The position numbers and the translations under genes were made by a program. Below are positions 1 to 64,000 of a stretch of 64,000 nucleotides of DNA, one piece after another (the first letter of the stretch is position 1; each line of letters begins with the position of its first letter). The notes under the pieces are model-generated. The model was not told where the DNA came from. It made no database searches and was given only the letters and a program-made list of their open reading frames with translations. Origin of the DNA: a bacterium (lineage in GTDB: Bacteria; Myxococcota_A; Bradymonadia; UBA7976; UBA1532); contig JAUHYW010000059.1 in the NCBI GenBank assembly GCA_030426085.1, forward strand, positions 1 through 64,000, written 5' to 3'.

Positions 1-927
1 GTTGCACAGCGGATTGTCGATGTCGGTGCAGTCGTCGTAGACGCCGCGAGGGTCGACCGAGTCCGGGTGTGGGGCTTCGTAGCGGCCGTCGCCGTCGATG
101 TCGGGCTCGACGTAGCACGCGGGTGAGCAGCCGTCGCCCGGCAGGTGGTTGTCGTCGAGGCAGCGATCGGGGCCCGGGGGCGGATCGGGGCCGACGCCGC
201 AGCCGGTGGGGATGCCTTCCATGATGCGATAGCGGAAGACACCCGGCTCGCGGACGTTGGAGAGGCGGCACAGGAGGGTGACGTCGTCGGTGAGCGAGCC
301 GGGCCACATCCAGCCCCGGCCGTCGGGGCCCTCGCCCGCGTCGAAGCCCATGGCCGAGCCCTCTTCGCGGAGCTGGCCCCGGGCCCACTCGCAGCGGTGG
401 TAGCGGAACTCCACCTCGTAGTCGTCGGGGTCGGGGCCGGTGATGATGGCCTGCCAGGTGTTGCGCAGGGTGCCGGGCTCGGGGGGGCGGTCGGTGACTT
501 GATACCAGGTCGCGACGAAGCGGCCGGGGGTGCCGTCGTCGCCGGGCGGGAGCTGGCCGACGTAGGTCGGGGGGTTGGGCTCTCCGATCTCGTATTGGGT
601 CAGCTCCGAGGTGTGCTGGAAGGGCACCAGCCGCCGCAGGCCCATGCCCAGCACGTTGAACGGCCCGGGGATCGGGGTCCCGAAGCGGCCGTCGAAGCGC
701 TCGAACGACAAGCTGCCTCGCCAGTTGACCCGGATCTCGGGCTCGCGGGCTTCGCTGTAGTACCGGATGCCCTCGGGCAGCGCCGGCGCGAGCGGGAGGA
801 CGTCGATGTCGTCATGCGGCTCGCCGACGCCGAAGGGGCCGCCGAGGCCGTCGACCAGGGGCGCACCCCGCTGTGCCTGAGCCGCGCCGGCCAGCAGCGT
901 GAGTGCGGCGATGAAGAGGGCGCGCAT
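1..927 (-). CDS. Secreted nidogen-like (NIDO) protein with Myxococcus Cys-rich repeat, partial
   Basis: The gene starts at ATG 927 and runs off the left edge with 309 codons open. Residues 1-18 (MRALFIAALTLLAGAAQA) are a signal peptide. Residues about 60-235 resemble the extracellular NIDO domain: an ATWYQV block, a conserved W in NTWQAII, an AMGFDAGEG block and a closing EPGVFRYRI. Next comes DNHLPGDGCSPAC (about 258-271), the core of the Cys-rich repeat family typical of myxobacterial surface proteins, followed by a DIDGDGRY acidic element. The ATG shares one base with the TGA of the upstream gene (TGATG), so the two are translationally coupled. Inference: an exported adhesive or matrix-type protein working with its partner. 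The NIDO assignment is by pattern only; the C-terminus is unseen. Confidence 0.8.
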   Translation of the reverse strand, partial: MRALFIAALTLLAGAAQAQRGAPLVDGLGGPFGVGEPHDDIDVLPLAPALPEGIRYYSEAREPEIRVNWRGSLSFERFDGRFGTPIPGPFNVLGMGLRRLVPFQHTSELTQYEIGEPNPPTYVGQLPPGDDGTPGRFVATWYQVTDRPPEPGTLRNTWQAIITGPDPDDYEVEFRYHRCEWARGQLREEGSAMGFDAGEGPDGRGWMWPGSLTDDVTLLCRLSNVREPGVFRYRIMEGIPTGCGVGPDPPPGPDRCLDDNHLPGDGCSPACYVEPDIDGDGRYEAPHPDSVDPRGVYDDCTDIDNPLCN

Positions 928-2315
928 CAGAAGGGCTCCGCGGGCGGCCAGCCGACGATATCGGGGCGGATGAGGGGCGGACAAGCGTCGCCGACGCAGA
1001 GCTGGAGCAGGTCGAAGACCCCGTCACCGTCGCGGTCCGGGTCGCAGCGGTCGCCGATCCCGTCGCCGTCGAGGTCGGCCTGCTGGGGATCGGGGGTGTA
1101 CGGGCAGCGGTCGAGCGCGTCGCCCACCCCGTCGCCGTCGGCGTCCGACTGCCACCAGCAGCCCCAGCGGCACGGCGTCCGGGGGGCCAGATCGCAGACG
1201 TCGCCCAGGCCGTCCTTGTCGGTGTCGCGGCCGAACGGGTCCGGGGCCCACGGGCAGAGGTCGAGTCGGGCCGTCCAGCGCCCGGCCGCCCGGTCGTCCC
1301 CGTCGGGATCGGGGTCGCAGGCGTCGCCCCGCCCGTCGCCGTCGAGGTCGAGGTTGGCCCGGTCGATGGTGCGCGGGCAGTGGTCGAAGTCGTCGGGCCA
1401 GCCGTCGCCGTCGTCGTCGGGGTCACAGGGGTCGCCGAGGCCATCGCCGTCCAGGTCGGTCTGGTCGGGGTCGGCCAGCCGGGGGCAGTTGTCCTCCACG
1501 TCGCGGGTCTCGTCGCCGTCTACGTCCACGTCGCAGAGGTCGCCTTCGCCGTCTCCGTCCAGGTCTGCCTGGAGCGGGTTGAAGTGCCGCTCGCAGTTGT
1601 CGACGCTGCGCCGCCCGTCGAGGTCCGGGTCGCCGATGATCCCGCCTTCGGCGCCGACCTCGATGATCCACACCCCCGGCTCGCCGTCGCTCGACCCCTC
1701 CAGCAGCCACTTGGCCCGCCCCTGCATGACGCCGTCCTCGGGGTCGGGGAACAGCTCGAACACCGTGCCCCCGGCCCCGCCCGGCCCGAACCTCAGCCCG
1801 GCCCGGGGCTCGACCGCCGGCGTCTCGACCGGCAGCGCCCCGTAGCGGAACGCCACCGCCCGCAGCGCGCCCCCGTCGATCACGAGGTCCACGCTGAACG
1901 TCGCCCGCGCCCCGTCGCAGCCGGGCGGGGCGGCGTCGATCCAGGCGAAGCGGGCGCCGTCGGGCGTGTCGGTCCGGCGCACCTCGCCCGGCGGCGATCC
2001 GTCGGGGCACGCGGCCGCGAGCGAGGACCAGAACGGGGCCACGAGCGTGGCCATCGCCACGTCGTCCAGCGGCCGGGGCGCGGCGACGTCGAAGTCACCC
2101 CCGTCGAAGGCGACGACCCCCGATCGATGCACGACGATCTCCCGCACCCGCTGCCCGCCGACGAAGAGCCGGGCGGGCAGGTGCTCGTCGTCCTCCAAGG
2201 TGATGGTCCATGTCGGCCCGTCGCCGGGCAGCGGGGCGCCGCCCCGATCGACGGGCGCGGCGCGGGCGGGCAGGGGGGACAGAGCCAGCAGAGCGACGCT
2301 GAAGAGGGTGCGCAT
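927..2315 (-). CDS. Secreted nidogen-like protein with thrombospondin type 3 repeats
   Basis: 462 aa from ATG 2315, chosen because a signal peptide (MRTLFSVALLALSPLPARA) follows at once and GGAAAGG lies just upstream; an in-frame ATG 43 codons earlier would bury it. Residues about 20-235 look like a divergent NIDO domain (LVAPFWSSL, RAGLRFGPG, EPGVWIIEV). The last half is a run of TSP3-type units with the pattern DLDGDGxGDxCD, about seven, known as calcium-binding folds, with paired Cys and 'DNCP' elements. It has no membrane anchor, so it is probably secreted or held through calcium-dependent contacts. It heads a coupled pair with the NIDO/Cys-rich gene downstream. A sigma70-like promoter lies at 2391-2419. 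Confidence 0.85.
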   Translation of the reverse strand: MRTLFSVALLALSPLPARAAPVDRGGAPLPGDGPTWTITLEDDEHLPARLFVGGQRVREIVVHRSGVVAFDGGDFDVAAPRPLDDVAMATLVAPFWSSLAAACPDGSPPGEVRRTDTPDGARFAWIDAAPPGCDGARATFSVDLVIDGGALRAVAFRYGALPVETPAVEPRAGLRFGPGGAGGTVFELFPDPEDGVMQGRAKWLLEGSSDGEPGVWIIEVGAEGGIIGDPDLDGRRSVDNCERHFNPLQADLDGDGEGDLCDVDVDGDETRDVEDNCPRLADPDQTDLDGDGLGDPCDPDDDGDGWPDDFDHCPRTIDRANLDLDGDGRGDACDPDPDGDDRAAGRWTARLDLCPWAPDPFGRDTDKDGLGDVCDLAPRTPCRWGCWWQSDADGDGVGDALDRCPYTPDPQQADLDGDGIGDRCDPDRDGDGVFDLLQLCVGDACPPLIRPDIVGWPPAEPF

Positions 2316-2390
2316 GACGAGAGCCTTTCCCGTTGGTGGAATGCCTTTCTCGGCGCAGACATGACCCGTACGCCCGAGTGTTCCGCTGGC

Positions 2391-2419
2391 ATCCTGGCAC
2401 CGCCCGCGGACCCCGTCAA
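2391..2419 (-). promoter_or_regulatory. Candidate sigma70 promoter for the NIDO/TSP3 pair
   Basis: On the minus strand, TTGACG (2419-2414) and CAGGAT (2396-2391) are separated by exactly 17 bases. It lies about 75 bases upstream of ATG 2315 in the gap after the kinase gene. The -35 is strong and the -10 is weak, so this is only a candidate. Confidence 0.4.
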
Positions 2420-2453
2420 GCGCGGGCGCGGGCGCGGGGCTCACGGCCGGCGA

Positions 2454-3695
2454 TCAGTCCTCGTCCATCCGTGGGACGTCGGTGACCGCGGTGCGGTCTT
2501 CTTCGTCGTCGGCGAGGTTGGGGGCGAGCGGGGGCAGGCTGCCCACCGAGCCATCGACCATGCTGTCGATGTCGAAGTCATGCGGGTCGAAGGGATCGCT
2601 GGGTTCGGGGATGTGTGCCAGCTCGCCCGAGAGGGACAGCGACGAGGTGGAGGCCCGCGCCTCGGCGCCGGGCATCGAGTCGACGTGGGTGACGTTGATG
2701 CCCCCGAGCAGGCGGCTCTCGAAGGCGGCGAGCGCCTGGCCCACCTCGCGGCCGATCGAGCCGCCGAGGCCCGAGAGGATGCGCCGGATCTCGGACTTGC
2801 GGGCCTGGGCCAGCAGCCGCTGCCCGACCGTGTCTTCGACCTTGATGCCTTCGCCCTCGGCCACCGCCCGCAGCAGGAGCGCGAGCACCGCCGAGGATGG
2901 GATGCGGGCCTCGACCTTGAGCGCGAGCGCGGTCTCGACGACGGCGGCCACGGTGGGCGGCACGAACGGGTTGCGGCCCAGGATCGGCGGCGGCGGCACC
3001 CCGTCGAGGAACCGGCGGAAGATCTCGCTGGTGTCGGGGGCCTCGAACGGGATCTGGCCGGTGAGCATCTCGTAGATGGTCGCCCCGAGGCTGTAGACGT
3101 CGGCGAGCGGGGTCGGCTTCTCGTGGTTGAACTGCTCGGGCGGCATGTACCACAGGGTGCCGACGTTGGCCCCGGCGACGGTGAGGTCGGGGCTGTGCTC
3201 GAGGCTCTTGGCGACCCCGAAGTCGGTGATGCGCACCGTGCTGGGGTCGTCGGCGCTGACCATCATCATGTTGGCCGGCTTGAGGTCGCGGTGCACGACG
3301 TTGCGCCGGTGGGCGTAGGCCATCGCGTCGGCCGCCCGGATGCCGATGTCGATCGCCATCGGGATCGACAGCGGGCCGTCGATGCGCCGCAGCCGGTCTT
3401 CGAGCGACCCCCCGGGCAGGTACTCCATGACGATGGCTTGCAGGGCGGGGGACTCGAGGTAGTCGTAGACCCGGGCGATGTGCCCGTGGTCCAGCTCGGC
3501 TTGCAGCTTGGCGCCCTCCCGGAAGCGGTCGGCGAGCATCTGCTCGTCGTGGGCCTGCCCCCGGTGGCGGATCTTGACCGCGACCTCGCGCCCGAGCAGC
3601 CGGTGGCGGGCGAGCAGCACGATGCCCATGCCGCCCGTGCCGAGGCGCCCCTCGACGAGGTAGGGTCCGATGAAGCGGGGGAGCCGTCCGGCCAA
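2454..3695 (-). CDS. Cytosolic Hanks-type Ser/Thr protein kinase (TTG start)
   Basis: 413 aa. Residues 10-270 form a complete kinase: Gly-rich loop GTGGMG (19-24), ATP-binding Lys41 in AVK, catalytic HRDLKPAN (Asp137), metal-binding DFG (158-160) and MPPEQ in place of APE. The remaining 140 residues are a helical, then acidic, Ser-rich tail with no transmembrane segment and no sensor domain, so the enzyme is probably soluble. The start is TTG at 3695, set by GGAGG six bases upstream. It lies 49 bases downstream of the DUF72 gene on the same strand and could be cotranscribed with it and sppA. Substrate unknown. Confidence 0.9.
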   Translation of the reverse strand: MAGRLPRFIGPYLVEGRLGTGGMGIVLLARHRLLGREVAVKIRHRGQAHDEQMLADRFREGAKLQAELDHGHIARVYDYLESPALQAIVMEYLPGGSLEDRLRRIDGPLSIPMAIDIGIRAADAMAYAHRRNVVHRDLKPANMMMVSADDPSTVRITDFGVAKSLEHSPDLTVAGANVGTLWYMPPEQFNHEKPTPLADVYSLGATIYEMLTGQIPFEAPDTSEIFRRFLDGVPPPPILGRNPFVPPTVAAVVETALALKVEARIPSSAVLALLLRAVAEGEGIKVEDTVGQRLLAQARKSEIRRILSGLGGSIGREVGQALAAFESRLLGGINVTHVDSMPGAEARASTSSLSLSGELAHIPEPSDPFDPHDFDIDSMVDGSVGSLPPLAPNLADDEEDRTAVTDVPRMDED

Positions 3696-3744
3696 GTCCT
3701 GCCTCCGAGCCGGCCCGGCGGCCGGCGGGCGCCGCGGGCGCCGG

Positions 3745-4470
3745 TCAGTCGTCGTGGTCGTCGGGGCCCTCGTCGCCGTCGTCCCCGTCGGGGTCGACGG
3801 CGTCGGCGAATGCCCGGGCCATGCCCGAGAACCGCCGGGCGTCGGCCAGCATCGTCGGCGCGGTGAAGACGACGTAGCCCGCCTCGCGCTCTCCGATCAG
3901 GTCGAGCAGGGTCGTGATCTCGTAGTCGGTGTAGCGCGGCGCGAGGCCCTTGCGGCCCATCAGCCGCCAGTAGATCTGCGGGCCGGGGGGCGGCTCCTCG
4001 TCCTCGTCGAGCCCGAGGGGGTCGATGGCCGGCAGCAGCCCCGCCTTCTCGCACAGCGCGTCGCGATCCTCGGGCTGGCTCTCCCACAGGCCGTCGGCCC
4101 ACCACGCGATCGTGAGGCCGTCGGGGCGCTGCTGCTCCACGAAGCGCCGCAGCCGCGCCCGGTTCTCGCCGGTGGGGCGGAAGCCGGCCGGGGTGTGCAG
4201 CAGCGCGGTGTCGGCGCCGAGGATCGCGGCGAGCGCCATCGCCCGCTGCCAGCGCTCGACGCCGCCCGCGTCGAAGGCGGGCAGCGCGATGACCGGCACG
4301 AAGCGGGCCCCGGCCGGGGCCTCGGCCCGCCAGCGCTCGGCGGTGGCGTCCTTGACGGTGTCCACCACCCGGGCGGGGACCTCGAACGCGCCGAAGTTCT
4401 TCCAGTACTTGCGGTTGGGGCCGGTCTGGATCCGGCAGCCGGTGCTGATGCTGTTCATCGGCTCCATCAT
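3745..4470 (-). CDS. DUF72 (YecE-like) TIM-barrel-type protein
   Basis: About 241 aa. The DUF72 pattern is recognisable: an N-terminal block with 'ERWRAEAPAGARF', a middle 'ALLHTPAGFRPTGEN', then YWRLMGR...YTDYEI and YVVFTAPTMLADARRF near the end, where family members have a conserved LHGR and a YVFFNN-type strand. The biochemical role of DUF72 proteins is not established. The C-terminus is an Asp-rich tail (DGDDGDEGPDDHDD). Start choice is uncertain among ATGs at 4470, 4467 and 4458; 4470 has a G-run upstream. It lies 65 bases after sppA and before a kinase, all on the minus strand. Confidence 0.7.
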   Translation of the reverse strand: MMEPMNSISTGCRIQTGPNRKYWKNFGAFEVPARVVDTVKDATAERWRAEAPAGARFVPVIALPAFDAGGVERWQRAMALAAILGADTALLHTPAGFRPTGENRARLRRFVEQQRPDGLTIAWWADGLWESQPEDRDALCEKAGLLPAIDPLGLDEDEEPPPGPQIYWRLMGRKGLAPRYTDYEITTLLDLIGEREAGYVVFTAPTMLADARRFSGMARAFADAVDPDGDDGDEGPDDHDD

Positions 4471-4535
4471 AGATCGCCCCCCGTGCGGGGGTCCATCGGG
4501 GTTCGGGGGCCACGGGCCGGGGGGTCCGGGCCGGC

Positions 4536-5507
4536 TCAGGGCAGCGCCTCGACGAGCGCGCCGGGCGCGTAGAGGTACATCGGGCGGGGCGCGACGAGCA
4601 GCTCGCCGACCATGCTGCGGGGGGCCTCGCCCCGCACGCCGAGCAGCGCGCCGAGGCCGGGGGCGATGCGGTAGCGCACGACCCCGTACGCGTCGTCGCC
4701 GGCCATCGCCCGCAGGCGGTCGAGGGCCTCGTCGGGGTAGCCGATGCGGTCGACGAGCTTCGCGTCGAGCGCGGTCTGCGCGGTGATGACCCGCCCGTCG
4801 GCCAGCGGGCGGAAGGCGTCGATCTCGAGGCCCCGCCCCTCGGCGACGACCTCGAGGAACCGCTGGTACATGGCGTCGACGATGCCCTGCAAGAGCCTCC
4901 GCTGCTCGGGGGTCAGCGGGTGGAACGGGCTGAGCAGTTGCTTGTTGCGCCCCGAGGCGATCGAGTCGTCCCGCACCCCGAAGCGCTCGAGCAGGCCGCC
5001 GAGCTCGAGGTTGCTGATGATCACCCCGATGCTGCCGGTGACGGTGGTCGGCAGGGCCCAGATCTCGTGGCCCGCGACGGCGAGGTAGTAGCCCCCCGAG
5101 GCGCACAGGTCGCCCATGTGCACCAGCACCTTGCGGCCCTTCGCCTTCAGCGCGCCGATGCGGTGGTGCAGCAGGTCGGCGTCGGTGACCGATCCGCCGG
5201 GGGTGTCGACCCGCAGCAGGACCCCGGCGACCGCGTCGTCCTCGATGGCCCGGTCGAGCATGCGCAGCGCGTCGCCGGTGACCCCGCCGGCGAGGCCCGA
5301 CCCCCGCATGAGCGGGCCCCGGATCTCGATGATCACCAGCTTGCGGGCCCCGGGGCGGGCCTCTTCGACGATCTCTTCGACCCCGTCGGTGCCTCCGCCG
5401 GTCAGGCCGGTGAGGCTCACCCCGAAGACCCCGATGATCGCGAGCAGGCCCATGAGCAGCAGCAGGCAGCCGATGCCTCGGCGCTCGGGATGTTCGGGGG
5501 TCGCCAC
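4536..5507 (-). CDS. sppA: Signal peptide peptidase SppA, family S49
   Basis: 323 aa from a GTG with GGAGG four bases upstream. One N-terminal membrane segment (about 12-33) anchors a periplasmic serine protease. S49 marks are DTPGGSV (101-107), the nucleophile Ser137 in CASGGYY, and the general-base Lys189 in SGRNKQLLSPF. This is the short bacterial form (about 300 residues) with one catalytic domain, not the double-length E. coli form. The known role is degradation of signal peptides and other membrane-embedded peptides. It is divergent from glyA across about 120 bp and probably leads a minus-strand run with the DUF72 and kinase genes. Confidence 0.93.
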   Translation of the reverse strand: MATPEHPERRGIGCLLLLMGLLAIIGVFGVSLTGLTGGGTDGVEEIVEEARPGARKLVIIEIRGPLMRGSGLAGGVTGDALRMLDRAIEDDAVAGVLLRVDTPGGSVTDADLLHHRIGALKAKGRKVLVHMGDLCASGGYYLAVAGHEIWALPTTVTGSIGVIISNLELGGLLERFGVRDDSIASGRNKQLLSPFHPLTPEQRRLLQGIVDAMYQRFLEVVAEGRGLEIDAFRPLADGRVITAQTALDAKLVDRIGYPDEALDRLRAMAGDDAYGVVRYRIAPGLGALLGVRGEAPRSMVGELLVAPRPMYLYAPGALVEALP

Positions 5508-5630
5508 GTCGCCTCCGGGGGGATCGAGGGGCGCAACCTACCACTCTCGGCCCGCCGCGTCGCGGTTTTGTGTTGCGCGGGGGGGGCGGCGAGCCCGATC
5601 CTCCGGCCTCATCGAGACGCAGGAGGCGCC

Positions 5631-6878
5631 ATGGATCTGTCGCTCATCGAGGCCGTCGACTCCGAGATGGCCGGGCTCATCCGCCGGGAGTCGGCCCGGC
5701 AGGCGCAGACGCTGCGCCTCATCCCCTCGGAGAACTACGCCTCGGCCGCGGTGCTCGCCGCGTCGGGCAGCTGCCTGGCCAACAAGTACAGCGAGGGGTA
5801 TCCCGGCAAGCGGTACTATCAGGGGCAGGCCCACATCGACGCCATCGAGCGGCTGGCCATCAACCGGGCCAAGGCGCTGTTCGGGGCCGAGCACGCCAAC
5901 GTGCAGCCCTACTCCGGCTCGCCGGCCAACCTCGCGGTCTACTTCGCGCTGCTCGAGCCGGGCGACCGCATCCTGTCGATGAGCCTGCCCCATGGGGGCC
6001 ACCTGACCCACGGGTGGAAGGTGACGATCTCGGGCAAGTACTTCGAGGCCCATCAGTACGGGGTGCGGGAGACCGACCAGCGGCTCGACATGGATCAGGT
6101 GGCCGCGATGGCCCGCGAGCTGAAGCCGAAGCTGATCATCTGCGGGGCCTCGGCCTACCCCCGCGTCATCGACTTCGCCGCCTTCGCCGCCATCGCCGAG
6201 GAGGTCGGGGCGTATCTGCTGGCCGACATCGCCCACATCGCGGGGCTGGTCGCGGGCGGGGCCCACCCCTCGCCGGTGCCCCACGCCGACGTGGTGACGA
6301 CGACGACCCACAAGACGCTGCGCGGGCCCCGGGGCGGGCTCATCCTGTGCCGCAAGGGGCTGCGCAAGAAGATCGATCGGGCGGTCTTCCCCGGCTTGCA
6401 GGGCGGGCCCCACGATCAGACGACCGGGGCGCTGGCGGTGGCGCTCGCCGAGGCGCAGCAGCCGGCCTTCGCCGACTACGCCCGGGCGGTGGTGGACAAC
6501 GCCCGGGTGCTCGGCGAGCGGCTCGCGGGGCACGGCTTCGATCTGGTCTCGGGGGGCACCGACAACCACCTGCTGCTCATCGACCTGACGAGCAAGGGGG
6601 TGTCGGGCAAGGTGGCCGCCGTCGCGCTGGAGCAGGCGGGCATCGTATGCAACGCCAACAGCGTGCCGTTCGACAAGCGCACGCCGTTCGACCCCAGCGG
6701 CATCCGCATCGGGACCCCGGCGCTGACGACCCGGGGCATGGGCCCCGGCGAGATGAAGCGGCTGGCGGACTGGATGCAGGCGATCGTCGCCGCGCCGGAC
6801 GACGAGGCCCTGCTGGGGCGGGTCGCGGGCGAGGTGGCCGAGCTGTGTGAGCAGTTCCCCGCGCCGGGCGTGGGCTGA
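5631..6878 (+). CDS. glyA: Serine hydroxymethyltransferase
   Basis: 415 aa, the normal bacterial length. The PLP-dependent enzyme interconverts serine and glycine while charging tetrahydrofolate to 5,10-methylene-THF in the cytosol. Visible marks are SENYAS (33-38), the NKYSEGYPGKRYYQG block, and the PLP Schiff-base Lys228 in TTTTHKTLRGPRGG. ATG 5631 is preceded by AGGAGG at good spacing. The gene stands alone, but folD, gcvT and gcvH, which share its folate substrate, lie 18-21 kb away in the same window. Active-site positions look intact; YSGSPAN replaces the more usual HSGSQAN. Confidence 0.96.
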   Translation: MDLSLIEAVDSEMAGLIRRESARQAQTLRLIPSENYASAAVLAASGSCLANKYSEGYPGKRYYQGQAHIDAIERLAINRAKALFGAEHANVQPYSGSPANLAVYFALLEPGDRILSMSLPHGGHLTHGWKVTISGKYFEAHQYGVRETDQRLDMDQVAAMARELKPKLIICGASAYPRVIDFAAFAAIAEEVGAYLLADIAHIAGLVAGGAHPSPVPHADVVTTTTHKTLRGPRGGLILCRKGLRKKIDRAVFPGLQGGPHDQTTGALAVALAEAQQPAFADYARAVVDNARVLGERLAGHGFDLVSGGTDNHLLLIDLTSKGVSGKVAAVALEQAGIVCNANSVPFDKRTPFDPSGIRIGTPALTTRGMGPGEMKRLADWMQAIVAAPDDEALLGRVAGEVAELCEQFPAPGVG

Positions 6879-6903
6879 GGCCCGGCCGAGGCCGTCGGTC
6901 GGC

Positions 6904-7578
6904 TCAGCGCCGCCGGCGGTTGCGGCCCCGGCCGCCGCGACCCCGGCCGCCGCCGCTGCGCCGACCGCCGCCGCCGCCGCCGCCACCGCCGCTGTTGCGC
7001 CCGCCCCGTCGGCGGCCGCCCTTGCGCCGGTTGTCGCCGCTCTGGCCCTTGCGCCGACGGCGGTTGCTCTTGCCCGAGCCCTTGCCCCGGCGGTTGCCGA
7101 CCCGGCCGTTGCCCATGGCGTCGGCGAGGGCCCGCATCTCACGCACCGCCTCGATGTCCTCCTCGGACATCTCGGGCAGCCCGTCGTACTTGCCCTTGGC
7201 CGCGGCCTTGCGCTCCCGGCGGAATTCGTTGGCGATCTGCTTGTCCTCGCCCGACAGGAGCTGCCCCACCGCCTGCTTGCAGTTGTCGCAGCGCACGTCG
7301 TGGCGGTCCTTGGCCCAGCGCTCGAGCAGCACCCATTCGCCGCACACCGCGCAGGGGAAGTCGACCGGGGGCTTGCCCCCGCGGCCGTTCTTGCCCCCGG
7401 TGTTGCCGTAATAGGCCGCGTCCATGCCCAGTCGGGCGTTGGAGCGGGCCCAGAAGGTCTGGGGGTCTTCGAAGAGGCTGTCCTGGATCGACGCCTGGTG
7501 CTCGGCGGCCTGGCTGCTGCCGCTGCGTCCGCCGCGTCCGCGCCCGCGGCGCCTGCGGCTCGAGTGACTCTGGCTCAA
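6904..7578 (-). CDS. Zinc-ribbon protein with Arg/Gly-rich (RGG-like) tail, TTG start
   Basis: 224 aa. The start is TTG at 7578, preceded by GGAG six bases upstream; starting at ATG 7680 would add 34 residues lacking this site. The layout is a basic N-terminus (SSRRRRGRGRGG), a short conserved-looking block (QDSLFEDPQTFWARSNARLG), one CxxC-x17-CxxC zinc ribbon (Cys76, 79, 97, 100), a charged helix, and a roughly 60-residue Arg/Gly/Asn tail with nine Gly in a row. Zinc plus an RGG-type tail suggests RNA or DNA binding, but no family is recognised. It converges with glyA, 25 bases apart. Confidence 0.8.
   Translation of the reverse strand: MSQSHSSRRRRGRGRGGRSGSSQAAEHQASIQDSLFEDPQTFWARSNARLGMDAAYYGNTGGKNGRGGKPPVDFPCAVCGEWVLLERWAKDRHDVRCDNCKQAVGQLLSGEDKQIANEFRRERKAAAKGKYDGLPEMSEEDIEAVREMRALADAMGNGRVGNRRGKGSGKSNRRRRKGQSGDNRRKGGRRRGGRNSGGGGGGGGGRRSGGGRGRGGRGRNRRRR
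6964..6990. repeat. GCC trinucleotide run coding poly-Gly
   Basis: Nine consecutive Gly codons (gcc or acc on the plus strand) inside the Arg/Gly tail of the zinc-ribbon gene. It is in frame, so slippage would change only the linker length. Confidence 0.85.
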
Positions 7579-7779
7579 GGTGATCTCCGGAGTGGTCTGG
7601 AAACCAAGCGCGGGCCCCGGACGACGCGTGCGTCTACGGTTTCGGCCTCGCGAGGGAAGGAGCGGGGTGTGGAGCACCACGCCCTGGCCCGGACGCTAGC
7701 ACAGGTCACGGTCGGACTCAATCCCGCCGGAGGGCCCGTCGGGGGCGATCTATTTCGCCCGGGGCCGGGGCGGTGTTAA

Positions 7780-9990
<2,211 letters not shown>

Positions 9991-10068
9991 GCGACGCCTC
10001 GAGCCGACCGCCCGCCGACCGCTCGCCGATGGCCGTGGCCGTCGGCGCCCTCGCTCGTCCCAATCAGC

Positions 10069-10848
10069 ATGTCGATCCTGCCGCTCCTCCATCATCCGCC
10101 CGGGGCGCGCGCTGCCCGCCGCGCCGCCCTGATCCGCGTCGCCCCGCTGCTCCTGCTCGGGCTCGGGCCGGCCGCGGCCCACGCCGACGACGAGGCCTGG
10201 ACCCTGCTCGAGGGCGAGGTGCGGGTCGAGGCCCACCGCTGGGCGGCGGGCTGCGGCGCGCTGCCGACGGCTGGCCCGGGGCCGGCGGGGGCCCGCTATC
10301 TGCGCCGGAGCCCGACCACGCTGCTGCCCATCGACGACGCCCCGCCGGTGTTCGGCCCGGGGGTGTGCCGGGCGTTGATGCCCGAGCGCGACCCGTGGCA
10401 GGAGGCCGCGGGGCCCGACATCGCCTGCGGCACGCCCGCCGGGGACGCCGGCCGGGTCGCGTTGCGCCAGGTGGGGCCCGGGACGCTGAGCGTCGTGCAT
10501 CAGGCCCGGCTGGCGCCGGCCGAGGGGTGCCGGGCCGATGTGGTCGGCACCTTCCTCTTGCGCCGGGCGGCCCCGGATCCGGCGCCTGCCGAGGCCGCTG
10601 CGCCGCCCGATCGGTCGGGGTCGCCCGCGCCGGGGTCGGCCCGGGCCCTGGCTCCCGTTCCGCCGCCCGCGCTGCCGCCCCCGCCGGTCGCGGTGCCCGC
10701 CGAGCAGGTCCTGGCGGTGACCGCCCGGGCGCCCACCCCCGAGGTGCGGGCGGCCTCCGGTCGGCGCCTGTCGCTCTTCGCCCTGGCCGGCTCGCTGGTC
10801 CTCGTCGGCCTGCTCGGGCTGGTGCGCGCGCTGCGCCGAGGCCGCTGA
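10069..10848 (+). CDS. Secreted, C-terminally membrane-anchored protein of unknown function
   Basis: 259 aa; not recognised. A long N-terminal region leads into a hydrophobic stretch ending in AAAHADDEAW, probably a signal peptide cut near residue 40. The exported part (about 40-170) has four Cys, which could make two disulfides. It is followed by a Pro/Ala-rich linker, one C-terminal membrane helix (about 234-254) and a short Arg-rich cytosolic end (RALRRGR). That layout suggests a periplasmic domain tethered to the inner membrane. It lies 78 bases downstream of the zinc-ribbon/PEGA kinase on the same strand, so it could be a partner of that kinase. No clear ribosome site precedes ATG 10069. 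Confidence 0.65.
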   Translation: MSILPLLHHPPGARAARRAALIRVAPLLLLGLGPAAAHADDEAWTLLEGEVRVEAHRWAAGCGALPTAGPGPAGARYLRRSPTTLLPIDDAPPVFGPGVCRALMPERDPWQEAAGPDIACGTPAGDAGRVALRQVGPGTLSVVHQARLAPAEGCRADVVGTFLLRRAAPDPAPAEAAAPPDRSGSPAPGSARALAPVPPPALPPPPVAVPAEQVLAVTARAPTPEVRAASGRRLSLFALAGSLVLVGLLGLVRALRRGR

Positions 10849-10869
10849 GGGGCGCCCGGGCGACACCGG

Positions 10870-10898
10870 GTGATTCCCGGCCCGTCTCGGGTTAGTCT
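10870..10898 (+). promoter_or_regulatory. Candidate sigma70 promoter for the CinA-type gene
   Basis: GTGATT (10870-10875) and TAGTCT (10893-10898) are separated by 17 bases and lie just upstream of ATG 10924. Both boxes are partial matches. Confidence 0.35.
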
Positions 10899-10923
10899 CG
10901 GGCCCCCGACCTCGGAGAGCCCC

Positions 10924-11733
10924 ATGCGCACCGCGGCCATCATCCTCATCGGCAACGAGCTGCTCAGCGGCAAGGTGGTCGACACCAACGCCGCCTGGCT
11001 GATCGGGCGGCTGCGGGGGCTGGGGGTCGATCTGCGGCGGGTGGTGATCGTGCCCGACGTGCAGGGCGAGATCGTCGCCGAGGTCCGCCGGTGCAGCGCG
11101 GCGTTCGACGCGGTCTTCACCAGCGGCGGGGTCGGGCCGACCCATGACGACATCACCCTGGCGAGCATCGCCGCGGCGTTCGACGCGCCGCTCGAGCGCC
11201 ACCCGACGCTCGAGGCGCTCATGCGGCGGCACTTCGGCGACCGGCTGACCGGCGATCATCTGCGCATGGCCGATCTGCCGGCGGGCACCGAGCTGATCGT
11301 CGGCGGTGAGATCCGGTGGCCGGTCATCCTCGTGCGCAACGTCTACGTGCTGCCCGGGGTGCCCGAGATCTTCCGGGCCAAGTTCGACTCGATCGCCGAG
11401 CGGTTCCGGGGGGGCGCGTTCTACTTGCGCTCGGTCTACCTCGACGCCGACGAGGGCACGATCGCCGCCCGGCTGCGCGCGCTCGAAGCGGCCCACGGGG
11501 TCTCGGTCGGCAGCTACCCCCGGATCGACGGGGCCGACCACCGGCTGCGGGTGACGGTCGAGGCCCGGGCCCCGGCCCCGGTGAACGCCGCGGTCGCCGC
11601 GCTGGTCGAGGACGCCGATCCGGCGTGGATCGTGCGCGTCGATCCGGCGGTGAGCGCGCCCGAGGCGACCAGCGGCGCCCCCCGCGAGCCGGCCGACGAC
11701 GCCCCCCGGCCGCCGGATAAGCCAGCCCGCTAA
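10924..11733 (+). CDS. CinA-type molybdopterin-binding-domain protein
   Basis: 269 aa from ATG 10924 with GGAGAG upstream; an ATG 18 codons earlier lacks a site. It carries the MoaB/MogA-like fold signatures of CinA N-terminal domains: GNELLSGKVVDTNAAWL, FTSGGVGPTHDDIT and NVYVLPGVPEIF. It lacks the C-terminal nicotinamide-nucleotide amidase domain of full CinA, so it resembles stand-alone 'competence/damage-inducible protein A-like' proteins and the N-terminal domain of eukaryotic FAD synthases. Related proteins are linked to pyrophosphatase activity on nucleotide cofactors; whether this one has it is not shown by sequence. The C-terminal 25 residues are low complexity. Confidence 0.85.
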   Translation: MRTAAIILIGNELLSGKVVDTNAAWLIGRLRGLGVDLRRVVIVPDVQGEIVAEVRRCSAAFDAVFTSGGVGPTHDDITLASIAAAFDAPLERHPTLEALMRRHFGDRLTGDHLRMADLPAGTELIVGGEIRWPVILVRNVYVLPGVPEIFRAKFDSIAERFRGGAFYLRSVYLDADEGTIAARLRALEAAHGVSVGSYPRIDGADHRLRVTVEARAPAPVNAAVAALVEDADPAWIVRVDPAVSAPEATSGAPREPADDAPRPPDKPAR

Positions 11734-11747
11734 GTCGGTCGGATGTC

Positions 11748-11776
11748 TTGAGTTTCCGGGCTCTGCGGCCTATCAT
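11748..11776 (+). promoter_or_regulatory. Sigma70-type promoter for the coiled-coil gene
   Basis: TTGAGT (11748-11753), exactly 17 bases, then TATCAT (11771-11776), in the gap before ATG 11828. This is one of the best matches in the window and predicts a leader of about 45 bases. Confidence 0.65.
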
Positions 11777-11827
11777 CGCGATCGGCGCCGGTGCCCGCGC
11801 GTCGATCAGCACCAGGGGGGTGTCACC

Positions 11828-12820
11828 ATGCCGGTCCAGTTCACCCAGCTCGGGCGAGCCGATGCGATCGTCCAGAGCCGCCCCGATCCATCGGTCCTCA
11901 ACACCCGCCCCGACGGCGCCGAGGCGGCGTCCCTGCGCGCCGCCCGCCCCGACCAGTCCACCGCCACCGACACCACCCGCCCCGTCGAGCAGCCGGCCGC
12001 CGAGGCCCGCATCGGCTTCGACGGCGGGGAGCGCGTCGACCGCCGGGAGGCCGGCGAGGCGCTGCGCTCGGCGGCGACCCGCACCGGGGTGGCCCAGCAG
12101 GCGCGGTCGGTGATCCGCAACGGACGCGACGACCTCGAGCTGCTCGACAACCTCGCCCGGGACGCCGACGCCCGCCAGATCGATCGGGCCGACGTCGAGC
12201 GCGTCCGCGAGCGGCTGGAGGCCGCCGATCGCGACCCGTCGTTGCAGCAGGTCCGGCAGGAGGTCGAGGCCGGCCGGCTCGAAGACGAGGCCGAGGCCGC
12301 CGAGAACGACGCCCGACAGGCGGCGCGGGCGGTGCTCGATCGGCCGTCGCTGCCCGAGCAGTCGACCTTGGCGCTGGTGCCTCAGGGGGTGGGCAGCGAC
12401 GCCGAGACCCGGGCCGATCAGGCGGCCGAAGAGGCCGAGCAGGCGCGGCGTCGGGCGGGGCGGTTCGACGTGCAGCGCTCGGTGCTCGGGCGCCCCCGGC
12501 CGTCGGTGCTCGAGCCCGAGACCGCCGACGTGAGCGAGCCCGCGCGGGCCCGGGAGACCCGGGACGCGGTCGCCGAGGCCGACACCCGCTCGGCCCGGCT
12601 CGAAGAGCAGGTCGCCCGCTTCGAAGAGGAGGCCGCCGCTGAGACCCGGGCGTTGACCGAAGCCTTCGGCAGCCGCCGGGGCGGGGCCCGCATCACGACC
12701 AGCCGCGACGCCGATCAGACCGCCCGCGAGGTGGCCCGCAGCACCATCGAAGACCCGGCCCGGGCGGTGTCGACCCAGCCCTACCTCTCGGTCGAGGCCG
12801 CCCTGCGGGTGCTCGCCTGA
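11828..12820 (+). CDS. Charged coiled-coil protein of unknown function
   Basis: 330 aa; not recognised. It has no signal peptide, membrane segment or Cys. The composition is dominated by Ala, Arg, Asp and Glu, with long helix-forming stretches (about 70-200 and 205-290), for example RADQAAEEAEQARRRAG and SARLEEQVARFEEEAAAE, consistent with coiled coils. Residues 1-60 are polar and probably disordered, and the C-terminus ends in a short hydrophobic VEAALRVLA. A strong ribosome site (AGGGGGGTG) and its own promoter at 11748-11776 suggest it is well expressed as a single gene. A structural or scaffold role is possible but is only a guess from composition. Confidence 0.7.
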   Translation: MPVQFTQLGRADAIVQSRPDPSVLNTRPDGAEAASLRAARPDQSTATDTTRPVEQPAAEARIGFDGGERVDRREAGEALRSAATRTGVAQQARSVIRNGRDDLELLDNLARDADARQIDRADVERVRERLEAADRDPSLQQVRQEVEAGRLEDEAEAAENDARQAARAVLDRPSLPEQSTLALVPQGVGSDAETRADQAAEEAEQARRRAGRFDVQRSVLGRPRPSVLEPETADVSEPARARETRDAVAEADTRSARLEEQVARFEEEAAAETRALTEAFGSRRGGARITTSRDADQTAREVARSTIEDPARAVSTQPYLSVEAALRVLA

Positions 12821-12842
12821 AGCCGGGCGCTCCGTCGGGGGC

Positions 12843-13790
12843 TCAGCGGCTGCTGCTGAAGTAGTCCGCCCGATCCTTGAACAGCACGTTGAACGTCGTC
12901 AGGCTGCCGAACGAGCGGCGGATGTAGCTCGAGAGCTGCGACGCCTCGCCCCCCGAGATGCGGGGGTGGGCCGCGACGACGGCCTCCAGCCCCAGCAGTC
13001 GATCGCGCAGCACGACCACCCGGTGGAAGAACGCCTCCATCGGCTCGTCGACGCCCAGCTCGGCGGTGCCGTAGCGCACCCGGCCGCCGCGCCAGCGATC
13101 GCCCAGGGCCGGCGGGGGCAGCGCCAGCGCCGACCACTCCATCTCGCGGATCAGCTCCAGCAGCACCTGCCGCCCGGCGGGGTCGACGCCCTCGGGCAGC
13201 GTCACCGGCGCCCAGCGGGCGGCCATCGACAGCGCCGCGCCGTGGCATCGGGTCACCCGGGCCTGCAAGTCGATCTTCTCGGCCTCGGCCAGCCCGTCGT
13301 GGCTGTTGAGCTTCTGCTCGAGCACCCGCATGTTGTCCCGCACCGAGACCAGCTTGCGCAGGAACTGGCTCAGCTCGACCTCCTTGCTCTTGAGGCCGCC
13401 GTCGGCCGGGGCGAGCTCGAGCACCCCGTCCCACCCGCGGGACAGCTCGGCCATCGGCAGCGCCACCATGCCCCCGAGGCACTCCACGAGCACCGCCTTG
13501 AGCGCGTCGGGCTCGAGCGTCTGGAGGGCCTCGGCGATGGTCGACGCGGTGACGGCCGGGCGGGGCATGGGCGCCGAGGGGGTCGAGCTGCGGCGGCTGC
13601 CGACGGTGCGCCGCCGGCCGGCGGAGGGCGGCGGCAGGCGGGTGTCGCCGTGGCGGGAGAACGAGGGGCAGGCCCGCATCGAGTCGCGGAAGACGCCGAT
13701 GACCTTCTCGAGTCGGCAGCGGCCGACGTTGCTGTCCTCGCGCTCCTCGGTCACTCGGAAGAAGCGGCACTCGGCGCAGGTGCGAGCCAT
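12843..13790 (-). CDS. Four-Cys N-terminal protein of unknown function, last gene of a coupled trio
   Basis: 315 aa. The N-terminus holds Cys5, Cys8, Cys25 and Cys41 in the arrangement CxxCxFF...GRC...CPSF, similar to small zinc-binding 'CKxCKFF...GxC...CxxF' proteins, so a metal site is likely. A Ser/Arg/Pro-rich linker (about 48-80) follows, then an all-helical domain without recognised motifs. There is no signal peptide, so it is probably cytosolic. Its ATG (13790) shares one base with the TGA of the upstream lipoprotein gene, indicating translational coupling even though the two products are in different compartments. Confidence 0.75.
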   Translation of the reverse strand: MARTCAECRFFRVTEEREDSNVGRCRLEKVIGVFRDSMRACPSFSRHGDTRLPPPSAGRRRTVGSRRSSTPSAPMPRPAVTASTIAEALQTLEPDALKAVLVECLGGMVALPMAELSRGWDGVLELAPADGGLKSKEVELSQFLRKLVSVRDNMRVLEQKLNSHDGLAEAEKIDLQARVTRCHGAALSMAARWAPVTLPEGVDPAGRQVLLELIREMEWSALALPPPALGDRWRGGRVRYGTAELGVDEPMEAFFHRVVVLRDRLLGLEAVVAAHPRISGGEASQLSSYIRRSFGSLTTFNVLFKDRADYFSSSR

Positions 13791-15529
13791 CAGGGCCTCC
13801 CGGGGGGTGGGGTGTCGGGGGTCGTTCGATCGGATGATGACCCATCGGGCGGCGGCGCGCGACCGATCGTCGAGGGGCGGCGGCCGATCCAGTCGGCGCG
13901 GGTCGCGGCGACGAGGGGCGGATCGCCGGCGAGAGGCGCGGCGTCGGCGTCGAACCAGGCCCAGCCCTCGCCCTCGGGGCGGGCCCAGACCGGCTGGGGG
14001 CGGCCATCGACCGCGATCCAGGCGTACACCGCGTCGACGCCGGCTGCCCGCAGGCGGGCCACGGTGCGCCGGGGCGCGCCGGGGAGCGGCCGGGGCTCGC
14101 CCAGGGCCTCGAGGCGATCGACCATGCCCGCCCGCGGCGGCGGCGCGTCACCCGCGGTCGGGGTCCCGATCCGCACCCGGACCCGGGGGCGGCGGTCGGG
14201 GTCGAGCCCGTCGAGTTCGAACCGGGCGTGCGTGACCCCATCCCCGGCCGGCAGGATCACGGCCCCCGGCGCGCCCCCGTGGCTCTCGAAGGTCAGCCGG
14301 GCGTCGTCGAGGCCGTAGACCTCGATCGTCGCCCGCTCGACCGCCGCGTCGGTGGGGAAGTCCAGCCACACCGCGCCGTCGACGGGCGGCGCTTGGATCC
14401 GGCAGACCTGCTCGAAGAGCGCCGCGCCGCGCGCCCGCTGGACGCAGCCGGGCGCCCACGGCATCCGCCGCGGGGTGAACCGCTGGGTGACCCGCATCGG
14501 CAGGCCGGGCTCGCCGACGAAGAGCAGGATCCGCGCGCCCTGCGGGTCGGGGGCGGCGGCTGGTCCCTGGGCGCCTCCCTGGAGGATGTATCGCCCGAGC
14601 GGCAGGTGCCACACCGGCAGCCCGTCGCGGCGGACCCAGCCCTCGGCGCCTGCCCGCTCGGCGCCGATCGTCCGCCACGCCGCCGCCCGATGCGCCTCGG
14701 CGGCGGCGGGCAGCCCGTGGTGGGCCTCCAGATCGGCCAGCGCCAGCCGGGCCCGCACCCCGCCGGGATCGAGGGCGATGGCCCGGTGCCACGCGGCGCC
14801 GGCCCAGGCCACCTGCTCGGTCGGGTCGACCCGGACGTCGGCGGCGGCGCTCGCCCCGGCCATCGCCCAGGCGGCGGCGTGGCGCGGCCAGCGCTCGAGC
14901 CAGCGGGCGGCGGCCTCGGCGCCGTCGAGGTGGCGCTGCACCGGCCCGAAGTACGCCAGCGTCCACCGCAGGCGGTCGGCCTCGGGGTCGGCCGCCGGAT
15001 CGGCCTCGGCCAGCGACTTCAGCGCGGCGTCCAGGTCGGCCCCGGCGTGCGCGTCGCAGGCCGCGCGGGCCTCGGGCGCGCCGAGCGCGTCGAGCAGGCA
15101 GCGGGTGATGGGGCGCGCGCCTTCGCGGGTCGCCCGCAGCGACGCCAGCGTGCCCGGCTCGACCCCTCCCGGGGGCAGCAGCGCGATCAGCGCCGCCGAG
15201 CCGGGATCGGCGGGGTCGGCCGCCACCGCCTCGGCGACCCGCTCGGGCCAGTCGAGCGTCAGCCGGGCCCACCCGCGCCACGCCCGCGCCTGCCGGGCCC
15301 GGGGGTCGTCGAGGCCGGCGTCGATCAGATCGGCCCGCGCCGGCGCGTTGTCGTAGCGGTCGAGCAGCACGGCCAGCCGCCGCAGCTCGGCCGGCGACAG
15401 CGCCTGGCCCGCGGCGTGGCGTCGGGCCAGGCGGTCCAGCTCGACCCGCTCGGGGGGGACCGTCGGCACGGTCAGCCGGCCGCCGCAGCCGAGCACGAGC
15501 AGCGCCAGCACGATCACCGGCCGCCTCAT
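13790..15529 (-). CDS. Lipoprotein with TPR-like helical region, unknown function
   Basis: 579 aa. The lipobox is VLGC (Cys15) with Gly at +2. Residues about 30-290 are Ala/Arg-rich helices resembling degenerate TPRs (AAWHRAIALDPGGVRARLALADLEAHHG). The later half is beta-rich with Cys in PGCVQRARG and EQVCRIQ. The ATG at 15529 overlaps the upstream stop as ATGA and the gene ends in TGATG, so it is the middle gene of a tightly coupled three-gene operon. Presumably it sits in the periplasm on a membrane and works with the larger secreted protein encoded before it. Confidence 0.75.
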   Translation of the reverse strand: MRRPVIVLALLVLGCGGRLTVPTVPPERVELDRLARRHAAGQALSPAELRRLAVLLDRYDNAPARADLIDAGLDDPRARQARAWRGWARLTLDWPERVAEAVAADPADPGSAALIALLPPGGVEPGTLASLRATREGARPITRCLLDALGAPEARAACDAHAGADLDAALKSLAEADPAADPEADRLRWTLAYFGPVQRHLDGAEAAARWLERWPRHAAAWAMAGASAAADVRVDPTEQVAWAGAAWHRAIALDPGGVRARLALADLEAHHGLPAAAEAHRAAAWRTIGAERAGAEGWVRRDGLPVWHLPLGRYILQGGAQGPAAAPDPQGARILLFVGEPGLPMRVTQRFTPRRMPWAPGCVQRARGAALFEQVCRIQAPPVDGAVWLDFPTDAAVERATIEVYGLDDARLTFESHGGAPGAVILPAGDGVTHARFELDGLDPDRRPRVRVRIGTPTAGDAPPPRAGMVDRLEALGEPRPLPGAPRRTVARLRAAGVDAVYAWIAVDGRPQPVWARPEGEGWAWFDADAAPLAGDPPLVAATRADWIGRRPSTIGRAPPPDGSSSDRTTPDTPPPGRP

Positions 15530-17955
15530 GGCGCCTCCTCGGGCGGCAGGGCGACCAGCGGCTCGGCCTCCAGGCGCCGGACCCCGTCGAGGAAGGCCGC
15601 CGCGGCCGGGTTCATCTCGCCGCCGCGCCATTCGAAGTGGCGGACCAGCCGCACCCCATCGGCGGTCGGTGTCTGGCGGCGGCGGTACAGCCCGGCGGTG
15701 GTCTTCAGCTCGATGTCGCTCGGCAGCCGGGCCCCCTCGGGGGCCCGGACCAGGAGCTCGATCGTCACTGAATGCGGGCCGGGCGGGGCGGCGTTCGGCC
15801 AGCCGGGCAGCGCGAAGACCGCCCGCGGTTCGGGCAGCCGGACGGTCAGCCGGCCGGGGTCGAGATCCAGCGCCTCGGCGTCGGGGTGAGCGGCGAGCAG
15901 GGCCTTCGGGTCGGGCAGCGGGCTGCGGCCCCGGCGCTCGGTCTCCACCGCCATCAGCGCCCCGTCGGCGACGCGCAGCTCGCCCCGCGCGACGAGCCGG
16001 TGGCGAACGGGCGGGTCGACGGGCAGCCGGAAGCGGCGGGGCGTGCCGTCGGGCGCGACCTGCACCGCGGGGGCGCCCTGGAGCGCGGCCGGGCGGGCGC
16101 CATCCGGGTGGCGGGGGTCGAGCAGCTCGTCGCCCAGGGCCACCAGCGGAGCGGGCCACGCCGCCGGGTCGGGCAGGGCGTCGGTCGGTGTCCCGAGCGG
16201 GCGGGCGAAGACCGGGCGGCCGACGTGGCCCCGCTCGGCGAGCCCGGCGAGCAGCGCGTCGGCCGCGGCCCACGGGTCGGCGAACGCCGAGGCGCGGGCC
16301 AGGGCGGACCGCAGGTCCTCGGCCCGCCGGGCGGGGTCGGGCACGATCCGCGGCGGGTACAGCGGCAGCGCGGCGTCCAGCGCCTCGGTCAGATCGCGGT
16401 CGTCGACGACGGTGCTCACCACGAACGGCGCGGTGGCGTCGCCGTCGAGCGTCCAGATCCGGCGATCGGCCGCCCGCTCCACCCGCGCGCCGGGGGGAGG
16501 GGCGATGCGCAGCGGGGCGTCGTCGGCCGCCTCGACCCGCACCCGCCACGCGCCGGACGGGGCTGGCGGCGGCTGGATCCGGGTCACCGCGTGCCGCCGC
16601 CCCCGGCGCCAGGTCAGGACGATCACGTCGCCCGCCCGCACCCGAGGCGCGTCGGCCGCGCCGTCGGGGCAGGGCAGGGGGTGGATCCAGTCGCCGCGCA
16701 GCGCGGTGCACGCCCGGGCCTCGGCGTCGGCCGGGGGCCAGGGCAGCGCGGCCGAGGCCGCCGAGGCGTCGAGCACCCGCGCCGCGACGACGTGCTCCTC
16801 GAGCAGCGCGCCCCCCCGATGCACCTCGACCCGGTGGTCGGACAGCGCCCACCACAGCGGGCCGGTGAAGCCCTCGGGCGGCGGCCGCCGGGCGCCCTCC
16901 GGATCGCGGGGCGGCGCGGGCCACGCGATGGGATCGACGCGGCGGCGCGCGTCGAGGTCGAGTGGATCGAGCGCGGCGACCCGGGCCCAGGCGTCGGCGG
17001 CGCGGGTGCCCTCGCTCTCCTCGGCGATCCGGCGCCACAGGGCGACCCGGTCCGGGGCCTGCTCGGCGAGGGCCACCCGCTCCTCGGGGGTGGCCTCGGC
17101 GATGGCCGGGCGCGGGGCGAGCGATGGGGGCAGGCCCTCGGGATCCCGCGCGCCGAGCGGATCGGCGATCACCGCGGGCCAGCCGGGCAGGGGGCCGAGC
17201 GAGACGCCGTGGGGCCCGTTGCGGCCGTCGATCGGCTCGACCGGCCGGGGGCGCCCGTCGAAGCTGGCGAAGCGGAGCGCCACGGCGGCCCGCGCGCCGG
17301 TGGTGATCATCAGCAGCCGGTGGTCGCCGGGCCCGAGGTTGAGCGGCACCGGCTCGGCGGTGCGCAGCGTCGGCTCGCCCCAGCCGCCGCCGGCCGGCTG
17401 CCCGTCGACCCACAGCCGCCACGGGCCGGCGCTGTAGACCCAGGCCACCGCGCCGCCCTCGCCCAGGCGGATCCCGGCCCGGGCGAGGAGCTGCCCCGGG
17501 GCGTCGGCCATCAGCGCCCGCAGGTCGAGCAGCCCGAAGCGGGTGGAGGGGCCGGCCGCGCGCCACGAGACCGACCCCCGGGCGCCGCGGTAGGCGCCGG
17601 CCGGCTCCCCGGCGACCCAGTCGGCGACCGGGGGCGTGATCCGGTCGAGCAGGCGCGGGCCGCCGGGCAGCGGGCCGAGGGCCTGCCAGCGCACCACGAA
17701 GCCGGCGTCGAGGGCCGCCCGGCGGGCGGGGGCGTCGTCGAGGGTGTGGATCCGGGCGACGGCCGCCGGGCCCCGGAGCGCCGTCGGGCCGCGCTCGGCG
17801 ATGCGGTCGAGGGCTTCACCGTCCCCCGCGGCGGCGGCGGCGAGCAGCGCCCGATCGTCGGGCGCGGACGCGTCGGGCGGGGGCGCCGCGAGGGCCGGGG
17901 CGAGCGTCAGCGCCCACAGGGCCAGGGACCAGCGCAGCCGGGGGAGTCGGGCCAT
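15526..17955 (-). CDS. Large secreted protein, possible DUF3857/transglutaminase-like layout
   Basis: 809 aa from ATG 17955 (MARLPRLRWSLALWALTLAPALA, a signal peptide). An ATG at 18000 would put 15 residues before it. The central region (RVRAGDVIVLTWRRGRRHAV, then DDRDLTEALDAALPLYPPR) and the later 'LLAGLAERGHVGRPVFARP...AWPAPLVALGDELLDPRHP' recall DUF3857 proteins with a degenerate transglutaminase core, in which a dedicated Cys-His-Asp triad would normally be seen; none is evident here. The assignment is therefore weak. First gene of a coupled operon (ATGA into the lipoprotein), divergent from dapD. Confidence 0.65.
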   Translation of the reverse strand: MARLPRLRWSLALWALTLAPALAAPPPDASAPDDRALLAAAAAGDGEALDRIAERGPTALRGPAAVARIHTLDDAPARRAALDAGFVVRWQALGPLPGGPRLLDRITPPVADWVAGEPAGAYRGARGSVSWRAAGPSTRFGLLDLRALMADAPGQLLARAGIRLGEGGAVAWVYSAGPWRLWVDGQPAGGGWGEPTLRTAEPVPLNLGPGDHRLLMITTGARAAVALRFASFDGRPRPVEPIDGRNGPHGVSLGPLPGWPAVIADPLGARDPEGLPPSLAPRPAIAEATPEERVALAEQAPDRVALWRRIAEESEGTRAADAWARVAALDPLDLDARRRVDPIAWPAPPRDPEGARRPPPEGFTGPLWWALSDHRVEVHRGGALLEEHVVAARVLDASAASAALPWPPADAEARACTALRGDWIHPLPCPDGAADAPRVRAGDVIVLTWRRGRRHAVTRIQPPPAPSGAWRVRVEAADDAPLRIAPPPGARVERAADRRIWTLDGDATAPFVVSTVVDDRDLTEALDAALPLYPPRIVPDPARRAEDLRSALARASAFADPWAAADALLAGLAERGHVGRPVFARPLGTPTDALPDPAAWPAPLVALGDELLDPRHPDGARPAALQGAPAVQVAPDGTPRRFRLPVDPPVRHRLVARGELRVADGALMAVETERRGRSPLPDPKALLAAHPDAEALDLDPGRLTVRLPEPRAVFALPGWPNAAPPGPHSVTIELLVRAPEGARLPSDIELKTTAGLYRRRQTPTADGVRLVRHFEWRGGEMNPAAAAFLDGVRRLEAEPLVALPPEEAP

Positions 17956-18065
17956 CGGCCGGAGCATACCGCTTGCCCCCCGCGGGCGCACGGTGTTCAC
18001 TGCGCCCGCGCCGCGAGCCCCCGCCGGGCGGATCCGCGGGCGCGCATGACGACGCCGGAGACGCC

Positions 18066-18887
18066 ATGAGCCACAGCACCGACCCCCGCCGGGCCCTCAT
18101 CGAAGCCGCCTACACCGACCGCAGCCGCCTGCCCGACGCGGCCGACGCGGTGCACGCCGTCATCGCCGACCTCGACCGGGGCGCGCTGCGGGTGGCCGAG
18201 CCGGGCGCCGACGGCTGGACGGTCAACGGCTGGGTCAAGCAGGCCATCCTGCTCTACTTCGGGCTGGCGAAGATGCAGGTCATGGAGCTCGGCCACCTCG
18301 AGTTCGTCGACAAGATCCCGCCCAAGACCGGCCTCGCCGACCTCGGCATCCGGGTCGTGCCCCCCGGCGTCGCCCGCTACGGCAGCTTCCTCGAGCCGGG
18401 GGTCATCCTGATGCCGGGCTACGTCAACATCGGGGCCCGGGTCGGCGCCGGCTCGATGGTCGACACCTGGGCCACCGTCGGCTCCTGCGCTCAGATCGGG
18501 GCCGGGGTGCACCTCTCGGGCGGGGTCGGCATCGGCGGCGTGCTCGAGCCGCCGGGGGCCGCGCCGGTCATCATCGAGGACGGGGCCTTCATCGGCTCCC
18601 GGTGCGTGGTCGTCGAGGGCGTCCGGGTCGGCCGCGAGGCGGTGCTGGGGGCCAACACGGTGCTGACCGCCTCGACCCCGATCATCGACGTGACCGGCCC
18701 CGAAGAGAAGGTGCTCAAGGGCCGGGTGCCCGCCCGCTCGGTCGTGATCCCCGGGGTCCGGCCCAAGACCTTCCCCGCCGGGACCTACCACCTGCCGTGC
18801 GCGCTGATCATCGGCCGCCGCAGCGAGAGCACCGACCGCAAGACCTCGCTCGAGTCGGCGCTGCGCGACTTCGGCGTCGCCGTCTGA
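18066..18887 (+). CDS. dapD: Tetrahydrodipicolinate N-succinyltransferase
   Basis: 273 aa, the family length. It transfers succinyl from succinyl-CoA to 2,3,4,5-tetrahydrodipicolinate in the succinylase route to meso-diaminopimelate and lysine, so it feeds peptidoglycan as well as protein synthesis. The left-handed beta-helix hexapeptide repeats are clear from about residue 105 (EPGVILMPGYVNIGARVGAGSMVDTWATVGS shows the periodic G/V pattern), with the N-terminal helical domain before and the conserved WTVNGWVKQAILL element. ATG 18066 follows GGAG. Monocistronic by appearance. Confidence 0.95.
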   Translation: MSHSTDPRRALIEAAYTDRSRLPDAADAVHAVIADLDRGALRVAEPGADGWTVNGWVKQAILLYFGLAKMQVMELGHLEFVDKIPPKTGLADLGIRVVPPGVARYGSFLEPGVILMPGYVNIGARVGAGSMVDTWATVGSCAQIGAGVHLSGGVGIGGVLEPPGAAPVIIEDGAFIGSRCVVVEGVRVGREAVLGANTVLTASTPIIDVTGPEEKVLKGRVPARSVVIPGVRPKTFPAGTYHLPCALIIGRRSESTDRKTSLESALRDFGVAV

Positions 18888-18917
18888 CCTCGGCTGCCCG
18901 CGGCGGCGGGTGGCGCT

Positions 18918-18945
18918 TTGATTCCCGCTCCGGGCGCTGTACTAT
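18918..18945 (+). promoter_or_regulatory. Sigma70-type promoter for the gene at 18979
   Basis: TTGATT (18918-18923), 16 bases, TACTAT (18940-18945), placed 33 bases before the GTG start in the gap after dapD. Good -10, short spacer. Confidence 0.55.
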
Positions 18946-18978
18946 TCGCGCCCGGAACCCCATTCCGACGAGGTAGCC

Positions 18979-19827
18979 GTGAGCGCAGAGCAGAAGCCGC
19001 AGGTCGACGAGCTGTTCGGAGACGACGAGATCGGCATGGATCCCCCGCCCGGCCCCGAGAGCGGCGGCGGCGGCAAGAAGCGCGGGTTCAAGTTCAAGCT
19101 GGTGATCGTGCTGCTCGTGCTGGTCGCCCTCGCGGCGTTCTGGTTCGTCTCGAGCGCGCACCACGACCAGTACTACCTCACCGTCGACGGGCGCACGGTC
19201 AAGGTCGAGCGGGGCTACTTCTTCCCGGTCGGCGCCGGGGCCTACTCCTCCTCGAACCCGGCCTACGCGCCGTTCCGGCTGCCCGACGGGGTCACCCCCG
19301 AGAAGACCGGGGCGATGTCGCTCGAAGAGATCGACGCGACGCTCTACACCCTGTACGTGGCCGTCGCCCGCAAGAACCTCGAAGACTTCACCAAGGGCGA
19401 CCCCGACGTCGCCGAGGAGATGCTGCGCCGGGCCAACAAGCTCAGCAGCTCGTCGGTCGCCGCCGACCGCCGCCTGCAGCAGATGCGGGGCGACGTCGCC
19501 TTCCGCCGGGGGCTCAAGGAGGTCCGCGGCATCCAGACCCGGTTCGACATGGCGCTCGAGCAGTTCGAGGAGGCCAACCGCCAGGGCGGCGACACCTTCA
19601 CCGGGGCCAAGGCGTGGGTCGAGGCCATCGACCGGCTGCGCAACGAGTTCCGCCGGCTGACCATCGAGAGCGGGCTCGATCCCGACGAGGTGCTCGCCGA
19701 CCCCCAGACGCTGATCGACGCCGCCGAAGAGGCCGCCGACGAGGTGGGCGAGGCGGTCGACGAGGCGACGCCGAAGGCGCCGGCCCCCGAGAAGAAGCCC
19801 GCCCCCGACGCCCCCGCCCGCCCCTGA
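18979..19827 (+). CDS. Single-pass membrane protein with periplasmic helical domain, unknown
   Basis: 282 aa from GTG 18979. A cytosolic acidic/Gly-rich leader (1-33) and a basic patch KKRGFKFK precede one membrane helix (39-57), giving an N-in, C-out topology. The outside part starts with a small beta-like block (QYYLTVDGRTVKVERGYFFP), then alpha-helices with a TPR-like feel (ADRRLQQMRGDVAFRRGLKE), and ends in a Lys/Pro/Ala tail (about 255-282) that might thread the cell wall. No family recognised. It has its own promoter and is probably a single-gene unit. An envelope assembly or scaffold role is possible but unproven. Confidence 0.75.
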   Translation: MSAEQKPQVDELFGDDEIGMDPPPGPESGGGGKKRGFKFKLVIVLLVLVALAAFWFVSSAHHDQYYLTVDGRTVKVERGYFFPVGAGAYSSSNPAYAPFRLPDGVTPEKTGAMSLEEIDATLYTLYVAVARKNLEDFTKGDPDVAEEMLRRANKLSSSSVAADRRLQQMRGDVAFRRGLKEVRGIQTRFDMALEQFEEANRQGGDTFTGAKAWVEAIDRLRNEFRRLTIESGLDPDEVLADPQTLIDAAEEAADEVGEAVDEATPKAPAPEKKPAPDAPARP

Positions 19828-19850
19828 GAGCGGGGCCGGCCCACGCCGGA

Positions 19851-20555
19851 CTACTCGCCCACCTCCCGCTGACAGCCGGGGCTCAGACACACCGCCAGCG
19901 GCACCCGGATCTCGATGCGATCGGCGCACGGGGCCTCGGTGAAGAGCGCGGCGTCGGCGCTGAAGGTGCCCACGGCCACCGGCGCCTGCGCGTCGTCCAG
20001 CCCGACCACCCGCACCGCGATGTCGCCCCGGGGCACGTCGATCGGGATCTCGACCGCCAGCCCGGGGCAGACGAAGGCGTCGGTCCAGGTGAAGCGATCC
20101 TCCACGTCGATGGTGATCTGCACCTGCTCGACCCCGTTGCCCGGGCAGTCGAACTCGTTCTCGAACGGCCAGCGGATCCACAGCGGGCGCACCCGCCGCA
20201 GCAGGGGCAGCGACAGCGCCAGCTCGGCCCCGTCGCCCACCGTGATGTCGTCCCGGGCCTCGTGGGTCCAGCAGCCGTCGGTGTCCAGGCCGGCGAGCAG
20301 CACCGTGTACTCGCCGGGGGTCACGTCGTCGAGCACGGTCCCGTTCTCGGGGCAGACCCGCTCCACGCCGCGGATGGGGTCGGCGACGCCGTAGCCGTAC
20401 AGCTCGGTGCGCACCGCCGAGACGCCGGCCTCGGCGCAGGTGAGCTGGCCGATGCGCCACTCGATCTGCACCGTGCCCGGGCGTTGAGGGTCGTCGCACC
20501 CCGCCAGCCCGAGCAGGAGCGCGGCGCCGAGCGTTCGGATCGGGCGGTGGATCAT
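19851..20555 (-). CDS. Small lipoprotein, beta-rich, unknown
   Basis: 234 aa. ATG 20555 begins MIHRPIRTLGAALLLGLAGC, giving lipobox LAGC (Cys20) with Asp at +2. Six further Cys (CAEAG, VCPENG, GCWT, DCPGNG, VCPG, APCAD and a terminal CLSPGC) suggest several disulfides. The body is predicted beta-rich: repeated short strands such as GEYTVLLAGLDTDG and DIAVRVVGLDDAQ look like two or more Ig-like or carboxypeptidase-regulatory-like folds. Convergent with the membrane protein gene, 23 bases apart. No enzymatic motif seen. Confidence 0.75.
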   Translation of the reverse strand: MIHRPIRTLGAALLLGLAGCDDPQRPGTVQIEWRIGQLTCAEAGVSAVRTELYGYGVADPIRGVERVCPENGTVLDDVTPGEYTVLLAGLDTDGCWTHEARDDITVGDGAELALSLPLLRRVRPLWIRWPFENEFDCPGNGVEQVQITIDVEDRFTWTDAFVCPGLAVEIPIDVPRGDIAVRVVGLDDAQAPVAVGTFSADAALFTEAPCADRIEIRVPLAVCLSPGCQREVGE

Positions 20556-20600
20556 GCGGCCACGATACGGACCCCCTCCGGTTCGCGCCAGCGGCACGCG

Positions 20601-22097
20601 TCAGCGGGGGCCGAACGTCGCCCGCCCGCCCACGAAGGTGGCCCGGATCGTCGGAGGCGGGCCGTCCGCTCGGCGGGGCTCGCCGTCGACCACCGTGACG
20701 TCGGCCGCGAAGCCCGGCGCGAGCACCCCGCGATCGGCCTCGGCGAAGGCGGCCCGGGCCGCGCCCCGGGTGCTCGCCGCCAGCGCCGCCTCGAAGCTCA
20801 GCCCCTCGCCGATCGGCGGCGCCATCGCTGCCCGCAGCGCGGCGAGCGGATCGGCCGGCGCGATGGGGCAGTCGCTGCCGATGACGAGCCCCGCCCCGGC
20901 CGCGGCCAGCGACCGCCAGGGGAAGGCCCACCGCAGCCGCTCGGGGCCCAGCCGCGCGGCGATCCATGGCGCGTCGGCGATGGCGTGGGTCGGCTGGATG
21001 CCGGCCACCAGCCCCGCCCGCCCCAGCGCGGTGACCGTCTGCGGGTCGACGACCTGGGCGTGCTCGACCCGGTGGCGCATCGGTCGGGCCGCCGCCAGCG
21101 CCGCGACGGCTTCCCGCGCCGCCCGATCGCCGATGGCGTGCACCGCGACCTGGAACCCCGCCTCGGCGTAGCGCGCCGCCCGCCGCCGCAGCGCCTCGCC
21201 GTGCACGACCGGCCGCCCGCAGGTGTCGGGGGCGTCGCTGTAGGGCGCCGACAGCCAGGCCCCCCGGCTGCCCAGCGCGCCGTCGGCGAAGAGCTTCACC
21301 CCGGCCACCGACAGCCACGGGTCGCGGCGGGGCCCGCCGGCCAGCGCCCCGTCGAGGGCCGGATCCTCACCGTCGACCAGCAGATGCGCCCGCACCGGCA
21401 GCCGGCCCTCGGCCCGCAGCGCGCGCCACGCCTCGACGTCGGCCGCCGCGGCGCACACGTCGTGCACCGCGGTCAATCCGGCGGCGGCGAAGCGGGAAGC
21501 GGCGCGGGACAGCCAGCGGCGGCGATCGTCGGCGGTCGGCGGGGGCTCGGCGGCCAGCACCCGCCGGATCGCGTCGTCGTAGAGCAGCCCGCTCGGGGTC
21601 CCGTCCGGGTCCCGCCCGATGCGCCCGCCGGGTGGATCGGCCGTCGCCCGGTCGATGCCCGCCGCCGCCAGCGCCTTCGAGTCGACCCAGACGACGTGCC
21701 GGTCGACCCGGTGCAGCACGATCGGGCGGTCGCTCAGCCCGTCGAGCAGCCGCCGATGGGGGGGCGCGGACCAGCGGGCCTCGTCCCAGCCGAAGCCCCG
21801 GATCCAGCGTGAGCCCGCTTGCCCCGCCACCGCCGCCCGGGCCGCTGCGAGGTCCAGCCCGCTCAGATCGACCTGCTCGGCCGCCTCGCCGAGCCACGCC
21901 GGGTGGGTGTGCCCGTCGACCAGCCCCGGCAGGGCCACCGCGCCCGGCAGCTCGACCCGCTGCCCGCTGCGCCGCCGGGCCTCGGCCGCCGAGCCGAGCC
22001 ACACCACCCGCCCGTCGCGCGCCGCGAGCGCCGTCGGCGCCGGCCCGGGCCGCCCGGTCTCGACGCGCCCCACCACCAGGATCAGATCATCGGTCAC
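20601..22097 (-). CDS. Amidohydrolase family 3 (YtcJ-like) metal-dependent hydrolase
   Basis: 498 aa from GTG 22097 (VTDDLILVVG); earlier ATGs would extend into the divergent promoter. It is an amidohydrolase-superfamily TIM barrel: DGHTHP for the beta1 metal pair, the bridging Lys in GVKLFADGALGSRG, His in VAVHAIGDRA and HRVEHAQ, and the catalytic Asp in GSDCPIAPADP. The last 30 residues are the usual C-terminal strand (LAPGFAADVTVVDGEP). YtcJ-type enzymes hydrolyse amide or ester substrates that are mostly unknown. No signal peptide, so cytosolic. Divergent from the BtpA-family gene and 45 bases upstream of the small lipoprotein gene on the same strand. Confidence 0.9.
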   Translation of the reverse strand: MTDDLILVVGRVETGRPGPAPTALAARDGRVVWLGSAAEARRRSGQRVELPGAVALPGLVDGHTHPAWLGEAAEQVDLSGLDLAAARAAVAGQAGSRWIRGFGWDEARWSAPPHRRLLDGLSDRPIVLHRVDRHVVWVDSKALAAAGIDRATADPPGGRIGRDPDGTPSGLLYDDAIRRVLAAEPPPTADDRRRWLSRAASRFAAAGLTAVHDVCAAAADVEAWRALRAEGRLPVRAHLLVDGEDPALDGALAGGPRRDPWLSVAGVKLFADGALGSRGAWLSAPYSDAPDTCGRPVVHGEALRRRAARYAEAGFQVAVHAIGDRAAREAVAALAAARPMRHRVEHAQVVDPQTVTALGRAGLVAGIQPTHAIADAPWIAARLGPERLRWAFPWRSLAAAGAGLVIGSDCPIAPADPLAALRAAMAPPIGEGLSFEAALAASTRGAARAAFAEADRGVLAPGFAADVTVVDGEPRRADGPPPTIRATFVGGRATFGPR

Positions 22098-22164
22098 CGC
22101 GGGATGGTGGTCGTCGGGCGCCGCATCTGTCAATCTGCCGCCGACGCGCCCTCCAGGAGAGCCC

Positions 22165-22968
22165 ATGCCCCGCCCGCTGCCGTTCGATCCCCGCTTCATC
22201 GGCATGATCCACCTCGACCCGCTGCCCGGCGCCCCGGACTACGCCGGCGACGTCGACCGGGTCGCCGCCGAGGCCGCCGAGGCCGCTGAGGCGCTCGCCG
22301 CGGGCGGGGTCACCGCGATCATGGTCGAGAACTTCCACGACGCGCCGTTCTACAAGGACCACCTGCCCCCCGAGACCATCGCCGGGCTCACCCGCTGCGC
22401 GCTCGCCGTGCGCCGCGCCGCGCCCGCGCTGCCCCTGGGCATCAACGCGCTGCGCAACGACGGCCCGGCGGCGCTGGGCGTCGCGGTGGCCGTCGGGGCC
22501 CGCTTCATCCGGGTCAACGTGCTGTGCGGGGCGATGGTGACCGATCAGGGCCTCATCGAAGGCTGCGCCGCCGCGCTGGTGCGCAAGCGGCGCGCCCTGG
22601 GGGCCGACGTCGCGATCCTGGCCGACGTGGGGGTCAAGCACGCCCAGCCGCTGGGGGGCTTCGATCTGGCCCAGTCGGCCCGGGACACCGCGCTGCGGGG
22701 GCGGGCCGACGCCCTGATCGTCTCCGGATCGGGCACCGGGGCCCCGACGCCCCGGGCGCGCATCGACGCGGTGCGGGCGGCGGTCCCCGGGGTGCCGGTG
22801 CTCGTCGGCAGCGGCGCCACCGTCGAGGCGGTCGATCCGGCGGCGGCCGACGGGTTCATCGTCGGCACCGCCCTCAAGCGCGAGGGGCGGGTGGCGCGGT
22901 CGCAGGTGGCGGCGATGACCCGGGCGCTGGGCCTCGACGGGGCGCGGGCTACTCCAGCGGGTGCCTGA
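22165..22968 (+). CDS. BtpA/SgcQ-family TIM-barrel protein
   Basis: 267 aa from ATG 22165 with AGGAGA upstream. BtpA-family marks: GMIHLDPLPGAP near the N-terminus, GGVTAIMVENFHDAPF, PLGINALRND, FIRVNVLCGAMVTDQGLIEG, ADVGVKHAQPL, and a phosphate-binding-like ending VLVGSGATVEAVDP...DGFIVGTALK. BtpA is linked to photosystem I accumulation in cyanobacteria, and relatives such as SgcQ are widespread in non-photosynthetic bacteria with unknown activity; nothing photosynthetic is here. The last 20 bases overlap the end of the convergent pilin gene. Confidence 0.88.
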   Translation: MPRPLPFDPRFIGMIHLDPLPGAPDYAGDVDRVAAEAAEAAEALAAGGVTAIMVENFHDAPFYKDHLPPETIAGLTRCALAVRRAAPALPLGINALRNDGPAALGVAVAVGARFIRVNVLCGAMVTDQGLIEGCAAALVRKRRALGADVAILADVGVKHAQPLGGFDLAQSARDTALRGRADALIVSGSGTGAPTPRARIDAVRAAVPGVPVLVGSGATVEAVDPAAADGFIVGTALKREGRVARSQVAAMTRALGLDGARATPAGA

Positions 22969-23482
22969 CGAACACCCCCGCGCCGCCTTGGATGCTGCCC
23001 GAGAGCAGGTCGACGAAGCCGATGCGTTCGAAGGTGCTGAATACGTTGTCGCAGTTGAGGTTGCCCGAGGCCCGCGCGGTGAAGTGGGCCCCTGTGCCCT
23101 CGCCCTCGCTGCCGAAGGCGTACCAGTAGTAGTGGGGGTCGTCGAGCGAGAACTGGAGCTGCTGCCAGGTGGGCTTGACGAACGCCGAGGCGCTGCCCAC
23201 GCATTGGCCCCGGTCGTTCGCCTCGCAGCACGCGTCCTCGCCGGGGGTCGGCACGACGGTGTCGGGGAACTTCGCGGCCAGCCCCAGGCCCCCGCGATCG
23301 ACCTGCTGCGACTGGTACGAGGTCACCGCGCCGTCGTAGATGCGGCGCAGGTTGATGGTCGCCTCGGAGGTCTTGCTGCGGCGCACCGACTTCTCGAACG
23401 CGGGGATGGCCACCGCCGCGAGCAGGCCGATGATCGCCACGACGATCATGAGCTCGATGAGCGTGAAACCCCGCCGTGTCAT
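22949..23482 (-). CDS. Type IV pilin-like prepilin
   Basis: 177 aa. ATG 23482 sits behind GGAGGAGAG. The class III leader MTRRG is followed by FTLIELMIVVAIIGLLAA, so cleavage is between Gly5 and Phe6, with Glu at +5 of the mature chain as assembly requires. The globular domain carries four Cys (a vicinal CC in DACCEAND, plus GQCVG and LNCDN). The RRSKTSEATINLRRIYDGA segment after the hydrophobic helix is typical of pilin-like proteins in deltaproteobacteria. It could be a minor pilin or pseudopilin, because no pilus assembly genes are nearby. Its 3' end overlaps the BtpA-family gene by 20 bases, tail to tail. Confidence 0.9.
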   Translation of the reverse strand: MTRRGFTLIELMIVVAIIGLLAAVAIPAFEKSVRRSKTSEATINLRRIYDGAVTSYQSQQVDRGGLGLAAKFPDTVVPTPGEDACCEANDRGQCVGSASAFVKPTWQQLQFSLDDPHYYWYAFGSEGEGTGAHFTARASGNLNCDNVFSTFERIGFVDLLSGSIQGGAGVFVRHPLE

Positions 23483-23733
23483 CGACTCTCCTCCGATGTG
23501 CGGACTTCGATCCCCGGGACACCATCGTATCCGAGTCCCGGGAACGATACCACCGGCGGGCGGCCCCTTCGGGCAACACCGTGGATTCGGAGCGGAAACC
23601 CGCCCCATCACCGGCCTCCGTCGGGCATGATGCGGGCCCCGGGGTGGCCCCGGGCCGGGCGAAACATTGCCCCCGACCCGCCAGTTGGAGAATCCTGGGC
23701 GACGCGACCGCCCTCACGGCATCCGAGAACCAG

Positions 23734-24906
23734 ATGACCCCGGCCTCTCCAGGACTCGTGCGCCGCCTGGGGCCCGCGATGGGCCTCTCGCTGCTGGTGC
23801 ACATCGCCGCGCTGCCGGCGTTGAAGGCGCTGATCCTGCGCCCGATCGACCCCGCCGAGAACGCCGCGGTGCCCGCCACGACGGTGCTCGGCGAGGCCGA
23901 GCTCGACGAGCTGGTCGCCGCGCTCGAGAACCCGCCCGAGCCGGCGCCGCGGGTGCCGCTGCCCCCGCCGCCCAAGCCGCCGTCGCCCCGGCCCGACGGT
24001 CAGGTGGTCGAGATCCCGCCGCCCGAGCGGGAGGAGACCCCCGACGACGCCCGCTTCCTCTCGGAGTACGACAGCAAGGTCGACAAGGAGCAGGTCTCGG
24101 CCCGCAACGCGCCGCCGACCCCCGCGATGCGCAAGTCGGATCGGCGCCTGATCTCGACCGGGGACGACGTGGAGGGCGCGGTGGACGGCCGCCGGGAGGC
24201 GCGCCCCGAGCAGAAGCCGGAGACCACCGCCGCGGTGGAGAAGGAGGGCGACGCCCAGCGGGACGCCGATCAGGCCAAGGCCGAGGCCCGGGCGCAGCCC
24301 GACCGCCGCCGGCAGACCGATCAGGCGACCCCGCTGACCGAAGGCGCGGGGCCCTTCCGCCGCGCGGATGAGGCCGGCGATCGACAGGCCACCGCGCCGC
24401 CCAGCGGGGGCCGGGCCGGCGGCGCGGCGACCCCGCCGAGCTACGAGTCGCTGCTGCCGACCCTCGGCCCGGAGGAGATGGCGGCGATGCAGGGCTCGAT
24501 CGACCACGTCGAGGACGTCGAGAAGGGGGAGGCGACTTTCCTCAACACCCGGGAGTACAAGTTCGCCTGGTTCTTCAACCGGGTGAAGCGCAGCGTGCAG
24601 CAGCAGTGGAACGCGGTGGACGTGCACCGCCGCTACGACCCCTACGGCCGGGTCTACGGGGTGCGCGATCGGCTGACGGTGGTCGAGGTGACGCTGACCC
24701 CCGACGGGCAGCTCGACGACATCTACGTCAAGAAGGACAGCGGGGTGGCCTTCCTCGACGAGGCGGCGCTGAAGGCGTTCCGCGACGCGGCGCCGTTCCC
24801 CAACCCGCCCGAGGCGCTGCGGGACGACGACGGCCGCATCCGGTTCAGCTTCGGCTTCTACCTCGAGATCAACGGCCGCGGCTTCCGCATGTTCCGCTAC
24901 CGCTGA
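23734..24906 (+). CDS. TonB/TolA-like energy-transducer-type protein
   Basis: 390 aa from ATG 23734. An N-terminal membrane helix (about 15-32, MGLSLLVHIAALPALKALIL) is followed by a Pro-rich stretch (APRVPLPPPPKPPSPRP), a long Lys/Glu/Arg/Ala-rich periplasmic spacer (about 115-235), and a C-terminal TonB-like domain (about 280-390: RVKRSVQQQWNAV, LTVVEVTLTPDGQLDDIYVKK, LDEAALKAFRDAAPFPNPP). This is the TonB/TolA plan: inner-membrane anchor, spanning arm, outer-membrane-contacting domain. No exbB/exbD pair is in the window. Relatives in myxobacteria are also associated with gliding complexes, so the partner is open. Divergent from the pilin gene. Confidence 0.85.
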   Translation: MTPASPGLVRRLGPAMGLSLLVHIAALPALKALILRPIDPAENAAVPATTVLGEAELDELVAALENPPEPAPRVPLPPPPKPPSPRPDGQVVEIPPPEREETPDDARFLSEYDSKVDKEQVSARNAPPTPAMRKSDRRLISTGDDVEGAVDGRREARPEQKPETTAAVEKEGDAQRDADQAKAEARAQPDRRRQTDQATPLTEGAGPFRRADEAGDRQATAPPSGGRAGGAATPPSYESLLPTLGPEEMAAMQGSIDHVEDVEKGEATFLNTREYKFAWFFNRVKRSVQQQWNAVDVHRRYDPYGRVYGVRDRLTVVEVTLTPDGQLDDIYVKKDSGVAFLDEAALKAFRDAAPFPNPPEALRDDDGRIRFSFGFYLEINGRGFRMFRYR

Positions 24907-24936
24907 GCCGAGGCGGGCCGGGCGCGCCGGGCGCCT

Positions 24937-25329
24937 TCAGTCGGTCTCTTCGCTCACGAAGGCGTCGTACTCGCCGGCGTCCATCAGCTCGTCGAGCTGC
25001 TCCGGGTCGCGGGGCGCGACCCGGATGAGCCAGCCCTCACCGTACGGATCCTCGTTGACCAGCTCGGGGCTGTCCTCGAGCTGGTCGTTGAGCTCGATGA
25101 CCTTGCCGTCGAGCGGGGCGTACAGCTCGCTGACCGCCTTGACCGACTCCACGCTGCCGAACTCGTCGCCTTCGGTGATCTCGGCGCCGAGAGCGGGCGG
25201 CTCGACGTAGACGATGTCGCCGAGCGCCTCGGTGGCGTGCTCGGTGATGCCCACCACGACGCTGCCGTCGTCGTCGACGCGGGCCCACTCGTGCTCCTTG
25301 GTGTAGCGCAGATCCTTGGGGCTGCTCAT
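24937..25329 (-). CDS. gcvH: Glycine cleavage system H protein
   Basis: 130 aa, normal size. The lipoyl carrier shuttles the aminomethyl group between the P, T and L proteins. The lipoylated lysine is Lys64 in FGSVESVKAVSELYAP, and the N-terminal KEHEWARVDDDG and C-terminal NEDPYGEGWLIRV blocks are canonical. ATG 25329 follows GGATGGAG. It is the last gene of the folD-gcvT-gcvH run, 26 bases after gcvT. The product needs GcvP and lipoamide dehydrogenase from elsewhere. Confidence 0.96.
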   Translation of the reverse strand: MSSPKDLRYTKEHEWARVDDDGSVVVGITEHATEALGDIVYVEPPALGAEITEGDEFGSVESVKAVSELYAPLDGKVIELNDQLEDSPELVNEDPYGEGWLIRVAPRDPEQLDELMDAGEYDAFVSEETD

Positions 25330-25355
25330 GACTCCATCCTCTGCTGACGTGCGGC

Positions 25356-26453
25356 TCAGGCGCCGGGCTTGACGAACGGGGGCTTGATCACGGTCGCCTC
25401 GGCGACCGACTTGCGGATGCGGATGCTCAGCGGCGTGCCGGTCCGGTGCATACCGGTGGGCACATAGGCCATGCCGATGTTGACCCCGAGGGTCGGCGAG
25501 CGGGTGCCCGAGGTGACCTGGCCCACCGGGGCCCCGTCGGCGTCGAGCACCGGGTAGCCGGGGCGGGCGGGGGCCCCCCGCCCCTCCATGCGGAACGCCA
25601 CCAGCCGCCGGGGGATGCCGGCCGCCTTCTGGGCGAGCAGGGCCGGCTGCCCGATGAAGCCGCCGGGCTTCTTCAGCTTGCAGATCCAGCTCAGGCCGGC
25701 CTCGAGCGGGGTGGTGCTCTCGTCGATGTCGTTGCCGTAGAGGGCGTACTTCATCTCGAGCCGCAGCGTATCGCGGGCGCCGAGCCCGATGGGCGCCAGC
25801 ATGCCCTCGCCGGCCTCGAACAGCGTGTCCCACAGCGCCGGGCCCTGATCGGCGGCGGTGTACAGCTCGAAGCCGTCCTCGCCGGTGTAGCCGGTGCGGG
25901 CGATGATGCACGGCACCTCGCCCACGGCGCCCTCGGTGAACCAGTAGCGCCGCAGGCCGTGCAGCTCGGCGTCGCAGATGGGCTGCAGCAGCGCCTCGGC
26001 GTGCGGGCCCTGCACCGCGAGTTGGGCGTAGTCCGCGCTGCGGTCGTGGGCCGTGGCGTCGCCCTCGAGGTGGTCGGCGATCCAGGCGAAGTCCTTGGCC
26101 ACGTTCGAGGCGTTGCACACCACCAGCAGCTTCTCGGGTGAGAAGCGGTAGATGACCAGATCGTCGAGGATGCCCCCGGTCGGCAGGCACATCGCGGTGT
26201 ACAGGGCCTGCCCGTCGGCGATGCCGTCGAGGTCGTTGGTGATCAGCCGGTTGAGGGCCGGCAGGGCGTCGGGCCCCTCGACGAACACCTCGCCCATGTG
26301 GCTGACGTCGAACACGCCGACCTTCTCCCGGACGTGGGCGTGCTCCTCCATGATGCCGGCGTACTGCACCGGCATCTGGTAGCCGGCGAACGGCACGAAG
26401 CGGGCCCCGGCGGCCGCGTGACGATCGTAGAGCGGGGTCTTGAGGTCACTCAT
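25356..26453 (-). CDS. gcvT: Aminomethyltransferase (glycine cleavage T protein)
   Basis: 365 aa, full length. It transfers the methylene carbon from H-protein-bound aminomethyl to tetrahydrofolate and releases ammonia. Family marks: [28 protein letters not shown], the catalytic Asp region [23 protein letters not shown], and the folate-binding [12 protein letters not shown]. Its ATG overlaps the stop of folD by four bases (ATGA), so the two are translationally coupled. This pairs 5,10-methylene-THF production with its oxidation by FolD. Confidence 0.96.
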
Positions 26454-27319
26454 CGGGCTCCTCCGGGGCGGCCGGCCGCCGCCAGGCTCACGTTGTGCAA
26501 CAGCGAGGCGATGGTCATCGGGCCGACCCCGCCGGGCACCGGCGTCAGGTGGCCGGCGACCGCGGCGACCTCGGCGAAGTGCACGTCGCCCACCAGCGTG
26601 CCCTCGGGGGTGCGGTTGATGCCCACGTCGATGACCGCCGCGCCGGGCTTGATCCAGTCGCCGCGCACCATCTGGGGGCGGCCGACCGCGGCGACGACGA
26701 TGTCCGCCTCGCGGACCCGGGCCTTCAGATCGGCGGTGCGCGAGTGGCAGACGGTGACCGTGGCGTGGGCCGCGAGCAGCAGCAGGGCCATCGGCTTGCC
26801 CACGATCGTGCTGCGCCCGATGACCACCGCCCGCTTGCCCTCGATGGGCACCCCGTGGGCCGCGAGCATGCGCATGCAGCCCGAGGGGGTGCAGGCGACG
26901 AAGCCCGGCTCGCCGGCCACGAGGGCCCCCAGGCTCGCCGGGTGCAGCCCGTCGACGTCCTTGGCCGGGTCGATCGCCCGCAGGATGCGGCCGGCGTCCT
27001 CGGGCGAGATGCCGGCCGGCAGCGGGAGCTGCACCAGGATGCCGTGCACCGCCTCGTCGGCGTTGAGCCGCTCGACCACCGCCAGCAGATCACCCGCCGA
27101 GACCTCGGCCGGCAGCCGCACGGTGCGGGCCGCGATGCCGACCCGGGCGGCCATCTTCGCCTTGCTGCGCACGTAGATCTGGCTGGCGGGGTCGTCGCCG
27201 GCGAGCACCACCGCCAGCCCGGGCACCACGCCCCGCCCGGCCAGCTCGCTCACCCGGGCCTTCACCTCGCGGCGCACGGCCCGGGCGAGGGCCCGTCCGT
27301 CGATGATCTCAGCGGCCAT
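26450..27319 (-). CDS. folD: Methylene-THF dehydrogenase / methenyl-THF cyclohydrolase
   Basis: 289 aa, standard length. It oxidises 5,10-methylene-THF to methenyl-THF with NADP and hydrolyses this to 10-formyl-THF. The catalytic Tyr49 and Lys53 sit in [22 protein letters not shown] and DVDGLHP line the active site, [17 protein letters not shown] is the dinucleotide-binding turn, and [16 protein letters not shown] is the C-terminal signature. The start is ATG 27319 with GGGGTGAG upstream. It lies 42 bases after the HTH-PilZ gene with no evident promoter between, so it is probably cotranscribed from 28.0 kb. Confidence 0.96.
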
Positions 27320-27361
27320 GGCTCACCCCTTCGTCGGCTCGGCCCGCCCGCGGGCGGCGCG

Positions 27362-27940
27362 TCAGACCGAGGCGATATAAGACTGGAGCGCGCCCGGGTC
27401 AACCCGGGTGAAGCGGCAGCCGAAGGAGAGGGTGTCGTCGTCGGAGCGGCGCAGGTGCACGAGCTGGCAGACCCCGTCGAGGGTGCGCCCGATCGCGCCG
27501 ACGTCGATGCGCAGGATGAACTCGGTGGGCACCATCTTGCCGTCGCCGGGGTAGCCGGTGATGAAGGCGCCGCCCATGCTCAGGTTGCCGACCGTCACGT
27601 CGAACTGGTTGCCGTCGTCGGTCTCGAGCACCGCCGAGAGGTCGGTGTCCTTGCGGGGGAAGGTGCGCAGATCGACGTCGCGCCGGCTGACCGGGGGGCG
27701 GCTGGTGGCCCGCCGGGAGCGCTTGCGGTTGCTGATCTCTTCGTCGAAGACCCGCAGCAGGTCGGTCGAGATCTCGTGCTCGCGCATGAACTCGACCACG
27801 CTCTCCCGGTAGATCCGCCGCTCGTTCGAGCGGGGCAGACGAAAGCCCTTCAGCTTGCCCTCGTCGAACCACTTGATGACGGTGTTGATGTTGACGCTGA
27901 AAATTCGCGCGACCTGGCCGGTCGTGAACACACGCGTCAT
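27362..27940 (-). CDS. MerR/BldC-type HTH protein fused to a PilZ domain
   Basis: 192 aa from ATG 27940 (ribosome site GGGAGG). Residues 1-57 are a small winged HTH of the MerR/excisionase type (FTTGQVARIFSVNINTVIKW, then an IYRESVVEFMREHEI helix). A basic linker leads to a PilZ domain (about 85-190) with the c-di-GMP-binding pair intact: RxxxR at Arg92-Arg96 and NxSxxG at Asn119-Gly124. The expected behaviour is a DNA-binding protein that senses c-di-GMP. It is the first gene of the folD-gcvT-gcvH run, so it may regulate one-carbon genes, or itself. Targets not shown. Confidence 0.88.
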   Translation of the reverse strand: MTRVFTTGQVARIFSVNINTVIKWFDEGKLKGFRLPRSNERRIYRESVVEFMREHEISTDLLRVFDEEISNRKRSRRATSRPPVSRRDVDLRTFPRKDTDLSAVLETDDGNQFDVTVGNLSMGGAFITGYPGDGKMVPTEFILRIDVGAIGRTLDGVCQLVHLRRSDDDTLSFGCRFTRVDPGALQSYIASV

Positions 27941-27985
27941 CGGATCGGACCTCCCGCTGTTCGCCTCGTGCGTCCGAGACACCGC

Positions 27986-28014
27986 ACCGTATCGGACTCG
28001 CCCACAGGGCACAA
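27986..28014 (-). promoter_or_regulatory. Sigma70-type promoter for the HTH-PilZ/folD/gcv run
   Basis: On the minus strand, TTGTGC (28014-28009), 17 bases, TACGGT (27991-27986), in the gap downstream of the radical SAM gene. The leader would be about 40 bases. Confidence 0.5.
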
Positions 28015-28032
28015 GATGCCCTGACAGGACCG

Positions 28033-29367
28033 TCACGCTCCGGTGGCGGCCCCGGCCGATCCGGCGGCGGACGCCGCGGCGACGAACTTCGGGTGGTCCC
28101 GGAAGGCGGGGTCGACCGCGTCGTAGTCCGGCTCGAGCTGCATGTAGGCCGCCCGCTTGCCGAAGAACTCGGGGTTGACCGGGCGGTTCTCCCGCCGGCG
28201 GATGGCGGCGAGGCCCTCGTTGAGCCGCAGGAAGAGGTCGAGGGTGTAGGCCGGCTCCTCGCCGCGGTTCTTGCCGGTCATCTTCCAGAAGAGCGAGTAC
28301 ACCGCCTGGATGCCCTTGGGGATGAGCGTCTCGCCGGCCTCGAGCGCGCTGTCGAGGGCCTGCTGCGGATCCGCGAACGCGCCCTCGCCCTCCAGCTCGG
28401 CCCCGCCGACGAAGGCGCTCATGACATGATCCGGACCGAAGACGTCGACCGCGTCCTCGAGCGCCCCGATCCACCGATCGCGGCCGACGATGCTCGCCTT
28501 GCCGGGGCAGATGCGGGCGAACTGCGCCGGATCCCACACCTCGAGGTTGAAGCAGGCCCCCCGCACGCCGAGATCGCGCATGCGCTTCATGTGGGCCTTC
28601 GGGATCGCGCCGGTGCCGCAGGCCACGTAGTACTTCTCGGTCAGCCCGGCCGCGGCGAGCCGCTCGGCGATGCGCACGAAGCGCTCGCCCTCCTCGGCCA
28701 TGTCGAGCATCGAGCCGCCGACCATGTAGAGCTGCTTCGCCTCGGTGGTCGGGTGCCGGCACGCCTCGATGACCCGGTCGATGGTCGGGCGGGGCACGTC
28801 GATGACGTACAGCTCCTGGCCCAGCGGGGCCATGCGCTGCTTGTCGGGCAGCCCGTACAGGCAGAAGGTGCACGACAGGTTGCGGGTGCGGCCCTCGCCG
28901 GGCACCACGAAGTACTCGCAGCCGGGGGCCACGTTCATCACCAGCATGTCGCCGTGCTGGCTCAGCCCGGTGGCCCGCATCGGGGTGCCGTCGGCGGTCA
29001 GCATCGAGGTCCACGGCTGGCGCTCTTCGAAGCCGGTGGGGCAGATCCGGCGCTCGCCCTCGTAGATCGCGAACCCCAGGCGGTGCCCGTCGGGCCGGAT
29101 CTGGAACGGGCTGTCGTCCTTGATGCGCAGCCGGAGCTGGGTGTCGTCCTCCAGCCGCAGCAGGTAGGGGAGCTGCACCTGCCGCTTGCCCCGGAAGGGC
29201 GGCTCCCCGTCGGTCAGGTGGTACGGCATGTAGTTGGGGAACGCCGTATCGGCCGCTTCGAGCAGGCAGCGGTGGAAGCGCACCCCGGCGAAGAGCATCG
29301 CCGCCTTGAGCCGGGCGACGGGCGGGGTGGCGGGGTAGGTCTCGGCCAGGCGTTCGAGCATCGACAT
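28033..29367 (-). CDS. Divergent radical SAM enzyme with CX15CX2C cluster motif
   Basis: 444 aa from ATG 29367 (GAGGTGA upstream). The [4Fe-4S] ligands appear to be Cys150, Cys166 and Cys169 (GCEYFVV...NLSCTFCLYG). This is a CX15CX2C spacing in place of the usual CX3CX2C. YMVGGSMLDM may be the SAM-contacting GGE-like strand. Later blocks YYVACGTGAIPKAHM, GACFNLEVWDPAQFARICPGK and VMSAFVGGAE resemble the barrel of BioB/HmdB-type enzymes. The first 140 residues are an extra N-terminal domain. Substrate unknown. It sits directly upstream of the HTH-PilZ/one-carbon run, but the promoter at 27986-28014 separates them. Confidence 0.8.
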   Translation of the reverse strand: MSMLERLAETYPATPPVARLKAAMLFAGVRFHRCLLEAADTAFPNYMPYHLTDGEPPFRGKRQVQLPYLLRLEDDTQLRLRIKDDSPFQIRPDGHRLGFAIYEGERRICPTGFEERQPWTSMLTADGTPMRATGLSQHGDMLVMNVAPGCEYFVVPGEGRTRNLSCTFCLYGLPDKQRMAPLGQELYVIDVPRPTIDRVIEACRHPTTEAKQLYMVGGSMLDMAEEGERFVRIAERLAAAGLTEKYYVACGTGAIPKAHMKRMRDLGVRGACFNLEVWDPAQFARICPGKASIVGRDRWIGALEDAVDVFGPDHVMSAFVGGAELEGEGAFADPQQALDSALEAGETLIPKGIQAVYSLFWKMTGKNRGEEPAYTLDLFLRLNEGLAAIRRRENRPVNPEFFGKRAAYMQLEPDYDAVDPAFRDHPKFVAAASAAGSAGAATGA

Positions 29368-29476
29368 CGCGTCACCTCGGGTGGGGCGGTCCTCGGGTGG
29401 GGTCCTCGGGCAGCAGGGTAGTGCAATCGGCCGACCGAAGGCACGGCCGGCGGCGACGAAACCCGACCGCGGCTGG

Positions 29477-31672
29477 CTATCGCCGCCGTCGGCCGGGGCG
29501 GAAGGTGCGCGCCCGGCCGCCGCGCCCGCTCTTGCCCTTGCGGGGCGCCTTGCGGGCCAGCCGGGCCGGGGGGCGGGCCAGGGCCAGCTCGATGCGCCGC
29601 TCGCGCAGGCTCACGTCGTGGATGCGGACCCGCACGGTGTCGCCCAGGGTGAACTTCTCGCCGCTGCGGGGCTCGACGAGGGTCATGCCGTCCCGGGTGA
29701 GCCGGAAGCGGGGGCCGCCGGGCTTGTCGAAGCGCACCATGCCCTCGACGTGGTGCTGCTCGAGCTGCACGAAGATGCCGCTCTCGCTCAGCCCCATCAC
29801 GAAGCCCTCGCACACCTCGCCGACGTGGTGCTGCATCGCCAGCGCCTTGTACAGCGCCATCACCTCCCGCTCGGCCTCCACCGTCACCCGCTCCTGGCGG
29901 GTGGTCTCCCGGGCGACGCCGGCCAGCTCGCCGAGCGTCTGGCCCGCCCGCCCGGCGAGGGCCGCCTTGACCAGCCGGTGCACCGCCAGGTCGGGGTAGC
30001 GCCGGATGGGGCTGGTGAAGTGCAGGTAGGCCGGGGCGCCCAGGCCGTAGTGCGGGGTGCACTCGGCGCGGTACTCGGCCCGGGCCATCGCCCGCAGCAG
30101 CAACATGTGCAGCAGGGGCTTGCGGGGGTGGTCGTCGAGCCGCTCCAGCCAGCGGTCGAGGCTGCGCAGGGTCTCGTCGGCGCCCTCCGGCAGGTGCGCG
30201 CCGAGCAGCTCGGCGTGGGCCGCGAACCGGGTCAGGCCTTCCTCGGAGGGGTCGTCGTGCACCCGGAAGACCGCCGGGTGCTCGGCGTCGACGAACTGCT
30301 GGGCGATGGCCTCGTTGGTGGCGACCATCGCCTCTTCGACGAGCCGGTGGGCCTCGTGGCGGCTGTAGGTGGTGATGCCGGCGACCGAACCGTCCGGGGC
30401 GAAGCGCACCTTGGGCTCGGCGGTGTCCAGGTCGAGGCGGCCCCGCCGTCGGCGCATCGCCCGCAGCGCCCGGGTCGCCTCGACGAGCGCCTCGAGCACC
30501 GGGCGCAGCGGCTCGTGCTCCGGGCGGCCGGGGCGCGGCGGGCGGCCGCTGAGGCCCAGCATCGCCGCCGCCTCGTCGTAGGTCAGCCGCCCGTGGCTCA
30601 GGATCACCGCCTCGGAGCAGCTCGCCGGGCCCCGGGTGCCGTCGGGGGCGACGTCGAACTCGGTCACCATCGCCAGCCGCTCCTCGTCGGGGCGCAGGCT
30701 GCACAGGCCGCTCGACAGCGGGTGGGGCAGCATCGGCAGCACCCGGTCGGGCAGGTAGACGCTGAACGACCGGGCCCGGGCCTCGACGTCCAGCGGCTCG
30801 CCGGGGCGCACGTAATGGGCCACGTCGGCCACCGCCACCGTCATGCGCCAGCCGCCGCCGGGCAGGGGCGCGGCGTGCACCGCGTCGTCGAAGTCGCGGG
30901 CCGAGTCGGGGTCGATGGTCAAGAGCGGCAGCCCCCGCAGGTCGCGGCGCCGCTCGACCTCGGCCGGATCGATGACGTCCCCGAACGCCGCCGCGGCGGC
31001 CTCGACCTCGTCGGGGAACTCGACCCGCAGGCCCAGATCGTAGACCGCCATGTCGGTCTCGCGGGCGGCCTGCCCCTCGCGGCCGAAGACCTTGATCACC
31101 CGGGCGTTGGCCGGCTCTGCCCCGGCCTCGCTCTGGTCGGGCCAGGACTCGAAGGCCGCCGCGACGAGGTCGCCGTCCCGGGCGTCGACCGGGCCGTCGA
31201 TCTGTACGATGTCGGGCAGGCGGGCGTCGCGGGGCACCAGCCACCGGCCGGCGCGGCTCTCGCGCAGCGTCGCGACGAAGGTGTGGGTGCCCCGGTCGAG
31301 CACCTCGATCACCTCGGCCGCCAGCCGGCCCCGGCGGCCGGCGATCACCCGCACCTTCACCCGGTCGCGGTGGTGGGCCCCGCCCAGGTCGCGGGCGTCG
31401 ACGTAGAGGTCGTCCCCCTCGTCCTCCCGGGCCACGAAGCCGAAGCCGCGGGGGTTGACCGTCAGCGTGCCGACCGTGGTCGAGGGGCCCAGCGGGCGGC
31501 CGTAGTGACTGCCTTGATGGCGCTCGAGCAGGCCGTCCTCGACCATGCGCCCCAGGGCGTCCCACAGCGCCGGCCGATCGGGGCGGGCGGTGTCGAGGCG
31601 GCGGCTCAGCTCGCGGAAGTGCAGGGTGCGGGGCGGGGGTGGAAACAGGTCCAGGATGCGATCGGGCTCCAT
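29477..31672 (-). CDS. rnr: Exoribonuclease R (RNase R/RNB family)
   Basis: 731 aa from ATG 31672 (GGAG four bases before). It is a processive 3'-to-5' exonuclease that degrades structured RNA in the cytosol. Order of domains: N-terminal winged helix (1-60), cold-shock OB folds (GTLTVNPRGFGFVAREDE at 68-85 and a second), RNB catalytic domain with the Asp cluster TIDPDSARDFDDA (Asp254, 260, 262, 263), S1 domain (about 630-710) and a basic tail rich in Lys/Arg. The RNB motif YLHFTSPIRRYPDLAVHR is intact. It has its own promoter at 31743-31771 and is divergent from a kinase gene. Confidence 0.95.
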   Translation of the reverse strand: MEPDRILDLFPPPPRTLHFRELSRRLDTARPDRPALWDALGRMVEDGLLERHQGSHYGRPLGPSTTVGTLTVNPRGFGFVAREDEGDDLYVDARDLGGAHHRDRVKVRVIAGRRGRLAAEVIEVLDRGTHTFVATLRESRAGRWLVPRDARLPDIVQIDGPVDARDGDLVAAAFESWPDQSEAGAEPANARVIKVFGREGQAARETDMAVYDLGLRVEFPDEVEAAAAAFGDVIDPAEVERRRDLRGLPLLTIDPDSARDFDDAVHAAPLPGGGWRMTVAVADVAHYVRPGEPLDVEARARSFSVYLPDRVLPMLPHPLSSGLCSLRPDEERLAMVTEFDVAPDGTRGPASCSEAVILSHGRLTYDEAAAMLGLSGRPPRPGRPEHEPLRPVLEALVEATRALRAMRRRRGRLDLDTAEPKVRFAPDGSVAGITTYSRHEAHRLVEEAMVATNEAIAQQFVDAEHPAVFRVHDDPSEEGLTRFAAHAELLGAHLPEGADETLRSLDRWLERLDDHPRKPLLHMLLLRAMARAEYRAECTPHYGLGAPAYLHFTSPIRRYPDLAVHRLVKAALAGRAGQTLGELAGVARETTRQERVTVEAEREVMALYKALAMQHHVGEVCEGFVMGLSESGIFVQLEQHHVEGMVRFDKPGGPRFRLTRDGMTLVEPRSGEKFTLGDTVRVRIHDVSLRERRIELALARPPARLARKAPRKGKSGRGGRARTFRPGRRRR

Positions 31673-31742
31673 GAGACTCCGGAAGATCGGGCCATCAGCC
31701 GCGGGGGCGAGGCCATGAGGCGGGAGAGAACAGAACGGGCGC

Positions 31743-31771
31743 ACCATACGCGACCGTCCGGTTCGGCTCAA
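31743..31771 (-). promoter_or_regulatory. Sigma70-type promoter for RNase R
   Basis: On the minus strand, TTGAGC (31771-31766), exactly 17 bases, TATGGT (31748-31743). It lies 70 bases upstream of ATG 31672 and is one of the clearest promoters in the window. Confidence 0.65.
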
Positions 31772-31911
31772 GTCGGGCGGCGTCGGCGGGGTGCTCCGGC
31801 GGCTCGCGGGCCGTGTCGGGAGCGGAGCGGGGGTTGACGCGACCCCCAAAATGGCCGATGCACGATAGCGGGGTTAGACTCTGGCCCGCGCCCGACGACC
31901 GATGGACGACG

Positions 31912-33756
31912 ATGAAGGCGAAGTTCGGCCGATATGTGTTCCTCAAGAAGCTCGCCGTGGGGGGCATGGCCGAGATCTTCCTCGCCCGCCGGCTCAGCTT
32001 CGGGGGGTTCGCCAAGTTCGTCGTGCTCAAGCGGCTGCTGCCCGAGCACCGGGGCAAGCGGGCCTACGAGCAGCTCTTCCTGACCGAGGCCCGCATCCAC
32101 GCGGTGCTCAACCACCCCCACATCGTCAGCCTGCACGACCTCGGCAAGCTCGACGACGCCTACTTCATGGCGATGGAGTACGTGCACGGGGTGTCGGGGG
32201 CCGAGCTGATGGCCCGGGCGGCCCAGCGGCGCAAGCCCCTGCCGCTCGGCTGCGCGCTGCGCATCGTGGTGGCGATGGCCGAGGCGCTGCATTACGGGCA
32301 CGTCACCCTCGACGACCTCGGCGAAGCGCCGATGGGCATCCTGCATCACGACGTCAGCCCCCACAACATCCAGATCGGCTACGACGGGGCGGCCAAGCTG
32401 CTCGACTACGGGGTCGCCACCCGCATCGGCCACCCGGCCCCCGGCGGCCGCCGGGGCAAGCCGGCGTACATGTCGCCCGAGGCCATCGCCAAGGGAGACC
32501 TCGACCACCGCAGCGACCTGTTCAGCCTGGCGATCGTGCTCTACGAGATGACGCTCAGCCGGCGGCTCTTCAAGGCGGGCACCGCCAAGGAGACCATGGC
32601 CCGGGCCCGGGCGGCGCTGGTCAAGCCGCCCCGCGAGATCGACCCCGACTACCCCCGCGACCTCGAGACGATCGTGCTGCGGGCGCTGGCCCGCGATCGG
32701 GACCGACGCTTCGCCACCGGGCAGGACTTCGCCAACGCGCTCAAGGGCTTCGCCGAGAAGCAGGACCTCGATCTGGGGCAGGACGCCTTCGCCGATTACC
32801 TCGCCGAGCTGTTCCGCAGCGAGGTGCCCCGGCGGCAGGCCGAGCTGGCGGCCCTGGCCCGGGCCTCGGTCGAGAGCCGCCAGCGGGCGGCGGCGCCCGA
32901 GAAGCCGGCGCCCACCCCGGACGAGGCCCCGGACGAGGCGGCCGCGCCCGAAGACGCCGCGCCGGACGACGCCGCGCCCGAAGACGCCGCGCCGGCCGAA
33001 GCCGAGGAGGCCCCCGCCGAAGAGGCGGCCGCCGACGAAGGGGGAGAGCCGGAGGCGCCGGGCGACGCGCCGCCCGAGGGCGACCCGGAGGCCGACGCCG
33101 ACGCGCCGCCGCGCACCCCCGACGACCAGACCCTCGAAGAGCGCCCGCTCGCCGACGACGACGAGGAGATGGCCACGGTGGTCAAGCCGCCGAGCGAGAT
33201 GCCGCTGGCCGCGTCGCTGCCGACGCCGGCTCCGGTGGCCGACCTCGGCCGGACCCCGACCCCGACCCCCATCCCGGTGGCCGACGTCGGCGACGCCCAG
33301 CTCGACCTCGGCCCCGAGCGCTCGGCGGGCAGCGGGGAGTACGACGGCGAGGACGCGCTGGCCTACGAGCTGCCCGAAGAGGCCAAGGACCAGCGCCCGG
33401 AGTGGGACGAGGGCACCTACGCCGCCCCGCTGCAGAGCGCCCGCCGGCGGACGTGGTTCGTCGCGCTCGGCGGCCTGCTGCTCGCGGTCGGGGCCTTCTT
33501 CGCCGGCCAGCGCCTGCCCACGCTGCTCTCGCCCACCGGCCGCATCACCGTCGAGTCGGACCCCGCCGGGGCCCGGGTCGAGAGCAACGGCAAGGCGATC
33601 GGCGAGACCCCGCTCAAGATCGAAGGCTTGCAGGTCGGCGACCAGCTCCGGCTGCGGGTCTCGAAGCCGGGCTACGGGGCGGTCGAGCGCAAGATGACCA
33701 TCTACCCCGATCGCCTCTCCCGGGAGTGGACCGTCACCCTCGACGCCCGCCGCTGA
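31912..33756 (+). CDS. Transmembrane Ser/Thr kinase with HHDVSPHN loop and PEGA domain
   Basis: 614 aa from ATG 31912. Kinase domain 5-290: AVGGMAEIF loop, Lys40 in VVLK, catalytic loop HHDVSPHN (Asp147) in place of HRDLKPEN, DYG (165-167) in place of DFG, and MSPE. The HxDVSPHN form is a recognised myxobacterial subgroup; key Asp and Lys residues remain, so activity is plausible. A roughly 180-residue Ala/Asp/Glu/Pro linker leads to a membrane helix (about 513-533) and a periplasmic PEGA domain (GRITVESDPAGARVESNGKA). The start has only a weak ribosome site. Divergent from RNase R; convergent with the PPIase gene 16 bases away. Confidence 0.9.
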   Translation: MKAKFGRYVFLKKLAVGGMAEIFLARRLSFGGFAKFVVLKRLLPEHRGKRAYEQLFLTEARIHAVLNHPHIVSLHDLGKLDDAYFMAMEYVHGVSGAELMARAAQRRKPLPLGCALRIVVAMAEALHYGHVTLDDLGEAPMGILHHDVSPHNIQIGYDGAAKLLDYGVATRIGHPAPGGRRGKPAYMSPEAIAKGDLDHRSDLFSLAIVLYEMTLSRRLFKAGTAKETMARARAALVKPPREIDPDYPRDLETIVLRALARDRDRRFATGQDFANALKGFAEKQDLDLGQDAFADYLAELFRSEVPRRQAELAALARASVESRQRAAAPEKPAPTPDEAPDEAAAPEDAAPDDAAPEDAAPAEAEEAPAEEAAADEGGEPEAPGDAPPEGDPEADADAPPRTPDDQTLEERPLADDDEEMATVVKPPSEMPLAASLPTPAPVADLGRTPTPTPIPVADVGDAQLDLGPERSAGSGEYDGEDALAYELPEEAKDQRPEWDEGTYAAPLQSARRRTWFVALGGLLLAVGAFFAGQRLPTLLSPTGRITVESDPAGARVESNGKAIGETPLKIEGLQVGDQLRLRVSKPGYGAVERKMTIYPDRLSREWTVTLDARR

Positions 33757-33772
33757 GCCGGGCGCCGGGCCC

Positions 33773-35392
33773 TCAGAACGTCTTCTCCACCTCGGCCTCG
33801 GCCCGCAGCCGCGACAGGAAGGCGTCGACGTCGGCGTCCTGCACCGGCTTCTGCTTCAGCTCGGTCTCGAGCCCGTCCCGCACCGCGGCGTAATCGCTCT
33901 TCACCTCGGCGTCGAGCCGGATGAGGTGATGGCCCCGCTCGCCCTTCACCAGCGCCACCTCGCCCGGCTTCAGCTCGTCGAGCTTCGCGTCGATCTCGGG
34001 CCCCAGCGCGCCGACCCGGAAGCGGGTGATCCGGCCGCCGTTGCGCCGGGTGCCCTCGTCCTCGCTGTGGCGCCCGGCCAGCGCGGCGAAGTCGGCCCCG
34101 CCCCGGGCCTCGGCCAGCAGCGCCTGCGCCTTCTCCCGGGCCTTCTTTTCGATGATCGGGGCCAGCTTGCGGGCCTTGACCCGGGGGTAGCTCGTGCCGA
34201 CCACGATGTGGCGCACCAGCTTCGTATCCTGGGCCGGCAGGAAGGCCCGCTCGTCGAGCCGCACCAGCGCGTAGCCGTCGGCGGTGCGGATGGGGGCCGA
34301 GATCTGGCCGACGGGCAGCGTCTCGAGCACCGCGTCCACCGCCGGGCCCAGCCGGCCGGGGGCGAACTTGCCCAGCGCGCCGCCCTTCGAGCGGGAGACC
34401 GGGTCGGACGAGACCGCCCGGGCCACCTCGGCGAAGTCCTCGCCCGCCGCCAGCCGGGCGGCGATCGCCTTGGCCTCGGTCGCCGCGTCGGCGAAGCGCC
34501 GGGCCTCGTCCCGGTCGTCGTCCCCGCCGGACGGGCGGGCCGAGACGGTGATCACCGACCCCGCGTAGGTCGCGCCCTTGCGCACCCCGGTCACCTGGGC
34601 GACGTGGAAGCCGAGCCGGCTGCGGATCACCGGCGAGAGGTCGCCCACCGCCATCTTCGCGATCGCGTCGTCGAAGTCGTCGCCGAAGCGGCCCGACCAG
34701 CGGGCGCCCAGATCACCGCCGTCCGCGCCCGAGGGGCCGTCGGAGCGGGCCCGGGCCAGATCGGCGAAGTCGGCCCCCTCGGCGAGCCGGGCCCGCAGAT
34801 CGGCGGCGGTCTTCTCGGCGTCGGCGATGATCTGCGCCTTCTCGGCCTCGTAGTCGGCCCGGGTGTAGAGCCGGGACATCGCCGGCACGGTGCTGATCAG
34901 GATGTGGCTCACCTGCCGCTTCACCCCGCCCGGCCCGTAGCGCAGTTCGAACAGCGCCCGCACCCGGGCCTCGTCGACCCGGGCGGCGAGCAGCGCCTCG
35001 ACGAGCAGCCGCACCCGCAGCCGCTCGGCGAGGCCGTGGCGCCAGTCCTCGATCGACAGCCCGTAGCCCTCGAGCTGGGCGGCGAACTTCGCCCGGTCGC
35101 CGCGGAAGCGCCCCTCCACCACCTGCCGCTCCTCGGCGTCGACCTTGGCGGTGACCGCCGCCTCGTCGACGGTGATGCCCGCCTCGCGCGCCTCGCGCTC
35201 GACGAGGTAGCGCTCGACGTAGCGGGGGAAGAAGGCGTCGCCCTGAGCGGCGAGCAGCGCGTCGAGGAAGCTCGACCGCCGGATCGGCTCGCCGTCGATG
35301 GTGGCGATGATCGGCTCGGCCGGCGGGGGGGCCGACTGCGGGGCGCAGCCGACGAGCAGGGCGAGGGCGGCGAGGGCCACGAGGCGGGACAT
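33773..35392 (-). CDS. Lipoprotein peptidyl-prolyl isomerase with three parvulin-like domains
   Basis: 539 aa from ATG 35392 (GGAGG upstream); an ATG at 35455 lies before the lipobox LVGC (Cys16, Ala at +2). An N-terminal SurA/PrsA-like helical chaperone part (30-155) is followed by three parvulin-type repeats: about 160-270 (QVSHILIST, GADGGDLGARW, GFHVAQV), about 280-375 (DPVSRSKGGALGKF, DGYALVRL) and about 385-500 (LVRHIVVG, RRNGGRITRF, GHHLIRLDA). The middle one is the least typical. Expected job: folding of exported and outer-membrane proteins, anchored as a lipoprotein. Family members usually carry one or two parvulin domains. Confidence 0.87.
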   Translation of the reverse strand: MSRLVALAALALLVGCAPQSAPPPAEPIIATIDGEPIRRSSFLDALLAAQGDAFFPRYVERYLVEREAREAGITVDEAAVTAKVDAEERQVVEGRFRGDRAKFAAQLEGYGLSIEDWRHGLAERLRVRLLVEALLAARVDEARVRALFELRYGPGGVKRQVSHILISTVPAMSRLYTRADYEAEKAQIIADAEKTAADLRARLAEGADFADLARARSDGPSGADGGDLGARWSGRFGDDFDDAIAKMAVGDLSPVIRSRLGFHVAQVTGVRKGATYAGSVITVSARPSGGDDDRDEARRFADAATEAKAIAARLAAGEDFAEVARAVSSDPVSRSKGGALGKFAPGRLGPAVDAVLETLPVGQISAPIRTADGYALVRLDERAFLPAQDTKLVRHIVVGTSYPRVKARKLAPIIEKKAREKAQALLAEARGGADFAALAGRHSEDEGTRRNGGRITRFRVGALGPEIDAKLDELKPGEVALVKGERGHHLIRLDAEVKSDYAAVRDGLETELKQKPVQDADVDAFLSRLRAEAEVEKTF

Positions 35393-35504
35393 GGAGACCT
35401 CCGGGGGTTGGCCGTGGGACGGCGGGATGTTCGGCGCCGACCGGGTCCGTGTCAACGCAGGCGACCGGCTCCGGAGCCGGTGTCGAAAAATCGATCGAAA
35501 ACGT

Positions 35505-35533
35505 TTGACTCCCCGGGCGACCTGACCTAGATT
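35505..35533 (+). promoter_or_regulatory. Sigma70 promoter of the tRNA-Ala unit
   Basis: TTGACT (35505-35510), 17 bases, TAGATT (35528-35533), with an A/T-rich stretch (35484-35503) upstream that could act as an UP element. Transcription would start about 15 bases before the tRNA. Confidence 0.75.
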
Positions 35534-35555
35534 CGCCGCCGCTCGCCGAGCCCGT

Positions 35556-35628
35556 GGGGCAGTAGCTCAGCTGGGAGAGCACTTGACTGGCAGTCAAGAG
35601 GTCAGGGGTTCGATCCCCCTCTGCTCCA
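35556..35628 (+). tRNA. tRNA-Ala (GGC)
   Basis: 73 bases fold into a full cloverleaf. The acceptor stem is GGGGCAG with CTGCTCC and carries the G3:U70 pair that identifies alanine tRNAs. The D arm is GCTC-GAGC. The anticodon stem CTTGA/TCAAG encloses loop CTGGCAG, giving anticodon GGC for codon GCC. The T arm is AGGGG-TTCGATC-CCCCT. The discriminator is A. CCA is not encoded and must be added by a CCA-adding enzyme. GCC is a very common Ala codon in these genes, so this tRNA should be in demand. Confidence 0.97.
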
Positions 35629-35632
35629 CTCC

Positions 35633-35669
35633 AAGAGGCCGACACGCCCGTGTCGGCCTCTTCTTTTTT
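35633..35669 (+). terminator. Rho-independent terminator of tRNA-Ala
   Basis: A perfect 14-bp stem (35633-35646 with 35649-35662), a two-base CC loop, then ctttttt at 35663-35669. It lies five bases after the tRNA. It is the only classical terminator found in the window. Confidence 0.92.
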
Positions 35670-36149
35670 CGAATCCCCGCCCGGCGCCCGCCCGCGCGCG
35701 ACGGCCGACCCGAAATCGGCCTCCGGGGTCCCCCGTCCGGGGGGTACCCCTGGATCTCGCCGGCCCGAAACGACATCATCCCGACAACGCGTCGTTGCCA
35801 GAGAATGTCAGGAATCGCCCCGGCGATTCCGCTACGCTGCACGGCGAATCGAGGACGGCGAGCGGGGCCCCTCCGCCGCCGATCCCGAGCCCACCGGGGC
35901 GGGAGCGCGGGCGGACGACCGCCGCCTGCGCCGCGCGTGTCGAGCGATCCGCGGGGTGGAATGCGGATCGCCCGCCCTCAGAGAGCGCGGTCGACGGGGG
36001 CGCCCGGTCCCCCCAATACGTTGAAGTCGAAGACCGCCGCGAGGGCGAGCAACTCGCGGGCGGACAGGCCGTAAGGCGCCGCGCGGTCCCCCGGGGCCGG
36101 CGACGCCGATGCGCCGGCAGTCAGCCGAGAGCCAGCACGGAGCCCCGAC
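35670..36149. other. 480-bp region without a supported gene
   Basis: Between the tRNA terminator and the large lipoprotein gene. The short open frames here have low-complexity Arg/Pro/Ser translations, no ribosome site and no family signature. No repeat, tRNA or clear -10/-35 pair was found. It probably holds the promoter and leader of the 36150 gene. Confidence 0.6.
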
Positions 36150-39100
36150 ATGACCCGCACGCGGTTCGAGCACCTGCTCACCGTCGCCTGCCTCGCCCTG
36201 CTCGTCACGGGCGTGGGCTGTGATTCGACCGGCGACGATCCGTTCCCTCGCCTGCCCGAGATGGAGGCCCCCGACGAGGACGGGGGCGGCGGATCGGGCG
36301 GTGAGGGTGGCTTCATCGAGGACGCCGGCCCCGACGAGGGCCCCGGCGGATCGGGCGGCGCGGTCGACATGGGCGACCTCGACGGCGGCGATCCGGACGA
36401 GGGCGCAGGCGGCGCGGGCGGCGCGATCGACATGGGCCCCGACGAGGGCGCCGGCGGGGCGGGGGGCATGATCCCGCCGTCGCCGCCCGACTGCACCGGG
36501 GTCGAGTTCCGCCCCTGCGAGACTGTGGCCGGCGCCGGCGGGGCGACCCTGATCCGGGGCACGATCGTCAGCGGCGATCGCCTCATCTGCGACGGCGAGG
36601 TGCTCGTCGATCGGGCGTCGAAGCGCGTCGAGTGCGTCGGCGAGGATTGCAGCGACGACCCGCTCGCCGCCGACGCCAGCGTGATCTGCGCCGACATCGT
36701 GATGCCGGGCATCATCGACCCCCACAACCACATGTCGTACAACACGCTGCCCCCCTGGCGCAGCGACCGGCTCTTCCAGAACCGCGACGAGTGGCGCCCG
36801 ATCATCAACGGCGAGATGTACGGCGCCCGCCCCTCGGGCGGTGATCCGGTCGCCGCCCGCTTCAACGAGGTGCGGCTGCTGCTCGCCGGCACCACCGCGG
36901 TGCACAAGGCCGAGGACACCGACTCGAGCCATGACCTCGTGCGCAACCTCGACCGGGGCGAGGACGCCCACCACCTGCCCTACGAGGACTTCGACTTCTA
37001 CGAGTGCGTCTTCCCGTTCAACAACAGCTGCTCGGGCGCGCCCGACTACCGGGCCGGCAACCGCATCCCGGCCCGGACCTACGCGGCGCACGTCGCCGAG
37101 GGCATCGATCCCGGCAGCCGCAACGAGTTCGTCCGCTTCGACGAGGAGGGGCACCTCGGGGACAAGACCAGCGTCATCCACTGCGTGGCCTGCGAGGGCC
37201 CCGAGCTGAGCCGCATGCGGGCCGAGGGGGCCCACCTCGTGTGGTCGCCCCAGTCGAACCTGGCCTTGTACGGCGAGACGACCCATGTGCCCACCGCGCT
37301 GAACATGGGCCTCACCGTGGCGCTGGGCCCCGACTGGACCCCCTCGGGCACGATGAACCAGCTCGCCGAGATGAAGTGCGCCGAGCACGTCGGCGCGACC
37401 TACTACGACGGCATGGTCGACGCGAAGCGGGTGGTGCGCATGGTCACCGACCACGCGGCGGTGGCGATGGGCGTCGAGGATCTCATCGGGCGGCTCGAGC
37501 CGGGCCTGTTCGCCGACGTGCTGGTGCTCGGCGACGGCGCGCTGGACCGGGTCCATCCCCACGAGGCGATCGTCGCCGCCCAGAACCCCGACGTGCGGGC
37601 GGTCTTCGTCGGCGGCGAGGCGCTCTACGGCGACCCCGACGCGCTGACCCCGGGCAACCAGCGCAACGAACTCTGCGAGCCGCTCGACCTGTGCGGCATG
37701 GCCAAGACCATCTGCCTGCGCACCGAGGCCGGCGAGGGCGACGTCGCCCGCCGCGACGACTGGCCCCGCTTCGATCTGGCCCAGATGGCGGCGTACCTCC
37801 AGGGCGAGATCGATGAGAACCGCCCGCAGGATCTGCCGCCCGAGCTGGAGTACGTCTACCAGCTCTACCCCGCCTTCGAGTGCACCTCGACCTTCGCCTG
37901 CGACATGGGCAACAGCCGGGTCTCGGGTGTGCCCACCGAGCTGGACCTGGACGGCGACGACGTGCCCGACGACGTCGACAACTGCCCGGCGGTCTTCAAC
38001 TTCGGCCAGGGCGACCTCGACGCCGACGGGGCCGGCGACGCGTGCGATGTCTGCCCGTGGTCCGCCGAGATCGACCCCTGCCCGCTGCCCGACGCCAACG
38101 ACGTCGACGCCGATCTGGTGCCCGACACCGACGACAACTGCCCCGGGGCGAGCAACCCCGATCAGCTCGACACCGACGAGGACGGGCAGGGCGACGTGTG
38201 CGACTACTGCCCCGAGCACCCCGACGGCGACGGGCAGGGCTGCCCGGCGACCATCCCCGCGATCAAGCGGGGCGAGCTGCCGCTGTTGCAGGCGGTGGAG
38301 GTCTCGGGGGTGGTGACCGCGGTCGTGCCCGACACCGCGCCGGGCTCGCAGCCGGGCAGCTTCTTCATGGAGACCGCCGAGCGAGATGACCCCGACGCCG
38401 GTCATCAGGGGCTGTACCTCTACCTCGGCGAGCGGGCCGAGGGGGTCGAGATCCCCGCGGTGGGCGACGCGATCACCGTCGTGGGGCAGGTCAACGACTT
38501 CTTCGGGCAGATCCAGCTCTTCGAGGTCACCCGGCTCGACGTCGAGGGCCCCGGGCCGGCGCTGCCGCCGCCCATCGAGGGCACCCCCGCCGAGCTGACC
38601 GCCCGGGGGGCCGAGTTGGAGTCGCAGCGGGTCTGCGTGCGCGGGGTGCGGGTGGTCGATACGGCCCCCGAGCCGGGCCCCGGCGACCGTGAGCCGTTCA
38701 ACGAGTTCGTCGTCGCCGACGATGCGGGCGACATCCGGATCAACGACCTGCTGCACCTCGTCGACCCGCCGCCAGACCTCGGCGACCGCTTCGGCGGCGT
38801 CTGCGGGGTGCTGCGCTTCGGCAACGACGCTTACAAGATCGAGCCCCGGGGGCCCGACGACCTGATCCCCGGCCCGCCGGTGGTCGAGGCCATCGAGCCC
38901 CTGCTGAGCTTCGTGCGGGTCGGCGACGCCGCGGTGCCCGCCGGCGGCCAGCGCGAGCCCCTGACCCTGCACCTGAGCCGGCCGGCCCCGGCCGAGGGCG
39001 CCCCGTTCGAGCTGATCGTCGATCCGCCGGAGGGCTTGCGCTTCGAGGGCCCGGCGATGGTGCCCGCCGACGCCGAGACGGTGGAGCTGACCTTCGTCGC

Positions 39101-40010
39101 CGAGGTGCCGGGGGACTACACCATCAGCGCCCTGACGCCCGACCAGGACGAGGGCGAGGCGGCCACGGCGCTCGTCCGGGCGCTGGCGGTCGACGCGACG
39201 CCCGCCGAGATCCGGATCGAGCCGGACGCGCTGGCGATGGTGGTGGGCGACGTCTACGAGCTCGACGTGCTGCTCGACGTGCCCGCGCCGCCGGACTACC
39301 TCATCGAGCTGAGCGCCGAGCCGGCGGGCGTGGTGCAGCTCTCCGACGTCGAGGTCGAGCTGAACGGCGGCGAGGCCCGGGTGCCGATCACCGTCACCGC
39401 GCTGGCCGCCGGCGAGGTGACCCTGACCGCCCGGGCCGGCGAGCTGGAGGCCGAGGCGGCGATCGTGGTCATCGACGTGCCGCCGGCCCCCCGCATCACC
39501 GAGGTCAACTACGACATGGCGGGGGACGAGACGCTGGAGTTCGTCGAGATCCACAACCCGGGGATCGCGCCGATGCCCCTGGCCGGGGTCACCCTCGAGC
39601 TGGTCAACGGCAACAGCGGCTCGCCCTACGACAGCTACCCGCTCGACGGGGCCGGTGAGGTGCCGCCCGGCGGCTTCCTGGTGGTGGGCGACCCCGGCGT
39701 GGGCGCGCTGCTGCCCCCCGAGGCGCTGTTCATCGGCTGGCAGTCGGCGGGCGGGGAGCACGACATCCAGAACGGCAACCCCGACGGGGTGCGGCTGCTC
39801 GGGCCCGAGGGGCGCATCGACGGGGTGGTCTATTCGTCGGGCACCATGCCCGACGTCACCGACGAGCCCACCGCGCCCGACGACCCCAACGACGCCGCCG
39901 GCGAGAGCATCCAGCGGTGCCCGATGCCCGACGGCCCGTGGGTCCTGCTGCCGATGAGCCCCGGCCTGCCCAGCGACTGCCCGCCCCCGGAGGACGCCGC
40001 CGCCGAGTAG
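36150..40010 (+). CDS. Giant lipoprotein: amidohydrolase + TSP3 + OB-fold + lamin-tail domain
   Basis: 1286 aa from ATG 36150 (CGGAG upstream). Lipobox GVGC (Cys24, Asp at +2), then about 80 residues of Gly/Asp/Glu repeats. Residues about 125-545 form an amidohydrolase barrel: MPGIIDPHNHM with metal ligands His192 and His194, SVIHCVAC (His344), SPQSNLALYG, and the catalytic Asp395 in GPDWTPSG, a layout seen in AtzA/TrzA-like surface amidohydrolases. Then TSP3 calcium repeats (about 597-690), an OB-fold-like block (about 690-870, VSGVVTAVVPD), Ig-like segments, and a lamin-tail domain (about 1113-1235, PRITEVNYDMAGDETLEFVE). Extracellular enzyme, substrate unknown. Confidence 0.85.
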   Translation: MTRTRFEHLLTVACLALLVTGVGCDSTGDDPFPRLPEMEAPDEDGGGGSGGEGGFIEDAGPDEGPGGSGGAVDMGDLDGGDPDEGAGGAGGAIDMGPDEGAGGAGGMIPPSPPDCTGVEFRPCETVAGAGGATLIRGTIVSGDRLICDGEVLVDRASKRVECVGEDCSDDPLAADASVICADIVMPGIIDPHNHMSYNTLPPWRSDRLFQNRDEWRPIINGEMYGARPSGGDPVAARFNEVRLLLAGTTAVHKAEDTDSSHDLVRNLDRGEDAHHLPYEDFDFYECVFPFNNSCSGAPDYRAGNRIPARTYAAHVAEGIDPGSRNEFVRFDEEGHLGDKTSVIHCVACEGPELSRMRAEGAHLVWSPQSNLALYGETTHVPTALNMGLTVALGPDWTPSGTMNQLAEMKCAEHVGATYYDGMVDAKRVVRMVTDHAAVAMGVEDLIGRLEPGLFADVLVLGDGALDRVHPHEAIVAAQNPDVRAVFVGGEALYGDPDALTPGNQRNELCEPLDLCGMAKTICLRTEAGEGDVARRDDWPRFDLAQMAAYLQGEIDENRPQDLPPELEYVYQLYPAFECTSTFACDMGNSRVSGVPTELDLDGDDVPDDVDNCPAVFNFGQGDLDADGAGDACDVCPWSAEIDPCPLPDANDVDADLVPDTDDNCPGASNPDQLDTDEDGQGDVCDYCPEHPDGDGQGCPATIPAIKRGELPLLQAVEVSGVVTAVVPDTAPGSQPGSFFMETAERDDPDAGHQGLYLYLGERAEGVEIPAVGDAITVVGQVNDFFGQIQLFEVTRLDVEGPGPALPPPIEGTPAELTARGAELESQRVCVRGVRVVDTAPEPGPGDREPFNEFVVADDAGDIRINDLLHLVDPPPDLGDRFGGVCGVLRFGNDAYKIEPRGPDDLIPGPPVVEAIEPLLSFVRVGDAAVPAGGQREPLTLHLSRPAPAEGAPFELIVDPPEGLRFEGPAMVPADAETVELTFVAEVPGDYTISALTPDQDEGEAATALVRALAVDATPAEIRIEPDALAMVVGDVYELDVLLDVPAPPDYLIELSAEPAGVVQLSDVEVELNGGEARVPITVTALAAGEVTLTARAGELEAEAAIVVIDVPPAPRITEVNYDMAGDETLEFVEIHNPGIAPMPLAGVTLELVNGNSGSPYDSYPLDGAGEVPPGGFLVVGDPGVGALLPPEALFIGWQSAGGEHDIQNGNPDGVRLLGPEGRIDGVVYSSGTMPDVTDEPTAPDDPNDAAGESIQRCPMPDGPWVLLPMSPGLPSDCPPPEDAAAE

Positions 40011-40060
40011 GCCCTCGCCGCGCGGCTTGCTCTGCGCGTCGTCTCCCCCGATCCTGACGG

Positions 40061-40067
40061 AAGGAGG
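40061..40067 (+). promoter_or_regulatory. Strong ribosome binding site that decides a CTG start
   Basis: AAGGAGG is a near-perfect Shine-Dalgarno sequence. Eight bases later is CTG at 40076 in the kinase frame. A stop (TGA 40055-40057) closes this frame just upstream, and no ATG or TTG occurs before GTG 40103, which has no ribosome site. Confidence 0.75.
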
Positions 40068-40075
40068 ACGCGCCC

Positions 40076-45937
<5,862 letters not shown>

Positions 45938-45943
45938 GCGCGC

Positions 45944-48916
45944 TCAGCGGGCGTTGTAGCGGACGTAGCCCCGCGAGCGGCGGGGGGCGAAGATCGGGGC
46001 GACGCTCAGCCAGGCCTCGCCGGCCTCGACCGCCGGGCCGGGCCCCGAGCCGTCGCCCGGCACGCCCCGTCGGGGGCCGGCGAGCGCGGCGGCGGCGGCG
46101 GCCGATATCGAGGCCGCCCGCACCGCGCCGGCGGCGTCCATCGGCCGGGGCGAGACGAGCAGGTGCGTGGTGTGGCAGGTGAAGCTCCCCGCGCGCACGC
46201 GGCCGCCGCACGCCGCCCGCCCGTCCACCAGCACGTCGTCGAGGCCGTCGCCGTCGAGGTCGAGCACCGGCAGCGGCCGGGCGGTGGGGCCGGTCGCGGT
46301 CTCCTGGGTGTCGTACCAGAAGCCATAGCGATCGGCCCCCGCCGCCCGCGCGTCGGGCCAGTCCGCGTAATCGGCGCTGCCCGCGCGGTCGACCACGGTC
46401 AGGCGGGCCCGGTCGCCGTCGGTCACGTCCAGCAGCAGGCCGGCCCCCACTTCGACGGCGCTCGCCGAGAACCGACCGGCGGCGAGCAGGCGGGCCTCGA
46501 CCGTCGCTGGGGACGCGTAGAGCCCGGCCCCCTCGCCGTCGACGACCCGCACCCCGCAGCGCCCGCCGGCGGGGCACTCGGCGATCACGACCTCGGGCCC
46601 CGGGCGGTCGGGGTCGAACTCGACGAGGCGCAGCGCGGCGCCGGGCCCCGCCTCGAGCGGCGTCGGCCCCACCGATCGGGGGCGGTCGATGTCGGCGCCG
46701 AGCGCGTACCGCTCGACGAAGGCCGACCGGCGCCCCGGGCCCGGCGCCGCGAGCGCGCAGGTGGCGGCCGCGCCGTCGCTCACGCAGCCCACCTCGGCCG
46801 GGCCGCCCGCCTCGCCCGCGGCGAAGGTCACCCGATCGGGCCCGACCACCACCGGCTGGCCGCCGTCGTCGAGCAGCGCGCCCAGCGTCCCGGCGAAGAG
46901 GCCCGGGCGGCCGGCGGCGTCGACCACGCCCAGATAGACCCCCTCGACGGCCAGCGGGCCCCGCTCGAGATCGATCCCGTCGGCGGTGAGGTCGAGCAGC
47001 CCCGCGCCGCCCGCGAAGCGCAGCCCCTCGCCCGGCGCCAGCCACAGGTCGATGGCCCCGGCCTCGTCGGTGATGTGCACCGTGTCGGCGCCGACGCCGA
47101 TCCGAGCGCCCGCCGGCCGGACCTCGAACGGACCGCTCACCACGGTCAGGTGCAGCGCGTCCCGGCCCACGGCCAGCGAGTCGCCGCCCCGGATGGCCCG
47201 GGCGCCGGGCAACAGCCGGTCCCGATCGCCGAGCGGGGGGCCGTCGTGCGGTTGGCCCAGGTCGAAGGCGACGTCGTCCAGGAGCCCCACGTAGCCCGCC
47301 TGGCCGTGGGCGACCGGGCGGGCCGGCGCGGGCAGGGGCAGCGCGCTCAGCGGACCGGGCTCGGCGTCGGGGGCGAAGGCGGCCGCCGGGATGCGGACCA
47401 GCGAGGCGACGGGGCCCAGGGCGAGCCGGGCGTCCACCGCGGGCCGACCGACGCGGTCGCTGGCCAGCCACAGGTCGTGCAGGAGCGCGGCCGGGGCGGC
47501 CGATCCGGCGAGCTCGGGGCCGAAGAGGCGCCATGGATCCCCCGGCTGCGCCGGCCGGGGGGCGTCGAAGGGCAGCACGTCGACGAAGGCGCCCCCGGCG
47601 TCGCGGGCGGCGTAGAGCAGCTCGGCCCGGCCGTCCCCGTCGACGTCCAGCAGCCGGGCGGCGAAGGCGTCGCCGACGATCGCCCCCGACGGCGCGACCC
47701 CGACCGGCGCGATCGGCCCGCCCTCGCAGTCGAGCGGCGCGCCGGCCACCGCGATGAGGCCCCGGTGGGGCGCGACGGCGTGGATCCGGGGCCGATCCCC
47801 GCCTTCGGCCGGGCCGGGGTCGATCCGCAGCGCGCCCCGCCGCCAGTCCACCGGCGCGCCGTCCAGCGGGCCCAGCGGGCGGATGGGGCAAGCGTCGGCC
47901 GACGGGTAGCCAGGGTCGTCGAGGATGCCGCACTCGCCCTCTTCGCCCCCGCCGGGGCAGATCAGCGCGGCCACCGCCGCCGTCGGCGCGCCGGGCTGAT
48001 CGAGCGGGGCCGCGTCGAGGTCGACGACGTCGCCGTCGGCCCGCTCGACGAAGGGCCCCAGATCGAGCCGGCGGGGGCCGCCGTCGACCAGCCGATCGGC
48101 CCAGATCACCTGGGTGAAGTGCCCCACCTCGGCCCGGCCGGTCAGCAGCCGGGTGGAGGCGCCGCGCAGCGTCGGCGGACGGGCCTCGACGTCGGCCAGC
48201 GACGGGGCGAGGCCGTCGAGCGCGCCCCGGACGGCGAAGCCCTGCTGCCCGCCCCCGGCGATGACGTGCAGCGCCAGCCCCTCGGCGCCGGGGCCGACCA
48301 CCAGCGCCGATCCCGGCTCGCCGCCGGGCCACGCAGCCCACGCCCGCACCCCCTCGGGCAGCGGGCGCCCGGCCGGGGCCCCCTCGACCGTCAGCCGGCC
48401 GTCGGACCCCCGCAGCGAGAGCGATCCGGCGTCGAGCGCGCGATCGCCGAGCCAGAGCGACAGCGACACGACCCCCAGCGCCTGATCGGCGGGGGTCGTG
48501 AACCGCACCGCGGTGGGCTCGACCGCGGTCGGCGGCACGTCGAAGACGACCCGCCCCTCCTCGATGCCGAGGATGTCGACCTGCCACGGCCCGCCGCCCC
48601 CGACGACGGGGATGGTGACCGCGGTGGGTGTCCGGGCGTCGACGCTGGCGGGGAAGGGCTCGCCGATGACCCGCAGGGCTTCGGGCGGCCCGGCGTCCGG
48701 CGCGGGCGAGCCATCGGCGGGTGTCATGGCGTCGGCGGATGCCATGTCAGCCAGCGGCGTGGCATCGGGGGATGCCATGTCGGGCCGGGGGGCCACGTCG
48801 GATGCCATGTCGAGGGCGATGTCGGGCGTCGGATCCACCGTGGGCGAGGCGCCGTCCGAGGGTTCACAGCCGGCGAGCAGGAGCGCGGCGAGCAGGGGGG
48901 CGGTGGGCGTGCGCAC
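45944..48916 (-). CDS. Large FG-GAP-type lipoprotein
   Basis: 990 aa from GTG 48916, set by GGAGG six bases upstream; an ATG at 48973 would add 19 residues ahead of the signal. Lipobox LAGC (Cys17, Glu at +2), then a Asp/Ala/Met/Pro-rich spacer to about residue 80. The body is beta-rich, with FG-GAP/VCBS-like calcium elements (LLDVDGDGRAELLYAA, VLDLDGDGLDDVLVDG) and scattered Cys. It resembles in style the two giant lipoproteins at 52-61 kb but is not an obvious copy. It is downstream of the amidohydrolase lipoprotein on the same strand (87-base gap), and its end is six bases from the hybrid kinase gene. Confidence 0.8.
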   Translation of the reverse strand: MRTPTAPLLAALLLAGCEPSDGASPTVDPTPDIALDMASDVAPRPDMASPDATPLADMASADAMTPADGSPAPDAGPPEALRVIGEPFPASVDARTPTAVTIPVVGGGGPWQVDILGIEEGRVVFDVPPTAVEPTAVRFTTPADQALGVVSLSLWLGDRALDAGSLSLRGSDGRLTVEGAPAGRPLPEGVRAWAAWPGGEPGSALVVGPGAEGLALHVIAGGGQQGFAVRGALDGLAPSLADVEARPPTLRGASTRLLTGRAEVGHFTQVIWADRLVDGGPRRLDLGPFVERADGDVVDLDAAPLDQPGAPTAAVAALICPGGGEEGECGILDDPGYPSADACPIRPLGPLDGAPVDWRRGALRIDPGPAEGGDRPRIHAVAPHRGLIAVAGAPLDCEGGPIAPVGVAPSGAIVGDAFAARLLDVDGDGRAELLYAARDAGGAFVDVLPFDAPRPAQPGDPWRLFGPELAGSAAPAALLHDLWLASDRVGRPAVDARLALGPVASLVRIPAAAFAPDAEPGPLSALPLPAPARPVAHGQAGYVGLLDDVAFDLGQPHDGPPLGDRDRLLPGARAIRGGDSLAVGRDALHLTVVSGPFEVRPAGARIGVGADTVHITDEAGAIDLWLAPGEGLRFAGGAGLLDLTADGIDLERGPLAVEGVYLGVVDAAGRPGLFAGTLGALLDDGGQPVVVGPDRVTFAAGEAGGPAEVGCVSDGAAATCALAAPGPGRRSAFVERYALGADIDRPRSVGPTPLEAGPGAALRLVEFDPDRPGPEVVIAECPAGGRCGVRVVDGEGAGLYASPATVEARLLAAGRFSASAVEVGAGLLLDVTDGDRARLTVVDRAGSADYADWPDARAAGADRYGFWYDTQETATGPTARPLPVLDLDGDGLDDVLVDGRAACGGRVRAGSFTCHTTHLLVSPRPMDAAGAVRAASISAAAAAALAGPRRGVPGDGSGPGPAVEAGEAWLSVAPIFAPRRSRGYVRYNAR

Positions 48917-49003
48917 GGCGGACCTCCGGGGCCGGTACACCGAGGGTAGGCAAGCCCCGGCGGCCGATGCCACCGCGCCCCTGAGTTGTTGCCCGGCAGA
49001 TGC

Positions 49004-50737
49004 CTACCGGTCGTCGGCGGGCGGGAAGAAGACCCGGGCGAAGTTGCCGCCCATCACCGCCGCCTGCTCGGCGGCGTCGTAGCCCAGCGCGGTCATCGTC
49101 TCCACGACCAGCGCGGTGTAGCGGGGCACCGCGCCCGGCCCTTGGGGGCCGTCGGTGCCGAAGATCGTGCGGTCCACCAGCCCCCGATCGCGGATCGCCT
49201 CGAGCACCCCGGCGAGCTGGTCTTCGCCGGCCTCGGGCTCGGGGATGTCGGCCCCGTCATCGTCGACGAGCAGCGGGCGGCCGAGGGCGCTGATCTCGAG
49301 GAAGACGTTGTCGTAGTCGGCCGCCAGCCGCAGCGCGTTCTCCACCGAGCGGGCGTCGCCCTGGCCGGTGTGCCCCAGCACGAATCGCACCCCGGGGTAG
49401 GACGCGATCACCCCGTCGAGGCCGGCGGGGTCGTAGAACGGCGGCGCGTTGCTCGCCCCGGGGAACGGGGTCAGGCCGGTGTGCAGATAGACCGGCACGT
49501 CGCGCCGGGCGGCGACGTCGTAGACCCCCAGATAGCGGGCATCGTCGAACGCGACGCCCTGGTGGGCGTGGGCCAGCTTGATGCCCACGAACAGCGTCGG
49601 GTGGGCCTCGAAGTAGCCCTCCAGCGCGGCCAGGCGGCGCCCGGCGAGGGCCTCGTCGAGCGCCCCGTCCTCGCCGATGTAGCCGTTGTAGAAGTCGACG
49701 CTGGCCAGCCCCCAGGCCCACGGCAGCCCGTCGGGGGCCACGTTGGCCGGATCGGTCAGCCACGCCTCGAGCTGGCGGTTGGTGGCGTAGCCCGCGCTCT
49801 CCTGGGTGTAGACCGCGAACAGCACCGCGTGATCGGAGCCCGCCCGGTCGGTCTGGGCCCGGATGCCCAGGTGCGGGGCGAAGGGGTCGAGCGTCGTCCC
49901 CGTGATGCCCGGCCGGTAGGCCTGGAGGAAGGGCGGCAGCACCTCGGTGGTGAACCGGGCCCCGCTGTCGGGGATCTGCCCCGGCCGGCCGAAGTGCAGG
50001 TGCATGTCGACCTGCCCGATCGCGGCGGGGTCGATCACCGGCCGCTCACCGCCCGTCGCCCCGGCCGGGGGCTGCATCTCGGGGGCCGTCTGGGCCACCG
50101 TGTAGGCCGGCCAGATCGCCACCTGGGCCGCCACGTCGCCCTCGTAGACGACCGCCGCCCCGGCGGCGTGGAAGTCGATGGCGCCCACCGTCAGCGTCGG
50201 CGCGCCCAGCGCCGCCTCGACCTCGGCCCGGGTGATGCCCGGCCGCACCGGGCCTTCGAATCCGGCCGGGCCGTTGGCCTGCGCCGCGATGACCACCGCC
50301 TCGGGCGCCGGCCCGTCGAGCCGCGGCGAGGCCAGCACGACCTGCATCGGCGGCGCGGCCACGTTGAGCAGCACCGCCCCGTCGGCCCCGAAGCCGGCCG
50401 GCTCCGCGCCGAGCGCCTCGACCATCTCGGCGTAGCTCATGCCCAACAGCACCGGGCCGACGCGCTCGCCGACGACGACCTCGAAGGGCTCGGCAGGGGG
50501 GCCGCCGTCTGTCGGGCTGCCGTCGATCGGCTCAGCGTCCGCCGGATCGCTGTCCGCCGGGCCGCTGTCGGGCATCGGCTGCCCATCGGGCTCCGGCGGG
50601 CGGGCGTCGGGCGACGCGTCGCCGGTGTCCACCGGGGCGGCGTCGGTCGGCGCCTCGGTGGTCTCGTCGTCGCAGCCGGCGAGCGCGGCGAGGGCGACCA
50701 GCAGCATGGCGCGGGCGAGCGGATGGATCGGCGGCAT
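49004..50737 (-). CDS. Lipoprotein amidohydrolase (Amidohydro_2 type) with BamE-like repeats
   Basis: 577 aa from ATG 50737 (GGAG upstream). Lipobox LAGC (Cys22, Asp at +2) and a Pro/Asp-rich spacer to about 82. Residues 83-212 hold two similar units with 'G(M/I)xxxEx(V/M)xALGAx', like BamE/SmpA-type folds. The catalytic barrel starts at VDMHLHFG (His246, His248) and continues with LFVGIKLAHAHQG, VPVYLHTG, VLGHTGQG and the Asp in FGTDGPQG, the ligand set of PF04909-type metal-dependent hydrolases and decarboxylases. Envelope-exposed; substrate unknown. Divergent from the 50986 operon across the palindromes. Confidence 0.87.
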   Translation of the reverse strand: MPPIHPLARAMLLVALAALAGCDDETTEAPTDAAPVDTGDASPDARPPEPDGQPMPDSGPADSDPADAEPIDGSPTDGGPPAEPFEVVVGERVGPVLLGMSYAEMVEALGAEPAGFGADGAVLLNVAAPPMQVVLASPRLDGPAPEAVVIAAQANGPAGFEGPVRPGITRAEVEAALGAPTLTVGAIDFHAAGAAVVYEGDVAAQVAIWPAYTVAQTAPEMQPPAGATGGERPVIDPAAIGQVDMHLHFGRPGQIPDSGARFTTEVLPPFLQAYRPGITGTTLDPFAPHLGIRAQTDRAGSDHAVLFAVYTQESAGYATNRQLEAWLTDPANVAPDGLPWAWGLASVDFYNGYIGEDGALDEALAGRRLAALEGYFEAHPTLFVGIKLAHAHQGVAFDDARYLGVYDVAARRDVPVYLHTGLTPFPGASNAPPFYDPAGLDGVIASYPGVRFVLGHTGQGDARSVENALRLAADYDNVFLEISALGRPLLVDDDGADIPEPEAGEDQLAGVLEAIRDRGLVDRTIFGTDGPQGPGAVPRYTALVVETMTALGYDAAEQAAVMGGNFARVFFPPADDR

Positions 50738-50800
50738 GGCATCTCCAGGGGGGCGCGATGAACCGCCCCACTCGCAGAATCGACGGGGGGACGCAACCGC

Positions 50801-50820
50801 ATTCGACCCGATGGTCGAAT
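50801..50820. promoter_or_regulatory. Inverted repeat, 8-bp arms (operator candidate)
   Basis: ATTCGACC-CGAT-GGTCGAAT, perfect arms with a four-base spacer, in the divergent gap between two envelope gene sets. Size and symmetry fit a dimeric repressor or activator site. Confidence 0.6.
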
Positions 50821-50823
50821 ACG

Positions 50824-50855
50824 GTCCCCCGGACGGTCCGGACCGTCCGGGGGAC
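50824..50855. promoter_or_regulatory. Perfect 32-bp palindrome (operator or hairpin)
   Basis: Positions 50824-50839 and 50840-50855 are exact reverse complements with no spacer; the centre reads GGACGGTCCGGACCGTCC. It lies three bases from the preceding inverted repeat. No T-run follows on either strand, so it is unlikely to be a simple terminator. Confidence 0.65.
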
Positions 50856-50985
50856 GGTCTGCGGCCGGGGTGGCCATCCGGCGCCCGGTCGCCGACAATG
50901 GCTCCGGTGGGTCCGCCGGGGCGCGCGCGTCGATGGGCGGGCGGCCCCCGGCGCCGGCCCCATCGTTGCATCGAGGACGACCACG

Positions 50986-51963
50986 ATGACGCGCCGACCC
51001 TCCACTCCGCTCTGGCCCCTGGCCCTGCTGTGCCTCGCCGCGAGCGCCGCCGGGCAGACCGCGCCGGCCGCGGCGGATCCACCGGCCGACCCGGCCGCCG
51101 CGCCCGCCGAAGCCGGCGCCGATCTCGCCCTGCGCCCCTCACCGGCCGCCCTGCGGGCCCTGTGCGAAGACGCCTTCGCCGGGCTCGCCCGCCAGACCGA
51201 GAAGGCCACCCCGGCCGCGATCGTGCCGGCGACGTCGGGCGACGCGCTGGCCGACTTCGTCGTCGACTACCTGCACTGGTGCCTGGGCGACGAGCGGGGG
51301 GTCCGGCTCGTCGAGCGGGCCCGGCTCGACATGCTCCTGCGCGAGCTGGAGACCCAGCGGCTGCTGGGCGCCGAGGACATCACCCGCCGGGTCGCGGCCC
51401 TCGCCGGCGGGGAGAGCGTGCTGGTCGTCGCGGTGCACCCGGTCGACCCCCAGACCCGGGACATCACCCTGCGCGGCAGCCGGGTCGAGGGCGGGGACGT
51501 GCTCTTCGCCGCCGCCCCGGTGCGGGTCGAGGCCCGCGATCTCATCGAGCTGCAGCGGCAGATGGTCGCCCGGGGCAACCGGCTGCTGGCGATGGGCCTG
51601 TCGACGGTGCTGCCCGGCGCGGGGCAGCTCTACAACGACCAGCCGATCAAGGCCGGGCTCTTCCTGGCCGTCGAGCTGGCCCTGGGCGCCGCCGCGCTGG
51701 CCTACCACCTCGAGGGCGCCGGCCACGAGGACGCCTACAACCGCGACCGCCCGGAGGACGTGCCCTATGGCGATCGAGCGGAGTCGGCCTACGAGACCCG
51801 CAACGTGCTCTTGTGGACCCTGCTCGGGGTGCACGTCGCGGGCATCGTCGACGCGGCGATCTTCGGCGGGGTGCCGCCCGACGTCGAGCAGCGCTTCCGC
51901 GACCGCATCGGCGTCGCGCCGATGGGCGACGGCGCGGGCATCTGGTTCGATGGGCGCTTCTGA
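50986..51963 (+). CDS. CsgG/FlgO-like exported protein with C-terminal membrane domain
   Basis: 325 aa from ATG 50986 (GAGG upstream). Signal peptide MTRRPSTPLWPLALLCLAASAAG. Residues about 50-185 have the FlgO/CsgG-like pattern: a conserved alpha/beta unit with VERARLDMLLRELETQRLLG, then ITRRVAALAGGESVLVVAV, and beta strands. Residues about 205-325 resemble DUF5683: STVLPGAGQLYNDQPIKAGLFLAVELALG and a second hydrophobic helix, known in membrane-associated Gram-negative proteins. First gene of an overlapping five-gene operon; its end overlaps the next start by 14 bases. It may organise or secrete the giant lipoproteins, but this is inference. Confidence 0.78.
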   Translation: MTRRPSTPLWPLALLCLAASAAGQTAPAAADPPADPAAAPAEAGADLALRPSPAALRALCEDAFAGLARQTEKATPAAIVPATSGDALADFVVDYLHWCLGDERGVRLVERARLDMLLRELETQRLLGAEDITRRVAALAGGESVLVVAVHPVDPQTRDITLRGSRVEGGDVLFAAAPVRVEARDLIELQRQMVARGNRLLAMGLSTVLPGAGQLYNDQPIKAGLFLAVELALGAAALAYHLEGAGHEDAYNRDRPEDVPYGDRAESAYETRNVLLWTLLGVHVAGIVDAAIFGGVPPDVEQRFRDRIGVAPMGDGAGIWFDGRF

Positions 51964-54900
51964 TCCCACCCTCCGGTGGTCCGCGGCCGCGCTGGCCGCG
52001 CTGGCCGCGCTGGCCGCGCTGGCCGCGCTGGCCGCGCTGGCGCTGGGGGGCTGTGACCCCCGCATCGACCGGGACAACCCCCACGACCCCCTGCCGGCGG
52101 CCATCTCGGGGCGGGCGCTGCGGGTCGCCGTCGACGGCCCCGAGCCCGGCCCGGCGACCGTGCGGCTCATCCGGGGCGACGGCCGGCCCGAGGCGGTGGA
52201 GGACGTGGATCCGGCCTCCGGCGCCTTCACGCTGAGCGTGCCGGCGGGCGCGTACACCCTCACCGCCGAGGCCCCGGGCCACGCCAGCGAGACGCTGGCC
52301 CTCGACGTGGCGAGCGGGCAGGCGATCGACGACGTCTACCTCGAGCTGCTCGACGGGCAGCCGCCGGTCGCGCCCACGCTGACGCTGCCCCCGGGGCCGG
52401 TGAACACCCGCGAGATCGTCGCCCGGGTCGAGCACCCCGAGGCCGGCGCGGGGATCACGATCCGGCTCGCGGGGGACGCCGAGGCGACGGGCGAGGGCGC
52501 CGAGCGCGGGCTGCGGTTGACCGGGGGCGACGGCCTCAAGCGGATCACGGCGGTCGCCGTCGATCGGGCGGGCAACACCTCGTCGGCCGCCTCGGCGACC
52601 ATCGAGCTGGACACCCGGCCGCCCGCCGCGGGCGACTTGCTGCTGGCCGGCGGCGCGTGCGAGGTGCGATCCCGGTTCGTCGACGCCGAGCTGAGTGGGA
52701 CCGACGCCCCGTGGGTCGGCTTCGAGGCCGTGCCCGGCGCCTGCGGCGAGTGCCCCGACGACATCCCCTGCGATCGGGCGAGCGCCCGGGTGAACCGGGT
52801 CGAGCTGGCGCCGACCCCCGGCGCGCAGTGCGTGTGCCGGGTCCTGTGCGACGACGCCGGCAACCGGACCGCGGCGCCGCCGGTCGCGGTGCACCTCGGG
52901 CCCTACGAACCCCGGCCGGTCCCGGTGCTGACCGCGGTCGAGCCCTCGGTCGTGCCGGCGCGGGCGTCGGCGTGCGACGAGGTCGTGGTGCGAGGGGCCG
53001 ATCTGGCCGGCGACACGGTGGTCGACATCGGCCCGTTCACCGCGCTGCCCTGCGCCCGGCGGGCGGGGCTGGACGCCTTCACGCCCTGCGCTGGCGGGCC
53101 CCCGCCCGACGAACCCCCGCCCGACCCGGACGGGTGCGCCGTCGCCGACGTGCCCGACGGCTACGCCACCGCCTGCGTGGTCACGCTGCCGCCCGGGCTG
53201 CTGACGTTCGCCGGCACCTTCCCGGTCCGGCTGCGCACGCCGGCGCCGGTGGAGGGCGGCGCCGGGCTCTCGGCGGACGTGCGCTGGCTGACGCTCGACG
53301 CGCCCCTGCCGCTGATCGATCGGATCGAGCCGCAGGGGGTCGCCCTCGGCCCCGACCGCCCGAGCGCCGTCACGGTGACCCTCGACGCCCACGACCTGAC
53401 CGACAACGTCGAGATCCAGCTCGCCGGGCGGCCGCCGGTCGAGATGACGATCACCCGGGGCGGGCCCGAGCGCCCCGACGCGGCCCGGGTCGAGGCGACG
53501 TTCGACCTGAGCGGGCTCGCGCCCGACGCGGCGGGCGACGTGTCGCTGTTCGTGATCAACGACGACGCCGAGGTCGAGCTGCCGTTCGGCCTGATGCCGG
53601 CGGTCACCGCCTGCGGCCCGGTGTGTCGGATCCCGACCCGGCGCACCCGGCCGTCGGGCCTGCCGGGGCACGTCGCGGTCGAGCTGACCCCGCCCCGGAA
53701 CACCCTGGGCACCGCCCTGAGCCTCGCGGGCGCCTCGTCGTGGACCGTGCTCGACGCCGACGGCGTGCCGCTGATGCGCAGCGCCACCGCCCACGGGCTG
53801 GCAGGGCTGCGGCTGCCGGGGCCTCAGCCGGCGGCCCGGCTGATCGCCGACGTGCCGGCCCACGCGGGCGGGCTGATCGAGGTGACCGCCGGGCAGGCGT
53901 TCCCCGAGCCGCCCGACCTGTGTCCCCGGGCTCGCGTCGCGCCGCAGCACGGCCCGGCGTCGGCCGCGCTGTTCGCCGACCTCGACCTGGACGGCGGGCT
54001 CGAGGGGATCATGGCCCACCCCGAGACCGGCCAGCTCACCGTGGACGGGCAGGTGATCCAGGTCGGGGGCAGCCCCTCGGCGCTGGCGGTCGCCGATCTG
54101 AACGGGGACGGCTGGCCCGACGTGCTCGTCGGCGACCCGGCGAGCCGGACCATCACCGCCCGCCCCGGGCTGGGCGACGCCGACCTCGGGCCGCCGGTGC
54201 CGCTGCCGGCGGTCGATCTGGCCGGGCCGGTCGCCGCGCTGACGGTCACCGACGTCGACGGCGACCGCCGCCCGGACGTGCTCGCCGGCTTCGACGGCCC
54301 CGGCGGGGGGCTGGCCCGGTGGATCGTCGCCGCCGACGGCCGGATCCTGCCGCCGACGGTCATCGTCCGCGACGCGCCGGTCTCGATGATCGCCGCCCGC
54401 TCCACCACCCGCCCCGGCCTGCCGGACGTGATCTTCGGCGGCCCCGGCGGGCTCTCGGTGTGGACCGCCGGCGGCCCGCCCCGGCCGCTGCTCGACGGGC
54501 AACCGGACCTCGGCAGCGCCTGGGTCGAGGTCCTCGGCCGCGACCGCCTGGGCACCGTGCGCCTGCTGGGCAGCGACGCGGCCGGGATCTGGACCCTCAC
54601 CCGCCGGCCGGGCGCCGGCTGGGTGCTCGACGGCGAGCGGATACCGGTGAGCCCCGCGTTCCGCAGCCTCGGGGCCTACGACACCGACGGCGACGGCCAG
54701 CCGGAGGTCTTCGGGGTCGACGAGGTGCTCCAGGAAGGGCTGGGCGAGATCCGCCACGCGCTGCTGACCGTGCACCCGGGCCGCCCGGAGCGCCCGGTCT
54801 CGACCGTGGGCTTCGCCGACGGCACACTCCTGGAAGGCCCGGAGCCGACCCCCTGGCCGCCGCGCGCCGTGGCCTTGTACCGGACCGCCGACGACGTGCA

Positions 54901-56581
54901 CGGCCGGGCCCTCGGCCGCGACGGCGCGCCGCGCGCCCTCGAGCCCTGCGTCGGCGTCGAGCCCGGCCCGCAGGGCGTCCCGCCGACCCCGGGGCTGCCG
55001 CCGGTGAGCGAGGGGCGCGCGGCCTGGCTGGACGTCGACGGCGACGGCTTCGCCGATCTGATCGCGCAGGGCGACGACGGGCTCGTGACCGCGTTCGGCC
55101 CGTGCGACGCCCGGGTCGTCTGCGAGCCGGCGCTCGCCGGGGAGGGCGCCGCGCTGGCGGTCACCCGGGCGGCCGACGGCAGCCCCGTCGTCGTGATCGG
55201 CGAGGGGCGTCAGGTCCGGATCGGGCCGCTCCGGGGCGACGGCGTGCCCGGCTCGGCGGACGCCGAAGTCGGCGTCGGGGCCCCGGTCCGCGCGGTGCAG
55301 GCGGTCGCCCTCGGCGATGAGCGGCTGGCCGTCGCGGTGACCGACAACCTGATCCACGTCATCGGCCCGGAGGTCGCCAGCGGGCTCCCGCTGCCCGCGC
55401 CGGCCGGTCGGGTGATCACCGCCGACGTGCGCCCCGAGCCCCCCGGCGCGGCCCGGTCCGACGAGATCGTGGCCCGCGTCCCCGAGGCGCTGCTGGTCTG
55501 GGCCCACGACGGCGACCGGTGGCGGGCGCTGGGCGATCCGGCGCCGGTCGGGCCGGCCCTCGACTGGACCCTGGCCGACGTCGACGGCGACGGCCTGCTC
55601 GATCGGGTGGATCTGCTGCTCGACGGCGACGCGCTGGCGATCGCGGTGTATCGGGGCACCGGCGACGCCGCGCTGTTCGAGGCCGCGTCGCTCGCGCCGC
55701 CGATCCGGGTGGACGCCTACGACGACGGCCCGGTGGCCCTGGCCGCCGCCGATCTCAACGTCGACGGCCTGACCGATGTGATCGTCGGCCAGCGCCGGAT
55801 GGGCGCGCTGGTCAGCAACGCGGTGCGGGTCCTGCTCGGCCGGCGCGACGGCGCGCTCGCCCCGGCGGTCTCGGCGTGGCCGCCATGCCTCGTCGAGCTC
55901 GGCGCCCTCGACCCGGCGCTGACCGTCGCCGCCGCGGACGTGACCGGCGACGGGCGGCCGGAGATCGTCGCCACCCTCGACCGCTCGATCTGCGTCGCCG
56001 CCGTGGTCGACGACGGGCCGGTGCAGAGCTGGATCGCCGATCCGGCCCCGCCCGCGCCCGACGCCGATGGCCGGCTGCGGGTCCCGCTGCACCACCCCGC
56101 CGCGTGGTTCGAGCACGCGACCCTGGTCGCGCAGAGCGACGCCCCGATGCTGAGCGGCGCGCTCATCGGGCCCCGCGGCGAGCGGGTCGCGCTGCCGCCG
56201 GTCGATCCGGTCGGCGGCGCGGTGGCCTGGAGCAGCCTCGACGGCGGCCCGCTCGCCGGCCTGATGGGCCGCCAGCCGACGGGCGAGTGGGTCGTGGAGC
56301 TGGAGCCCGGACCCGATGGCCCCCCGGTGACGGCGGTCGAGCTGCTGGTCGGCGTGCGCTGGCAGCGGCCGCGCCACCCGGCGTGCGGGGCGGGCAACGA
56401 CCCCCGGCCCGAGGGGGTCTGCGTCGGCGGGCGGCTGCTCGACCGGGCGCCGGGGCCGGCGGGCGACTGCGACTTCGACGGCGTGCCCGATGTCTCCGAC
56501 CCGTGCCCCGCCCAGGCCCGCTGGCCCGCCGACCCCGACGCGCTCTGCGGGCAGCCGACCCACCGCGATTGCCCGCTGTGA
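51950..56581 (+). CDS. Giant FG-GAP lipoprotein, copy A
   Basis: 1543 aa from ATG 51950, overlapping the upstream gene by 14 bases. The signal peptide core is six AAL units and ends in LGGC (Cys35, Asp at +2), followed by [12 protein letters not shown], a shared N-terminal tag with copy B. Next are a carboxypeptidase-regulatory-like fold ([17 protein letters not shown]), Ig-like segments, and from about residue 660 on many FG-GAP/VCBS calcium motifs ([60 protein letters not shown]) that suggest beta-propellers. The C-terminus carries [15 protein letters not shown]. Surface-exposed sensor or adhesin by architecture; ligand unknown. It ends in GTGA into copy B. Confidence 0.85.
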   Translation: MGASDPTLRWSAAALAALAALAALAALAALALGGCDPRIDRDNPHDPLPAAISGRALRVAVDGPEPGPATVRLIRGDGRPEAVEDVDPASGAFTLSVPAGAYTLTAEAPGHASETLALDVASGQAIDDVYLELLDGQPPVAPTLTLPPGPVNTREIVARVEHPEAGAGITIRLAGDAEATGEGAERGLRLTGGDGLKRITAVAVDRAGNTSSAASATIELDTRPPAAGDLLLAGGACEVRSRFVDAELSGTDAPWVGFEAVPGACGECPDDIPCDRASARVNRVELAPTPGAQCVCRVLCDDAGNRTAAPPVAVHLGPYEPRPVPVLTAVEPSVVPARASACDEVVVRGADLAGDTVVDIGPFTALPCARRAGLDAFTPCAGGPPPDEPPPDPDGCAVADVPDGYATACVVTLPPGLLTFAGTFPVRLRTPAPVEGGAGLSADVRWLTLDAPLPLIDRIEPQGVALGPDRPSAVTVTLDAHDLTDNVEIQLAGRPPVEMTITRGGPERPDAARVEATFDLSGLAPDAAGDVSLFVINDDAEVELPFGLMPAVTACGPVCRIPTRRTRPSGLPGHVAVELTPPRNTLGTALSLAGASSWTVLDADGVPLMRSATAHGLAGLRLPGPQPAARLIADVPAHAGGLIEVTAGQAFPEPPDLCPRARVAPQHGPASAALFADLDLDGGLEGIMAHPETGQLTVDGQVIQVGGSPSALAVADLNGDGWPDVLVGDPASRTITARPGLGDADLGPPVPLPAVDLAGPVAALTVTDVDGDRRPDVLAGFDGPGGGLARWIVAADGRILPPTVIVRDAPVSMIAARSTTRPGLPDVIFGGPGGLSVWTAGGPPRPLLDGQPDLGSAWVEVLGRDRLGTVRLLGSDAAGIWTLTRRPGAGWVLDGERIPVSPAFRSLGAYDTDGDGQPEVFGVDEVLQEGLGEIRHALLTVHPGRPERPVSTVGFADGTLLEGPEPTPWPPRAVALYRTADDVHGRALGRDGAPRALEPCVGVEPGPQGVPPTPGLPPVSEGRAAWLDVDGDGFADLIAQGDDGLVTAFGPCDARVVCEPALAGEGAALAVTRAADGSPVVVIGEGRQVRIGPLRGDGVPGSADAEVGVGAPVRAVQAVALGDERLAVAVTDNLIHVIGPEVASGLPLPAPAGRVITADVRPEPPGAARSDEIVARVPEALLVWAHDGDRWRALGDPAPVGPALDWTLADVDGDGLLDRVDLLLDGDALAIAVYRGTGDAALFEAASLAPPIRVDAYDDGPVALAAADLNVDGLTDVIVGQRRMGALVSNAVRVLLGRRDGALAPAVSAWPPCLVELGALDPALTVAAADVTGDGRPEIVATLDRSICVAAVVDDGPVQSWIADPAPPAPDADGRLRVPLHHPAAWFEHATLVAQSDAPMLSGALIGPRGERVALPPVDPVGGAVAWSSLDGGPLAGLMGRQPTGEWVVELEPGPDGPPVTAVELLVGVRWQRPRHPACGAGNDPRPEGVCVGGRLLDRAPGPAGDCDFDGVPDVSDPCPAQARWPADPDALCGQPTHRDCPL
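51986..52039 (+). repeat. Six perfect 9-bp repeats in a lipoprotein signal peptide
   Basis: gccgcgctg occurs six times without change and codes Ala-Ala-Leu six times, making the whole hydrophobic core of the signal peptide of the copy A lipoprotein. Gain or loss of a unit stays in frame but changes core length. Confidence 0.95.
53367..53437 (+). repeat. 71-bp identical segment shared with copy B (first copy)
   Basis: Identical base for base to 57905-57975 in the paralogous gene, coding the region around [17 protein letters not shown]. It is embedded in sequence that is clearly diverged between the two genes. Confidence 0.9.
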
Positions 56582-59500
56582 GCCGCGCGCGCGCCCGATG
56601 CCTCGCCCTGGCGCTGCCGATCGCCCTGCTCGGCTGTGATCCGCGGATCGACCGGGACAACCCCTTCGATCCCCGATCGGACGACCCCCGGGCGGCGACC
56701 ATCGAGGGGCAGGTGCTCCGGGCCACCGTCGACGGCCCCGCGCCGGGCCCGGCGACGGTGCGGGCCCTCGACGCCGACGGGCGCCTCGCCGACGGGGCCG
56801 ACGTCGATCCGACCTCGGGCGACTTCGCGCTGACGGTGCCCGCCGGGCTCTACACCCTCACCGCCGAGGCCCCGGGCCACGCGGCCGGCGGGCTCACCCT
56901 CGACGTGGCCATCGGCGAGCGGGTGGCGGTCGAACCCATCGTGCTGAGCGACGAGCAGCCGCCGGTCGCGCCGACGCTGTCGCTGCCCCGGGGCCCGGTG
57001 AACACCCCCGAGGTCGTGGCCACCGTCGACCACCCCGAGCCGGGCGTCGCGATCCTGATCCGAACCGGGGGCGGCGTCGAGTCCACGGCGGGCGAGGGGC
57101 TCGATCGCGCGCTCCGGCTCACCGACGGCGACGGGGACAAGACGGTGATCGCGGTGGCGGTGGATCCGGCGGGCAACGTCTCGCCGTCGGCGACGGCCAC
57201 CATCGAGCTGGACACCACCCCGCCGGCCGAAGGCGCGCTGGTTCTGGCCGGCGGGGCCCGCGTGGTGCGCAGCCGGGTGGTCGACGCCGAGATCACGGGC
57301 ACCGACGCCGATCGGATGCGCTTCGAGGCGACGGCCGGCCCGTGCGGAGGCTGCCCCGCGCTCGACTGCGACCGAGCCTTCGCGGCGGTCGACCGGGTCG
57401 AGCTGGACGCCATGCGGGGCGAGCAGTGCGTCTGCTGGGCGCTGTGCGACCTCGCCGGCAACCGGGTGACGCCGCCGCCGGTCTCCATCACGCTCGGGCC
57501 GTACGAGCCCCGCCCGGTGCCCGCGCTGGACGCGGTCGAGCCCGAGATCGTGGTGGCCCGGGTCTCGTCGTCGGCCGACGTCGTCCTGCGCGGCGGGGGC
57601 ATCGCCGACGACACCGTGGCCGACATCGGCGCCTTCGTCTCGCTGCCCTGCGCCCTCGACCGCCCGGCCGGCGGCTGCGTGGACGGCGCGCCCGAGCGCT
57701 GCGCGACGACCTGCACCGTGACCCTGCCCGACGCGCTGCGGCTGGCGAGCGGGCGGCTGCCGGTCCGCCTGCGCACGCCCGATCCGGTCGTCGACGGGGT
57801 GGGCCGCTCGCTGGAGGTCCGCTGGCTGACCCTCACCGCGCCCCGCCCGCTGATCGACCGGGTCGAGCCCCAGGGCGTCGCGCTCGGGCCCGGCCGGCCG
57901 ACGACCGTCACGGTGACCCTCGACGCCCACGACCTGACCGACAACGTCGAGATCCAGCTCGCCGGGCGGCCGCCGACGGCGCTGGACTTCACCCGGGGCT
58001 CGGCCGGGCAGCCCGACGCGGCGCGGATCGTGGCGACGTTCGATCTGGACGGGCTGCCCGCCGACGCCGAGCGGGACGCGATCCTGGCGGTGGGCAACCC
58101 CGGCGGTGATCGGGTCGAGCTGCCGTTCGGCCTGGCGCCCGCGGTCACCCCGTGCCCCCAGGGCGAGGTGTGTCGGATCCCGGTCCGCCGGACGCGGCCG
58201 TCGAGCCTGCCGGGGCACGTCACCGTCGAGCTGACCCCGCCCCGGGGGGTGCCGAGCGCCTCGCTCTCGCTGGGCGGGGCCTCGACCTGGACCGTGCTCG
58301 GTCCCGACGGCACCGCCCTCGCCCGCGGCGCGACGACCCACGCGCTGGCGACGCTGCGGCTGCCCGGCCCTCAGCCGGCGGCCCGGTTGATCGCCGACGT
58401 GCCGGCTCACGCCGGGGGTCTGATCGAGGTGGCGCCGTCGCGGGGCCTTCAGCTCGAGTGGCAGTTGAGCGCGGGCGCGCGCAGCCCGGCCGACCACGGG
58501 CCGGCGGCGGCCGGACTCTTCGCCGATCTCGACCTCGACGGCGCGCTCGAAGGGCTGATGGTGCACCCCGAGACCGGCCGCCTGACGGTGGACGGGGGCC
58601 GCGCGGTCGAGATCGGGGGCAGCCCCTCGGCGCTGGCGGTCGGCGACCTGAACGGGGACGGCTGGCCGGACATCGTCGTCGGCGACCGCGCCGGCCGGGC
58701 GATCACCGCCCACCTCGGGCTGGGGGATACCCGCTTCGGCCCGCCCGTGGTCTTGCCGTCCGCCGCGCTGGCCGGGCCCGTCGCCGCGCTGGCGATCACC
58801 GACGTCGACGGTGACCGCCGACCGGACGTGCTCGCCGGTTTCGACGGCCCCGCCGGGGGCCTGGCCCGCTGGATCGTCGCCGCCGACGGCCGCATCCTGC
58901 CTCCGATGGTGGTCGCCGACGGCGTGCCGGTGTCGTTCGTCGCCCCGCGGCACACCACCCGGCCGGGCCGCCCCGACATCTTCTTCGGCGGGCCCGCCGG
59001 GATCCGGAGCTGGAGCGGGGCCGACGACGCGCCGCCCCGACCTCTGCTGGCGGATGGGCCCGGGCTCGGCAGCCGGTGGGTCGAGGTGATCGGACGCGAC
59101 CAGGCCGGCGTCGTGCGGCTGCTGGGCAGCGATGGCGACGGCGTGTGGACCCTCGCCCGGCGGCCGGGCGCCGACTGGGTCCTGGAAGGCCCGCGGGTGC
59201 TGCCGGGGACCGACTTCAGGGGCCTGGGGGTCTACGACGGCACCGGCCGGGGTCGGCCGGCGGTGCTCGGCGCCGACCTCGGCGCGCCCGACGGGGCGCT
59301 GTGGCTCGTACGGCCCGGCGCCGAGCCGACCCCGGTCTACGCGCCGGGCTACGCCGACCCGCCCCGGGCGCCGCTCGCGGTGCACCTGAACGACCCGGAC
59401 ACGGATCTGAGCGCCTTCGCCCTCGACGGCGACGGCACATGGCACGCCATGTCGAACCTCGTCGCCGGCGTGGACGAGCCCCCGTCGCTCACCCTGGTCT

Positions 59501-61149
59501 GGCCCACGCCGGATCTGCCAACGGTGGTCGGCGGGCGCTCGGCGTGGTTCGACGTCGACGGCGACGGCGTCTCCGATCTGATCGCCCAGGGCGCCGACGG
59601 CCTCGCGACGGCCTTCGGGCCCTGCGAGCCCCGGGTCGTCTGCGCCCCGACGCCCGGCGGTGGCGTGGGCGCCGGCCTCGACCTCATCCGCGCGGCCGAC
59701 GGCGCGCTCACAGCCGCGATCGGGGTGGAGACCGCGGTGCAGATGGGCCCGCTGGGGCCTGACGGGCGCCCCGGGCCGCCCGACATCGCCGTCGACCTCG
59801 GGGCGCCGGTGCGCGCGGTGCAGGCCGTCTCCATCGGCGATGTGCGCCTGGCGGCGGCGATCGCCGACGATCGGATCCACATCGTCGGCCCGGGGCACGC
59901 CGCCGAGCTCGTGGCGCTCGACGGGCGGGGTCGACCCACGGCGCCCGACCGGATCATCGCCGCCGACATCCACCCCGAGGCCCCAGGCGAACCCCGAGCC
60001 GACGAGATCGTGGCCCGGACCGCCGAGGGCCTGACGGCCTGGGCGTACGACGGCGGCGGCTGGCGCGCCCTGGGCGAGGGGATCGCGCTGGCGTCCACCC
60101 TCGCGTGGACTCTGGCCGACATGGACGGCGACGGCCTGCTCGACCGGGTGGAGCTGTCGGCGCGAGGCGGCGAAGGCGGCGACGCGACCCTGGCGGTCGG
60201 GGTCTACCGGGGCACCGGCGGCCCCGACCTGTTCGAGGCCGCGCCCATCGCGCCGCCGGCGCCGGTCGCCGTGGCTGCCCGCGCGCCGGTGGCCCTGGCG
60301 ACGGCCGACGTCAACGTCGACGGCCTGCCCGACGTGCTCGTCGCCCGGGCCACGGCGGGGGTCGGGCCGGCGGACGCGTGGGATGTACGGACGGGTGTGC
60401 TGCTCGGTCGGGGGGACGGCGCGCTCGCCCCGGCGCTGGACGAGCACCCGTGCGATGTCGTGGCCGAGCCCGATGGTGGGACCCCGCCGATGACCGTCGC
60501 CGGCGAGGATCTGACCGGCGACGGCCGGCCGGAGATCGTCGTCACCCTCGGCCGCGCGGTGTGCAGCGGAGCGCTGGTCGACGATGCGGCGGTCCAGAAC
60601 TGGGTCGCCGAGCTCGATCCACCGCCCGACGCCGACGGCGGGCTGCGGGTCCCTCTGCGTCTGCCCGCCGCCTGGTACCGGGACGCGACCCTGGTCGCGC
60701 AGGTCGACGGCCCCTCGCCCGCGCTCAGCGGGTCGTTGATCGGGCCCCGGGGTGACCGAGTCGAGCTGCCGCCGAACGACGCGGCGGGCGGCGCCGCGGT
60801 CTGGACGAGCCTCGACGGGGGCCCGCTGGCCGGTGTGATGGGCCGTCAGCCGGGCGGCGAGTGGCTCGTGGAGCTGGATCCCGGCCCCGGCGGATCCCCG
60901 GTGACGGCGGTGGAGCTGCTGGTCGGCGCGCGCTGGAGCCGCCCGTCCCACCCCGAGTGTTGGCGCGACGCCCACTGGCTGGGCGCCTGCGCCGGCGGCC
61001 GCCTGCCCGACCGGGCCCCCGGGCCGGCGGGCGACTGCGACTTCGACGGCGTGCCCGACATCGCCGACCCGTGCCCCGCCGAGGCCCGCTGGCCCCCTGA
61101 TCCCGAGGCCGCTTGCGGCCCGCCGACCCACCCGGAGTGTGCGCCATGA
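56578..61149 (+). CDS. Giant FG-GAP lipoprotein, copy B
   Basis: 1523 aa from GTG 56578, which overlaps the TGA of copy A (GTGA). Signal [20 protein letters not shown] (Cys20, Asp at +2) and the shared tag [12 protein letters not shown]. It is colinear with copy A: regulatory-like fold, Ig-like segments with paired Cys ([11 protein letters not shown]), FG-GAP/VCBS repeats ([44 protein letters not shown]), and the Cys-rich end [15 protein letters not shown]. The two differ in the signal peptide and many loops, so they are diverged paralogues, probably not recent copies. It ends in ATGA into the kinase gene. Likely co-displayed with copy A. Confidence 0.87.
57905..57975 (+). repeat. 71-bp identical segment shared with copy A (second copy)
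   Basis: Matches 53367-53437 exactly; see that entry. The flanks diverge immediately on both sides. Confidence 0.9.
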
Positions 61150-62720
61150 GCCAGGACGGCGAGCGGGAGGACGGGCCCGGCGCGCCCGACGACGTCACGG
61201 GCAGCGCCTCGGACGGCGGGCGCTCCAGCGGCGACTCGGGCAGCGGCTCCGGCGGCGACTCGGGCAGCGGCTCCAGCGGCGACTCGGGCAGCGGCTCCAG
61301 CGGCAGTTCGACCGCCACCGACCCCCTCATCGGCCGGGTCGTCGCCGAGCGCTACCGCATCGACGGGCTGCTCGGGCGGGGCGGCATGGGCGCCGTCTAC
61401 CGGGCCCGCCAGCTCGGCATCGACCGCGACGTCGCCTTCAAGGTGCTGCGCAACGACCTGGGCAAGCCCTCCGAGATCCGCCGCTTCGAGGCCGAGGCCC
61501 GCATCATCGCCCGGCTGCGCCACCCCCACACCGTGCGGCTCATCGACTTCGGCACCCTCGACGACGACCTCTATCTGGTGCTCGAGCTGGTCGGCGGCAC
61601 ATCGCTCAAGGCCCGCATCCGCAACGGCCTCGAGCCGGCCCTGGCCCTCGAGCTGTGCGCCCAGGTCGCCGACGCGCTCACCGAGGCCCACGGGCTGGGC
61701 ATCGTGCACCGCGACCTCAAGCCGGCCAACATCCTCGTCGAGCCCATCGGCGATCGCGACGTCGCCCGCATCCTCGACTTCGGGGTGGCCCACGTCTCCG
61801 ACGGGGCGACGCTGACCCGCAACGGCGCGCTGGTCGGCACCCCGGCCTACATGGCGCCGGAGCAGGTCCGATCGGCGCCCATCTCGCCGGCCACCGACCT
61901 CTACGCCCTGGGGGTGACGCTCTTCGAGGCGCTGACCGGCATCCGCCCGTTCCGGGCCGAGGGCACCTACGCGCTCTTGATGAAGCACCTCGAGGCCGAG
62001 CCGCTGCCGCTCGAGCCGCTGCTGCCCGCCGCGCCCCCCTGGCCCGAGATCGCCACGCTGGTGCGGGCGCTGCTGGCCAAGGACCCCGCCGACCGCCCGC
62101 CGGGTGCGGGGGTGGTGCGCGACCGGCTGCGGGCCCTGTCGTCCCGCCTGCCCCGCTTCGCCCCGGCGTCGGCCGATCGCACGCTGACCCCGCCGCCCGA
62201 CGAGACCGGCAGCCACGCGCCGACCGGGCCTTCGGACATCTCGGGCTTCGAAGAGACCGCCGACTCCGCCGCCCGGGCCGTCGATCGCACCGCGCGGGGG
62301 CCCGGCGATCCCACCGAGAAGGCCACCGGCTCGCCGACGGTGAAGGCCGCCGGCGAGCCGACCGTGCAGGCCGCCGGTGAGCCGACCGTGCAGGCCGCCG
62401 GCTCGCCGACCGTGCAGGCCGCCGGCGAGCCGACCGTCACGGCGCCCGGTCCCCGCGGGCGGCTCGTCGTCGCCGGGATCCTCGTGGCCGGGCTGGCGCT
62501 GATCGTGAGCTGGACCCTCGTTACGCGCGTCCTGGCGCCCGGCGCGCCCGCGCCGCCCCCCGACGCCGCCCGGGCCGCCGCCGCCCCCGTCGACGGCGCC
62601 ATACCCGACGCCGCGCCCGACGCCGCTCCACCCGACGCCACGCCCCCGCCGGCCCCTGACGCCGCCCGGGCCGGCCCACCCCCCGACGCCGAGGCCCCCG
62701 ATGGTCGAATCACGCTGTAG
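61146..62720 (+). CDS. Transmembrane Ser/Thr kinase of the giant-lipoprotein operon
   Basis: 524 aa from ATG 61146, overlapping the upstream stop (ATGA). Residues 20-57 are Ser/Gly/Asp repeats ahead of the kinase, an unusual place. Kinase 63-330: GRGGMG (77-82), Lys99 in [11 protein letters not shown] (Asp190), DFG (211-213), APEQ (237-240). Then come a linker with five 8-residue units (AAGEPTVQ type, 392-431), one membrane helix (about 440-460, [19 protein letters not shown]), and a short Pro/Ala/Asp-rich periplasmic tail without a folded sensor domain. It may depend on the neighbouring lipoproteins or CsgG-like proteins for input. Catalytic residues intact. Confidence 0.92.
61224..61295 (+). 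repeat. Three 24-bp units coding S(S/G)GDSGSG
   Basis: Near-perfect 24-bp tandem repeats (tccagcggcgactcgggcag core) with a partial fourth, coding a Ser/Gly-rich N-terminal tail on the kinase. In-frame unit changes would keep the frame. Confidence 0.9.
62319..62438 (+). repeat. Five 24-bp units coding (K/Q)A(A/T)G(E/S)PTV
   Basis: Five tandem 24-bp units between the kinase domain and the membrane helix. Each unit ends in Pro-Thr-Val, giving five evenly spaced Thr that could be autophosphorylation sites. Confidence 0.9.
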
Positions 62721-64000
62721 ACCGCATCCGCTCGTGCCGCTGGCGCTGCTGCTCGCGCTGCCCCCGCTCACCGCCCGGGCCGACGGGCCGGACCTGCCGC
62801 TGCACGTCGCCTCGCTGGTCGAGCTGACCGTGGACGACGCCCCCGCCGACAGCGCCCGGGTCGAGGGCGCGTTCGGCGAGGCCCTGACCGCCGCCGGCTT
62901 CACCCGGATCTCGGCCGCCGCCGCCGGCATCCCCGACGCCGCCGCCGCCGAGAAGGGCGCCGGGCACCCGGCCGCCGATCTGGTCGTCGTGGCCCGCGTC
63001 GAGTCCCGCGAGCTCGCCGCGGGCATCGGCGGGACCCGGCTGGTGCGCTACGAGGCCTCGGCCGACGCCCGGGTGCTGGTCACCGAGACCGGCGAGCTGC
63101 TGGGCACCCTCACCGCCGAGGGCCCCGGCATCGACGTCGACCCCGCCTCGGCCGCCCGCATCGCCGGGGCCCACGCCGCCGAGGCGCTGGCGAAGCGGCT
63201 CGTCGAGCGCCTGCCGGCCCTGGCCGCCGCGCCCCGGGCGGTCGAGCTGCGGATCGCCGGCCTGCCCGACGGCGCCGAGGCCGACCGCGTCGCCGGCTTC
63301 TTCGCCGAGCACCCCGCCATCGAGGCGGCCCGGGTGCTCTCCCGCGAGGGCGCGGGCGAGGCGGCGCGGGCGGTGATGCGGCTGACGGTGCGCGGCCTCT
63401 CCGCGGCCGACATCGCCCGCCACATCGAAGAGACCGCCGGCCTGGGCCTGCGGGTCGAGAGCCACACCCTGCGCCGGGTGCACGCCGCCTTCGACCCCGC
63501 CCGCCGCCTGCGGCTCACCGTCGCCGTCGCCCCGCTGGTCAACGCCACCGGCATCGCGGCCGAGGATCGCATGGTCGCCCCGCTCACCCGGGTCCTGCGC
63601 AGCGCGCTCGCCGGCGCCCCGGCCATCGCCGTCGGCGCCGACGACCCCCCGTTCACCGTGCGGGGCACCCTGCGCTACTCGGGCGACTACGACGTCACCA
63701 TCGCCCTGCGGCTCATCGGCCCCGACGGCGCGGTCGTCGCCACCCGCACCGTCACCGGCCCCGGCAAGCGCTTCAGCCGCACGGTGCGCAAGGCGGCCCG
63801 GGCGCTGGGCCGGGACGGGCTGGCCAAGGCCCACGCCGACGCCGACCTGCGGCGCGTCGCCGGCCTGCCCCTGCGCCCGCCCGCGGCGCTCATCGCCGCC
63901 CCGGCGCCGGTGCTCGAAGGCCTGGACATCCGCCCGGCGCACATCGACACGCCGCTCATCGCCGAGGTCCGGTTGGCCCGCGCGCCGGGGGACGGGCGCT
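62701..64000 (+). CDS. Exported CsgG/FlgT-like protein, partial
   Basis: It starts at ATG 62701, inside the last 20 bases of the kinase gene, and is open to the right edge (433 codons, no stop). Signal peptide [21 protein letters not shown]. Residues 25-175 have the FlgT/CsgG-like pattern of outer-membrane-associated proteins: [15 protein letters not shown], a [21 protein letters not shown] block, and [14 protein letters not shown] second beta-rich unit (about 180-255, [17 protein letters not shown]) and a third repeating the first pattern (about 265-390, [16 protein letters not shown]) follow. By its junction it is translationally coupled to the kinase. Function unknown; assembly or secretion partner is a guess. 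Confidence 0.75.

Follow-up and report, generated by a model that had tools for sequence, protein, structure and literature searches.

The lipoprotein export signal (LES) of Bacteroidota consists of K-(D/E)2 or Q-A-(D/E)2 next to the cysteine (PMC5080379). The tag described here is, like the LES, a brief motif that closely follows the acylated cysteine and is shared among large lipoproteins; however, it reads [NH]PxDP, starts 7-8 residues past the cysteine, occurs in Myxococcota, has a genetically linked partner and marks proteins whose surface exposure is putative. The partner ends in DUF5683 (PF18935), a domain of no known function with which it shares the S-x3-PG-x-GQ-x-Y core and two membrane helices. 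The linkage of DUF5683 to a tagged lipoprotein was not found in a literature search, which returned no paper describing bacterial DUF5683 or linking DUF5683 to lipoproteins (the one DUF5683 paper that it did return concerns nematode receptors); of the eight NPxDP matches listed, none deals by title with such a motif. In its periplasmic domain the partner has the fold of the CsgG, FlgO, FlgT, LpoB, TolB-N and PelC proteins, but it differs from these in its DUF5683 hairpin end, in being a non-lipoprotein and in being paired with a large lipoprotein. LpoB, by comparison, is itself a lipoprotein, resides in the outer membrane and has a disordered linker. To our knowledge, lipoprotein surface placement in Gram-negatives outside Bacteroidota and Neisseria is largely open.

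Five overlapping genes and their products

The locus lies at the end of the window, by which we mean the whole 64,000-nucleotide stretch of DNA that was analysed, and comprises five genes that overlap at each junction (Table 1). The original prediction of five overlapping genes is confirmed in that all five frames are open and coding-like, with a GC3 of 94-98% and the lowest GC at codon position 2. A promoter and terminator scan 5' of g1 found nothing.

Table 1. Genes, segments and junctions of the locus (window coordinates).
Feature	Coordinates	Strand	Length	Description
g1	50986..51963	+	325 aa	N-terminal hydrophobic signal-like segment; LpoB/FlgO/CsgG/TolB-N-fold domain, residues ~50-190; DUF5683 two-helix membrane part, ~205-297
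DUF5683 segment of g1	51592..51876	+		Located by Pfam, alignment and hydropathy
g1/g2 junction	51950..51963		14 bp	g2 ATG 51950, g1 stop 51963
g2	51950..56581	+	1,543 aa	FG-GAP lipoprotein, lipidated Cys35 predicted from lipobox; CarboxypepD_reg-like head, Ig-like and FG-GAP repeats (Ca-binding DxDxDG motifs), C-terminal TSP3-like motif
g2 N-terminal tag	52052..52090	+	13 residues	Straight after lipobox
g2/g3 junction	56578..56581		4 bp	g3 GTG 56578, g2 stop 56581 (GTGA)
g3	56578..61149	+	1,523 aa	Tandem paralogue of g2
g3 N-terminal tag	56635..56673	+	13 residues	Straight after lipobox
g3/g4 junction	61146..61149		4 bp	g4 ATG 61146, g3 stop 61149 (ATGA)
g4	61146..62720	+	524 aa	Ser/Thr protein kinase
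g4/g5 junction	62701..62720		20 bp	g5 ATG 62701, g4 stop 62720
g5	62701..64000	+	507 aa	Secreted protein; ends at contig base 64224, 224 bp past the window

The assignment of DUF5683 to g1 draws on its relatives as well as on the protein itself. The match of g1 to the Pfam profile (E 2e-4, 21.9 bits) falls below the required 26.7 bits, while the cut-off is passed by L074_7 (29.7 bits), L127_4 (27.3 bits) and a homologue in the L138 genome (40.6 bits); the residues of the core motif form invariant columns in the alignment, and hydropathy places the membrane helices at residues 220-242 and 274-297. This domain had not been named in the original prediction. Relatives of g1 also exceed the Pfam cut-offs for FlgO and CsgG, the latter in L082_8, L074_7 and L071_1 over approximately one third to one half of the domain; g1 itself gave no match to the Pfam CsgG profile at E<=1. 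The best structural match of the modelled g1 domain is LpoB (Z 10.2 over 127 residues, rmsd 4.2), followed by PelC (Z 8.2) and FlgT (Z 7.2), and TolB is matched as well. No lipobox was seen in g1, and its C-terminus consists of the two membrane helices instead, unlike the lipidated transmembrane barrel of the CsgG pore; the LpoB fold is shared but without the outer-membrane lipoprotein character. A second version of g1 has an N-terminal domain that is AMIN-like by inspection (L126_8, L085_3).

The products of g2 and g3 are approximately 60% identical over their length and both carry the CarboxypepD_reg-like head, and the lipoprotein gene has probably been duplicated in tandem in the window. 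With lipoboxes ALGGC in g2 and LLGC in g3 and with FG-GAP matches at E 9e-21 and 4e-13, respectively, they are the two giant FG-GAP lipoproteins that had been predicted.

A conserved unit of a DUF5683 membrane protein and a tagged lipoprotein

What is conserved at the locus is a pair of genes, one for a DUF5683 membrane protein and, directly after it, one for a tagged lipoprotein. The consensus of the tag is C-x6/7-[NH]P-x-D-P, also given as [NH]P[YFLH]DP, and the cysteine is separated from the N/H by six residues in 34 of 43 lipoproteins and by seven in eight. As a DNA pattern, Cys-x6-NP[YF]DP has 37 matches in 15 genomes of this order vs. 14 in 269 others. Behind this constant tag the passengers vary, with FG-GAP, TSP3, pentapeptide and carboxypeptidase-regulatory domains being found. 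A tagged lipoprotein is the next gene after 17 of the 29 full-length g1-family genes; in two more a single CsgG gene intervenes, and ten have no tagged lipoprotein nearby. The gaps range from -46 to +50 bp and are mostly -4. The adjacency recurs in two families, and on the g1 tree the label changes twice, compared with 9.5 times in shuffles. The linkage of a CsgG/FlgO-like membrane protein to giant lipoproteins, as originally proposed, is kept in many relatives. Cis pairing is not obligatory, however, since a large number of tagged lipoproteins are encoded on their own (e.g., L035, L038, L042).

The g1 of the window groups with that of G001:C77 (94/85). The latter, too, is followed by a giant tagged lipoprotein, the body of which has no BLAST similarity to g2 or g3. 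Judged by their sequences, the two loci have the same partner and tag and a different cargo. A second pair of g1 and lipoprotein is encoded in the window's own genome, at C92. Outside this group, a tagged lipoprotein was detected at 8 of 116 genes adjacent to DUF5683 genes vs. 0 of 400 distant genes (p=5e-6), in a Spirochaetes MAG, two deltaproteobacterial MAGs and three other MAGs, and three genomes have an alternating DUF5683-lipoprotein-DUF5683-lipoprotein order. Most DUF5683 genes of Calditrichota, Ignavibacteria and Fermentibacteria have no tagged lipoprotein as a neighbor.

The remaining two genes look like local additions. Among the 17 cis pairs only that of the window has g4 or g5 as neighbors, and both are missing at every other homologous locus examined, including the sister locus of the same genus (L071/L087). 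Pairs of g1 and lipoprotein thus occur regularly without the other members, the very outcome that the original prediction had named as speaking against it, and its five-member system was abandoned. Mid-body homologues of g2 were also considered as a guide to the system and set aside, being mostly standalone, without g1 or g5 and with no consistent kinase.

Possible display of tagged lipoproteins and other readings

From this linkage we infer, with confidence that is evenly balanced, that g1 serves tagged lipoproteins as their dedicated inner-membrane/periplasmic partner, handling, sorting and displaying them. The DUF5683 hairpin would anchor g1 in the inner membrane, and the periplasmic domain of g1 may recognize such a lipoprotein close to its tag and direct it to the outer membrane to be displayed there, where its long variable region (in the window that of two FG-GAP propeller proteins) would work as an adhesin or binding surface. 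The CsgG/FlgT_C protein that is paired with g1 in several relatives could be the outer-membrane exit and could serve many tagged lipoproteins in trans; this partner is strong in eight genomes, all eight of which have tagged lipoproteins. The kinase and g5 would have joined the transcript in the window as local accessories and may regulate dosage or display. LpoB and TolB, which share the fold of g1, are not known to sort lipoproteins, and the tag could instead serve as a linker or simply mark the lineage. A broader proposal, which we advance tentatively and hold to be rather unlikely, is that DUF5683 proteins act as cognate receptors or escorts for a sorting signal not described before, C-x6/7-[NH]PxDP, in a cross-phylum display system with freely diversified cargos. 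The genetic link between the tag and DUF5683 suggests a testable role for this membrane family, and for Myxococcota it offers a candidate route by which giant adhesin-like lipoproteins may be displayed.

The kinase invites a different reading, a relay that would run from ligands bound outside by the lipoproteins, through g1 across the periplasm, to g4 as the signaling protein inside. The g4 protein has a Pkinase match at E 5e-47 with intact catalytic motifs (including GxGxxG, VAx, and APE), a Ser/Gly-rich N-terminus, a PTV-repeat linker, one TM helix (~437-465) and a low-complexity Pro/Ala/Asp-rich tail of roughly 60 aa with no recognizable sensor domain, in line with the predicted membrane kinase with almost no sensor. 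In its kinase domain and single TM it resembles the PknB-type Ser/Thr kinases of Myxococcota, but it differs in having no PASTA or other sensor (no Pfam match to PASTA repeats; 258.6 bits vs. 450 required for a PASTA Ser/Thr kinase) and in not being conserved with the lipoproteins. A relay would suit a kinase that has a TM without a sensor and that is likely co-transcribed, given the overlaps, and two f6 genomes of the class have consecutive genes for a kinase, a DUF5683-like protein and an FHA-sigma54-type protein (L090, L091). Those DUF5683-like proteins, however, have neither the FlgO/LpoB domain nor an adjoining tagged lipoprotein, and a g4-type kinase is absent from every other g1-lipoprotein locus examined. 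Additionally, because at least 152 kinases (~2% of genes) are encoded in the window's genome, the kinase at this locus is plausibly coincidental, the chance of such a coincidence among the three other partner genes being ~6%. The sensor relay that had been predicted is thus improbable.

Given its LpoB likeness, g1 might, instead of sorting the lipoproteins, activate or position peptidoglycan synthesis or anchor them to the wall. The AMIN-like version of g1 fits such a coupling, however, g1 has membrane helices where LpoB has a lipid and linker, its fold is equally that of PelC, TolB, FlgT and CsgG, and no genes for penicillin-binding proteins were noticed next to these loci, and we consider a cell-wall role doubtful. 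Curli-like secretion, in which a CsgG-type protein would export tagged proteins via a pore with g1 and g5 as accessory ring parts, seems similarly doubtful. A CsgG/FlgT_C gene adjoins g1 in five genomes, matches Pfam CsgG at E 9e-22 and has a profile that matches solved CsgG sequences, but the window's genome and its genus mate yielded no such homologue, the cargos are large, lipidated multi-domain proteins unlike the small unfolded CsgA, no CsgE/F/A was identified, and inspection of the neighbors revealed no csgA/B/E/F around any pair. Mere co-transcription, in which the overlaps would reflect a dense GC-rich genome and the genes would have no function in common, would accord with g4 and g5 not being conserved in this context but is disfavored for g1 and g2 by the adjacency recurring in two families and other lineages, and is the most improbable reading.

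Two CsgG/FlgT-like proteins had been proposed at the locus, and while g1 proves CsgG/FlgO-like, the likeness of g5 comes from a low-confidence model (mean pLDDT 43), too poor for a firm fold, in which residues 33-175 weakly match PelC, CsgG, GNA1162 and FlgT at E ~1e-4 (3e-4 for FlgT). No Pfam match was obtained for g5, and neither it nor L071_2, a protein of 555 aa that looks FlgT-like and is encoded upstream of g1 in G001, matched PDB sequences; L071_2 was rejected as the counterpart of g5, the two having no sequence similarity. In a phylum sample of 379 genomes g5 was matched in six, the window's included, and its one other match in this class lies away from any tagged lipoprotein of this kind. 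The genes 3' of g5 are unrelated and, by inspection, encode a GFA-like and a Nudix-like protein.

The operon and its products

The five plus-strand genes g1 to g5 overlap at every junction as originally predicted (14, 4, 4 and 20 bp), on a contig of 67,864 bases (G000:C143) from a genome of 10.1 Mb; the window covers the first 64,000 bases of that contig. Antisense frames of equal length are a by-product of the 78% GC content; Pfam matches in this region fall on the plus-strand proteins rather than on these frames, and the codon-position GC pattern is typical of real genes in all five.

The domain modelled for g1 (AlphaFold mean pLDDT 75, membrane part mostly >90) has the fold of LpoB (Z 10.2), PelC (8.2) and FlgT (7.2), with TolB and GNA1162 also matched, and relatives of g1 pass the FlgO and CsgG Pfam cut-offs and several that of DUF5683, in line with the proposed CsgG/FlgT-like character. 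In g5, residues 33-175 lie near PelC, CsgG, GNA1162 and FlgT in a weak structure model, and a Pfam search of g5 returned no match. The expected FG-GAP lipoproteins, g2 and g3, are tandem paralogues about 60% identical along their length, and g4 is indeed a kinase, in which one membrane helix but no sensor domain was recognised. One of the two amidohydrolases near the operon is fused to TSP3 and lamin-tail domains.

Features of the operon, its surroundings and related loci
Feature	Location	Strand	Description
g1	50986-51963	+	AlphaFold model: alpha/beta domain and two long helices
g2, g3		+	Lipobox, CarboxypepD_reg-like head, Ig-like and FG-GAP repeats, C-terminal TSP3-like motif
g4		+	Intact kinase, one TM helix, short low-complexity tail
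g5	ends at contig base 64224	+	507 aa, secreted
Hybrid protein	40103-45937	+	1,944 aa; Ser/Thr kinase, AAA, GAF, histidine kinase and receiver domains
Amidohydrolase	36150-40010	+	Lipoprotein-like
Amidohydrolase	49004-50737	-	Lipoprotein-like
TSP3-repeat protein	L005:6813-7862 (contig base 66,813-67,862)	-	At contig end; MYXO-CTERM-like C-terminus
Third NPYDP lipoprotein	L006:7468-12183 (G000:C103)		Giant FG-GAP lipoprotein, 1,571 aa
FlgT-like-looking protein	L071:9958-11625 (G001:C77)	-	555 aa; upstream of g1 homologue, 11 bp overlap
Divergent g1-like gene	L127 (G000:C44, ~139,900-144,500)		Overlaps a 633-aa gene; operon with TPR-like proteins

Linkage of g1 to tagged lipoproteins

Full-length homologues found with profile A1, built from g1 relatives, belong chiefly to the two families of the order. 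A tagged lipoprotein (N-terminus accepted: C-x6/7-[NH]P[YFLH]D[PS]) lies immediately 3' of 17 of the 29 full-length genes, at gaps of -46 to +50 bp, mostly -4, and in two further members a CsgG protein intervenes; a script based on codon usage called the genes, and at low-GC loci the longest open frame was taken instead. The host genome, G000, holds a second such pair (C92), syntenic with C26 of its genus mate G001.

Conservation of the five genes as one set is not supported. The g1 homologue on G001:C77, which groups with g1 in the tree (support 94/85, long branches), is followed by a 2,979-aa tagged lipoprotein and then by two genes that, by inspection, look like topoisomerases; neither kinase nor g5 is present at the locus. 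Across the phylum sample of 379 genomes, g5 has matches in no more than 6, one of them G000. BLAST of the 2,979-aa protein against g2 and g3 detected no similarity. The 555-aa protein encoded upstream shows no sequence similarity to g5 and has no Pfam or PDB match.

Beyond these lineages we examined 60 loci matching the g1 profile, drawn by a short peptide pattern and with simple longest-ORF gene calls. Tagged lipoproteins account for 8/116 genes adjacent to DUF5683 vs. 0/400 further off (Fisher p=5e-6). The carriers are a Spirochaetes MAG (L164), two deltaproteobacterial MAGs (L138, L180) and three genomes in which the two genes alternate twice (L169, L188, L201). These three may be mutually related, and MAG record labels can err. 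Not all of these loci carry the FlgO/LpoB domain of g1.

In all three f2-family genomes (L134, L136, L137; G013:C113, G014:C3, G015:C14), a g1-like gene and a short tagged lipoprotein (138-155 aa) stand two genes from flagellin, so that a protein of FlgO type has a constant flagellar setting there. The 633-aa protein of L127 looks like FHA with a TonB/AgmX-like C-terminus and has no Pfam match.

The N-terminal tag

Among 43 distinct lipoproteins, the spacing between the lipidated Cys and the N/H is 6 residues in 34, 7 in eight and 8 in one. Conservation within the tag is highest at its second, fourth and fifth positions (P, D, P), partly by construction, since the search pattern required or favoured them. 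The pattern did not demand the flanking preferences, which are V/I/L at -4, A/P at -2, T/S at +6, P at +7 and Q at +11 (N/H = 0); on the Cys-N/H distance it set only a limit of 5-8 residues. The DNA pattern Cys-x6-NP[YF]DP gives 37 matches in 15 genomes of the order vs. 14 in 269 others, and its reversed control seven over all genomes. Only three true lipoproteins of G000 carry NPxDP, namely g2, g3 and one on C103, beside which no g1 gene was found, the upstream neighbour being cut by the contig end.

Proposed role of g1 and its possible partners

The linkage, the tag and the fold of the g1 domain are shown here. The best reading makes g1 a periplasmic protein, anchored in a membrane, that serves the tagged lipoproteins as their dedicated partner and aids their delivery or display. 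It would be held in the inner membrane and could interact with and sort these proteins, which may be surface-exposed and act as adhesins. A CsgG/FlgT_C protein with a strong profile A3 match occurs in eight genomes, all with tagged lipoproteins, and its gene adjoins a g1 homologue in five; profile A3 did not find it in G000 or G001. Genomes such as G003 and G010 have 8-9 tagged lipoproteins, many standing alone, which is compatible with a shared export partner.

The overlap of g4 with g3 implies co-expression and nothing more. Kinases number at least 152 in G000. If a gene takes ~1.3 kb, this is about 2% of its genes, which gives a chance of about 6% that one falls among three partner genes. 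A different DUF5683-kinase unit is seen in two f6 genomes of the class (L090, L091), where a kinase with a PEGA-like tail, a DUF5683-like gene and an FHA/sigma54-activator-like gene lie in a row; since these are encoded together, some DUF5683 proteins are possibly kinase-linked.
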